Shown here piece by piece: positions 1-64,000 of a stretch of 64,000 bases of DNA. Each line of letters opens with the position of its first letter. The first letter of the stretch is position 1. Source of the DNA: Bolinopsis microptera (Eukaryota > Ctenophora > Tentaculata > Lobata > Bolinopsidae); contig NC_087083.1 in assembly GCF_026151205.1 (NCBI RefSeq), positions 11,592,944 to 11,656,943 of the forward strand, written 5' to 3'. Both the position numbers and the translations under genes were made by a program. The notes under the pieces are model-generated. The model worked only from the letters and a program-made list of their open reading frames with translations, did no database searches and had not been told where the DNA came from.

Positions 1-206
1 ACAAGACAGAAATGAAACTTGTGATATTGTCTTTGAGGACAGTTGTTGGAAGAAATTCAGATGGTGCACACTTGATTCCACTTTCTTTGATTATTTCAGA
101 CAGTTCATCCTCTGTGCATGGTTATATATATATGAAATATATTTTTGTCTGCTTTAATTGATACTAAATAAAATTGTTGTTTTCTTGAAATTGTTGTTTT
201 CTTAAT

Positions 207-255
207 GTTAAATCTCACTGTACCATATTCTGAATATGGTACAGTGAGATTTAAC
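207..255. repeat. Perfect 24-bp inverted repeat, 1-nt loop
   Basis: The arm gttaaatctcactgtacc... at 207-230 is followed by a single t and then by its exact reverse complement at 232-255. The hairpin would have almost no loop. No terminator function is expected in a eukaryote. It may be a fused pair of transposon ends or a very small foldback insertion. Confidence 0.85.
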
Positions 256-849
256 TTAAACTGAATATGATATTCATTAACTTATAACTTATTACCTACT
301 ACATTACAAATTTTGCTCCTTCATAAAATTAAAAATTAAAATTTTAAATTTGGACACGAGTCTCGAAACACCCTGTACATATGTTTTGATTCTATGTCCT
401 TAGAAGGGTATTCTTCTAACAGTTTTTGACTGACTTGAATGTCCTGCACAGCATTTTGAAGCTTCTTTAAATTATTTTTTCTGTTCACCCTTTTGTAAAA
501 AGGCAATAGTGAAAGGTTACGAATGGACTTTTTTGCAGAAAAACGTGGATTTTGAAGAACGTTGTAGGTGGGTTTAAATATGTCGTCGGTGCGTACTTCC
601 GTTAGTATTTAGTAACCATGTCAACTAGCGCGCAGTGCAGCGCGCGAGTATTGCTTGCGGAGATGTGATGTATATAGCTAGCCTGTCAATGAATGCGCGG
701 CGCGAGTGTATTTTAATGTATACTATGTAATGTATAGTATTAGGTAATAAGCCCAATTTATGTACGTGGCATGCGTAGTATAGTGTACTGATGTGTATCA
801 ATATTATTATTATGAAGTGAGCTGATTGGAGCTTATATTTATAGTTATA

Positions 850-902
850 GTGAATGGAAATCTAGCGTCCGCCAAAACGAAACAACGGGCGCAATTCTTG
901 TT
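850..902 (+). repeat. Dispersed repeat, copy 1
   Basis: A block containing tggaaatctagcgtccgcc and, after a short spacer, gcgcaattcttgtt. A similar block lies at about 15150-15191, and a diverged copy on the opposite strand at about 19683-19746. The three copies point to a short interspersed element or one end of a larger transposon. Confidence 0.5.
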
Positions 903-1009
903 ATCCTTATTGTATTGCTGTGTAAATTTAATTCTAATTCTAATAATGTATTCAATTGGATTCTATTTATAATTCTAATTCTATTCTTTATTTTTTATTC
1001 TTTATTGGT

Positions 1010-1023
1010 CAAACCGATTTTAG
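1010..1023 (+). promoter_or_regulatory. 3' splice acceptor just before the hnRNP L start codon
   Basis: A pyrimidine-rich stretch ending in ccgattttag lies 1 nt before ATG 1025. It could receive a spliced leader in trans, or it could end a 5'UTR intron. The other start codons in the window show the same arrangement. Confidence 0.45.
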
Positions 1024-1024
1024 A

Positions 1025-4000
1025 ATGCCTTACGACGGCAGGGGTCCAGACATAAAACGTCGAAGATTTGATGATGACAATTTGAGAGGGTAAGTTAATG
1101 CTAACTGATGATTTAGCTAGCTTGAGTCATTAAATAGTACTTTTGATTATAGTGCAATTCAATGTATGGGTATTATTACCAGATTGTATAATTTTTGGCA
1201 GGATCTCTCCTCAATTAACCCTCTACCACGGATTTCTTTATCATTTGGCTGAGTCAAATACAGGAAAATGCGTAGAAGTCCTTAGGGCACCCCCTGGGAT
1301 TGATGGCCCAAGCAGATCTTGAACCTGCAACCTTCTAATTACAAGCCCTTTCAAGCAACCCATGGACCACAAAGATTTATTATATAATATGTAGGCTACA
1401 GTAGCTCATCCACTTTGTCTGTAAAAATGTCTTTCATTGGTTATTTTCAGAAGGCGTGGAAGAGGTCGTGGAAGAGGGCGACCTGAACGAGGGCATCATG
1501 AACGCCCCAATCGTAGAGATGAACCTATAGAGCAACCAGAACCATCACAAGGACGACCTAAACGTGAGAGAGCTCTTCCATCACGTGTAATTCAAATAGG
1601 CCAAGCAGAGGAGCTTACTGAAGATGACATAAGATCAGCATTGGAAGTGTTCGGAGAAATCAGGTAAGTTTACATAAATATTGATATATAAATATGCAGT
1701 ACCATTAACCAACCGATAAGCTGCTCAGCTCATAATAAATTGATGATATTCAATTGCATTTTAAAGCGATTTGCCCTGAAGTATGATAATTATGACCAGT
1801 TTTATCCTGTTCAGCGTCTTCGAAAACATAGAGTTTCGAAAACAAAAATCCTTCTATTTTCGAATGCAGGGTTAAACTATACTATGATCATTTTATTTCA
1901 ATTCCTTTAAATGAATGATTGCAGGGGAGTGGTTTCACCATCAAGAGATATTTTCTTGGTGGAATTCAGCACCCTCGAGCGAAGTGTTTTCTTCATCAAC
2001 CACACTGACAATCATGGATTTCTCATAAGATTCATATCGCCTGATCTGAACTATGGACCTGCACAGGATCTACCAAGGTAATTATAAAAATGATTGAGAT
2101 CTCGTTTGTAATTATATGATCCCTTTTACTATACAATTTTCATACCATATTTCTAGTTGGAATTACATTTTGGTAGCACTTTATCCAATCTTGAGTGTGG
2201 GAGTTAAAACTACTGGGAAAAAATTCAACATTTCAGAATAAAACAAATATTCAGAATAAAACAAATATTATATTCAAATCTCTTTATTCAACAATATTAA
2301 ATCATTATAGGGACCTAATTTGTGGCTTGATCGTTATGTTAGGGCTATTCTGTTAGCTGATGCTGACAGGCACCGCATGGGGCAGAGACTTAGGACCATT
2401 ACGCTGGAGACTTACAATGACCCTTTTTTTCAGTGCAATGGCAACTTTTACAGCCAAAACAAACACTAGTGGGGCTAATCATGTGCTGGAGGTTAACGTC
2501 TTGAAGCCTATGTACCCAATTACCAGTGTAAGTTTTCAATTTCCTCACATCGTTTAGAGGACAACCATGAGATCGGAATTAAGACCTAGATTTTGAGTTT
2601 ATCTTACTTGTCATGATAATTTAGTTTATGGACACGTTCATTTGAATTAGAGGATATTAGTACTTAAATAATATATATATATATATGTGTAAATAATAAA
2701 TAATAAATAGTTGTTACCTTAATTTTAGGAGGTATTGCACACAATTGCGTCTCCTCATGGACGTGTGTCTAGAATTGTCATCCATAACAGAACAGAAGAG
2801 AAAATAGAATCACTTATTGAGTTTGACAGTATCATGTCAGCCGAAGCTTGCAAAGAGGCTATAAATGGAGCAGACGTTTATGCTGGCTGCTGTACCTTAG
2901 ATGTCAAGTTTAGTAAGGTGAGAGTTTTAAATCTTATTTAGTGTGCCCAAATTCAGAGCACAAATGTTATATCTGTATGTCAAATCATAAATGACCAAGA
3001 AACTGTTAATCAAGAAAACAAAAATTATATATTCAAAAACGTTTTGGTGCTCCTATCTGTCACTCCCCCCCCCCCCCCCTCCCATTTTTAATTTCTATAA
3101 TAAATCAAATCTGACTCTTTCAACCAGGCGCAGTCATTGAATGTATTTAAAAACGATGATGATACGTTTGATTACACTGATGTGAACCCTGCTATTGCCG
3201 GTGAGTAAAAATTTCGCTGACTTATGAATTTATTCATGATGCATCTTTACATAGTATTTTGTATACAGGCAATATTAGTTACTTACTATGTAATGAAAAA
3301 TGGTTCATCAACTTTTCCACTCCGGACCTATCAGTTGCACTCTTTATTAGGCAATGTCAAGAATTATCATTACAACTGTAGATATGTAGAAGGACAAACT
3401 TGTACGTTTCGGTCAAATGCTAGCAGAATTTGTCATTTGATAAATTTACAGCTTTCCTAATTTACAGCTTTCCTTATTTGCGGCCAGACTAAGTTCATAT
3501 TTTTCATTTCAGCGTGACAAGAAACAAAAGGGCCAAGCTATATTAAATGTCTGCAATGAATAAACACATAAACATACTAAACTGACAAATACAAATGTCT
3601 TAACTTAAAAATGCAAGGGAGGAAAATTCTAAACAATGTGCTAACCAAAAAACTGATTATTGAGCTTGGAGTTTTAATTTATGACCGAAGCTTAAAAACT
3701 AAATTGTTTTTCAAATAATCTGCAACATAGCAATTTATAAGAAGCATATCTGAAATGATTATTTTGTAGTCAATAAATGATGCTAAAAATCTAACATCGA
3801 GGGGAAAACTCTAAAGTTATACATGTTTAAGAAAACATAGCAAGCTGAATTATACTTGTCTCAGTGTCTGCAAAGATTAAGAAGCTGTAGTCATGCATCA
3901 TAAATGGTTATTCAAACAGTCATTACCTAATATCGTAAAACCTGGAGAAGCATAACTAACATTTCAGATTTACTCCCACTATAACACACTGTAACAGCTA

Positions 4001-7000
4001 AACAGATGTCTTCAAGAAGATCCAACACATTCAAATGAGGAACACATCCAAGACCCTAACTATAAGATAATACAGATTTGTCTTCGATCAATTATTGTCG
4101 TTGAAAGGCTTATCGAATAATGGAATGTTTGGAGAATTCGAACCTTTCGCTTCATCAATGATAAAAGTATCATGAGTCATTTTCAATAATCGAATAGAGT
4201 CATGGTTAATTAGTTATAGTAGAATACAATTGAAGTGTAATTGATAATTCCACTTTTTAAGTCTCACTTTAATATTGAAGATCATATTAAAAATTTAAAA
4301 TGATATTAAGGTAATGGTTGATATAAGGAATACTTAAAGGTTAAAAATCGAAACTAAATAGGTCCCAGCCAGAAAAAGAGTATTTTGTCTTGACACATGA
4401 TATTAACGCCATTGGTTTATCATCAGCTCCCTGATCATAGATTTTTTTACGAAGAAGTTTTTCTGCACTGCTCACTGCTCAGTCAGAGCTATTCAAACTC
4501 ACTTCTTGCTAATTTAAACCCGCTTCATCTAAAGAACAGAATTTGATTGGTCCCTGACATCTGAATTGGCCATTAGTTTATTTTAACATAAGTTTGGCTA
4601 CTTACAGAAGTGAGTAAAGGAGACATATAAAAGTCCATTGGAGTCACTAATAAACAATGCTACTGCTAAATTCTATCGTATTATTTATTTGGTTCCTTTG
4701 ATCTTTTGATGAATCAACAAGTCTACATGAAAAGACTCTTTAGAAAATAATAAGAGATGAAAAGTGGAAACTTCTACGCTCAAGATCGCTGACAATACTG
4801 GAGCAGCCTCTTTGACTCCCAAAGCTCAATGTAAGATGAAGCTTAAGAAATAAAAGGAGAAGAAATAGAAATCATAATGAAGACATTTTCAAAAGAAAAA
4901 TTATGTATGAAACTGGTATGCTCCCAATATTATTAATCAACCGAAGGAACAAGTTCTGCATGTATTTACTGTTACATCGTGTTTCCAGTGCAGCATAGAC
5001 ATAGGACCGGTCATCAGGTTATCCATCTAGAATCAGTCAGGAAGCTTTAAACCAAGTGCATAAGACTTATAATAAAGATTTGAAGACTCTGCCTACGTGA
5101 TCCAAATTCCTCACGACTATTCTAAAATTGGTGGAACTGATTATCCCATCTGCTCGTAAGTTATAATCTGGTGAGTATTTCATCTGCATTGTATATAATG
5201 GTAGCCCTCATTAAGAAATTTCATTGTCATAATATGATATTGCCAGATTTCCTGTAAGAATTTTTAATTTAAATAACTCCTCATTGCGCTATTGTGCTAT
5301 ATAAAATGATGTTTTGATAAAAGATGGCCCAGAATTTCAGGTCAAAATGTGTAGTACTGAGTGGCTGAGTAGTACACCTTACTTGTTGTATATATGTTAA
5401 ATTATATTATATAATTCTGGACCATCCGTATTATTTATTAAATTATCCGTATTATTTATTGAATAGTATTATTTATTAAATCATAAGCTAATAAACTCCA
5501 TAAGCTGCTTTTTTAAATGTCTGTTGAAACTTGCTGTTTCAGCTAGCAACAGAAAAAGAGAACCACAAGGTCCTTCAGAAGATAACTATGGTGACAGACA
5601 TGGTGAGGCTGTTCAGAGTTCTTACTAATTTTGTAATTGTTTGGCACACTTTGACTTTAAAGTTTCCGTATCGTCTTTTTTTCTGAGACAGTTTCACATT
5701 TTCTTGATAACTCTTAAACGCACCTCATTATGTACCAGACATGGGCCGGGGACCAGGAAGACCAAGAAGGGGTGACAGGAACATGGACCGTAGTGGGCCT
5801 GGACCTCGGGGTGAGACGATGGGGCCAGGGGGTCCACCTGCCGTTCTCATGGTTCACGGTCTGGACTCTACCATGAATCCCAGTAGACTCTTCAATATTT
5901 TCTGCATGTATGGCGATGTCAATAAGGTTTGGAATACATCCTGTGATGGGAGTAATGTTAATATTATACTTCTGAAGTTGACACTTTACACGCTCAATAA
6001 ATGCAAATCACTGCAGTGAAAATGAATGTGTTATTGTTTAAAAGTACCTAAGATTATTCTGCTTCTAGTGCTAGTTTGCAGTGCTAGTTTGCAGTGCTAG
6101 TTTGCAGTGCTAGTTTGCAGTGCTAGTTTGCAGTGCTAGTTTGCAGTGCTAGTTTGCAGTGCTAGTTTGCAGTGCTAGTTTGCTTCTAGTGCTAGTTTGC
6201 AGAAATATGTTAGAGTAAGGAAAGGTAAACCAGATTTTGACCTAAGAGACACTTGTGACAGTTAAGAAAATAAAGAGAACTACAAATTTGTTTGTATTAG
6301 ATAAAGTTCCTGATGACCAAGAAGGGTATAGCAATGGTTGAGATGAAGAACTCAAGAGGGGCTGATAATGTCCTCAACCATCTTAACCGGGCTAAGGTTT
6401 TGGGATCTCAAATAAGTGTGAGTAATAAAAGTACTGAATATGCTTCAATTGGGGTTTTCAGGCATCGATCCATTTAATAAGGCAAGTGTGAATTTGCGAC
6501 GTCATGACCATGATCTATAATAATTACGACGATAATTTCAGATCTCGCCATCTAAGCACAGAGAAGTTGTGGTGTATAACTCAGCCCCTGGAATCCTGGA
6601 GGACGGCTCTGAGAACGTACAGGTCTTTGTCAACTCGCGTTTTCTAAGGTTAGTAAGGTTCTCAGATTGAGAAAGGTTTTCTCGTAAAAGGGGGTGGTTG
6701 TCTTAGGGTTATCTTAATTATTATCCGAAAAAACAGTTAGTACCGCGAAGGGGGTGCGGTGGGTGGGTCTTTTGAAACATTCCAAAACTTAGTACCTGAT
6801 CCCCTTCCCTTTAATATGATTATTACTAATAGGTACTCAACTGAAAAGAAAGCTGCTAAGAACAGATTGGTTGATCCAAGTAAAATACTCCATTTCTTTG
6901 CGTTGCCACTAGAGGTGGACGAGGTAACTATAATTAACATGTAACACTTTAATATGGTAGTACAAGCACAACTGGCCTTGTTTTTGGTAATGTCATACAG

Positions 7001-8203
7001 TGACATGTTATTATTTCTGTTTTATTTGCTGATATGAGCTTTAGAACTTACACAGGCCGCTTATGTAACTTTTATATCAGGACTTTGTACTGAAGTTGTT
7101 AGAAGACAAAGGTTGCCCTACACCCACAAGTATTTCCATGCATAAATCAGAAGTCTGTTCTGCAGGTTTGTTAAGAATTTAGATGGTTTGCTGATGAAGT
7201 TTATTATCACAAATAGGAGCCGAGCTGAAATCTGTTCCGATTCAGGATTCGGTTAAATTTTTGATCCGGTCTGGTTTCATTTTCAAAGTCAGCTAAAAAC
7301 TTTTAGGCTGTTAATTTAGGATAGAGTTTTTGTGGCACTTATCTCAGTTTGTTCTTTTGTAGTTATTCTCACACAGCTGAGTAAAAGTTTTCAACTTAAA
7401 AGCAGTGTTTATAATTCAATTTATTATTTTTATTTCCTTCAGGTCTGCTTGAGTTTGACTCAACAGAGGAAGCTATGGACACCGCTGCTATTGCTAACCA
7501 CATGCAGGGTACTCACAAAGGAACAAGGTTATTTATCCTTTTATATAGGGTAGGGTGGGAAAGATAATAATAGATTAATTGATTCCAGGGACATTTTGCA
7601 ATGTTCACCTGATCTTATGCATTCACCTTCCAAAACAAATCATTCAGATCAATATTCAATAACTTAACCTGAGTAACATGATCCATAAAAGCAGTGTCAA
7701 AAAACCCTACCTTTTTTTGGAGCAACTTTATTTAAGTATCGTGACAATATGATAAGATAATTCTAATTTGTTTTCGTATATTAGATAAATAAAAGGATTA
7801 TTTCAACCATTAAGACGAGTTTTCAAGCTTCTATCATAATGTCCAAAATGACCCTATCGATATTTTTGAGGGGGTTTAAATTTAATATTTTGGACATTAC
7901 TCATTTTCCTGTCGTTTAACTGGCTGCATGACAACTGATCAAATATAATGGTGTTTTTCGTTCCGATTAGAATGCGATTACATTATTTGTTTAGATACTG
8001 GTTACTTCTACTGTAGAGTATTGATGTGATACAATTAATTTAAATCGTATTTTTTCAGATATCTAATGAAGATAGCTTTCACTGGAAAGAAGTCGATGCC
8101 GGTAGAGAATTACGAAGAAGCCAAACCGACTGCTGCTGTTAAAGCTAAGGATAAGAAAGAAGATGAGGTGGAAATCAATTTGTCGAGAAATTTCAATGAT
8201 TAG
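1025..8203 (+). CDS. HNRNPL: hnRNP L-like RNA-binding protein, 14 coding exons
   Basis: Nuclear RNA-binding protein of the hnRNP L/PTB family; relatives bind CA-rich RNA and control splicing and mRNA stability. Coding exons: 1025-1089, 1451-1663, 1925-2077, 2434-2527, 2729-2917, 3128-3200, 5543-5602, 5739-5926, 6301-6417, 6542-6648, 6833-6923, 7081-7165, 7443-7527, 8059-8203. These give 554 codons plus stop with every phase matching, close to vertebrate hnRNP L (about 560-590). An Arg/Gly-rich N-terminus (RRGRGRGRGRP) comes first, then RRM1 at about residues 70-143, RRM2 about 165-245 (NGADVYAGCCTLDVKFSK is the hallmark), a Gly/Arg/Pro linker, RRM3 about 315-388 (VLMVHGLDSTMN) and RRM4 about 428-520 (KILHFFALPLEV). 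The C-terminus is a short Lys/Glu tail. The start ATG sits 1 nt after a good acceptor. Family assignment is firm; the choice between the L and L-like paralogues is not resolved. Confidence 0.92.
3201..5542. other. Long hnRNP L intron, no gene seen
   Basis: Runs from donor 3201 to acceptor 5542. AT-rich with many stops; I recognise no conserved protein or clear transposon ends. The short open frame at 3224-3460 has no family resemblance. Confidence 0.6.
6069..6202 (+). repeat. 13-bp minisatellite in an hnRNP L intron
   Basis: About ten copies of tgctagtttgcag, with an interruption (gcttctag) near each end, in the intron after the exon ending at 5926. Each unit ends tttgcag, which resembles a 3' splice acceptor. 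The true acceptor is downstream at 6299-6300. Confidence 0.9.
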
Positions 8204-8745
8204 GTGATCGGCTGAAAGTATTTTTTATGAATTTTAATCTTTATTATTTCTATGTTTTACCATGAAATGTTTTCGTTTCACCTTATCCGTTTGGTGGCAT
8301 ACTAGATTTAACGTCTTACCAAAAGATTTCAATTCCAACTAGTGAAAGACATCAGTATATTTCTGTGCTGCTTTGAATCAAACTACGTGTGATACTAACA
8401 ATGATCTATAAAACGTATTATGTGAACAACTTTTGAGTGTTATGACAATATTTATGATTCAAGTCCCTGTAGCTAAGCTGTATTGTCTGGTCCAAAAATC
8501 TGTGTTGCTCAGGTATATTTAAATATTTAAACTTTTATTTTTTAACATGTTTGCTTATTCATTGTGTTACAGTGGTCATTTCGATTATTGAAAAATATGA
8601 TTATACTATCAAACCAATTTATAATCAGGAGTTATTTTGAAATCGAAAGAAATTTGATGTTACAGATATGTTCAATTTTTATTAACTTTAGTCGAACACT
8701 GTTACATGCACTGTAATTTGAACTGAGATCATGTTATTACTAAAA

Positions 8746-8764
8746 CTAACAAGTGTATCTCCAG
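8746..8764 (+). promoter_or_regulatory. Branch-like motif and 3' splice acceptor before the NOMO start
   Basis: ctaac at 8746-8750 is followed by aagtgtatctccag ending at 8764, 11 nt before ATG 8776. It supports the start at 8776 over the in-frame ATG at 8731, which would lie upstream of this splice site and would put 15 residues ahead of the signal peptide. Confidence 0.5.
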
Positions 8765-8775
8765 TTGAGGTTGAA

Positions 8776-11700
8776 ATGTCTCATCTCCTCCCCGAGCTTC
8801 TGACCCTTCTCCTCACGCTATTAACCCTGGCTCACGCAGATGGGGATGTAGTCGTGTGTGGTGGGTTTATCAAATCCACTACTAAAATACCCTTCGCTGA
8901 GGTTAAAGTGGGGGTTTTTAGCGTTGATGGTATTCTGAAAGAGTCTACCGAGTGTGCACCACACAACGGGTACTTCCTTCTGCCACTCTATTCAAAAGGA
9001 CAAGTTTCAGTGAGGGTATTGCCCCCGGCAGGTTGGACATTTTCACCTGATCAGATAATGTTGGACATTGACGGGACATCAGACCTGTGCTCGCGTGGCC
9101 AGGATCTGAACTTTATTTTTCAAGGATTCACGGTGTCAGGTAGCGTGGTAAGCAAAGGGCTAGACACAGGACCCTCGGGAGTAAGTGTCTCTTTTGCAGA
9201 CAGTCAGGGTACTATCTTGCAGCACGTTCAAACTCTGGACGGTCTGTTCTCCATTTCCAACGTGAAAAGCGGTACTTACACTATCTCACTGTCACACCCA
9301 ACCTGGAAAATGGAAATCCCAACATCATCCGTAACAGTGGGCCTACAGAATCTGGTTATAGAGGAGCCTTACGCAGTGATCTCATACGATGCCCGTGGAA
9401 TAGTACACAGCTCAGGACAGCCTATTGCGGGAGTGGAGATCTATCTGACACCCCTTTCAACAAAAGGAGGGAGTCTGGTTGAAGGGTGTGAAGGAGTGGA
9501 GAGTGAGAGGGGGGTGTGCAAGGTTACTACCGATACTAATGGTCTCTATTACTTCCCTTCTCTTTCTCCAGGTAATGGAACTTCATTTATCGGGATCATT
9601 GCATAATCATTAATCATTAATCTTTTAATCAGCCGAAAATTATCACCCATTAACTCTCGACTCTTGATTTTGTGTTTAAATCTATACTATACTTTGACGA
9701 ACTTGACGAAATCTCCCCGGCAACGGCATAAAAACACAAAACATCAACCAAAAAATGTCTCTGCGTTGAAAACAATTTGAGCTCGCAAGTAGATGTGAGG
9801 TGATCGTGACGTACCATAAAGCATCAAAACGTGCATTGATGCACCCGTTTTGTTTTTGGTTACGCACGATGCACTTGCATAATATGTCAATCTTCTCTCT
9901 CCGACGTTAATAACATAATATATTATCCTAATTCAATTATACAAAATATATAGGTTCAACAGGCCATTCAAATAGTTACCCGTCATTATTTGCTCTATTC
10001 ATGATATAAACCGTTATTATTTGCTCTATTCATGATATAAACCGTTATTATTTGCTCTATTCATGATATAAACCGAATTACTCAGGCCAGTACAAGATAG
10101 TCCCTCACTACCAATCTGAACACAGTACTTTCGACGTGTCTCCAAACGAGCTCACATTTGAGGTTACCACTACAACGGTGGAGATGTCAGAGGCTTTCAC
10201 TGTTAACGGCTTCGCGGTTATTGGTATGTTCTTTATTGTAGAGCTAGAATATGGTTATCGTGGTATTCTTTTGAAATGAGATACATATTTTTCAGCATCA
10301 AATCGGTGAATGATCAGTGATCACAATATTATGTGTTATTTATAATCAGTCTCTCTTAATTAAATGTATTGGTATGTCACAGGACGGGTACTGGATGCAC
10401 TGGAGAACGGTAAAACTCTTCCTGGTGTGAATATATTCGTTAACGGTAAGTTAAATGTCTCTCAGTTCTTCACAATACATTAGACAATTATGCTTTCAAA
10501 CGCATTTATGCTTTTGTGTTAAATTAAGAATGATTGTGATTAATCCAGACTCCAGAGGTAAAATCAGGTATTTCAGGGGACAAAGTAGCAGTGACTGACT
10601 CTGAGGGCCACTTCGAGTTGAGTAATGTTACCAGTGGAAAATATGAAGTTGTGGCCAAACTCAAGGGTTACTATTTCACTACTGAGACCTTGGAGATATC
10701 TCCCAACAACCCTGCTTTACCTGGTAATTCAGTAGTTTAACTTAATTTAATTGATTAGTTAATTTATTTAATCAGTTTAATTATTTGATTTAGTTGAATA
10801 ACAAATTATTATTGATGTACAGGGTGGCCCAGAAGTAACTACCCACACGCAACCTTTCAATAACTCACGTAATCTCTATTGCCATCATAAAGTGAGAACG
10901 TTTTGAGTTAGGAACTCCAAAATTTCCAGACACATTTAATAATTGAAGTGCTTTCCTAAAATTTCAAGTTGGTTGTTTACAAATAAGTCGAGTTATGACC
11001 CTTTTAAGATCTTGCGAATACGTGATCTTGGCACTTAATCAGTGATTTCGTCACCCACACCCTCTGTAATTGATGAAATTTTACGAAATTTTCAGGAAAT
11101 TTAAGTTCGACCCATTTCTATATTCTCTAAACTTTTTAAGCAATCCTGATACGAATTACGTTCAAGTTATTAAAGGGTTGTGTGTGGGTAGTTACTTCTG
11201 GGCCACCCTGGGGCCCATAATTTCATGGTGATTGTTCACAATTAAGCCGAGTTATGATCATTTTAAGATCTGGTGGAAACTTGATCCCGACACTTAATCA
11301 GTGATCTCCTCACCCAATCAACCGTCTGATTGGTTCGAGACTGCGTATGTAAAGTGAGGAAACTGATATAGTGACTAATTCCCTTAATATAATAGTGTCT
11401 TACATTTTCTGATAGAGTTAATAAACTAAGATGGACCATGGACTGTTCGGTCATGTGTTACGATAAATGTACCCCGCATTCTCATCCCTACAACTTACCT
11501 TGACTAATGATTTAAGAGTAGAAAAGGTCGACATCAAAGCAATTTATTTAACATGTTAATATCATACTTATATTCTAAAGATTTAAGCCTTAAAAAATGT
11601 CGATGATCTATTTAAACTTAAGGATTTCGTTTTCAAAAGGGAGAAGCACTTGCTGTTATTTACGGCAACTTATTGGTTTAACATGCGGGTTTCCTTTAAG

Positions 11701-14700
11701 ATTATTAAGATTCCTTGATGTTAGAGCAGAAATAGTTTTATATATATTATAGTTTTAAACTATTTTCACAACTACAATTAAATACATTTATTAAGGATGT
11801 AACAAAAGGTATATGTATAATGTTGATTTAGAGGGTTCCTAATCCCCCTCCATTCTCAACCGGAGTTTCACTTTCACAATATATAAAAATAGTAAAGTTA
11901 ATGGACTTTGAAATCCCAAGGTTATAAACGAACTACTTTGAGCCGAGTAACCGGAGTAACCAAGTAACCGGAGTAACCAAACTGTAATGACACAAACTGA
12001 AAGTAGAGATTAAATCAATATAGCCAGGAGAGTAATTTGGTGCTAGTAATATTAAGAAATTAAAGTTTGATAATAATAATATTAAGAACCCTCCCGCAGA
12101 TATCCAAGCTAATGCGTACCAGCTGTGTGGGGTGGTTGACATGACAACCCCTCCTGCCACAGCACTCCCACTAGGACAGCGCAAAGTAGGTCTCCGGGCT
12201 GAGGAGGACTCCAATACTGCCCTGGTAACTACTAGTACTGATATCAGCGGGGCCTTCTGCTTCAAAGTGTCACCAGGTCTGTTGCTTTAAACACTTTACC
12301 TTCTCATTTTGATGGTTAGTCAAAACCTTCCTGTTGGACTGGTTTAGTCCTCCCTAATTGCACAATTAATTAAGATCACTTTGTTTTGCGCGTGTGTCCG
12401 GTTATTGAACCCAAGTTAGGTAACGAACACGTCACCACTAAACGTTATGACGTCACCACTAAACGTTATGACTCATGACACTATATATACAATATACACC
12501 GTACTGTTTCAGCAAGGGTTTAAATCAAAATATTTCAAGTTTCTGTATTATATTTTCGTTTTAACTAGATGAGCTTTATATTGTTTATATTGGGTGACCT
12601 GAATGAAACCTGAGGGAAATCCTTAGAACAGGGTAAATTGTGTTTTTTCGCAATATTGTTTGCTCAAATGTTGAGGGAGATATTTCTGTGGGCAGGATTT
12701 ACATTAGGGCACAGTGGGCCCCTTTTGGCACCCCTCCCTAAAATTGAACAAATTAGATGATTTTAGCTAGGATACGCCCGTGGGGGGGGGGCCAATGGCA
12801 TAAATGGAGAAAATGGAGAATTACTCATGGGTTTTTCCATTTTCTCCATAGAAAAAGTCTCCATTTTATGCCATTTTATGCCATTTTATGCCATTGAAAA
12901 CCTGAAAAATTTAGAATTTCGAGAAAAATTATTTAAAAAAAAGATATTTTCGGCCAATAATGAACAGAGTATCATGAAACATGGAGAAAAGTGGTTTTCA
13001 GAAAAACTTTGAAAAATTTTGACTTAGAAAATTTTCGGTCCGAGTCATTTTCGATACGTACATCCCGTATCGAGAGCTCACGATTCCGAGCTCGTGTTGC
13101 GAAGGGGAGGCCTGCCTTCCGAGATCGCATTACCTCGAGTCCAAAATTGTGTATCGAGGGGGAAAATATTTTCGGCAAATAATGATCAGGGTAGCATGAA
13201 ACGTGGAGAAAAGCGGTTTTCAGAAAAAATTTGAAAAATTTTGACCGAAAAAATATTTTTGGCTTATAATGAACAAGGTAGCATGAAACGTGGAGAAAAG
13301 TGTTTTTCAGAAAAACTTTGAAAAATTTTGACTAAGAAAATTACCCCTCGGTACACAATTTTGGACTCGAGGCTTCCCCCTGGTAATGCGATCTCGGAAG
13401 GCAGGCCTCCCCTTTGCAACACGAGCTCGGAATCGGGAGCTCTCGATACGAGAGGTACGTATCGAGAATGACTCGGGCCGAAAATTTTCTAAGTCAAAAT
13501 GTTTCAAAGTTTTTCTAAAAACCACTTTTCTCCACGTTTTATGCTACCCTCTTCATTATTAGCCGAAAATATTTTTTTGGTTTTTCGGTTTATCGAAGTC
13601 TGCACGTACCCCTCGATAGTCGATACACAAATTTGGACTCGAGGCTTCCCCCTGGTAATGCGATCTCGGAAGGCAGGACTCCCCTTTGCAACACGAGCTC
13701 GGAATCGGGAGCTCTCGATACGAGAGGTACGTATCGAGAATGACTCGGGCCGAAAATTTTCTAAGTCAAAATGTTTCAAAGTTTTTCTAAAAACCACTTT
13801 TCTCCACGTTTTATGCTACCCTCTTCATTATTAGCCGAAAATATTTTTTTGGTTTTTCGGTTTATCGAAGTCTGCACGTACCCCTCGATAGTCGATACAC
13901 AAATTTGGACTCGAGGCTTCCCCCTGGTAATACGATCTCGGAAGGCAGGCCTCCCCTTTGCAGTGCGAGCTTGTTTCGACTTTCGAGGATGTAGGTCTCA
14001 CTTCTCAGTGCCTATTACTCTCCCCTATTACTCACTCCTGCTGTAGCCTGTAGAAATAACTTTACACTAGGCTTGAGTAATTATGAGTTTGCCTGAAGTG
14101 TGCCTCTACTAACCTAGTATAAGCATCTAGTAGCCTATTATGAGCTTTCATAAGCTTGTTACGCCCCTAGTAAGCGTAAATAAACATGTTAGGATGTCCA
14201 ATTTAGGTGTTAAATGGTGTTAAAGATGAAATTTCGAAGACAAAATTCATGGCATAAAATGGAGAAAATGGAGAATTACTCATGGGTTTTTCCATTTTCT
14301 CCATAGAAAAAGTCTCCATTTTATGCCATTTTATGCCATTTTATGCCATTGGCCCCCCCCCCCCCCCCCCCACGCCCGTAAAATCTCTAAAAAGTGTGTT
14401 TCTAGAGCAAAACGCGCATTTTTGCTAACTGTAGTTAAGTTTTTCCAAATTGTTCCACATTCGAACGACGATTCGTTCGATCTTATCTGTAAGCCCTGAA
14501 ATGTTGAGCAATTCTTACCAAAATCAACTGAGTCATTTAACGGTAACGTGTAGGTTGTTCCCCTTCAAAAACCCACACCCTAGATTAAACCATATTCTTC
14601 TGCGACCTTTTCGACCGGAGAATTATCAAAATAAGCTCCAACTTAGTAATTAGTTGTTAGAATAAAAAACACTTGGATTTTGGAAGATGAGATTATCACA

Positions 14701-17700
14701 AACTTGTCAATTTCAGGGAAATATATTCTCCAGAGTCTGATCGGTACACAAGAGCACCGTGACGGACTCCGTCTGACCCCACTGAATGTGGAGGTAGAAG
14801 TAACCAGCACACCAGTAGATGGTGTCCACTTCTCCCAATCCCTCGCCACTCTGCATGGCACTGTCAAGTGTATTGGGGAGGATTGTGGTTCTGTGAGTGT
14901 ACATGTGTCCTCTAATACAGGTACCTACACTGCTGAGGTACAAGGTGGCATATGGAGGCTCAGTGGTCTACTACCCGGAGAGTATAAGGTATGTGCGGTA
15001 TGTAAGGTATGTAAGGTATATGCGGTGTGTGGTATGTGTGGTATGTGTGGTATGTGTGGTATGTGTGGTATGTAAGGTATGTAAGGTATGTAAGGTATGT
15101 AAGGTATGTAAGGTATGTGCACTTACTTCTCGTATTATTACAGGTGCAGTGTATGGAAATCTCGCGTCCGCCTAACTAGCGCAATTCTTGTTTAATATTT
15201 ACATGCTTATTATATTATATTATGATATAGTATGATATATTATATTATATGATATATTATATTATGATATATTATGATATATTATATGTATATATATTAT
15301 ATAATTGTCTCAGCATGAACTTTGTCTCAGAAAAGCTTTATGAATGACTGATTTTGACCTATATTTAGTGTTAGTTCTTTAATTTTAAGCTTCACTCTCT
15401 GATTTTAGTATGATAGCAGTCCTAATATAACTTTTATCATGATAGTTTCTAGGATGACTAGATTAAACACTGCTGAGTATAAGTTTATCTTAAACTTGAA
15501 TTTATTATTATTATTATATGGAAACAAGTTGTAGTTTCTAATAGCTAGGTAGGGGGGGGGGTCCAAGGGGAACTTTGGGGAACTTTGGGAAAGTCCCCCA
15601 AGATTTCTGAAGTTCCCCAAAAAAAAGTTCCCCAAAACTCCCCAAAGTTCCCCAAAATTCCCCAAAATTATTCAAAATTATTCAAAATTTCTCTAATATA
15701 CATTAATACCCATTAATGTTAACATGTATGTTATTATAAGGTATAATCTTAACTTACTTGTTGATACTTGCAGCATGATAATTTTTTTGGCATAATAATT
15801 TTTTTGGGGAATTTTGGGGAACTTTCTGAAGTTCCCCAAAAAAAAGTTCCCCAAAATTCCCCAAAATTATTTGTTTCATTGATAATTTTTTGGGGAACTT
15901 TGGGAAAGTCCCCCAGGTTTCCTGAAGTTCCCCAAAAAAAAGTTCCCCAAAACTCCCCAAAGTTCCCCTTGGACCCCCCCCCCCCCCCCCCCTAGGTAAA
16001 GTAAGGTTTTAGACCTTAAGACTTTAAGACATGTAACATGTTTTAAGGTGTACTTGAACCTAAATTTATATTTATCTATAGTGTATACTTATACTCCCAT
16101 TTAGTGAAAACAATGTTAGTTGCTGTTTATACAGGTGACGATAGAGTACCCTGCCTGGTGTTGGAAGGAGACAGAGCAGACAGTAACTGTGGAGGATGTG
16201 TTGGAGACACCCTCCTTCGAGCAGTCTGGTGCGTAACTTCATACACTATATATATTTTATATTATATGTGTAATGTGGGCCCATACTTGTGCAGGAGGTG
16301 CTTTTTGCTCTCAACATCTGTGTTTTGGTGACCCTCAGGTCCTTTGATTACATACATTTTGTCCTAGAAAATCTGATTTTATCGGAGTCTTATACTTTTG
16401 AGAATAATTAATGTTGTTCATTCATTGTGTAAATTTGTATGTAATTGATTGATTTGAAAGATTTCAATAAAAAAAATTGGAGAAATCCAGCTTCAAGAGT
16501 GCTCTACCCGGGAGGGGAGTGTTGTACAAATAAAACGGCGATTCTACAAATTTAAAGTTTCATGCAAACGCATGAATAACTTCCTATTACAAAATCCATA
16601 TTTCCTATTTACTTTCTATTACTTCCTATTATTAAATACATATTATTTTATATTATATATAATATGTTATAAATAAGGCCAAAAATCGCGGCGACGCGAC
16701 AAGCCAAAGCTAAAGTAGGTAAAATCGCGGCAAATTCGCGGCGAAAGATAATATTTTTGCAGAGCTAAGTTAGATTTCATATACCGGTATTTGTAAACTA
16801 TTCATTTGATCGGCTCATGTCCCATGATAATGTTATATCAAATTTTGCCGACAATCAACAATTCTATAATATCTACACTTCCCATTATCTGTGTAGAACG
16901 TCGCTTTCCTAAATTCAGCCACTCTAACGGAAGCAGTCACATTGCTGATTGCCCTATTTTGAAACGGCCTACCGTTTACTAAGTTACTAATTACTATACG
17001 TAGGTTTGATATAATATCAATGAACTTTGTTTTTCTTCATTTACTTTTTAGGAATAAGTATTGTGACTAGTTTTAACCGTTACATCCACCAGGTTATATT
17101 ATGAAACTGGAAGTGTCGCACGCGGCTCAACTAAACTTCTCTGTAGTGCAGGATAACGAGCATACTGACTTTGGAACATTTAGCTTGGAGAAGGGAACCA
17201 ACAGGTATATTTACTTCTTTACTTGTACTAATGCATATAATTACATATTATGACGTGTACCTGACCTTTATAATGTTTTAAAGGTCGCTCTATATATTGA
17301 TTGATGGAGCCCCGTTGACAGAAATTACTCTGAACATAACTAGTCGAAAACACGTTCATTTTTCCTTTTAAGATTTCTAAAATTTATTAAAAATTTAACC
17401 ATTTCTAAGCTACATGGACTGATTCCTGTCCACTTTTTGGAATTCTTCCACCAGGTGATTAGGTACCTTGCCAACTGTGTGAAAGCTCACCTTGAACCGA
17501 GCTAACGAGCTCACCTTGAATCGAGCTATCAAGCTCACCTTGAACCGAGCTAACCAGCTCACCTTGAACCGAGCTATCAAGCTCACCTTGAACCGAGCTA
17601 ACCAGCTCACCTTGAACCGAGCTAACCAGCTCACCTTGAACCGAGCTAACAAGCCCACCTTGAACCGAGCTAACCAGCTCACCTTGAACCGAGCTAACCA

Positions 17701-20700
17701 GCTCACCTTGAACCGAGCTAACAAGCCCACCTTGAACCGAGCTAACCAGCTCACCTTGAACCGAGCTAACAAGCTCACCTTGAACCGAGCTAACCAGCTC
17801 ACCTTGAACCGAGCTATCAAGCTCACCTTGAACCGAGCTAACCAGCTCACCTTGAACCGAGCTAACAAGCTCACCTTGAACCGAGCTAACGAGCTCACCT
17901 TGAATCGAGCTAACCAGCTCACCTTGAACCGAGCTAACCAGCTCACCTTGAACCGAGCTAACAAGCTCACCTTGAACCGAGCTAACCAGCTCACCTTGAA
18001 CCGAGCTATCAAGCTCACCTTGAACCGAGCTAACCAGCTCACCTTGAACCGAGCTATCAAGCTCACCTTGAACCGAGCTAACCAGCTCACCTTGAACCGA
18101 GCTATCAAGCTCACCTTGAACCGAGCTAACCAGCTCACCTTGAACCGAGCTAACCAGCTCACCTTGAACCGAGCTAACAAGCTCACCTTGAACCGAGCTA
18201 ACCAGCTCACCTTGAACCGAGCTATCAAGCTCACCTTGAACCGAGCTAACAAGCTCACCTTGAACCGAGCTAATGAGCTCACCTTGAACCGAGCTAACCA
18301 GCTCACCTTGAACCGAGCTAAGTCTTGTTATTGTAAGTGGTCACGTCCTAACCACCGTAAGAGTTCAAGTTAATAGATCCCACTACCGGAGAGTCACCTT
18401 TTTCTTAACGTGAACGTCTTTGTGAGAAGTGATGCTAAAGAGCGCCTTCCCTCGCCAAACACTTTGAAATTGACTTGGAACAACTGTTCGAGACATGTAG
18501 AATAAACAATTTTACATACACCTTCAGGGAGACCTTAATACTGATTCTGAAGTTGTCGTAAGATGTTGATTACATAAGCCGTACTAACTACAGACGAAGT
18601 CGAAAAAAAACCGACAAAACTGTCGGAAAAAATGATCCAAGTTGTGCGGAAAAAATCATATTTTTCGAAAAAGGGGAATTTAAATCAGGGTTTTACTCCA
18701 TTGGCGATTTTTTTCGTCTTTTGTGGTCTTTTGGCCACAGAATCCACATTTAAACAGATATTTAACTGTGTGCGCTCGGAGTCCGGGACCGGGACCCCCT
18801 CAAAAGTTAGGTCACGGGCCCTAGGAAGCCTGTACAACCTATGCAACCAGTGCAGCTGTCAATATGATTTTATTCAGGTTCTGTTTGAAGAAGCCTGGTG
18901 TCTATAACCTAGTGCCGTATGCGTGTCACAAGTTTGAATCATCCTCCTATCAGTTCAACACAGCTGAGTCCAACGAGCTAATCCTTACTGCTACTCAACA
19001 TCTTGTTACTGGTATGGTCACTCAATCACATCTTACACTTCGTTAATGTTATTAACGTTTTATTAATGTTACTACACTATCAAGCCTCTTCATACTTCAT
19101 AGTGATCATTTCACTATTCCAAGCAATTAGCAAATATCACGGTAATTATTGGTTGTACTATTCTTCTCACAGTCCTATTTTATTATGATAAAATGTGGCC
19201 TCATTTTACCCTGTATTATATGATATATACATATATTATGTATAATGTACATAATTATAATACTTGTAACTCAGGTACAATGAAGTTGAAGCACACAGCG
19301 GGACAGGTTCAGGTAATCCTGACTAACATAGACACACATGATAAAATAACATTAGAGGCAGTAGCTTCTGGGGAGCCAGATGATGAGGGAGACACTCTCT
19401 TTACTTACCAGACTTGGAGCCCACCTAATCAGGTTACATAATCACGCAATTATAAGACCCAAATAGTTTGTCTAGATCATAGTTTTAGTTATAACTAAAA
19501 TTGTCGTAAACCAAATAATATTGTTGATTTAAATAATTTCGTTTTTTATCTTAGTGGCATAATTTTAACGTTTATTAAACGAGCATTTTCAGAAGTTCTG
19601 AAAATTAACCACGTGACTCATACTTCCATAATATGGACTGCTCAAAATATTAAATCCATTGTTGTTGGTATGGGCACCGAAATGTTAACAAGAATTGTGT
19701 CCGTTTCCTTGACGCGGGGGCGGATGCTAGATTTGTATCCACTGCATGCTTTAATGAGTTATTACTTCATGATAGCATGATACAGTATAACCCAGTAACC
19801 TTATTAGATCTCACGTGATCATTGAAAATACGGTTTATAATGTAAATGGGTCCCTGATCGAGCGAGAGTGTAAGGCTCGCAACTTCCCCTAATTACCCCT
19901 AATTACCCCTTACTTGGTCTGGTTACTTCGTCTGGAGTGCTTGTGAAACAGTACTGTGAGGAGATAAACCATTCTACCCTGATCTCCAAAATCCCTCTTT
20001 TTCACTATTTTACATTCGTAACCATACTTTACTTATTTAGCACCCCCTGGAAGCGATCTGGTAATCACGACCAGGTATTATAGGAAACGCTTAAATTTGT
20101 GATTACCTTACTCGGGAATATTATGACTGGGATAAAGTGGTGGGTTATGGAAAATTCCGCCATATTTTCCCCGGTCATTAATTTTCCCAGTCATAAATTA
20201 ACCCGCTATAATATTCCCGAGTAAAGTAGCTAATTAGCCAATTATCTAATGAGATATGTAATGGATATGTAATTGCAGCATTACCTGGTGAAGCCCACTT
20301 CCGAGAACCTGCTCTTCACACCCGTCTCTCAAACTACTGTAGTTTGGGATATCACGTGTCCTACCGTTATCCCCGGCTTCAGTGGCCAACCCGGTACATT
20401 CGTCTCAGGTACATTTATTAGTTAATTAATTAATTAATGATATGAATTCTGTTGGTCATAACATGATAGTTTAGTATCAGCCTGTTAGAGGGCTGTTTGT
20501 TATTTGTCCCCAAAATGGCGGTTAATAGCCAATCAGCATTGTAACTACATACCGAGTTTCTTAATGTTATTTTATATTCCAGAATTCCTTATGTCGGGAA
20601 ATATTCGTTTCGGAAGAGGGTGTCTTATCATTACAACTAAATTTAAACCACCAGGAAAAGTGACTCCAGCAGTGCGAGGGGTTTTAATTACACTGACCTC

Positions 20701-23700
20701 CCCGGACAGTGCGGATCTCAAGTTAACTCAGATAACAGATGATAACGGAGTATACAGTATCGGTCCTCTTCACAATAACCTACATTACCAGGTCTACCAG
20801 GATAACATGTTATCTTAGTTCAAACCCAAGATAGCATCATTATTATAATTCGGAAGTTTCTGTACGTACAATGTACGTACGACCGCCCACGTTTGATTAG
20901 GTAAAAATCAAAAGGTTGCATAGTTATGCGTGGTAGTAAGTCATACCAGAAAGAATCATTTCAATTGGGCACTCAGTGACTGAGCTATTAAGGCCAACGT
21001 ATGGGTACTGACTTTTGCCCCCCCCCCCCCCCCCCCCTGTACTTTGCTTTAAGACTTCTCAGTTCTCAAACAGCCCCCTCCTCAAGCTACCCCTAAACAT
21101 TATCTGTTTTGAAGGTGTCTGCAGAGAAACAGTTCTCAAACAGCCCCCTCCTCAAGCTACCCCTAAACATTATCTGTTTTGAAGGTGTCTGCAGAGAAAC
21201 AGTTCTCAAACTCTCAAACAGCCCCCTCCTCAAGCTACCCCTAAACATTATCTGTTTTGAAGGTGTCTGCAGAGAAACAGTTCTCAAACAGCCCCCTCCT
21301 CAAGCTACCCCTAAACATTATCTGTTTTGAAGGTGTCTGCAGAGAAACAGTTCTCAAACAGCCCTCTCCTCAAGCTACCCCTAAACATTATCTGTTTTGA
21401 AGGTGTCTGCAGAGAAACAGGACTACGACATTATCAAGAGCGAGGAAGGAGGACATGACTTTGTTGCTATAAAACTTAGCAAACTTACTGTATCTATTAA
21501 CATAGGTCAGATATCTTTTATTTTTCATTAATTTCAGTGTACCTCAAAACGCGGAATTTTGTTTTACAAGGAAATTTCTGCTACATTATTTCTGAATATT
21601 ACTATATAAATAAGAATTGTTGCAATTGTTTTTCAAATGTATGGTGCTAACAAATATAAAATTAACGAGTACACGCACAGGTGAGGGAGTGCTGCCAGGG
21701 GTGCTAGTGTCAGTGTCCAGTACTAAGGGCTACCGTAACAATGTTCTGCTGGAGGATGCACCTCTTGTTCTCTCTGGACTCGTTCCTGGCGACTACTATA
21801 TAAGGTATTAATATTCTAATTACAATATACCTGACTACTATATAAGGTATTAATATTCTAATTACAATATCAATCAAAAGAAGTTATGCACGAAATGAGA
21901 TGTTTAACTGTATTTCATAGTAGATGGCTGAAACTATTTGTGAGGCCTCTTCAAGGTCTGTAGAACCAAGACAAATTCTGAGCCCAAATATTCAGACTGT
22001 AGAAATAGCCTTTTTGGTCACGCCCATTTGTGTTATATTCCAAATAGTTACCTTAGCTTCTAAACATCGTAGAGATTTTTAGATAGGCTCAAATCAACCG
22101 CAATGGCCACATTTATCTACAACTTATAAAGCAATATATGCCAAAAAAGACTAATTTTGGAGTTATTAATTTAAAAATTGAATTAATTATTATATACACA
22201 AATCAAGCGTTACATTTCAGCCATACAAAATTACAATGACATTATTTTGATATATTATTACTAATGGAAAAATGGTAAAAGCGCCTAGAATGCGCTTATA
22301 AGCTGATCATAATCGTTCTCAGCGATTCCAACGCGACTTTCAAGTAGGATTGGCGATTATAAGTGGTGGAAAAGCGGTCGGCCAGATAAGCGATTCGTAG
22401 TCTTTTTATCGAACCATTTATAAGCGATTTTAAGCGCTTATAAGTTGGTTACAATTTAGCAGTTTGTAAATCACTAAAAAAGCGCTAAAAATCCATTTTT
22501 CAATTTTTGGCATTTTAACGACTCACAAACTTAGATTAAGGAAATTTAAGTTTGACTTATATCTATATTTTCTGAAATTTGTGTGCAATTCTGACAGGAA
22601 TTACGTGAGTTATTCAAGGGTTGCGTGTGGACTGTGGGTAGTTACTTCTGGGCCACCCTGTATCGCTAAAAAACGATTATAAGCGGTGTTTTTTTTTAAG
22701 CGCTTAATAAGCAGATAAGCGATTATCAGTGCAGATCAGAAAATTTCATTTGTGGAAACCTGCCGAAAAATTCTCGTGATACTCAACACTACCAGGCTGC
22801 AGCTGGAGTGAGAAACATAATGTAAAACATCTGTACAATTTATTTTGGCTGAACCAAAAGACTGCGGTTAGACCATAATTACATTGGTGCTGACCCTACC
22901 TAAAATACAGAATTTAAATCTTTAATAACTGATCAAGAGACGAAATTACAATTTATACGATACCTTCTCTACTGGTGATGTACTACTGGTAATGTACTAC
23001 TGGTGATGTACTACTGGTGATGTACTACTGGTGATGTACTACTGGTAATGTACTACTGGTGATGTACTACTGGTAATGTACTACTGGTGATGTACTACTG
23101 GTGATGTACTACTGGTAATGTATTACTGGTGATGTACTACTGGTGATGTACTACTGGTAATGTACTACTGGTAATGTACTACTGGTAATGTACTACTGGT
23201 AATGTACTACTGGTGATGTACTACTGGTGATGTACTACTGGTGATGTACTACTGGTGATGTACTACTGGTGATGTACTACTGGTGATGTACTACTGGTAA
23301 TGTACTACTGGTGATGTACTACTGGTGATGTACTACTGGTGATGTACTACTGGTGATGTACTACTGGTGATGTACTACTGGTGATGTACTACTGGTAATG
23401 TACTACTGGTGATGTACTACTGGTGATGTACTACTGGTGATGTACTACTGGTGATGTACTACTGGTGATGTACTACTGGTGATGTACTACTGGTGATGTA
23501 CTACTGGTGATGTACTACTGGTGATGTACTACTGGTAATGTATTACTGGTGATGTACTACTGCACTGGTAATGTACTACTGGTGATGTACTACTGGTAAT
23601 GTACTACTGGTAATGTACTACTGGTGATGTACTACTGGTGATGTACTACTGGTGATGTACTACTGGTGATGTACTACTGGTGATGTACTACTGGTAATGT

Positions 23701-26700
23701 ACTACTGGTAATGTAGTATGTACTACTATACTGGTAATGTACTACTGGTGATGTACTACTGGTGATGTACTACTGGTAATGTACTACTGGTAATGTACTA
23801 CTGGTAATGTACTACTGGTGATGTACTACTGGTGATGTACTACTGACTTTAGCGATGAACATAAATTTAAACTTCTTCAGACCTATAATGAAAGAATACC
23901 AGTTCACGCCAAGCTCCAAGATGTTGACTATAACTGAGGGTCTGGAAGTAGATGTGAAACTTGTAGCCCGCCGTGTCGCCTTCAGGTAAACTAACATTGT
24001 ATCCCACATCCAGAAACATAGCAGATTGGCAGATAATGTGCGAGGAAATTTTCTGGGTGAAGAGGAAATTTTCTTTTTTTTAAATTCCTTGTCGTATTCC
24101 TTGTATTCCTTGTATTCCTTGTATATAGTAAGATTTTTTAAAGTTTGATGAATTCAACATAACTGAATTAGGATTAGTAGGGTAAGATATAACTGACTAC
24201 TATACCACAAACCAATACCCGTATACCCCCAGCTGTTATGGTAAGATATAACTGACTACTATACCACAAACCAATACCCGTATACCCCCAGCTGTTATGG
24301 TAAGATATAACTGACTACTATACCACAAACCAATACCCGTATACCCCCAGCTGTTATGGTAAGATAACGACCCTGAACGGGACCCCCCAATCCGGAGTGG
24401 TTATTGAAGCAGCTGGTGCTGGTGACTGTGCTCTTATTGAAGAAGGAGTGTCTGGTTTGTTATTTCGTTAAATAACTCATTTCAATACTTTCAACCAATA
24501 TTCCAATCAAATGTCGGATAACCCTATAAACACGTTTCCTTTACAAGGTAGACCAAGGTATTCAACCAAATCTACAACTTAACTTATCGCCAGAGGATAT
24601 TCTAAGCATCCAATTTTGTAATAGCTTAGTTAGAAGCCAAAGATCATTTGCCCATATTTGAGCACATCCATCAAATTGAAAATGTAATTGCGAAAATCGC
24701 GAACGGAGATATGGACTTTTGTTTATTTTAGGTGGTTTATGGTCTTAGTTTCCACATTTTAATAGATAATTATCTATAGATCACAGAGGATAATAATATT
24801 TTGTTCAGACTTACCTTTGAATTAAAGTGTCACGTCTAGAGTCCGGACCCCACCTGAAGATTATTTACTATTTACCCTTACTTTAGGAGTAGAAGGAGAG
24901 TATCGTATCAGAGGACTTCCGCCCAACTGTCCTATAACAATATCAGTGAGAAGTGATAAATCTACTGATGTTAGACGTGCCTCTCCTAAAACTCGTCTTA
25001 TACAGGTACGTAATATATTTTTAACTAATTACAACACTACAAATCTATTACATTTATTGAGAATTATGTAATGTGATGGAAGTATTTTAAGCGGGCATAT
25101 CCTGTCCAAACCCAGGATACATGAAATAAAGAATTTGGTTTAACTTGTTTGTATGAAAAGCATCAATATACTACTACTTACATTGATACAACCTATTGGT
25201 GAAAAAGGACGAAACTGTTAGCACCATTTGTGATCAATCTTAACTATTTGATCCAATTTATTTTGATCGTCTAGCCTTGTATTGAAATCTAAACAGTCAT
25301 GCACTATTAATAATGTTTATAATAAGGTCGACTCTGAACATCATTCGATAGAGTCAGCACTGCCGACTCAGCAGGTACCTTCATTTCCTCACTCGTTTGG
25401 AAAGTGTAAGTCTTTGCGAGTGATGCTCCCATGTTGTCACGGTGCATAATAATCTACCAGTGAAGCGGTATTAACACTTAATTCCTTATTCAGGTTGGAG
25501 AATCAGATACTGAAAATGTTAACTACATAATATTCCACCAACCCACAACATTTGATATCACCGGTTACATCGACATTGCCGATGAGTACATCTTGACCAC
25601 TAAGGTTTGTGTTTCAAGGTCTGGTTTCGAATTTACCAGCTTTTATTTGAATTGTGTTCCTTTTAATTTAAATCATGAATTATAGTACGTTCAGGGCCCG
25701 AGGCTTTAAAAGTGTAATTACAAGTTTCCGTGTGGGAACTTGTTAGTCACATTTTAAAAGTTAGTTTATGGAGAGCGTGTTTCACTTTTTCCTTAACAAT
25801 CAAACTTTTCAGTCCTTGATTGTGCGCGTTAATGCGCGCGATTTTACCGCTCGAGCGTAGTGCAAATTAACTGGTTTGTACACTTAGCACCGTACGACAA
25901 TTTAAGAAACTCTGAAAGACCTTAATCTAAATCTATTCCCGTAGGTTGTACTGATTGACGAATCACGTGAACAAGGCAGGAAGGTTCATAGCTCACCATT
26001 GGATCAAAGTAGGCTGTTCATCTTCCCGGAAATGGACCTCTCACATTCCTTCACCGTGAAACTGGAGTCTTCCTTATCACCTTCCATGTATAATGTACGA
26101 CATCATAGTTTACTAAACTTATTTAGTATTGCATGGTAGAGGCGGCTCGTTGGGGCACACGCAATTAATTTATTTATAATTTTAAAACCACGCATTTGCA
26201 TCTGCACGCCGGTAAATGGGGCTAATTAACTCTGCAAGCTATGTAAAAAGGGTCAAGGGTAAACCCTTCTCTAATAAGATAGAGCAACATATTTAGTAAA
26301 TACGAATAATTGACTTGTTTAAAATGGAATCTAGGGTTTTACAGATCTCAGAAAACGAGGTGAACTAAATCAACATTGATAGGGATGCCATGTTAGGTCT
26401 CTAATAAAGCCACCATGGACTGTGTTGATTCTTTTAAAGCTTACTATTTACCATGACTATGTTTTCAGTTCAAGATACCTGATGTTAAACTGAAGTCTGA
26501 AGGACCTTACCAACATACTGACATAGCTTTTAACCCCATTAGAAAAAGTGTGCCTCAGGAACAAGGTTTGGCCATTTTTATTGTTGCTACTAAGTCCGAT
26601 CTACACCACATATCCTTCTCCACATATCCCTGTACACCGTGGGAGAATTTCCAAGATCTAGCAGAGTACGGCATCCCCGTCATGTACGAGAAGACAATGG

Positions 26701-28873
26701 CCCAAGTCCTATCTCCAGACGGAAAAACGGAATTGTTCAAGATACTAGCTGGTGTGCTACAGGGTGGTACCTTATCACCTTACCTTGTTGTAATAGTAAT
26801 TGATTACTGTATGAGGCATGCTATAGATGAAGATGAGAAGCGACTTGGACTTACTCTCTGAACGTAGAAAAAGCAGAAGAGTGGTGCCCAAGATCATCAC
26901 CGATGTGGACTTTTCGGACGACATAGACAAGACATGGACAAGGTTAACGAGTTCCTGATTCGAGTAAAATCGGCAGCAGCGAGTGTAGGGCTACACATAA
27001 ACGAAGGCAAGGATAGGACACTGAATATGGAGCATCGATCTGGCGTTCCGAATTCGATCGGAAGAAACCATAGAAAATGTGGATGATCTCGGTGCTTAGG
27101 CTCCTGAATTGAGCGCACATAAATTGGGAGATCGGGGTCAGATAGGGAAAAGCATGGCCCGTGCCCTACTACCTACATAGACTGAATAACATCTGCAAAT
27201 CCAAACTTTCAAAGAACCTTAAGATTTGATTGTTCATTGCGGCTTGCGAATTGGTACTGCTCTACAGATCGAAAACTTGAACAATAACAAAGGCTCAAGA
27301 GAAATGTTTGGTGCTGGATATCTCATGGAAGGACAGCAATGTTACTTTGTATGGGAACCTACCTAGGCTGTCAAACAAGTTACGAAGCAGGAGATTTAAA
27401 ATAGTGGAACATTGCATCAGACATCCTGAGCTACTGGCCAGTGACAAACTCTAAAGAGGAACTGCGAACCCTGATGCGGGACAGGGATATATGGATAGAG
27501 CTTTCTGGAGTAGATCGAATTTAGTTCCGACCTAGTAGTAGGATTACTTGGGTTGACATAATTACTGGGGTTGACATGATAAATATGTGGGCCCATACTT
27601 GTGCAGGAGGTGCATTTTGCTCTCAACATCTGTGTTTTGGTGACCCTCAGGTCCTTTGATTACATACATTTTGTTCTAGAAAATCTGATTTTATCGCAGT
27701 CTACTTTTGAGAAGATTTAATGTTGTTCATTCATTGTGTAAATTTCTATGTAATTGATTGATTTGAAAGATTTCAATAAAAAATTACGTCCATCTCGCAG
27801 TGACACGAGCTAGTTTCACAGCAGTTGCTATTATCGTACTCTCCATGGTATTGGCTGCCAACCACGCTACTCTCGTTCCGGTATTTTCCCAGGTAATTAT
27901 TTTCTTATTTCATTAGGTATGAAGAGTCCAGATTGATATGATGTGAAACTAGGGCATGCTTTTGACGGGTTTTTACTTTTACTTCTTATCGTTATAAATT
28001 TGGTCACCGGATGAGTTATTTGAGTTGGATTATCGTACAAGTTAACCCTGCTGCAGGTTTATCAAAGTGTGATGAACAGGAACAGTGGAGATATCCCTGA
28101 ATCAACAGGGGAGACTAACGGTATGGAGTACATAGACGATGTCCACAGATCAGGTACACTATTTTATAACATGTCTATTTGAAGTTGAGGATATTGGTGA
28201 ATAAGCGACAAACGAATCAATACAACATAAGTTTATATGAAAGTGGGACCACGAGCATCCACGTGCACATTATACAGTTCCATAGTATTACTTGCGCCGC
28301 GCAAGTTGCGCATGTGAAAACGCGCATGTGCTCCGTTATAGGTTCACTGTCGAAACTTTGATCGATTCTATTTTAATAACGTTGTGTAACCTTTTACGAG
28401 AGCTGTATCTTTGGTTGTGTTGGAATATTTTCATAGTTAAATATTGAGCTTCCTAGCAGTAGATTATTTTATATTTTATTAGACATTTGCATGAGTCTAG
28501 TTATACATTACTTCTAGTAGTAGATTATTTTATATTTTATTAGACATTTGCATGAGTCTAGTTATACATCACTTTATCATATTTTATTGATCTGCGGTGT
28601 AGTATTGCCAGATCCCGGTTCAATTTGTAACGGAGTTTTATATTAACAGGAAACTATGTAACAGAGTCGATATATCGACTCTGTTACATATATATATTTA
28701 ACTGTTGCCATGGGGTGGCAAGTCCCCATTCATCGTAGTCCGATAGTGTCACTGCATCCCAATATAATATAAATATAATGATAGAAGAAAAATGAACTTG
28801 TTTTGATAATGACTGAGTAATAGCGACAACCACTTTTTCAGGTATACGCCGTGGAAAGTCTCGAAAGCGTTAA
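8776..28873 (+). CDS. NOMO1: NOMO (nodal modulator), ER membrane protein, 23 coding exons
   Basis: Large ER-lumenal scaffold of the back-of-Sec61 complex (with nicalin and TMEM147), which helps insert multipass membrane proteins. Coding exons: 8776-9571, 10086-10223, 10383-10445, 10577-10723, 12100-12276, 14717-14988, 16135-16228, 17093-17204, 18878-19011, 19275-19432, 20279-20393, 20583-20791, 21403-21505, 21681-21804, 23881-23985, 24351-24454, 24887-25005, 25494-25604, 25945-26094, 26469-26565, 27801-27892, 28057-28153, 28842-28873. All phases agree, giving 1182 residues (human about 1220). Residues 1-21 form a signal peptide (LLTLLLTLLTLAHA), followed by VVVCGGFIKS, the NOMO N-terminal hallmark, and many beta-sandwich repeats (GLVPGDYYI, GVYSIGPLH). 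A membrane segment lies at about 1113-1130 (AIIVLSMVLAANHA). The cytosolic tail ends RRGKSRKR. A second donor at 20409 would add five residues. Several introns carry tandem arrays that copy the splice sites. Confidence 0.95.
9987..10080 (+). repeat. Triplicated 31-bp unit near a NOMO acceptor
   Basis: Three consecutive copies of a unit containing tgctctattcatgatataaa end a few bases before the acceptor at 10084-10085. They lie in NOMO intron 1 and do not contain the splice site itself. Confidence 0.85.
10820..11210. mobile_element. Small inverted-repeat transposon (MITE-like) in a NOMO intron
   Basis: Starts cagggtggcccagaagtaac and ends with the reverse complement, gttacttctgggccaccctg; about 390 bp without coding capacity. 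Relatives with the same ends occur at 47236-47772 and, as a right end only, at about 22500-22660. DNA just right of it (11228-11320) repeats part of its interior (tcgagttatga, acttaatcagtgat), so the locus is a nested or rearranged pair. No clear target duplication is visible. Confidence 0.8.
12782..14371. mobile_element. Foldback element FB1 with G-run/C-run tips and 8-bp target duplication
   Basis: Begins with a G run followed by ccaatggcataaatgg and ends ccattttatgccattgg plus a long C run. Both flanks carry acgcccgt (12774-12781 and 14372-14379), an 8-bp target duplication. The subterminal zones repeat ccattttatg three times. The interior contains tandem and inverted copies of a 270-bp block (for example aaaattttctaagtcaaaatg at 13479 and 13751), which create spurious open frames. 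No transposase is visible; it lies in the NOMO intron between 12276 and 14717. Confidence 0.85.
14988..15119 (+). repeat. Tandem array of a 5' splice-site sequence at a NOMO donor
   Basis: The NOMO exon ends ...gagtataag at 14988 and the intron starts gtatgt. From there about 14 copies of a 9-bp unit (ggtatgtaa or ggtatgtgt) follow, so aaggtatgt, a near-ideal donor, recurs many times. Choice of a later donor would insert units of 9 nt, which keeps frame but often brings in taa (gtatgtaag). Confidence 0.85.
15150..15191 (+). repeat. Dispersed repeat, copy 2
   Basis: tggaaatctcgcgtccgcc followed by gcgcaattcttgttta, closely matching the block at about 850-902. It lies just past the donor array in the NOMO intron. 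Confidence 0.5.
15552..15991. mobile_element. Foldback element FB2 with G-run/C-run tips
   Basis: Starts with a G run then tccaaggggaactttgggg and ends with its complement, ccccaaagttccccttgga plus a C run. The flanks share ctaggta (15545-15551 and 15992-15998), a 7-bp target duplication. The interior is built from repeated ttccccaaa/tttggggaa words and can fold on itself over most of its 440 bp. Non-coding; in the NOMO intron between 14988 and 16135. Confidence 0.85.
16274..16477 (+). mobile_element. 5'-truncated LINE tail
   Basis: Almost identical over about 200 bp to the 3' end of the LINE remnant at 27585-27784. Shared words include gggcccatacttgtgcagga and a final aataaaaaa. It is therefore a truncated retrotransposed copy of the same family, in the NOMO intron after exon 16135-16228. 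Confidence 0.8.
17484..18320 (+). repeat. 24-bp minisatellite, about 35 copies
   Basis: The unit is 24 bp, built from agctcaccttgaaccg plus a variable octamer (agctaacc, agctaaca, agctatca or agctaacg). Because 24 is a multiple of three it stays open on both strands (about 295 codons each), but the repeated octapeptides have no features of a real protein. Read on the - strand every unit has caaggtgagc, a consensus donor. It lies in the NOMO intron 17205-18877. Confidence 0.95.
19433..20278. other. NOMO intron with a small foldback and a diverged dispersed repeat
   Basis: Holds a diverged, inverted copy of the 850-902 repeat at about 19683-19746 and an inverted repeat at 20108-20225. The latter's arms read ttactcgggaatattat and ataatattcccgagtaa. 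No coding exon is seen. Confidence 0.55.
21058..21420 (+). repeat. 70-bp tandem repeat copying a 3' splice site and the start of NOMO exon 13
   Basis: Five copies of a 70-bp unit made of the last 52 bp of the intron (tatctgttttgaag at its end) and the first 18 nt of exon 13 (gtgtctgcagagaaacag, read VSAEKQ). Acceptors end at 21114, 21184, 21262, 21332 and 21402. The last is the one joined to the rest of the exon. The third copy has an extra 8 bp. Use of an upstream acceptor would add 70-nt steps and shift the frame. Confidence 0.9.
21791..21870 (+). repeat. Direct duplication across the donor of NOMO exon 14
   Basis: A 38-bp segment (gactactatataag, then gtattaatattc...) covering the end of exon 14 and the start of its intron is repeated 42 bp downstream. 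A second donor results at 21847. Its use would add 42 nt in frame but introduces a taa stop right after the first junction. Confidence 0.9.
22260..22969. mobile_element. Mosaic of non-coding transposon fragments in a NOMO intron
   Basis: Repeated gcgcttataag / cgattataagcg words at 22283-22445 and 22663-22730 surround the right end of the cagggtggcccagaagt element (to 22660), so one element inserted into another. From 22768 to 22967 follows a block (atactcaacactaccag, attacattggtgc) that recurs at 53044-53226. Confidence 0.55.
22970..23844 (+). repeat. 14-bp minisatellite, about 62 copies
   Basis: The unit is tactactggtgatg with a g/a variant (tactactggtaatg), ending about 36 bp before the acceptor of exon 15. 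ctggtaatg is weakly donor-like. Two short interruptions are present, at about 23562 and 23713. Confidence 0.95.
24182..24358 (+). repeat. 59-bp triplication copying acceptor, 8 nt of NOMO exon 16 and a donor-like site
   Basis: Three 59-bp units. Each starts gtaagatataactgac (donor plus branch-like motif), ends tacccccag (acceptor) and then has ctgttatg, the first 8 nt of exon 16. The next unit, or the exon itself, again starts gtaagat. Acceptors end at 24232, 24291 and 24350; the last leads into exon 16 (SCYGKITTLNG). Each upstream copy thus looks like an 8-nt micro-exon between an acceptor and a donor. Confidence 0.9.
26570..27784 (+). pseudogene. Degenerate LINE inserted in a NOMO intron
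   Basis: After the NOMO donor at 26566 the sequence encodes reverse-transcriptase-like pieces. The clearest is GVLQGGTLSPYLVVIVIDYC, the conserved VLQG-D-T-L-P-Y-L block, at about 26751-26810. Stops and frame changes follow, then a non-coding tail ending in aataaaaaa at 27784. The same tail occurs at 16274-16477. No intact catalytic core remains, so the copy is dead. Confidence 0.75.
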
Positions 28874-30088
28874 AGAACCAGAAACTCAGAAATATAGAAA
28901 TATCAATGTTATTTTGAGAAAGGAAAAAAATGCAATTATGTATTTTTAATGATGCAATATAATTAAGATACTATAGCATATTAGACAATATCATTATATA
29001 CTCATTTTATTTAAACTTTATTATATTTGCGCTTTTAAAGGTATGATAATCTTTCATATTATACAACAGCCAAACGTACGCATGGCTTATTTATGAGAAC
29101 CATTGTTATATTATTTTTTGAAAATCGATATAGATGACAAGGACGCTTTTATAAACTTATTATAGTAAAATAAGATAATTATCATTTTGCCTTTTGGTTA
29201 AGGTAAGGTTTATTCAGCTGATTTTGATGTTTTGGTGTGTTGTTCTGTTTTTGTTGTTGTCTCTATTTTGTTTATTTACGGGTCGAATTTTATTTTATGG
29301 GTAATATCGTGAAACTTATGACATACATTACCCCCTCTATGCAGCATTCCCTCTGTATATTACCCCGTCTCCCTCCCCCTATAATCTATATACAGTACTA
29401 TGAGAAGTATTTGAAGCTAAGATAGCATTATATCATCGAAATGGCAGAATGTTATATTCCGTTCCAATTGATGAGAATGAGGAAATGAAAATGTGCACCC
29501 CAAATAAGTGATAAGCGGGATGAAAAATGTCCAGGGAGAGCGCGTTATAGAGAATAAGGAATAGTGAATACTGTACTATGTTAACCCTATTTTAGCCATA
29601 CTAGACCCCTCTCACCTCTGTTAGCTATTTCACAATTAAAAATGTGATATTTGAACGATCCCTTAGGTCTATAAAACTGAAATTGATACTGTTATTGAAT
29701 AATTCTTAACTTCTCAATTCTAAAATTGAAATGAAACTTATTTTATTCGTGTATTAATTTGCTTTCCTACTGTACACTAACTCCTGTATCCGGGATTGAA
29801 AGTCAAACTATTTTTAGACATGGCCCTACCACAAGGAGTGTGGTCTCTGAAAGACGCGCTCGCTAGAAGAGACGCTCACGAGAAAAATCAGGTTTGTCAA
29901 ATGTAGCTTTTGGATGCATGACGGAGGAGGGGGTGTTCAACCTGATTTTCAAGAAAGGCGTTCCCATGCCGTCGATTACGTATGCTCTCCTTTGCTGCTC
30001 AGAAGAGCGAAATAGCCTCACCGAAAATATGCGTCAACGTAATTCAAATCCGCGAAACTTACACTATGAACTTACTATCAATTCGGTG
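28154..30088 (+). repeat. Direct duplication at the NOMO-VRK boundary, copy 1
   Basis: About 1935 bp matching 30197-31985 with scattered substitutions and small indels. It contains the end of the last NOMO intron, the last NOMO exon (28842-28873), the intergenic DNA and the first VRK exon with its upstream region (29820-29891). It alone has an extra local repeat of about 57 bp (28455-28565) and a 36-bp perfect palindrome (28655-28690). Confidence 0.93.
29777..29817 (+). promoter_or_regulatory. 3' splice acceptor before the VRK start (copy 1)
   Basis: ctaac at 29777-29781 and aaactatttttag ending at 29817, 2 nt before ATG 29820. The duplicate at 31714 is identical. It implies a spliced 5' end, in trans or from a 5'UTR exon. 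Confidence 0.45.
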
Positions 30089-33000
30089 ATAACCTGGCGA
30101 ATTATTGCTAAATAAATGTCTTAAGGCTAACCCTGGCCCTGACTTCAAACCAACCTGAGAATTTGTTTATGATTTCTTTACCTATTCAATTGCATTGTAC
30201 ACAATATTTTATAACATGTCTATTTGAAGTTGAGGATATTGGTGAAAAAGTGACAAACGAATCAATACAACATAAGTTTATATGAAAGTGGGACCAAGAG
30301 GACCCACGTGCACATTATACAGTTCCATAGTATTACTTGAGCCGCGCATGTGCTCGGTTATAAGTTCACTGTCGACATTTTGATTGATTCTATTTTAATA
30401 ATGTTGTTTAACATTTTACGAGAGCTGTATCTTTGGTTGTGTTGGAATATTTTCATAGTTAAATATTGAGCTTCCTAGTAGTAGATTATTTTATATTTTA
30501 TTAGACATTTGCATGAGTCTAGTTATACATTACTTTATCATATTTTATTGATCTGCGGTGTAGTGCCAGATCCCAGTTCAGTTTGTAACGGAGTTGTATA
30601 TTAACAGGAAACGATGTAACAGAGTCAATATATTTAATTGTTGTCATGGGGTGGCAAGTCCCCATTCATCGTAGTCCGATAGTGTCACTGCATCCCAATA
30701 TATAAATATAATGACTGATTAATAGCGACAACCACTTTTTCAGGTATACGCCGTGGAAAGTCTCGAAAGCGTTAGAGAACCAGAAACTCAGAAATATAGA
30801 AATGTTATTCTGAGAAAGGAAAAGAATGCAATTATGTATTTTTAATGATGCAATATAATTAAGATACTATAGCATATTAGGCAATATCATTATTATTTTT
30901 ATTTTATTTAAACTTTATTATATTTGCGCTTTCAAAGGTATAATAATCTTTCATATTATACAACAGCCAAAGGTATGCATGGCTTATTTATGAGAGCTTT
31001 ATTGATAATTATTTTCTGAAAATCGATATAGATGACAAGGACGCTTTTATAAACTTATGAATATGATAAAATAAGATAATTATCACATTTTGCCTTTTGG
31101 TTAAGGTAAGGTTTATTCAGCTGATTTTGATGTTTTGGTGTGTTGTTCTGTTTTTGTTGTTGTCTCTATTTTGTTTATTTACGGGTCGAAGTTTTATTTT
31201 ATGGGTAATATCGTGAAACTTATGACATACATTACCCCCTCTATGCAGCATTCCCTCTGTATATTACCCCGTCTCCCTCCCCCTATAATCTATATACAGT
31301 ACTATGAGAAGTATTTGAAGCTAAGATAGCATTATATCATCGAAATGACAGAATGTTATATTTCGTTCCAATTGATGAGAATGAGGAAATGAAAATGTGC
31401 ACCCCAAATAAGCGGGATGAAAAATGTTCAGGGAGAGCGCGTTATAGAGAATAAGGAATAGTGAATACTGTACTACGTTAACCCTATTTTGGCCATACTA
31501 GACCCCTCTCACCTCTGTTAGCTATTTCACAATTAAAAATGTGATATTTGAACGATCCCTTAGGTCTATAAAACTGAAATTGATACTGTTATTGAATAAT
31601 TCTTAACTTCTCAATTCTAAAATTGAAATGAAACTTATTTTATTCGTGTATTAATTTGCTTTCCTACTGTACACTAACTCCTGTATCCGGGATTGAAAGT
31701 CAAACTATTTTTAGACATGGCCCTACCACAAGGAGTGTGGTCTCTGAAAGACGCGCTCGCTAGAAGAGACGCTCACGAGAAAAATCAGGTTTGTCAAATG
31801 TAGCTTTTGGATGCATGACGGAGGAGGGGGAGTTCAACCTGATTTTCAAGAAAGGCGTTCCTATGCCGTCGATTACGTATGCACTCCTTTGCTGCTCAGA
31901 AGAGCGAAATAGCCTCACCAAAAATATGCGTCAACGTTATTCAAATCCGCGAAACTTTCACTATGAACTTACTATCAATTCGGTGGTGGTCTATGCAGCC
32001 CCCCGGTCTACTCAGCCACATACTCGAGAAATCGGATGTGAGGGTTAAATGAGGAGCTGCACATTGCAGCAAAGTCTCGGGCGAAGAAAGTATGGTACAC
32101 ACTACCTTAACCGTCACTGGCCAAAATAAATCCTTCGGCTTCCTGTAATTGGCTGGTTGCACTTGTGTAACAATGTGGCTGTTGGAATACTCCGAAGTAA
32201 AATAAGTGTCTTGATAAAAATGGACTAATAATTTAATTTAATCCTGTAAAATCCTGTGTAATCCTGATCCCACGTAATGAATAAACTCTTCATACTTGAA
32301 ATCTCTGTTATCTGAGAAGCTAGAGTTTCTATTTTTCTGGAAATTCGTGTATCAAAAGGCCAAACACAATGCATTACAATTTGACTCGATCCAATCATTA
32401 TAAATATCCAAAAACCGATATTTATCAAATAACAAGTACTCCCTCCAGACAGACAGACAGCAGCGTAGTAAGAGGAAGAAAGTGATCGAGATAAGGGATG
32501 ACGAGGTAGAAATGAAACCTCGTGAGGTTAAAAAGAGGAAACCCCCGGCTGAACATCGCCCTGCTGCACAGGCCTCTGTTTCCTTGACTAATAGTGTGAA
32601 TTCTACCGTGGAGAATGCTGACGACACTTCTGTCGGTAAGGGGCCGGTAACAAAACGCTACTATTCAGTGGTCAATTTTTGTCTTCTTGGAAAATAATCA
32701 TCTGTATTTGTGATTTTGAAAAATCAGGATACCAGTTGCATTGTACCGCATTATATCATGAGTCACCTTTATAAACATACGCATGCAGTAAGTATTACAT
32801 GCTAAATCATTCTCGGAACATGCTACGTTTCCTCACTCACTTTTCACTGCCACTCTCTATAATAATGACTTATCAAATCAATAAAAACGTGATACCAATA
32901 GTTTGAGCGTGCGTGCAATTAGCTTTGCTCTCCCAAAGCTTCGTTTGAATAATATCTGGTTTGGTGACTACTTGTTGTAGTATGTGTAGAACGTTATCTC

Positions 33001-36000
33001 ATCTTTTCTATATACTATCCAAGTGTTGCAATTACATAGGTTAGTCTTCGCCAGATCCACATAATTATTACCAGATCATTCCATTGATTGGCAAAGTAAA
33101 TATGATCTAACATAAATTTGAAAATTAAGAAAAATCAAGAAATGAATTAACCGTGAAACTATGCCGCAGCTAAAGAAACAGAAAGACCTACAATTGTTAA
33201 AACGAGGAAGCCTCCTAAGAAAAAATGTCTTGAATCCACGATAGATAAGAGGTAAAATAATCCAGCTCATTTGTTTTCAATTCCTTTAGGAGAAGGTTTT
33301 AGGTTGCTGATTACTATGATTTAATAAGGAGGGGAGGGAGGGGATGATTTTGATTTCGAGATACTTAGTACTAATAGTAGTAGTTTACTAATAATTATAA
33401 GCTAGGGCTCTTAGACCCCAGGCGCCCACCGGTGTCTGCGGGGCAACCATACCCATGTTCCAAATAACTCAACTATTTTTCAAATTTTTTATATTGTAGG
33501 GAATAATCGGGTTTGGATATATGAGGTGGCCAAACGTTGTATCGGTGTTAATAAAATAACACGTGTTTTACAAGTAAATAGTGCGCGTCCTTACGAGAAT
33601 TTTACTACACCGTTTTCAAATACTAATAGATCCAAGCCGACCGTGCAAGAGTACTTCCGTGCTATTCGGGAGCAGCAGGTAATCACTGATTACCATATCC
33701 AAAATCTTTGTCTTAATTAGTGCAAAAGTTGCTTAGTTGTCGGGGATATGTAATGATTGGTTCTTAGTTGTCGGAGTTGATTGGATTTCCCAAGCTAGCA
33801 TGTAAATTAGTTAACTAGGTAAAATTGACAGCTTCTTAGTTGTCTGTCAGCCGATCCAACTTTACTTTAATTTAGGAATATTTCATTTTATTCATCTGAG
33901 AGTTATAGAATCTGAAATCAAATTGGGGCTCGATGGTGCTGTAGTTGGACCCCCCCCCCCCCCCCCCCCCCATGGCTGTACTCTAAAGAAGTGTCAAGTA
34001 AGCATCAGAAGTTTGCATTTTTAGTGAATAACAGAACTAAGACAGAATATCAGTTCATAAAGTTTGCACAATTATACGATGGGATATAATGTACGTATAA
34101 GTATAACAAACACCGCACAAAATACGAAGTGAAACTGAAACACAAACAGACGGCTAAATGCGCGCTGAGTTTTCAAGTTCTGCAGGCATAAAATAATACC
34201 CTGATCGCCATGTTTTACTCTGATGCAAGCTTACGTCAATACTTTCCAGTTATGGATTTAAATGGTAACTACAATTGTACCATTACAGTTTCATTGCAGG
34301 GAAACTGTAATGGCACTTATTCCGATATGTATTGAAACTTACGACCTATAAAACGGTTAACGTAAGTACTACGTATTATTTTATTATACGTATTCGTACT
34401 ACGTATGAACTAAAATAATGCCTCACTGTCACCACAGCATCGAAGATTCGGTCCGACAGAAGACACTCCCCCGAGAAACACCAGTCAGGAAGTCACCGCG
34501 TATACGGGAAAAGGCGATAACACTCAGTGATAGTGACGATAGTGGCCCAGACCTTCTTCCAGTAACCATTGTGAGTCACTTTATTCAACTATTCCAGGCT
34601 GGCGCATGGTGGTCTAAAATCACCATTTTATGGCCAATTTTCTGTTTAATAACATTCTAAAAACAAACAGAGCATATTATTATTATCATGAAGACTAAAA
34701 AATTGTGATAAAATTCAGGAATATGGTTCTTCGCTATCGCACGAGTAAGTCGAGATGGCGCGGCGGTGTCAGAAAAATGAAGACATATATCTATACTGTA
34801 TTTCAAACTTGACAAAATATCCCCGGCAACGGCATAAAATACAATGCACTTCTGGGTAATAGCCCAATTATTTACGACATCGGCTAAAATTTGGACATAA
34901 TTGACTGTACCAGGTAGGGCAGTATAAACTTGTTTATAAGGATAATATAAACTTGTTTATAAGGGTTTAATATACACCAAATCATAAAAAGTATTAAGGT
35001 CAGCGTAAAGGGGGGTGAACACATATTTTTCAGTTTTCACATATCTGACAGAGCTACTGGAGAAGAACAAGTAGAAAAAAAACTGCATCCAAAGTCTGAC
35101 ATAGGGTAAAGCTCAACTTTTGGAAAACACTGGTCACTCCTTGAACCTAAAACTTAGCATGGGTGTTCCTGATGGACGAAAGGAGAATTAAGTCTCACTC
35201 ACTGTAAAACAAAATACATCATGTATTGTCGACGTTTCGACTACATGCCTTTGTCATGAACGAAACGTTCAGATTTAATTAGCTCAATAGATGCAGTAGA
35301 TTTTTTCCGATCCATGACTCAAAGTGCCGAAGGCACAAAAGAGTCAAGGACAAGGGTTAGCGAACGAGGTTTTTTTTGTATATGGTAGCTTGCGACCGTG
35401 CGTGCGAGCGTGCGTACAGTTATCGCCCACGTGTCTACCTGCGCAAAGTTATTTTGCGCGATAATCTGAACTGACCAAGTACATTATTAATTTCACCATG
35501 TACGTATCCCAATAATAATAGCATATTATTATTATTTTGAGTTAGTATTACTATTTTGCACAGATCCGTGTCAGGTTGCATAAACAATAAACATATAGTT
35601 ATACACGATTTTCAAACTCAATATGGGATTATAATTATATTAACTGGGCAGCACTCGGCCTGTCACTCCGTCATATCTGCATGCTTATAAACAGTAAAGA
35701 CTGGGGTCCCCAGGTTGTAAGGATTCGATAAAATACGCCATCACGGATCGGGAAATTGAGCGGCCATCCACAAAAGAAAAGCGGCCGCATTTTTTGTTAG
35801 TGTTGTAATCAGTTTTAAAATGTCGTCCCCAGTAATCCATCATTACTGACCCACTCAAGAGAGCGAAAAACGAAACTCATGAAAGAAAGTGCCAGTCAAT
35901 GTTTACTCAGAAATGAATAATTGCAATAATTTTAACTACACCATATGTTTCTAAAATTCTCATAATGTAAAAAATCAAACCTGATACACACATCGCGTAT

Positions 36001-39000
36001 AAACTATTAAATTTAATAATTGCAACAATTATTGCAAAAAAATTGGTTACTAAACATTAGAAAATGTGATTAGTAAATTATTTTCATATCCGAAAATTGC
36101 TCTTTAACAAGGTCACATTCATCAAATATGGCGTGCACTCTACAGTGAAGTTGAAATATAGGACTCAAACAGAATTGATATTAGTTTCTAAGATTAAGTG
36201 TGATAGAATATTATATATAATATATATAAATATAGGTATGATTGTTGAGGCTCTCAAAGTTAACACAGTCTATTTAACAACCCTACACAATATAAGTCCA
36301 ATACCAACCAGTATAAATACTCCTGCTCCGCCTCCCAGGACAGGAACTTCGCTTTCTCTAGACAAAGTAAAACCTGACAGTACTATTCCTAATGCAACAG
36401 ATAAGTTTATTGCCAGATTGTTGACTGCAGTTGATCGAACTCCCAAACCTTTGGTTGGTAGACCCCATCTTTCATAGAGGACGAATTTGCTCATTATGGA
36501 TAGGTTTGCAACTGCAGCATCTCCTATTCCTACCAACACAGAACCTACTTCGAAACCGTATGGGAATTGTAGGAATGAAAACTTGGTTGTGGACCCAAAA
36601 GTAAAAATATATCCGGTATGAAAAGCAACGTTCCCAAAAATCATTGCAGAAAAAACATTCAACTTCTTGTCAGTAATATATGCAAGTACAAGTGCGGAGA
36701 TAAGAGCGAAGACATTAAGACTATTCATTAATAGAACTGCAGTGTCGAAATCCTTACCCGAGAATGTAAAAATTCTCTCTGTAAGGTTGAAAATGAGGAT
36801 ATTGTATAAAACATTGTTCAGGAATAGTGCTATCTCAGGCATGTAGAATGCTATTTTCCTGATACAGCTAATCCTGTCACTCCCTTTTTGGGAGTCAACA
36901 AAATCTTCAAGAGAGCCTGCATTTTCAAGAAGTCTTTTGTTATCAATACTCTGGGCCCGTCTTTGGACCACTTTGATTGCCGGTATTAGGAACAAGGGTA
37001 GGCAGGTAAAAGCTGCTAATCCTAGTCCGACAAACAGCCACCCTCCCCATGAGTACAGTTGCGCTGCTAGAATACTTGAGATGATGTTTGCTACGTGCAT
37101 GGAACAGCTTATTATTATTATGAGAATTTTGTATTCTTGCAGATAGAGGTCTACCATTTCTCCCTGAAAAAATATCATATTCAGGTCATTTATAAATGAA
37201 GGCAAGGCCTCTAGCGTAGCCTTTCACAATTGTCATGTTGAGTTAATATCAATAGTATATTTTTTCCAGGCATGGATCCACGGGTTGGGGGTGCAGAATC
37301 AGAAACTTTTATCAGATATTAGACGGTGAATTTGATCTATTTATCAGAGGTGATTTCATCTAAATCACATTCTGGTCAATGAATTTAATAACGAATTGAC
37401 AACCACAGCAGTTGAGGAATTCCAGCATAGGACCCTGGCCTGCACCCCCAAAATGTCTTTGCTGGATCCATGTCTGAAGCTGTTTGATCTAAGAATGACA
37501 TTTCATATATAATATTCGATTCGCCATAAGTAGAAACATGATTATCTTTCTAAATTTATATCTGTATTGCTGCTTAGAAATGAGGTATATAAACCCGCTC
37601 ATAGACCAACGTGACAACACAATATAATATAATTAGAATATATTACCTGCAAAAGCAATACTAGCAAGCCAGTTGTCAATCCCTGGAGTGACCTCAATAC
37701 GGAAATTATTACGAACGCCAGTCGACCATCCGGATACCTCTCCAAAACCACGTCTAGAACTCCCATCAGGGCTAGAAAAAGTGCATTGAGAAAGAACAGT
37801 ACTGCACATCTTGTGATGACAGGACTTTGTGTTATGGCCTTTGGAAAGAACCGAAACAGATACGGACTCACCGCTGTAGTAATAAGTGTCATCGAGATCG
37901 CAATGGTACCTTTTGAAATGAAGAATTGAATGTTTACAAAATGAAATAGAGATAAATAGATATAATTCTTCAATTTTGTTCAAAAATAATCTAAATTTTT
38001 TGCCTTCCACGAGATTATGATCTGCCTTACATTTTGAGGAGTTAAAGAGGTGTAATTAAGTATTGAGTCACAGACTTCACAAAATTCAAATTAATATTCC
38101 TTACCGATGGTGCTGTTTAAATTCCTCTTCTTTAAGAACTCAAAATAGAATCCGCTAGTAAAGTTTCTAGTTGCCATGGCTGCCATACAACCCATACAGG
38201 AAAATAGAACAATAATTGCCAATTCCCAACTCCTCAGTTTATTTGTACCTGCGATGAAGATAGTGTTATCGTTGTTAAAATTCGTACCACTCGCCTGCTA
38301 ATCATTGACATACTCATAGTCTATTTTTCTGTTTCACTATCGTTCTTACCATAGCGTTCAATTCCTTTTTTCTCGCTATTTTTCGAATTAACATTTTGAA
38401 CCGTTCCATAATTTGCTATTACTCTGTCCTTCATGCCGACATTTTTCTGAAAAATTTTTAATGTCCATCAATCATTGCCCTGTTTTGCCATAAAGCAGTG
38501 GTCAACTCAGACATGCTGTATTACTAAATAAAAAAATTTAAAGAAGAAAAAATACCAAATACAACGTATTGAAAAGGACACATTTTATCAGAAAAGCTCG
38601 TTAAAAATTACACAGCAGTCGTGAAATCTACAGTGGAAAGTGGGGTGAAAAACGAATGAAAATAATCGAAACGAAAAGTGTTCACGAGGATATAATGGTT
38701 AAAATGCAGAACGAGAATGGCACAAACTCAGGGATAGCCAAACGTGCACCATGTACGTGGGTCAGCAATATGAGGGTCAGCAATATTCTGAGAAATTAAA
38801 ATTTTCCAACTATTACATACAGAGGGTCGTCATAATTCGGAATCGCAATAGATGGAAGTTAAACTTCTTGTTCCTATTTGCGTTCGTTTTCTGGTCGGGT
38901 TGGGCGCAAAACTTCCACCCAAAGTATCCTCCGGAAAGTTAACTTCATGATATCATGATCCATGTTTTTTTTTCGCCGCATGGAGGAATATAATGAATAC

Positions 39001-42000
39001 TATATATATATTTCGCAGTGGAGTTCCCCTGAAGACACCCTGAAAATGTTGAAATTTGATAAAATGTGGCTAATGAGTAATTATTCAATAAATACAGCGC
39101 GGACACAATAATTCGAAGAAAACAAACTTTTCGAGGAAAACTTTCAACGAACTCAAACTTAAGGGGCCATCTACTTAATAGGACGTCCGGCATAGAGGGT
39201 GGGGGTCGTTAAAATGTTGTGAAAAATTAAATTGCTACCAACTTTTGAGCTTATGTTACTCATGACATAATTTATGTTCTATAACATGGTTTCTTTTCAG
39301 TGCCGACAGCCGCTGAAGACGACAGAGAACACGGTGCCTCCTGTAACGGGAAAAAGAAGAAAGGTAACGAAGCAGTCCAGCACGCCCCGCAGTGAGAACT
39401 TCAGCAAACCCAGAAGTGCTCACGAAAGTGGGGACCTGCCCATGGAGCTGAAGAAAATAACAAACAGTAATGTTAATACCAGGTGAGGATACTGGCTGCG
39501 TACTTACTTTGGTTACTTTGGTTGTGTTTATCCTCGTAGCAGGAAGGCTCATCAGATTTCTGACCACCTCGATGGCGAGTAGTCTACCAGAGAATTAGAC
39601 CAGCTGCAGCTATAACCGGAAGTCGGAGGGTTGTCCGGTATCAAAGCAATAAACTTGGACAAACTAACTTTAAACGACTCAAAAGTAGCTTCAGCTTTAA
39701 TACTATCAGGCACTTTGTTCCATAGTTTTGGTCCTCTTACAGCAAATGAGCTGTCATAGAGTGTCTGGTTGCTCGAGGAACTCAACCTAGACAGGGAAGG
39801 GATGATTGCTCGGGTACCATGTCTGGATGTTTTTGAGACCTAATATTGCTGCAATTGGGGACAACATTGTGAAGGATCTTCCACGTCATCAGAATGGTGT
39901 ACTGTTCCCTTCTGCGCTGCAGTGACATCAGCTTTAGATGTGAAAGCCTCTCCCAGATTGTCCGGGCAGATTGAACTATTAATAATATTCAACATTTAAA
40001 CTGATCCTGTTATTGAAGTTTCACTGTTACCTATTATACCCATATAACCATCCTAAGTAGAGGATAAAAAACAATAGTTTCATACTTGTGTACTATACAG
40101 TATACATGTTTACTATACTTGTGTACTATACATGTTTACTATACGTGTGTACTATACATGTGTATTATACTTTTTACTATACGTGTGTACTATGCATGTG
40201 TACTATACATTTCCACTATACGTGTGTACTATACATGTGTACTATACTTGTGTACTATACTTGTGTACTATACATGTGTAATATACTTGTGAACTATACT
40301 TGTGTACTATACAGTATACATGTTTACTATACTTGTGTACTATACATGTTTACTATACGTGTGTACTATACATGTGTACTATACTTTTTACTATACGTGT
40401 GTACTATACATGTGTACTATACAGTATACATGTTTACTATACTTGTGTACTATACATGTTTACTATACGTGTGTACTATACATGTGTACTATACTTTTTA
40501 CTATACGTGTGTACTATACATGTGTACTATACATTTCCACTATACGTGTGTACTATACATGTGTACTATACTTGTGTACTATACTTGTGTACTATACATG
40601 TGTACTATACTTGTGAACTATACTTAGCTTGTGTACTATACAGTATACATGTTTACTATACTTGTGTACTATACATGTTTACTATACTTGTGTACTATAC
40701 ATGTTTACTATACGTGTGTACTATACATGTGTACTATACTTTTTACTATACGTGTGTACTATACATGTGTACTATACATTTCCACTATACGTGTGTACTA
40801 TACATGTGTACTATACTTGTGTACTATACTTGTGTACTATACATGTGTACTATACTTGTGAACTATACTTGTGTACTATACATTTTTACTATACGTGTGT
40901 ACTATACTTGTGTACTATACTTGTGTACTATACTTGTGTACTATACATTTTTACTATACATGTGTACTATACTTGTGTACTATACATGTGTACTATACGT
41001 ATGTACTATACTTGTGTACTATACATGTGTACTATACATATGTACTATACTTGTGTAACTATACATGTGTACTATACTTGTGTACTATACATGTTTACTA
41101 TACGTGTTTACTATACATGTGTACTATACTTGTGAACTATACTTGTGTACTAAACATTTTTACTATACGTGTGTACTATACTTGTGTACTATACTTGTGT
41201 ACTATACTTGTGTACTATACATGTGTACTATACTTGTGTACTATACATGTGTACTATACGTGTGTACTATACTTGTGTACTATACATGTTTACTATATTT
41301 GTGTACTATACTTGTGTACTATACATGTTTACTATACTTGTGTACTATACATGTTTACTATACGTGTGTACTATACATGTGTACTATACTTTTTACTATA
41401 CGTGTGTACTATACATGTGTACTATACATTTCCACTATACGTGTGTACTATACATGTGTACTATACTTGTGTACTATACTTGTGTACTATACATGTGTAC
41501 TATACTTGTGAACTATACTTGTGTACTATACATTTTTACTATACGTGTGTACTATACTTGTGTACTATACTTGTGTACTATACTTGTGTACTATACATTT
41601 TTACTATACATGTGTACTATACTTGTGTAGTATACATGTGTACTATACGTGTGTACTATACTTGTGTACTATACATGTATACTATACATATGTACTATAC
41701 TTGTGTAACTATACATGTGTACTATACATGTGTACTATACGTGTGTACTATACATGTGTACTATACATGTGTACTATACGTGTGTACTATACGTGTGTAC
41801 TATACGTGTGTACTATACATGTGTACTATACATGTGTACTATACGTGTGTACTATACGTGTGTACTATACATGTGTACTATACATGTGTACTATACGTGT
41901 GTACTATACGTGTGTACTATACGTGTGTACTATACGTGTGTACTATACTTGTGTACTATACATTTTTACTATACATGTGTACTATACTTGTGTACTATAC

Positions 42001-45000
42001 ATGTGTACTATACGTGTGTACTATACTTGTGTACTATACATGTGTACTATACATATGTACTATACTTGTGTAACTATACATGTGTACTATACATGTTTAC
42101 TATACATGTGTACTATACGTGTGTACTATACATGTGTACTATACTTGTGTACTATACATGTGTACTATACATGTGTACTATACTTGTGTAATATACATGT
42201 TTACTATACTTGTGTACTATACATGTGTACTATACTTGTGTACTATACGTGTGTACTATACATGTGTACTATACATGTGTACTATACTTGTGTAATATAC
42301 TTGTGTACTATACATGTGTACTATACATGTGTACTATACATGTGTACTATACATGTGTACTATACATGTGTACTATACATGTGTACTATACGTGTGTACT
42401 ATACATGTGTACTATACATGTGTACTATACGTGTGTACTATACATGTGTACTATACATGTGTACTATACATGTGTACTATACTTGTGTAATATACTTGTG
42501 TACTATACGTGTGTACTATACATTTTACTATACGTGTGTACTATACATGTGTACTATACATTTTACTATACATTTTACTATACGTGTGTACTATACATGT
42601 GTACTATACATTTTACTATACATGTGTACTATACATGTGTACTATACGTGTGTACTATACATGTGTACTATACATGTGTACTATACGTGTGTACTATACA
42701 TGTGTATTATACAATATGTGGGTTAATAACATTACTCATCAGGAGCACTCCACCAACCGCCTCCTCCAAGCGCCTTCTCAACAACCAGCCTGAAAAGCGT
42801 TCCAGAAAAGAGCCAACGTTGAACGACTCAAAACCAGAGGTTGTCCAGATTCCAGATAAACTTACTGTTGGAAAAAGGAAAGGCAATATCACTTCAAAAG
42901 TTGTTAAGGTAGTCCCAGTCTTTAACAGCCTTAATATCAATGTTTAAAATTTTGATCGTTTTCATCAATTTTCGTGGCAGTAATGTTCAGAAACTTTCAC
43001 ATATTACGTTAGCGGCACAGGGAGGAAAGAGTTATGTAACAAGAAATGCGGCCGCTTTTCTTTTGTGGATGGCCGCTCAATTTCCCGATCTGTGATGGCG
43101 TATTTTATCATATTCCGTACAACCTGGGGATCCCAGGCTTTACTATTTATACTTTATAAGCATGCAAATACGGCGGAGTGATAGGCCGAGCGCCGCCCAG
43201 TTAATTCTATATTAAATCTGAAAATCGTGTACATTTCTATCATGTAACATGCACTAACCATATGTTTATTGTTTATGCAACCTGATATGACACGGATCTG
43301 ACCAAAATAGTAATACTAACTCGAAATAATATGCTATCAATAAGTGCCTAGTGGGATACCTACATGGTGAAATTAACGATTTACTTGATCGCCAATAATA
43401 ATTTAATTCAGAATATCTCGCAAAATAACTTTGCTGTGAGAAGATGAAGATCAGACCTCGTTATTTGTGCAGTTATATTAGGAACGTGGGCGACATACTC
43501 GCAAGCTACCGTATACGGAAAAAACTCGTTCGCTAACCCTCACACAGAAGTCATGGATCGGGAAAAAATGCTAACAGGGAGTCTCATTGGCACTGTTACT
43601 AACATTTTCGTGAACCGCTGCTACAATTAAAATTCTGCTCAGATAAAAAAATCGGCAGCACCAAAAAAGTCTCAAGGACCGAAGAAAGCAGGTATTGAGG
43701 CCCCTCTACCAGTGAACTCCGTGATTGTGAACTCCACTCAGAAAACAAAGTAAGCAACTGGCAACATTATTATAATTGGAAGTGTTTATTTTCTTGTTAT
43801 TAACCCATTCAGTTCGTTTAGCTCTATCTTTTGAACCAAGTCATTTATTGAGTGACATCGTTCATTAAATCTGCTATACTTGGGGGGGGGGGGGGGGGGG
43901 GGCAACGCCCCAAAAGGCCCCACACATATCGAAAATCCGAAAAGGGCCCTAGATATCGGGGCCGATTGAATAAACCATTGATCCAACGGAATCTTTAGCC
44001 CACTCCCTAGACTAGTTACTAACCACCTGGCCACTCAGCCTTTAAATGTTAAAATTGTGTGTGACTAAAATTGTGCGTGACTAAAATTGTGCGTGACCAA
44101 AATTGGTAAAGAAAGTATGTGCTACTTTGTTATGTTCGAAAAAAGGAAGTAGATGACGTTCAGAATAGGAAGTTGTCTCATCCAATGTGTTTCTGAGAAA
44201 AGGGTTTAAGTTATTAACTTTCTTCCCAGGTACACTCTAGAAGAAGTATTAGGATCAGGTGGATTTGGTTATATCTACATAGTCACCGTCGAGGGCACAA
44301 AGCGCAAAGCTGTCATGAAAGTCGTAAGTTATAAATATAATTAAATGTAACAATATCTGGGGGGGGGGGGCCAACCATATTAAAGTTTTTTAAGTATATC
44401 CCCGGGTCAAAATCGGAAAAAATCCTACATTTTAATATACTTTAATATACCTACAATTAGAAGATTTATATTCTTCGTTAAGATTTACATGATGAACTAT
44501 ATTTTTCACTCAGATTCGCAAGATAAGCCTGTTTTAGGACTAGTACATGAATTTCCATCCAGATTGGTCAAAAATTGGCTGAGCTATGAGCTTTAAAAAA
44601 ATATGCCCATATTTGGGCATACGCTTTTGCCCAAATTCGCTTTTGCCCAAATTCGATAAAATTTCAATATTTTTTAATGAGACTAACTCTATGTGAAAGA
44701 TATAACTCAGTGTTTGTTGAATATAGTGGATATTAAGTAAAAAGACCTCCATGAACAAAATTGGGAAAATTGCACATAATATCTCGGTTCGGAATACTAG
44801 CCAAAATGGCTTCATTAAAATTGAAATATCTCCATCAGTTTTCAATATTTTTTCAAGAACTTTTTGGAATCGATTGAGAATTGCATTTCAAGCTTATTTT
44901 GGGCAACAATTTTTGATGTAGGCCTCCAAGGAGATAGGGATATATTAAAGTATATTGTAGGTATATTAAAGTATATTAAAGTATATCCCCGGGTCAAAAT

Positions 45001-48000
45001 CGGGAAAAATCCTACATTTTAATATACTTTAATATGGTTGCCCCCCCCCCCCCCCCCCCCCCCCAATATCTGGACAGGGACTCTTGACAAACTCCGCTCT
45101 ATTTAAAACGGTAGCTTGGCTTTTTCGATTTATCGAACTTTTAAGGGGGGTTCAGGCTAGGAAACATGAATTTGATCGTTTAGGTCTTGGGTTGTGGTTA
45201 GGGTTATGGATAGCTTCGGGGCTATGGTTAGGGTTGGGATTTCTTAGATCTTTTCTGAGATTCATAAATTTTATAGATTCTTTTCTGAGACTCAGATTTC
45301 TTAGATTTCGTTTTCAAAATCACCTGGACACCCTTTTGATAATGATTACTGAGTAGATTATACTAACCATTTGACATGAGTTCCACATACAGGAGCCTCA
45401 AGATAATGGACCCTTATTCAGCGAGATGCACTTCTATCAGCGTGCTGGAAAGAGTGACCAGCTCCAATCCTGGACCAAATCTAACAAACTCAAATACTTG
45501 GGGATACCCGAGATGTATGGGTTTGGGATACACCTTTACAACAAGATCAAATACAGGTAGGGAGTATCTGTGTGTTAAATGTTCATTAGTTTCAGAATAG
45601 GAAATATAAGCATAGCTTTCCTTAAGTTTTTTTTTTAAATGAGGTGTGCAGTCAGTGTAGCTTTCGTTGCAATTACCGAGCTCTCTTATCTTTTGTAACT
45701 TGCGATAAGTTTAGTTTACTGCTACCGCGTAGTTACTAGTTAGCCTTTGCGTGTGTACTTGTACATTCCTATACAAGTACACTATGGAGGATGATCTTAA
45801 TGTGACCCAATCTCTGGAGGAAATTCAAGCATTCGATTATGATGAACTGGAAAATGTTGAGGGCTGTGTTACTAAGTGGTTCATTGCGTTGGAAAAGAAC
45901 TGAAAATCGAAAACGTCAACCATGATATTTATGAAGATATGTTTATAAAAGGACTCTGGCACTCTGGCTTGTGGAGGCAATAGACCTCGTTCGACGGCAG
46001 GAATGCCAGATCGCTAGCATGACGGAGAATGGAGATCATCCATTGCTTCAAGACGGAAGCGTTAGCAAACAAGGAAAAGGTGATCAGGCTGCAGGGCCAG
46101 CTGCTTGTGCAGAGGGACAAACAACTACAGTTGCTTAAGACGTCGGTTGAAGAGACAGTGCAAACAACGGTGGAGTCAGGGATTCAGAGCTACAGTGCAG
46201 CTGTACAACAGAACAGTGCAAGTGGTACGGTCTACAACAGTAACATTCTGAAGAAGGTGATGAAGAGTGTGGCTGCAGAGGAGGACAGGAGCAAGAACCT
46301 GATTGTGTTTGGGCTGAAAGAAGAGGAGAAAGAACAGCTTCCAGCGCTAGTAACCGCAGTTTTGGAGGAGATTAGAGAGAAACCTCATTTCGAAGCGACT
46401 AGAGTCGGCTAGAGTCGACCAGTCAAGATCACCGTCCCAAGCTCAACAACAGTTCATCAGATTCTAATGAAAACAGGGAGACTGAGGCTAGTTGAGACCC
46501 ACAAAGATGTATGGATCTGTCCAGATAGATCCAGCGAAGAACGAGCAACGAGGAAGTATCTGGTCACTGACCTGAAGAAGGAGAGGGCTGAACAGACTCA
46601 TACAGCCTCGTTTTTTATTGTTTCACACTTTTCATATTTTATAATTTTATTACTAGGTGGAGGTGATGTTATTGAGACTTTGGCCGGCCATAAAACTCGT
46701 GTTTTGAAAGTTTTGAAAGTTGTCCTCTGTACTTTTTTCACGCTTTTTAGCATTTATACATTTCGGCCCAATTTATATGTTTGTTCGATTTAATGTACAT
46801 TTGTATATTTGCTATTTTGTAAAAGTATCAAATCAGCATTCAGCATTTAATAAATTATTGATGATTTAAAGTATAAAGCTGCCAAAAAGAGGAAAAAATA
46901 AATGAGCAAAAAGAAAAGAGGAAAGAAGGACTAGAGAAAATAAAAGGGAGAAATTGCCAAACTTTTCTCAATTTACTTAGTTTATTCCACGGATTTTCTG
47001 ACCTCCCTTATTTCGAAAACGGTCGCAAAGGTATTTTAAGATATATCCATGTGAGGAATGACCATTGATTTGATCTCTTTCTAATTGGTATATGCCTTGG
47101 TCAGGTACTTGGTTATGCCGTTATTCGAAGGAGACCTATTAAAGAAGCACGAAGAACACAAGAAGAAATTCTCCATACAGACTGCCCTTATCCTCTGTAT
47201 TCGGTAAATGTTTGAACTTCTTAGCTTGTTTAATACAGGATGGCCCAGAAGTAACTGCCCACAGGCAACCCTTTAACTTTGACACGAATAACATGAGTTA
47301 TTAAAGTCAGAGGGGGGTAAAAATAAATTTTCCAGTTTTCACATATTATGTGTTAGAGCTGCTGGAAACGAACAAGGAAAAAAACCGGACTGAAACTTGA
47401 ATTTGTCAAAAATCACATTGTGTCATTTTGTTAACCTCATATTTCAAGAATAAAAGCAAAAATCAAGATTCTAAAACATAACGTTTTTGCGTGACACCCC
47501 AAAGAACACCCGTACCGAGTTTCAGCTCCTGGTTGTGGTCTTTTCCAAAAGTGAAGGTTAACCTTTTTTGAGTTTAAGTTTAAGTTTTACATGTAATTAC
47601 AGGTAAACCGCAATATTTGTTGCGCGATATCTCAAAAACGCAAGGTCAAATCTCAGTTCGGTTTTTTTCTTCTTTTTCGTTTCCAACAGCTCTAGCTCAT
47701 GTGTGAAAACTGGAAAAATGATTTTAACCCCCCCCCCCCCCTTCTGGCCTTAAAGGGTTGCGTGTGGCCCTGTTCGTCGTCCGCCCCGCGTTTTAGCATG
47801 TTTAACAAGACTAATATACTGGAGGGGGGTGTAGTATAGTCCCTCAGCATATTACAATGCATATTCCCTGCAGGATGGTAGAAGCACTGCAGTACATGCA
47901 CGAGGCTAGCTACGTGCACGCAGATATCAAGAGCGCTAATATTCTCCTCAGGAACGGCGGCAAAGAGGTACGATTATATTCTACTGCATTTATGTGCATC

Positions 48001-51000
48001 TTTTCTTGCGGTGTTTTAGCCGCCTAGCCGGTATCTTGCCCACATTTAATGCTGTTTTTTTTTTTAAATAATTCTAGAGCTTTTCTTTCCTTTTCTACGG
48101 TCTGAGGTGGTAATGCTAGCTAGACGGTCTGTGGTACTGCAGGGTCTTTAAAAACATCTCAAAGCCAAAGAGATACCAGTACCGCGACCGGTCGCTTTCT
48201 ACCAGGCAGCCAGTAACAATATACTTCTATTTACATATTCAATAGTTCACATATTCACTAGTTCACATTTTGATTTGGCATTTTCCTCTATTTGTTTTAG
48301 GTTTTCCTAGCTGATTTTGGATTAGCTCGCAAGTACGTTATGGAGGGAGTACACAAGGCTTATAAGGAAGAACCAGCTAAAGCTCACGATGGCACTAAGG
48401 AGTTCACCAGTATAGATGCCCACAAAGGTAACCTAACATTCCTACAGGAGTAACCTAACATTCCTGCAGGAGTAACCTAACATTCCTGCAGGAGTAACCT
48501 AACATTCCTGCAGGGGTTTACCTAACATTCCTGCAGGAGTAACCTAACATTCCTGCAGGAGTAACTTAACATTCCTGCAGGGGTAACCTAACATTCCTGC
48601 AGGGGTAATCTAAAATTCCTGCAGGAGTAACCTAACATTCCTGCAGGGGTAACCTAAGATTCCTGCAGGGGTAACCTAACATTCCTGCAGGGGTAACCTA
48701 ACATTCCTGCAGGGGTAACCTAACATTCCTGCAGGAGTAACCTAACATTCCTGCAGGAGTAACCTAACATTCCTGCAGGAGTAACCTAACATTCCTGCAG
48801 GAGTAACCTAACATTCCTGCAGGGGTAACCTAACATTCCTGCAGGAGTAACCTAACATTCCTGCAGTAGTAACCTAACATTCCTGCAGGGGTAACCTAAC
48901 ATTCCTGCAGGAGTAACCTAACATTCCTGCAGGAGTAACCTAACATTCCTGCAGGGGTAACCTAACATTCCTGCAGGAGTAACCTAACATTCCTGCAGGA
49001 GTAACCTAACATTCCTGCAGGAGTAACCTAACATTCCTGCAGGGGTAACCTAACATTCCTGCAGGAGTAACCTAACATTCCTGCAGTAGTAACCTAACAT
49101 TCCTGCAGGAGTAACCTAACATTCCTGCAGGAGTAACCTAACATTCCTGCAGGAGTAACCTAACATTCCTGCAGGGGTAACCTAACATTCCTGCAGGGGT
49201 AACCTAACATTCCTGCAGGAGTAACCTAACATTCCTGCAGGAGTAACCTAACATTCCTGCAGGGGTAACCTAACATTCCTGCAGGGGTAATCTAAAATTC
49301 CTGCAGGAGTAACCTAACATTCCTGCAGAAGTAAACTAACATTCCTGCAGGGGTAACCTAACATTCCTGCAGGAGTAACCTAACATTCCTGCAGGGGTAA
49401 CCTAACATTCCTGCAGAAGTAAACTAACATTCCTGCAGGAGTAACCTAACATTCCTGCAGGGGTAACCTAACATTCCTGCAGGAGTAACCTAACATTCCT
49501 GCAGGGGTAACCTTACATTCCTGCAGGGGTAACCTAACATTCCTGCAGGGGTAACCTAACATTCCTGCAGGAATAACCTACAATTCCTGCAGGGGTAACC
49601 TAACATTCCTGTAGGGGTAACCTAACATTCCTGCAGGGGTAACCTAAGTCCTTACATTCCTGCAGGATTAACCTAACATTCCTGCAGGAGTAACCTAACA
49701 TTCCTGCAGGAGTAACCTAACATTCCTGCAGGAGTAACCTAACATTCCTGCAGGAGTAACCTAACATTCCTGCAGGGGTAACCTAACATTCCTGCAGGAG
49801 TAACCTAACATTCCTTCAGGGGTAACCTAACATTCCTGCAGGGGTAACCTAACATTCCTGCAGGAGTAACCTAACATTCCTGCAGGAGTAACCTAACATT
49901 CCTGCAGGGGTAACCTAACATTCCTGCAGGAGTAACCTAACATTCCTTCAGGGGTAACCTAACATTCCTGCAGGGGTAACCTAACATTCCTGCAGGGGTA
50001 ACCTAACATTCCTGCAGTAGTAACCTAACATTCCTGCAGTAGTAACCTAACATTCCTGCAGGGGTAACCTAACATTCCTGCAGAAGTAACCTAACATTCC
50101 TGCAGGGGTAACCTAACATTCCTGCAGGAGTAACCTAACATTCCTGCAGGAGTAACCTAACATTCCTGCAGGGGTAACCTAACATTACTGCAGGAGTAAC
50201 CTAACATTACTGCAGGAGTAACCTAACATTCCTGCAGGGGTAACCTAACATTCGTGCAGGAGTAACCTAACATTCCTGCAGGAGTAACCTAACATTACTG
50301 CAGGAGTAACCTAACATTCCTGCAGGAGTAACCTAACATTCCTGCAGGAGTAACCTAACATTCCTGCAGGAGTAACCTAACATTCCTGCAGAAGTAACCT
50401 AACATTACTGCAGGAGTAACCTAACATTCCTGCAGGAGTAACCTAACATTCCTGCAGGAGTAACCTAACATTCCTGCAGGAGTAACCTAACATTCCTGCA
50501 GAAGTAACCTAACATTCCTGCAGGAGTAACCTAACATTCCTGCAGGAGTACCGCCTTCCAGACGAGGAGATATGCAGATACTAGGCTACTGCTGTATTAA
50601 CTGGTTGGGGGGGTCATTACCTTGGTATTCCTGGGATAATTGTAACAACATCCGCTCTGAGAAGATTAAGTAAGTTGTTGAGATGGTTCTCAGTTTGGAC
50701 ATTTTGACTTTGTATTCGAACAAAAGCTAATTAAATGACTTAGTTATACAGTAAAACTCCGGGGTTTTACTGTAGTTAGATTTCTGTTATAGTTAGATTA
50801 GTTATTACTTATTATAGTTATGTTTCTGTTCAATAAATTTATGAGAAAAGTTTGCTTTTTAAATCATTTTCCGATAAATAACTTCTTTACAGGTATGAGA
50901 AGAAAAGCTCTAACTTGTTGGAGTTCAGTTTGGGTCTAGCTAACTTATCTTCCAAACCTTGGAAGGGTAAGTTAGGCTCTCATTTCTTATTTCGCATCGG

Positions 51001-51982
51001 GCATTTTCTTAAAACCTTTTTACTACAATTTAACTGATTTTGCAACGGTTTATACTATACGGGGAACATGCCCAAAAGATGGCGGTTAAAATGGGGAGGT
51101 GAGCCGAATTAAAGGTAGTGGGGAGCTCAATATGGGTTTATAGTGTCCCCCCCCCCCCCCAGGCACGTAGCCAGGGGGGGGGGCTAGGGGGGCGGCAGCC
51201 CCCCCCGGAAAAAATCGAACCCCAGAAAAAAGATAAGCCCCCTAGTCGCCTGGTAACTGGGCTGTGTTTATGACTGCAGTCAGTCAAAGATTTGAACTGT
51301 GGATTAGTAAATATATGTCATTAAATCCAAGCAAACATTCTAGAAGACTTCTATAATTATAGTCAATAGTGTCCCCTAGACCGTAGGAAATGTAAAAATC
51401 TTAAGACGATGAGGCCTGAGTAAGTCGTAAATTCTGATTGGAGAATGCAGATTGCTGTTGTGAAGTTACCAAATTTACGTGAGTACTTGATTCTTTTCAA
51501 TCCCAGTTTATTGCTGTCCTACAAATTTCTTTAATGCCAAATGTCGTCTAAAACACCCTGTTTCGCAAAAAATTTCCGGGGGGCTGCGCCCCCCTAGCCC
51601 CCGCCAAGGGGCTCCGCCCCTGGACCCCGCTGGGGGCTGCGCCCCCAGACCCCTGCCACAGCTTGCTCGCTTCGCTCGCTGCGCAGCTTGATTGGACGCG
51701 TCGGCTCGCTTCGCTCGCCGACAGCCCCCTTCAAAGAAAAATCCTGGCTACGTCCCTGCCCCCCCCCCCCTGGTTTCTGTCATCTAATTGTTAAACTATT
51801 CCCCATTAGATGGGGCTGATGAATGAATAAATTTGACGATATCCCCCATTTCAGCTATTAAGAACTTCTTGACGAACGTGTTTTCCCTGGGTTACGAGGA
51901 CAAACCCAGCTACTCCACCATTTCCTCTTATCTCAAGTCCGGCCTCACTACAACAGACACTGGGTATATGGTATGGTCGTGA
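29820..51982 (+). CDS. VRK1: VRK-family Ser/Thr kinase with a long basic N-terminus, 15 coding exons
   Basis: Nuclear kinase of the casein-kinase-1-related VRK group; relatives phosphorylate BAF/BANF1 and histones. Coding exons: 29820-29891 (or duplicate 31717-31788), 32464-32635, 33170-33251, 34438-34570, 39301-39482, 42743-42908, 43643-43749, 44230-44323, 45393-45556, 47105-47203, 47874-47967, 48301-48427, 50546-50669, 50893-50966, 51855-51982. All phases agree; 605 residues. Residues 1 to about 303 are Lys/Arg/Ser/Pro-rich and look disordered, with several nuclear-signal-like clusters (KRKK, KKRKPP, GKRRKV). The kinase domain follows: glycine loop GSGGFG (313-318), lysine in VMKV, VRK signature [18 protein letters not shown], catalytic HADIKSAN (D441), ADFGLA (D460) and [15 protein letters not shown]. 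It appears catalytically competent. Unlike VRK1 the extension is N-terminal and the C-terminus stops soon after the kinase lobe. A reverse-strand transporter gene lies inside intron 34571-39300. Confidence 0.93.
30744..30775 (+). CDS. Duplicate of the last NOMO exon
   Basis: Preceded by the same acceptor (cactttttcag) and encoding the same basic C-terminus (IRRGKSRKR), but ending in tag instead of taa. Splicing from 28153 to here would give the same protein with a different 3'UTR. Whether it is used is unknown. Confidence 0.55.
31717..31788 (+). CDS. Duplicate of the first VRK exon
   Basis: Encodes the same 24 residues ([17 protein letters not shown]...) as 29820-29891, with the same upstream acceptor and the same donor (cag then gtttgtc). 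It is nearer to exon 2 and may be the main start. Confidence 0.75.
33500..33678 (+). CDS. Candidate alternative VRK exon
   Basis: An open stretch bounded by an acceptor (ttttttatattgtag) and a donor (gagcagcag then gtaatc). Its phase would link VRK exon 2 directly to exon 5 in frame, replacing exons 3 and 4. It reads [15 protein letters not shown] and so on. I recognise no domain; it may be a chance open frame. Confidence 0.25.
33949..33971. repeat. Orphan C-run
   Basis: A homopolymer after gtagttgga, resembling the right end of FB2 (cttgga plus C run), but no matching left end was found nearby. Similar lone runs occur at about 3065, 21018, 43881 and 47729. Confidence 0.5.
35301..35795 (-). 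mobile_element. Non-coding repeat element, inverted relative to 43043-43567
   Basis: About 0.5 kb matching 43043-43567 in opposite orientation. Shared words include gcggccatccacaaaagaaa, ggatcgggaaa and gcggccgcat. A related block (cctgtcattccgccaaat) is at about 52835. No coding capacity; probably a MITE or SINE-like element. Confidence 0.7.
36270..38434 (-). CDS. Major facilitator superfamily transporter nested in a VRK intron
   Basis: Membrane transporter of unknown substrate. Exons on the - strand in coding order: 38434-38350, 38248-38105, 37909-37647, 37163-36270. They give 461 residues with matching phases. The first exon encodes a soluble N-terminus, the second starts with TNKLRSW and a membrane helix ([18 protein letters not shown]), and the last two hold about ten further hydrophobic helices with a charged central loop ([13 protein letters not shown]). 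Length and 11-12 helix layout fit the MFS. I cannot name the subfamily; an SLC18B1-like or orphan MFS protein is possible. The ATG is 12 nt after an acceptor (aaaaatttttcag), and a four-codon upstream frame overlaps the start (atgtcggcatga). The whole gene lies inside VRK intron 34571-39300, on the opposite strand. Confidence 0.85.
39552..39960 (-). pseudogene. LINE C-terminal fragment
   Basis: The - strand encodes [19 protein letters not shown], the conserved tail of CR1/L2-type LINE ORF2 proteins (compare YWNSLPPLVKASESV in the element at 55820-57386). Only the end of the ORF remains, in the VRK intron after exon 5. Confidence 0.75.
40084..42713 (+). repeat. 13-bp minisatellite, about 200 copies
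   Basis: Units follow ntgtgtactatac, where n is a, c, g or t by context, with shortened variants (actatacttttt, acatttccac). Longer blocks recur (for example 40085-40300 against 40300-40500, and 40870-41160 against 41520-41640), so the array grew by duplicating multi-unit segments. The open frames of up to 400 codons are a by-product of a unit without stops. It fills most of the VRK intron 39483-42742. Confidence 0.95.
43043..43567 (+). mobile_element. Non-coding repeat element, partner of 35301-35795
   Basis: Inverted relative to the first copy and similar over about 500 bp, from gcggccgcttttcttttgtg to tcatggatcgggaaaaaa. It lies in the VRK intron before exon 43643-43749. Confidence 0.7.
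44360..45064. mobile_element. Foldback element FB3 with G-run/C-run tips and 8-bp target duplication
   Basis: Starts with a G run plus ccaaccatattaaag and ends ctttaatatggttg plus a C run. The flanks share aatatctg (44352-44359 and 45065-45072). Subterminal zones repeat tatattaaag. A block with tatccccgggtcaaaatcgg occurs near both ends in the same orientation. No transposase; about 705 bp, in the VRK intron after the glycine-loop exon. Confidence 0.85.
45784..46620 (+). pseudogene. LINE ORF1 remnant in a VRK intron
   Basis: Starts [19 protein letters not shown], is broken by stops and frame changes, then continues as a coiled-coil-like stretch and [19 protein letters not shown] second open piece has [20 protein letters not shown]. 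This layout matches the ORF1 (RNA-binding) protein of CR1/L2-like LINEs. It is disrupted, so non-functional. Confidence 0.65.
47236..47772. mobile_element. Long imperfect foldback transposon
   Basis: Starts caggatggcccagaagtaac and ends gggttgcgtgtggccctg. Inward, both arms keep similarity over about 150 bp (ccagttttcacat against atgtgtgaaaactgg). It is related to the element at 10820-11210, and a further fragment lies at about 35005-35110. Non-coding, in a VRK intron. Confidence 0.7.
48428..50545 (+). repeat. 22-bp splice-signal array forming a whole VRK intron
   Basis: About 96 copies of a 22-bp unit: gtaacctaacattcctgcag followed by gg or ga. Each unit has a donor-like gtaacc, a branch-like ctaac and an acceptor ttcctgcag. 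The VRK exon ending cacaaag at 48427 meets the first gtaacc exactly, and the next exon (gagtaccgcc, from 50546) follows the last ctgcag exactly. Variants include ctgcagtag, ctgcagaag and cattactgcag. The intron consists of essentially nothing else. Confidence 0.97.
51160..51758. mobile_element. hAT-like non-autonomous transposon inserted in a C run
   Basis: The left end (c)aggcacgtagccaggg and right end ccctggctacgtccctg are inverted repeats, typical of CAGGG-type hAT ends. Both sides are flanked by C runs, so an 8-bp target duplication of C would be invisible. The interior is GC-rich (gggggctgcgcccccc words) and non-coding. It lies in the last VRK intron. Confidence 0.7.
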
Positions 51983-52373
51983 GAACAAGGCAGTAACTTT
52001 GTTAATGGAGACAATTAATCACTGTTTTTAACAGGTTTTACGTTAAGTGACTACGTCATTACTACGTCATTACTACGTCATTACTTTATAATGACACCTA
52101 GTTGGGTGTTATTGTAACACCGTGTTCTGGTTCTGTTCTTGCTCCTTTTTATGGAAGTGAAGAGAGAAGGAGAAGCTCAATAACTAATAATGCTAATATT
52201 GCAGAGATATCTGAATGACATTTCATGATTTTAGAGTCACATGTAATTTAATTATTATTAAAATGAGGTTTCGAATTGTTTTCTCATTTGTTGTACTTTC
52301 AACTTTTAGTATTAAGAATTTATGGTTTTGAAAATACTCTAAATTTCACACCCTTTAGAATTTCGATTTAAAT

Positions 52374-52379
52374 AATAAA
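52374..52379 (+). promoter_or_regulatory. Possible VRK poly(A) signal
   Basis: An aataaa hexamer about 390 nt after the VRK stop codon at 51982. Confidence 0.4.
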
Positions 52380-52389
52380 CCTTTTGGAT

Positions 52390-54670
52390 TAGTAACATTT
52401 TGAACCGTATTTTTTAGCAACTGTCAACTCATCTGAAATAGATATATATATTTCTTGAAAATGTTCTCAATAATATATCTGATACGGGTTATTGAATTAA
52501 AAAGGCCATATGTTAATTAATTACAGTGAAATTCCTCGTTCAAAAAGTTATTTTCCGCAATTTTCTGGATTCATTTATTGTTGTTGCGCGGCGCTACATT
52601 GGTCGAATAAATCGTCAATTTTTACCATACACGAATCCTATTCATTTATAAAAAACATAGTATGTAAATATGTTGCACTTTTTTACTCAAAAGAATCAAT
52701 GGTACAAGTACATCGTAGGGAAACTTAATCGTGCGTGGTTTAACCGCGGGTCATACAACGTATGAAAACAAAAGAGTGGAAATAAAGATAATCGTTATGC
52801 TTCTCTTTATTACTTTATTACTGGATTTACTGGGCCGCGCTCAGCCTGTCATTCCGCCAAATCTTTATGTTAATGAACATAATAGCCTGGGGTCCTCAGG
52901 TAATACTGGATGCGCGGCCCAGTAATTTTATTTCAAAATTCAAATAAACTTTACATCAATGTATTACAGTTACATTCAATAAAAAAAGACCACAATATCT
53001 CCTGTGAAACAAAAACATGGAAAAAGAGAGCTAGAAAAATATTCATGATACTCAACACTACCAGACTCAGCTGGAGTGAGAAACAATATGTAAAAACATC
53101 AAAGTAAAATTTATTTCGGCTGAACCAAAACACGGTGGTAAGACCATAATTACATTGGTGCCGACCCTACATAAAATCATTAATAAATAATCAAGAGAAC
53201 AAATTTAAATGTATACGATACCTTCTTGCTACTACTCCACAAACTTACACGACATAACAACAAAATAACATAATTGATAATTAAATAATATTATAATAAA
53301 ACAATCTATAATCTAGCCACTCACGTACTGCGTGACGCGCTTGTTTGCGATAGGGTTGCGGTTAGGGTTACGTATACCTTTGAGGTTATAGTTAAATGGT
53401 AAATTAGGTTATGCTAGGATTTATCAAAAACTGATACGTTTTTTATTTAGGGAATTTATTGTTGTTGGATGAGCCAAATGATAGAAAAAATTGTTGTAGG
53501 TTTATAACCTACCAGGACGCGCGCCGAGTTGGACTTGTCCTAATATTTGATACAAATAATTTGCGAATATCACTGATCACCCGTTAAGAAAAATTCATGA
53601 TTCTGGATTCGGACATTTCGTAACACACTACATGCTACTTGTCATACGTTGTATGACCCGCCGCGCACGAGTGCGTGGCTCCCCCTGTATCGTAGAAACT
53701 CTACTATAGTGAAGCGACAGTGGGGGTCACCACGTGATACAAACATGCTACAACTATATAATAAAATCTAATTTAATATTGATCTTTAATTCGTTTTAAT
53801 ATTATCCACCTTCAATATTTAGAATATAATCAATAATGAGCTGCTTGCATTATCATTGCTTTGCCTTCCGATCGTTGCAGAGCTATGACCCTAAAAGGGT
53901 TAGCATCGTAAATTAACCACGAATTTGATCACCGAGAGGTTTGAAATATTTGTTTCGTGATGATGTTAACTGGTGATACTCGTAAAATATTTGTTTCAAT
54001 TAGGACCGTCGACGAGTCCAACTCGGCGCGCGTCCTGGTAGGTTACAAACCTACGATGGTTACACAATTGTAGATTATAAACCTACAATGATGATGAAAG
54101 TTCAAGCCCCGTGACATATATTTGATTTTATATACTAATAATCGCTGGATTAGCGATAAATTTGTATGGTTTTATATTGCGGTCCCAATTTACGCTCCTA
54201 CATCCTACTAAATCGCTTTCCCAAATTTTAAGAAAATTCTTGTGAAAAGTCCCTTTGGGTATGAAATTGATCTCAATCGGTGTATTTTTGGACGCTGATT
54301 CCGAATCACCCCAAAAGGGAAAGGTCGGGAAACTGACTTTAGGTTCAAATGGAATATGATCTTAGCTATACAACGTAGACCTTTTTAATGTTTGTACACA
54401 CATCGGAATAAGCAAATTAAAAATTTTGCTTGTGTGAAAAAATATATTGTATAACGTATACTGTTACCATTTTTCTCGCTGGTTAATCTGATATAATCCT
54501 TAACCTTATTAGTAAAATTATTCAAACAATATACACATAATTGTCACAATGACACTATATAAAAACAACCCTTCAAAAAATCAATATATTCCCTATCTCA
54601 AATATTGGGAGAAAAATTTGAATATCAACCTTTGCCTTGTGGCTCCAAATTCAAATCTAAACAAATCTAA
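52390..54670. mobile_element. Transposon-rich gene-poor stretch
   Basis: Inverted ends gggtcatacaacgtatg (52748) and catacgttgtatgaccc (53643) enclose a copy of the repeat also seen at 22768-22967 (here 53044-53226). A second inverted pair (taacctaccaggacgcgcg at about 53506 and its complement near 54040) spans 53494-54056. No coding exon was recognised. Confidence 0.55.
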
Positions 54671-54679
54671 TCCTCAACT

Positions 54680-54964
54680 TTATTTAGTATTTTTGATTTC
54701 ATGAGACCCGTGTTTTGTTTTTAACTTTTTGCTCCGTGGAGGAGAGGAAGTTTTGTTTGAGGAGAACCGCTCAGGCATGGGCACCGTATCGTGTAAATTA
54801 TTTAGTTTTATTTTATATATATATGTAGTATTTCTGACGCCTAGTAGCGGACTTGTAAATGCTGTGTTTCGGTTACTTTCGTGACTTTCGTGACGTCGTC
54901 TTTCAGTATGATAAGTTTTACTTTCAAAAGGTCTTCTCGGAGTCTTTGGAGTGGCCTGTACCAT
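54680..54964 (-). CDS. Hypothetical 94-residue open frame
   Basis: Starts MVQATPKTPRRPFE and ends HGSHEIKNTK, with a basic cluster PPRSKKLKT. Composition is polar and nuclear-protein-like, but I recognise no family and see no clear splice partners. It may be an exon or chance. Confidence 0.2.
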   Translation of the reverse strand: MVQATPKTPRRPFESKTYHTERRRHESHESNRNTAFTSPLLGVRNTTYIYKIKLNNLHDTVPMPERFSSNKTSSPPRSKKLKTKHGSHEIKNTK

Positions 54965-55819
54965 ACATTAATTCCTTATTCTGATGTATGAGATCTCTAA
55001 TATACCCTGTTGATTTTTCATAACTCAGATAAATCAAAATTATTGGTATAACATATAACACTATAAATCTAGTACATTTATTGAGCGATGGAAATATTCA
55101 AAGCGGGTAATAGCCTGTCCAAACCCAGGCTACATAACATGAAGACTTTGTTGTAACTTGTATGAATAGCATTTATACAAATGAATTCAGCTCTTCTTTC
55201 ATCTCGCCACATGACCAAACCATCTGAGCCTAGTTCTACTGAGCTGATAGAATGCTCCAGAGGCCTTTTGAATACATGAGAGTTCTTTATCAGTTGATCC
55301 ATCCGTAATGATGATATAGCAAAGTAAAGTAAAGTAAAATTTAGGGCATCACATCATCTGATAAAGTTTAGTAAAGCCAAGTAAAATTTATGAAATCACA
55401 TCATCTCACATGTCTACAAAATATTATCGCACTATATTACAAAATATATAATAAATATTCCCCCATACCACCAACATCAATTTTTTATATAATACAGTTT
55501 ATCAAAACATTTAATTATCCTATTTATTTAACAACAGACCCTAATTATACCGTCGACAATTCATATGAAAAATTTTACACTGCAATCATAGTCGACGATA
55601 ACTAAGTAACTTCTAATTCTTTTAAATCTGAGGCATATATAATTGATGTATCGAAAAGATATTCCCTTTTTTAACACCTTACCATTCTGATTGATTTTGC
55701 ACATGACTGACATGTTTTAACTGGAGAAGGGGTTCCCACAGTGGTAGTTTTATAAACCACTTTTAATTTATTGACCTATTATACTTAGTGGAAGTTTTAT
55801 AGACCACATTTAATTGTGG

Positions 55820-57386
55820 TGTTCATCCTAGACTCCTGAGGTATTTAAGTGAGAACAGTTCCTTTGTGGATGCGGTTGTGTTGCTGTTTAGTGCCTGTGC
55901 TTCTGAGCAGTATATTCCTGAGGTATGGAAAACTGCCACTGTTGTGGCCTTGCACAAGAAGGGGTCAGTACATAGTCCTAATAATTACAGGCCTGTGTCA
56001 CTGACTTGTATACTATGCAAAGCCTATGAGAAGCTTCTTAGGGAGTATATTCTCGACGGTGTTGAACAGGTGCTTAGTAGCACACAGCACGGCTTCATGA
56101 AGGGTCGGTCATGCTTATCTAACCTATTGGAGTCTATTGACGCTGTCAATGACTTGCTGGCTGAAGGTGGCTGTGCTGATATATTATACTTTGATTTCTC
56201 TAAGGCCTTTGATAGCGTACCACACCACCGTTTATTAGTTAAATTAAGAAATGTTGGTGTTCCTGAGGAGATTATTGGTATTTTAGAAAACTTTTTAGTA
56301 GGGAGGTCTATGAAAGTTAAAGTAGGAGATGCATTTTCTGAGATTAAATATATACTTTCAGGAGTGCCCCAAGGCAGTGTTTTGGGACCATTGCTCTTTC
56401 TTTTATTTGTAAATGATCTTCCAGAAGGGATCAAAGCTATCATCAAACTTTTTGCTGATGATGTTAAAATGATTGTTAATCCTTTTATTAATCTAACAGC
56501 TGATTTGAAGTTGCTAGAACTTTGGGAGTCTCGTTGGTGTTTAAATTTTAATGTAGATAAGTGTATGGTCATGCAAATTGGTTCTTGTAATCCTAAGAAT
56601 CAGTACTTGTTTGGTGGTTTGCCTTTGAGATGTGTTGAAAGCGAGAAGGACCTTGGAGTGGTCTTTAACACCAGTTTCAACTTTGAGGATCATGTGAGAA
56701 AGTGCATTGCTAAAGCTAATGGTACCATTGCCTGGCTTACAAGAAATATTATATCGAGGGAAACAAGCGTTATGCTGGGCTTGTATAAGTCTTTAGTAAA
56801 GCCTCATATAGAGTATTGTTCACAGGCATGGGCTCCGATGGCTAGGCATGGAAACTGGTCACTGATTCTTGAATTGGAAGGTGTCCAGAGATCGTTCACC
56901 CGTATGATTGATGGATTGGGACTCATGACTTACAGAGAGAGACTGGATAAGCTGAACCTCACCACCCTGCTTGAACGCAGGGTTCGTGGAGATCTCATTG
57001 AGATGTTCAAGATCCAGGAAGGCTTTGTGGGTTATGGTTCCGATTTATTTGGTCGTTCTGGTAGGACTGTTGCTGCTAGATCAAAGACTCATAGATTCAC
57101 CACAAATGAGACTGATTTCTTTGCCCAAAGGGTCTTGCGCTATTGGAACAGTCTACCACCACTTGTGAAAGCTAGTGAGTCGGTTACTGGTTTCAAGAGG
57201 GGATTAGATGCCTTTCGGCTTCATGGATATCGAGCTAATAAGCTTGGTCATCACTGGAAACTTTCATATGATATATTTGATAGAATTGATGTTACTGTAG
57301 CTCACAGGAGTAATTATGTAAATTATATGAAAGATAATCCAATAATAGCTAAGAGGAAGAAGGTCAATTTAAGAGGCCTTACTTAG
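55820..57386 (+). mobile_element. 5'-truncated CR1-like LINE reverse transcriptase
   Basis: One long open frame; the ATG at 55866 gives 506 residues, but the frame extends upstream (GVHPRLLRYLSENSS, the usual domain entry), so the 5' part, including any endonuclease, is missing. Reverse transcriptase blocks from the ATG: NNYRPVSLTCILCK (39-52), YFDFSKAFDSVPH (108-120, catalytic Asp 110), SGVPQGSVLGPLLF (165-178) and FADD (196-199). It ends with the LINE C-terminal WNSLPPLV block. All catalytic aspartates are present and there are no internal stops, so insertion may be recent. Likely CR1/L2 clade. Confidence 0.9.
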
Positions 57387-58259
57387 GCACTTATCAGCCA
57401 AGTTTTCAGTTAACTTCTTTTAATTTTTATATTTTAATATAATAATTAAACGTAAATTGTACAGTTTTGAAGTAATTATATTTGTATATGAGATGCCCAG
57501 AGAGGCATAAATTTAAATCTTATCTTATTAACTTATCATACTTAGTATTTATTTTTGGTGACTGTATCACCCAGTTTTAACATTTGATAATTGTACAGTT
57601 TATTGACGACACATTGACTGAATGTTATTTTATATTCTAATTTATATTCTAGATATTTTATTTATTTTACAACAGACGACAACTTCCTGTTTTTTCTTCT
57701 ATATTAGTTACTCATATCTCTTGTACAGACTTTTTTACAAGGACATTGACAAATGATACTCACATTAGGCATTCATTATTGCATCTAAATTATTTCACTT
57801 GCATTAGGCTTAGAAATTTATTCTCTGGTCAACAGATTTCAAATGTTTAATTAATTTGTAGTATGACAGTAAGGTATATAAGAAGTTATTTAATTTTGCT
57901 TGGGCTATTATATTGACTAGGTATTGAGGTTTAATGATGATATGGAATTTGAATTCTATATAAATTTACACTATGTGGTTGGGGCATTTTGCATAGTAAA
58001 TATGGTTACTACTCATATATATCATATTATTTGATTGGTATTCGATTTCTGATTATTTCTTAGGAATATGATTATTATATCTCAATTTGGCTTTAGGTAG
58101 GGTGCCCCGCTAAAAGAACTGGATTCTTCCAGGAAGCATCCCGTGCACAGACCTTGGTCTACATATATATTAAATTATTAACCATTCATTCTGTATGTGC
58201 ACGAAAATTTATTTCAATCAATTTATAGGAGCACCTAAATAATTGAAGATACTTCTTGC

Positions 58260-58452
58260 GGGTCCGGGACTCTAGGGCGTAAGACTCTAGGGCGTGAGAC
58301 TTTAGGGCGGCGCCCTAACCCTAACCATCACCCTAACCCTAACCCTAACCCTTATCCTAACCCTAACCCAAACCCAAACCCTAACCCTAACCCTAACCCT
58401 AAGACCCTAGAGTCTTACGCCCTAGAGTCTTACGCCCTAGAGTCCGGACCCC
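58260..58452. mobile_element. Foldback element with a telomere-repeat core and 9-bp target duplication
   Basis: Arms gggtccgggactctagggcg (left) and the complement of ccctagagtccggacccc (right) carry repeated ctctagggcgtaaga words. The core is about 20 units of ccctaa and variants (cccaaa, ttatcc). acttcttgc flanks both sides (58251-58259 and 58453-58461). A loose right end (tctagagtccggaccccac) is also at about 24838. Confidence 0.85.
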
Positions 58453-60003
58453 ACTTCTTGCATATAACTTTGAAGTCCACGGTGACGTCTTAAGAAAACG
58501 GTCTCTGCAATGCACTTTTGCTGATAGCCATGCTCTGTGTTTTGCCAGCTTAAATCTTCATACTCGCATGGGGACTATTTCAGGAGAAGGTCAATGGTAT
58601 CCTACAGTCATTCCTTTGAGTTGTCTAATTTGGCCATGTCATGGTGACCCATTATAAAATTCCAAATCCTTTGACTGCCACTGGGCCAATCCATGTATTA
58701 ACCTCAATAGTCCTAATAAAAAGTTTCCCGACCATTCGGTACAGTATACCAAAATTTGTCAAGTTGTTAAATTGGATAATCAATAAAACGGCATCAAGTA
58801 GGTGATATCTTCGTAATTAAAATTACATCTCTAGCATACTAAAAAGGAACATAGTTAGAAACAAGAATAATTCTTACAATTGATAGAAAATTTAACATTA
58901 TTATAAAAATCACAAGCTGAGTAATCTAAGAAAAAAGATCGAAGATGGTAGCCAAACTAAAGGGGGCCATGAAAGAGCTGGACGCAGTTTCTAGACCTAC
59001 CCGGGTCTAGGGAAAAAAACCTAATATTATCTAAGTATATCAAAATGCCATTTTTAGCTGTGCTTCACATGTACAGTGTTTCCAGATCCTTCGGCTGATA
59101 CGACTGCAGGAGATTCTATGTAAGTCCTCACACTTGGGATTGATGGACAAACAGGGCTGGGATCTGTGACATTCTGATTTCAAAGCCCTCTCAACGAAAG
59201 CCCTTTATTTTTAAATTCATAATTTAATTTCAGTAACCAATGGACCACCAAGTTCCAAAACATTCCAGTTCAGAGTTTTGGTCAACGATATTCCTAGGTA
59301 TGTTGTTGTTGATGTTGTGTGTGTTTTGACATTGAATTAGAATGTTTCAAATTAAAGACAAACCTGCTGAACGACTTCCGAACAAGTCTTGTGGTATTAC
59401 ATTGATCCTTGTTGTGGTGCATTTTCCACATTCGGACAGGCAAGGAACTGTTTACACCAGTTGGTTGCAACTTCACAATTTAATACGTGGTTACAAGAGC
59501 CGTTTTTATGTCAGTGATAGCATGTTTTGATGTTTTGTTTTCGTTGACGAAGGATTTGTGCCCTTGATGTTCTTACCACAATTCAGCTCACTAAATTGTA
59601 GCCATAGCTTGTTCAACTCGGGCCTTATGAGGGCCAGGGGTGATCGTCTATCTTTGTAGGTTATAATTCAGTACACACATACAGGGGGAACTCATGGTCT
59701 CACACGCGTAGAGATTCCTACTTTATCATCAACATGAGTGTCGCCCCCATATGAATCAATTCTATGTTTTAAAGAGCCCATATATATTTTTAATTGAACC
59801 TCTTTTTCTTCAGTTGTCATATCGATGATCTGCATTCTTTGATTCAAAATACCATTTAACCTCATGAGTCATGACACATTTAAAAATCTTTAACAGTAGA
59901 AGAAAACTTCAAGTCTTGTTTTATTGAAACGTAACTGTGTATAAGGTAATATATGACGCTCGAGCCAGAGTCATTTGTTAATTTCTTATATATCTGTTTC
60001 ATC

Positions 60004-60025
60004 ACTAACATATATTCACATTTAG
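60004..60025 (+). promoter_or_regulatory. Branch-like motif and acceptor before LCLAT1 exon A
   Basis: cactaac and ttcacatttag ending at 60025, 7 nt before ATG 60033. A matching pair (cctaac, ctcatttag ending at 60287) sits 2 nt before the exon B ATG at 60290. Confidence 0.5.
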
Positions 60026-60032
60026 CCAGACC

Positions 60033-62731
60033 ATGGGCATCGTGCTGAAAACATTGAAGGGTATATATTTTACCCTGGCCTGCCTTATATCCTCATGGCT
60101 GGCATCTTGTTTCTTTCTGTTACCATCCTACCCACTGGGAATCTTCGTACCTCACATCTACCGATCATATATGCAGTTTGTGATAGGGACTTGGCTTCTT
60201 TTCCCCCCTTCAATTTACGAGGTATGGTATTTATGTTTCTAATCACCTGCATGTCTACTATTTCCCCCTAACTTACTACTCATTTAGCCATGGTGTTGAA
60301 AACAGTAAAGGGTATATATTTTACCCTGGCCTGTTTTGCATCCTCATGGCTTGGATCTTGTTTCATTATGTTGCCCTCGTACCTGCTGGGAGTCTTCGTA
60401 CCGCATGTCTACCGATCATATGTTCAGTTTATGATGGGTACATGGCTTCTATTCCCCCCTTCAATGTACGAGGTAAAGTATTTGTGTTCTTCTTTTTAAT
60501 CATGAATAATTAAAGAATTCAATGAATTGATTAAGAAAATAATATATTGTTAAATGTTTATAAACTGCATGCCAATTGAAGGATGCTGAGCATGTGCAGC
60601 AGATTCTGGTATCTTCTACCTTAATAAATCTAGTATTTGTCCACAGCTACTGTGGGGAACTCAAATACGTGTTAGTGGGGATAAGATGAGGCGAAGTGAG
60701 AGCTGTTTGATAGTAGCCAATCACCGCACACGTCTTGACTGGATGTTTATGTGGTCAGTTACCGGGCGAGCACGGTGGTCCGCTCTCATGAAGATTATTT
60801 TGCGCGGTGATCTGAAGCATCTTCCTGGTTTCGGTGAGTAATTTTTAACCTTAAAATCATTTTAAGGCTTTCGTCGAAGTTCCCTTGCATCATATTCACA
60901 ACCTTTTCCAGTATGATAATTTTTTCTTTCTTTGTTAGTAATATAGAATAGTAATATTAACATCTTCACAGGCTGGGCTATGCAGTTTGGAGGTTTCTTT
61001 TTCTTATCAAGAAAGTGGGCGAGCGACGAAAAATATCTCACTGATAAAATAAGGTTAGTGAGAGGTCCCGTCGAATTCAACGGAGAAATAATCCAAAGCT
61101 CGATGAGACACATCCGAGTAGGGAAAAGGATTTGTTGATATCTTACGGGTCTCCCCTACCCTTCTCTCGTCACATCGAATTCTCTTATCAGGTACTTTAC
61201 AACAGCTACAGAGCCCCATAAGTTACTCATCTTTCCGGAGGGTACCGACTATGACACCAAGACCAAAAAGCGGTCCGACGCTTATGGAGACAAGGAGGGG
61301 TTACCACATCTAGATTATGTTCTTCATCCTAGGACCACAGGTATTACCCAGGTACTAGCTCTGAAGTATTTTGCTTCAATTATTGGCGAACTCATTATAT
61401 TTATGAACTTAATCATTTAATAATGATCAGGCAGAACTTGTTTAGCCGAATTTGAATCACGGTGTTAATAAAGTTAATATATTCTCTATCGTTAGATATC
61501 AGCCCCCAAATCTATGGAACTAAAATTATCATACCCGCAGGATTTATCCACTGTGTGCAAGAGTTAAGAAAAGGTAATGTTCCTGCTCTATATGACATGA
61601 CACTAGGCTACCCTAAAACTCTGCCAGACCGTGGCGAATTGGATCTTATCACTGGCACTATGCCTGAAGAGGTTAGATTTTAGATTGATAACTAGACTTA
61701 CACCAATTTCAATTAGTGGCAGCTGAAAGCCTGGATTGATGTCATGATATTTCACCAACAAACTCGCTCCATTTCTGGTGAACAAGCTCAGAGCTTAGAA
61801 GCTATGAGAGCTGAGTAATGACTAAGATAAAATATAATTTTTATGTTTCTCTTATTTTATACATGAAATAGGATAAAAAATAGGTTCACTACGCTTCACG
61901 CTCTTATCTCTTCAATCTCTTCAGATACACGTGCACGTTCAGAGATTTGATATGGACGATATACCGTCTGAGAAATTAGAAACTGATAGATGGTTACGAG
62001 AACTTTGGTACGAAAAGGAAAAAAGACTCGAAAACTTGTAAGTGCACCGTCTAGCGATCACAGCTACGGAGAAATGCTATTGTCATTCACTATATATTCT
62101 CTTCATCAATATGCAATGGGCGATGTCAATGGCTAAAATAGCGATAATTTCGATTGACTTAAAATTTTGTTTAAAATTCCATAGAATTTAAATCTAGATA
62201 CGAGTGTTCAAATATTAGAGTTTTTGTTAAAATAATCAATGAGCCCACAACAGTTAATATCCTCAGCTACAAAGAAGGCCAGTTCGCGGAAGAAAACCCC
62301 AGCAAGCCCTATTTCCCTTCCTCCGCAGACAACTTCAAGATACCAATATTCGTTATCTGGAACGCTGGACTCCTCTTAATAATCTACCTCCTTTTTGTCT
62401 CACCTGTCACCAGATCGTATGTTATTAAAGTCTCGTAACATTACAACTTCCGAAAATCAAGCCATGTTCTACTTTTGTTTGTCGTCGAACCCTATGATTG
62501 TCTATACTAAGTAATATTGTCTATAATAATACTAAGTAAAGCTAGCTTACTGCACTAGAACTAGTATAATGTTTATCTGACTTGTAAATTAACCCCAGGT
62601 ACCTGCTATTTTCAAACCTTGCCCTCATCGTCCTCTCAACTCTAGGCCACATAGAGGACATTGACAGAAAGTTCGAGAATAATGAACCCACAATCTCTGA
62701 GCAGCCTTCCTCAGAAACCATCAGTACATAG
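60033..62731 (+). CDS. LCLAT1: LCLAT1-like lysophospholipid acyltransferase with two alternative first exons and one apparent frameshift
   Basis: ER membrane acyltransferase of the PlsC/AGPAT family; relatives acylate lysocardiolipin and lyso-PI/PG. Exons: first coding exon A 60033-60221 or B 60290-60472, then 60647-60833, 60972-61053, 61192-61341, 61541-61671, 61925-62037, 62267-62416, 62599-62731. The N-terminus is a membrane segment (KGIYFTLAC...). Motif NHRTRLDWMF (NHX4D, catalytic His) lies in exon 60647-60833 and IFPEGTDYD (acceptor site) in exon 61192-61341; HPRTTG follows. Two C-terminal hydrophobic segments and the HIEDIDRKFENNEPT tail end the protein (about 377 residues with exon A if frame is kept). 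Lengths sum to one base too many. The extra base is a t in gtttc at 61319-61323, after which the direct frame meets tag. It is an assembly error or a real disabling change. Confidence 0.92.
60290..60472 (+). CDS. LCLAT1 alternative first coding exon B
   Basis: Encodes 61 residues parallel to exon A (63 residues); shared GIYFTLAC, RSY, GTWLLFPPS and YE at the end. Each exon has its own acceptor, ATG and phase-0 donor. Including both would read from A into a stop (tga) within four codons, so they behave as mutually exclusive. The gap between them is only 66 bp. Confidence 0.85.
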
Positions 62732-62978
62732 GATTATATAGTACTTCTCTCAAGTAAAATCGGTATAATCATCGGAGGTAGTTACTTATTATATTGAGAG
62801 TTTAATTAGTTTTATACGAGTGCATGAAAATTTGCGTATTTTTAGAGAACGTATTTAGATTCGTGTAATACAACTTTTTGAGCTTAATCTGTGTATATTT
62901 ACGTAATGTAGGGGAGATGAAAGTAGTAAGCTGTAAGACCGAGGAGTTTGAAGCCTCGTGCTTATTATGATTGATGTA

Positions 62979-62984
62979 AATAAA
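62979..62984 (+). promoter_or_regulatory. Possible LCLAT1 poly(A) signal
   Basis: An aataaa hexamer about 250 nt after the LCLAT1 stop codon at 62731. Confidence 0.4.
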
Positions 62985-63654
62985 TGATAATTATGAAAAG
63001 TTAAAATGTTCAGTGAATTAAAGTTTTGGCATAAGTTCTGTGCTTACTGCTTAGTTGAGGAGGTGTTGCAACTAAAAAACAACCACCAGAGCATTATATT
63101 TGGTTTGCAGCCTCCTCTCTTGGATTTGCTGGCAGTAAATCCGACAAATATTTCGTTTTTCTTATTATATAAAGACACGCATGTAATAATTGCAATGTTT
63201 TAATTTGGTGATTTTTACCGAAATCATTTAAAAATTTTATTTCAGTTTGGTTATGAGTTAGTATTGAATTGGGTAGAACTAAGCGTTAAGAAGATGGGAT
63301 ATGTATCTTTTATTAAATTCTTCTAATTCTCTTTGATACAGAAATTTGTAGCTTTAACTGAAATTAGTTGATGCATGTGGCTAATTGTAGAATTTTCATG
63401 CCAATATCTTTTGCACGGTTTGCATTGTTCGTTGAGTTCACCCTTTTTATTATTATGTTTTGATATTTAAGATTTGTTTTGTAAGTTTTCGTGTATATTA
63501 AACATTAATGATGGTTTGAGCTAGATGTTCTCCTTTAACTACATATCCTTTAATTTCAATCAGGTAAAAATCTATCCAATTCAGATATAGTAGTACTATA
63601 ATAATGCCTGATACAAACAGCATTATGTTGAAGTATCTGCTATTATATACGAGA

Positions 63655-63743
63655 AGGGGGGGGGGTGCCAGCCTCATTTTGCCTCATTTGGGGCAGCCAA
63701 AAAAGGCAAAATTGGGATGAGGCAGAATGAGGTTGTCATCCCC
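63655..63743. mobile_element. Small foldback element FB4
   Basis: Starts with a G run plus tgccagcctcattttgcctc and ends gaggcagaatgaggttgtcatcccc in inverted arrangement. acgaga flanks both sides (63649-63654 and 63744-63749). The subterminal word gcctcatt is repeated. About 89 bp. Confidence 0.6.
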
Positions 63744-63904
63744 ACGAGATATTATTATTGTTGGCGGATGACAATTAGAAACATGTACCCTACTGATGTT
63801 TCAGCTGTATTTTTATGGCCTATTTTCGGTTAGCACGCCTGTATAGGTACTGATAACACTGTAACATAATGATTATACTGATAATGATATTATTGACAGT
63901 GAGG

Positions 63905-64000
63905 ATGTTGATTAAAGTGAAGACCCTGACTGGGAAAGAGATTGAGGTTGATATTGAGCCACAAGATAAAGTTGTCAGGATCAAAGAACGTCTTGAAGAG
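63905..64000 (+). CDS. NEDD8: NEDD8 ubiquitin-like protein, N-terminal part
   Basis: Ubiquitin-like modifier attached to cullins. The frame starts [19 protein letters not shown] and continues through RIKERLEE to the window edge. [13 protein letters not shown] and IKERLEE are characteristic of NEDD8 rather than ubiquitin (IFVKTLTGKTI). The first 32 residues are present; the rest, including the Gly-Gly end, is outside. An acceptor (ttattgacag, ending 63899) lies 5 nt before the ATG. Confidence 0.93.

Follow-up and report, generated by a model that had tools for sequence, protein, structure and literature searches.

A VRK-type kinase intron of the ctenophore Bolinopsis microptera that consists wholly of 22-bp tandem units, probably through minisatellite takeover of an ordinary intron

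In a stretch of 64,000 nucleotides of the Bolinopsis microptera genome (NC_087083.1, positions 11,592,944 to 11,656,943 of the forward strand; hereafter the window), one intron of a gene for a VRK-type kinase is made from end to end of 96 copies of a 22-bp unit. In our opinion, this is probably the outcome of a minisatellite takeover of an ordinary VRK intron, which was seeded at the acceptor, is spliced in one step between the outermost sites and is tolerated by the gene. Positions of the features are collected in Table 1.

The array leaves no room for anything else in the intron. TRF reports it at 48428-50550 (period 22, 96.1 copies, 94% matches), and the fraction of 48428-50545 that it covers is 1.0, so that unique intron sequence is fully absent. 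Segmentation divides the array into 96 units, of which two deviate in length (23 and 29 nt), and the first unit carries CTACAG instead of CTGCAG. A preliminary description of this DNA had claimed that some 96 copies fill the intron and that they stand in register with the exon ends, and both statements hold. The 5' border is sharp, with exon and first GTAACC joined as cacaaag/gtaacc; at the 3' border the final ctgcag joins gagtacc, and the repeat extends 5 nt (GAGTA) into the exon. Among the restriction sites of the window, 78 of 79 SbfI sites (CCTGCAGG) fall within 48428-50547; such a cluster would distort SbfI-based RAD sequencing, and it also gives a simple restriction-ladder test.

Table 1. 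Positions in the window of the VRK exons, the array and its splice sites, and the arrays on splice junctions of the NOMO gene (a slash marks a splice border)
Feature	Position	Strand	Repeat	Basis
NOMO array at donor 14988/14989	14985-15119		9 bp x15	
NOMO array ending at acceptor 21420/21421, or within 8 bp	21060-21420		70 bp x5	
NOMO array at donor 21804/21805, 14 exon bases	21791-21870		42 bp x1.9	
NOMO array at acceptor 24350/24351, 16 exon bases	24181-24366		59 bp x3.2	
VRK exon	47874..47967	+		translation + VRK1 alignment
VRK exon 5' of array (VFLADFG...SIDAHK+G), ends AAAG/GT	48301..48427	+		VRK1 alignment
2118-nt intron, all tandem units GTAACCTAACATTCCTGCAG+GA/GG	48428..50545	+	22 bp x96	TRF, segmentation
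Real 5' splice site AAG/GTAACC	48428..48433	+		rank 1 of 101 array GTs
Last unit, real acceptor CATTCCTGCAG/GAG, with CTAAC as likely branch site	50526..50545	+		acceptor score
GAGTA, first exon bases continuing the unit, within TRF array	50546..50550	+		sequence, TRF
VRK exon 3' of array	50546..50669	+		VRK1 alignment
Following VRK exon, ends KPWK	50893..50966	+		VRK1 alignment
Last VRK coding exon, probable; predicted end	51855..51982	+		VRK1 alignment

The gene that carries the intron, on contig C12, was assigned by comparing its joined reading with solved structures. The query comprised the C-terminal part of the protein, catalytic-loop region included, and its best match is human VRK1 (E 4e-44), followed by VRK2 (2e-37), VRK3 (2e-29) and a CK1-like kinase (3e-20). 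In the spliced reading, the VRK1 alignment runs without a gap over the two exons on either side of the array (..ftsidahkg/vppsrrgd..), which indicates that these exons are real; the intron sits at a phase-1 site. Searches of the window for Rfam families and tRNAs found none. Elsewhere in the window there are about 200 copies of a 13-bp unit (TATACATGTGTAC) at 40101-42713, upstream of the VRK exons, about 15 CCCTAA units between inverted 15-bp minisatellites (GACTCTAGGGCGTAA and its reverse complement) at 58268-58444, and at 55803-57383 an open frame of 527 aa, which from its motif we take to resemble a reverse transcriptase.

How good the many potential splice sites are was judged with profiles of 64 introns from 13 dynein heavy-chain loci picked by Pfam match only; the 64 are those left of 82 candidates after removal of overlapping calls and of joined-peptide ratios <0.40. 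Array-bearing junctions in loci L014 (two), L012 and L017 (one each) stand outside the 64 and were read by eye. Junctions in this profile had been positioned with a generic splice score, in which G at -1 is an advantage. As a control for circularity, 56 unique junctions were placed by peptide alignment alone (122 exon-pair tries, two queries); G at donor -1 is found in 63/64 introns, and in 55/56 with peptide-only placement. With either profile the outermost donor comes first among the GTs of the array; with the 64 introns its score is 7.46 (41st percentile), and with the 56 junctions it stands at the 52nd percentile. The commonest internal contexts, GGA/GTAACC (48 times) and GGG/GTAACC (32 times), score -4.5 and 3.2, respectively; the common internal GTs are at or below the 2nd percentile of the 64 introns, and the outcome is equal with the 56 peptide-placed junctions. 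Predicted pairing with U1 is also strongest at the outermost donor (-6.5 kcal/mol, the lowest among the contexts listed), while U1 pairing alone discriminates the GGG-type sites less clearly (-6.2 vs -6.5 kcal/mol).

The acceptors present a different picture. The real one reaches the 98th percentile of the 64 introns (88th of the 56 peptide-placed), and in both profiles 76 internal AGs score as high or higher, 77 with the real one counted. The suggestion that each unit is a complete miniature intron does not survive this comparison: the unit holds a good acceptor, but its GT, with the common internal GTs at or below the 2nd percentile, is a poor donor. Likewise, where the spliceosome had been thought to face roughly 96 donors and 96 acceptors, the second half of that picture stands (there are 95 CAGs), and the first reduces to one good donor. 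The problem of splice-site choice lies on the acceptor side, not the donor side. The GT-AG ends themselves are within the range of this genome, as befits a major-type intron.

The reading frame points to the same outer pair. It had been proposed that this pair alone keeps the frame, and in the window copy of the gene both exons can be read through without a stop with exactly 1 of 7,996 GT-AG pairs, the outermost; in a second copy, described below, it is again the outermost, 1 of 2,798 pairs (>=40 nt apart). When the real donor is joined to the CAG acceptors, 94 of 95 produce a stop, which follows after three codons in 91 cases and after 9-16 in the remaining three. Splicing would have to join the outermost donor to the last acceptor because other choices break the protein; use of the last acceptor is thus deduced from the frame. 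Spillover to internal acceptors would probably give a truncated message, which we expect to decay. Definition of the downstream exon may assist the choice of the last acceptor, although the donor of that exon, TAA/GTAAGT, is weak (2nd percentile), which weakens exon definition as an aid to splicing. As to the branch site, CTRAY occurs 10 times at 5-19 nt from the intron end in the 64 introns, against about 3.5 expected, but it is also raised at 35-44 nt (7 vs about 2.3 expected), and for this reason the position of the branch site is uncertain.

Do the units show that every one of them is kept fit for splicing, as had also been suggested? The AG is retained in every unit. The GT is lost in 2 of 94 regular units, or in 4 of 96 when the neighbours of the two indels are also cut into 22-mers. 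The bases between units, that is between AG and GT, vary most (non-modal in 9/94 regular units at position 21 and in 35/94 at position 22), while at the core positions variation is seen in 0-4 of 94 regular units. A test for selection on each unit was rejected, since independent core changes are too few; the unit variation holds no evidence of selection on the array units, and with some units lacking a GT, selection for splicing competence in each unit is unsupported. Also rejected was a long higher-order repeat: the order of units contains no recurring block of 7-12 units that is built from three or more unit types.

A role for the array as a whole is another matter, and we consider it very unlikely. 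According to this explanation the acceptors compete, and the number of units sets the share of stop-containing, decayed transcripts and in this way tunes kinase output. It can be said in its favour that 76 internal AGs match or exceed the real acceptor, that the real donor with any of 94 internal CAGs leads to a stop, and that full units differ between the gene copies (96 vs 30). However, the units bear no sign of selection, and their fast turnover is compatible with neutrality. Put more specifically as a 3'-splice-site competition device, in which about 76 equal-or-better acceptors compete and unit number (96 vs 30) sets VRK output, the idea is in our judgement quite unlikely; if it were true, VRK output could shift quickly through slippage. 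We prefer to think that the array is tolerated and not selected. It is probably tolerated because the outer sites persist at any copy number.

The difference in unit number is known from the second VRK copy, which lies 3.5 Mb away at C12:15.119 Mb and has the identical array register and exon borders. Its array has 22 units, then an insert of 652 bp, then 8 full units; the insert is a dispersed repeat with at least 69 matches including itself (40 scored of 1,790 first-look candidates). The 13-bp array upstream of the VRK exons seemingly also has a shorter version there. The block around this copy (C12:15.09-15.14 Mb) aligns to about 33.5-60 kb of the window, with rearrangements, multi-kb insertions and an identity of about 68-99% in the longer aligned pieces; it lies near the contig end and would stem from segmental duplication or from misplacement of a haplotype. 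The mean distance between cores is 0.025 between the copies and 0.029 and 0.019 within them, and since the first value is intermediate to the other two, both copies have one consensus in common. On the other hand, GG-type units make up 35/96 in the window copy vs 4/30 in copy 2 (P 0.02), which suggests that the two arrays turn over separately.

Could the array be an artefact of assembly, or the gene a pseudogene? Copy 2 does lie close to the end of its contig, at 15.12 Mb out of 15.20 Mb, and a haplotype could have been misplaced there. But the copies share both borders and yet differ in the number and content of units, neither copy has a stop in the exons flanking the array, and between the upstream exons there are 2 differences in 127 bases. 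We find this explanation highly improbable.

The genome (the 264.65-Mb assembly, 232 contigs) was further searched with the 20-nt core. With <=1 mismatch, 120 matches are reported, all forward; as repeat counts may be lower bounds, this is to be read as at least 120. Counted locally, the window array has 91 core matches and the second one 29, and because these also add up to 120, none of the reported matches falls outside the two VRK arrays. When <=3 mismatches are allowed, 125 of 137 forward matches are inside the two arrays, and outside them there are 12 forward and 9 reverse matches, vs 2 and 3 for a control pattern. That a mobile satellite or introner-like element was inserted into the gene and then expanded is, on these results, barely credible. 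An introner can bring splice sites of its own, which was counted for this explanation, and introners have copies across unrelated introns; here, however, the 120 reported matches are confined to the two VRK copies, and the array unit runs on into the exon.

This continuation into the exon also bears on the origin of the array. The exon opens with the same five bases, GAGTA, that the unit carries, and we therefore think that the seed of the array probably spanned the acceptor; the probability of a chance match of exon GAGTA to the continuation of the unit is about 4^-5. We propose that a GT-AG intron of the usual kind underwent a tandem duplication over its acceptor, taking in some 17 bases of the intron and the first five of the exon (ACCTAACATTCCTGCAG/GAGTA), and that slippage or unequal exchange would then have multiplied this seed. 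What unique intron sequence was left probably disappeared when a deletion joined the GTAA of the 5' splice site to one within the array: the exon AAAG stands directly on GTAACC, with no unit remnant, as would be expected from a deletion at the shared GTAA. The result would be an intron whose body has been wholly replaced by a minisatellite, and which would most likely be spliced in one step from the outermost donor, the only good one, to the last acceptor. The donor-like GT of the unit may come from the start of the exon. The preliminary description had derived the array from the intron's own splice signals, which is right as far as the acceptor is concerned, since the unit holds it, but incomplete, as the unit also includes the exon start. 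One detail counts against the seed: the last AG is followed by GAGTACC (exon) and the other AGs usually by GAGTAACC or GGGTAACC, so that an extra A is required to pass from the exon GAGTACC to the unit GAGTAACC.

The same border can be read in another way, namely that the intron was born by amplification at an intronless site, where a short duplication in the exon turned into an intron as soon as it had gathered enough units with GT and AG. The absence of unique intron sequence, the exon sequence held by the unit and the GAGTA right after the last AG all agree with this. So does a VRK-like paralogue at C12:11734303-11734779, whose match to query residues 1-163 lies in a single open frame and which hence has no intron at this site. 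Yet the identity of this paralogue is no higher than 33%, and it could have arisen by retrocopying. Moreover, for most of the unit (CCTAACATTCCTGCAG) nothing similar can be seen in the exon ends on either side, and CCTAACATTCCTGCAG is a high-scoring acceptor (98th percentile of the 64, 88th of the 56), as a pre-existing acceptor would be. We regard birth by amplification as unlikely and continue to favour the overwriting of an existing intron. If overwriting is correct, the orthologous intron of related species should be ordinary, with a CTAACATTCCTGCAG/GAGTA-like acceptor.

Among known systems, the closest are the 'mirages' of amphioxus, minisatellite-like tandem duplications over exon-intron boundaries. 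The parts of the papers on which we draw name Adh3, the globins BflGb6 and BflGb9, and TnC as mirage genes, and similar repeats in PGBD5 (PMC3087553, PMC3902484). The units are 10-72 bp in Adh3 and 150-160 bp in BflGb6, which has 6 or 3 of them, and BflGb9 has a 157-bp duplicate; globin RT-PCR and Adh3 data suggest, according to the authors, that splicing is undisturbed (PMC3087553, PMC3902484). The likeness, as far as those parts go, consists in tandem units that duplicate a junction, in splice signals within the unit and in length differences, which are between haplotypes there and between copies here. The array at 48428-50550 starts at the donor and crosses 50545/50546 by 5 nt, and its length is unstable between gene copies (96 vs 22 + 8 full units). 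The differences are that the mirages are found in a lancelet and this array in a ctenophore, and that here the entire intron has given way to 96 short units, in each of which only two exon bases recur. The VRK array is thus of the mirage kind, in another phylum and with an unusually complete takeover. We do not claim that full replacement of an intron is unprecedented, and Adh3 was compared through the descriptions given in later papers. A limited literature search found no ctenophore precedent for such arrays.

Two other systems are similar in part. In Cryptococcus CNN00420, introns were gained through repeat expansion (PMC2395259); there, too, a local expansion of repeats alters intron content within a species. 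In the part of that report drawn on here, however, the repeats hold exon ends and a full-length intron (about 107 nt) and so add introns, whereas the VRK units join into one. The UBC gene has arrays of dual-specific splice sites (PMC10809524) and resembles the VRK intron as a tandem array with repeated splice signals. There, according to the portion used, AGGT motifs at the borders of ubiquitin monomers serve as donor or acceptor; the VRK array has AGGT 0 times in 48428-50547, and therefore no joined AG/GT of the dual-specific or recursive kind.

Arrays that straddle splice junctions are not rare in this genome. The NOMO gene of the window has four tandem arrays on its splice junctions (Table 1). 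Among the dynein loci, 15 of 64 introns hold an array, and one of these introns (L013, 4595-5361) is 88% array, with 12 copies of 65 bp and 53 exon bases at the donor end. At L017 9771-9880, a 55-bp duplication repeats the exon end, with AG/GT in each copy. A dynein heavy-chain intron at L012 2609-7025 (gene on the minus strand) holds about 230 copies of a 19-bp unit over 4.4 kb, and this array begins within about 4 bp of the edge of the exon block. Of all arrays in this analysis, the one in VRK is the most extreme, with complete replacement by 96 units.

A general attraction of tandem arrays to junctions was rejected for the 13 dynein loci, as contacts occur at about the random rate. Arrays that contain a called junction number 2/61 vs 5.4 expected (4.8 if exon overlap is held to <=80 bp), those that overlap an exon edge 5/66 vs 8.4 (5.2), and those that come within 15 bp of one 11/66 vs 10.8 (7.4); arrays wholly inside known exons number 0/66. 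Under the null with 80-bp overlap, arrays within 15 bp are in excess if their period is >=20 (8/29 vs 3.6, uncorrected P 0.016) or if they have >=3 copies (8/32 vs 3.7, uncorrected P 0.022), but under the unconstrained null these subsets are not (P 0.22 and 0.30, respectively). A null that forbids exon overlap is exceeded in every row (11/66 vs 1.8 within 15 bp). Given the subsets above the exon-constrained nulls, some attraction to junctions may exist. Since the contact rate is close to random, junctions seem to bear arrays about as introns do, provided that the outer sites survive.

The VRK intron offers a natural experiment on acceptor choice, with one donor and about 95 near-identical acceptors 22 nt apart, of which the last alone is productive. 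Because one genome contains two copies with different numbers of units, 'first AG wins' can be tested directly against exon definition. The intron further suggests that junction-spanning arrays, known in lancelets, exist elsewhere, and at an approximately neutral rate in an array-rich genome.
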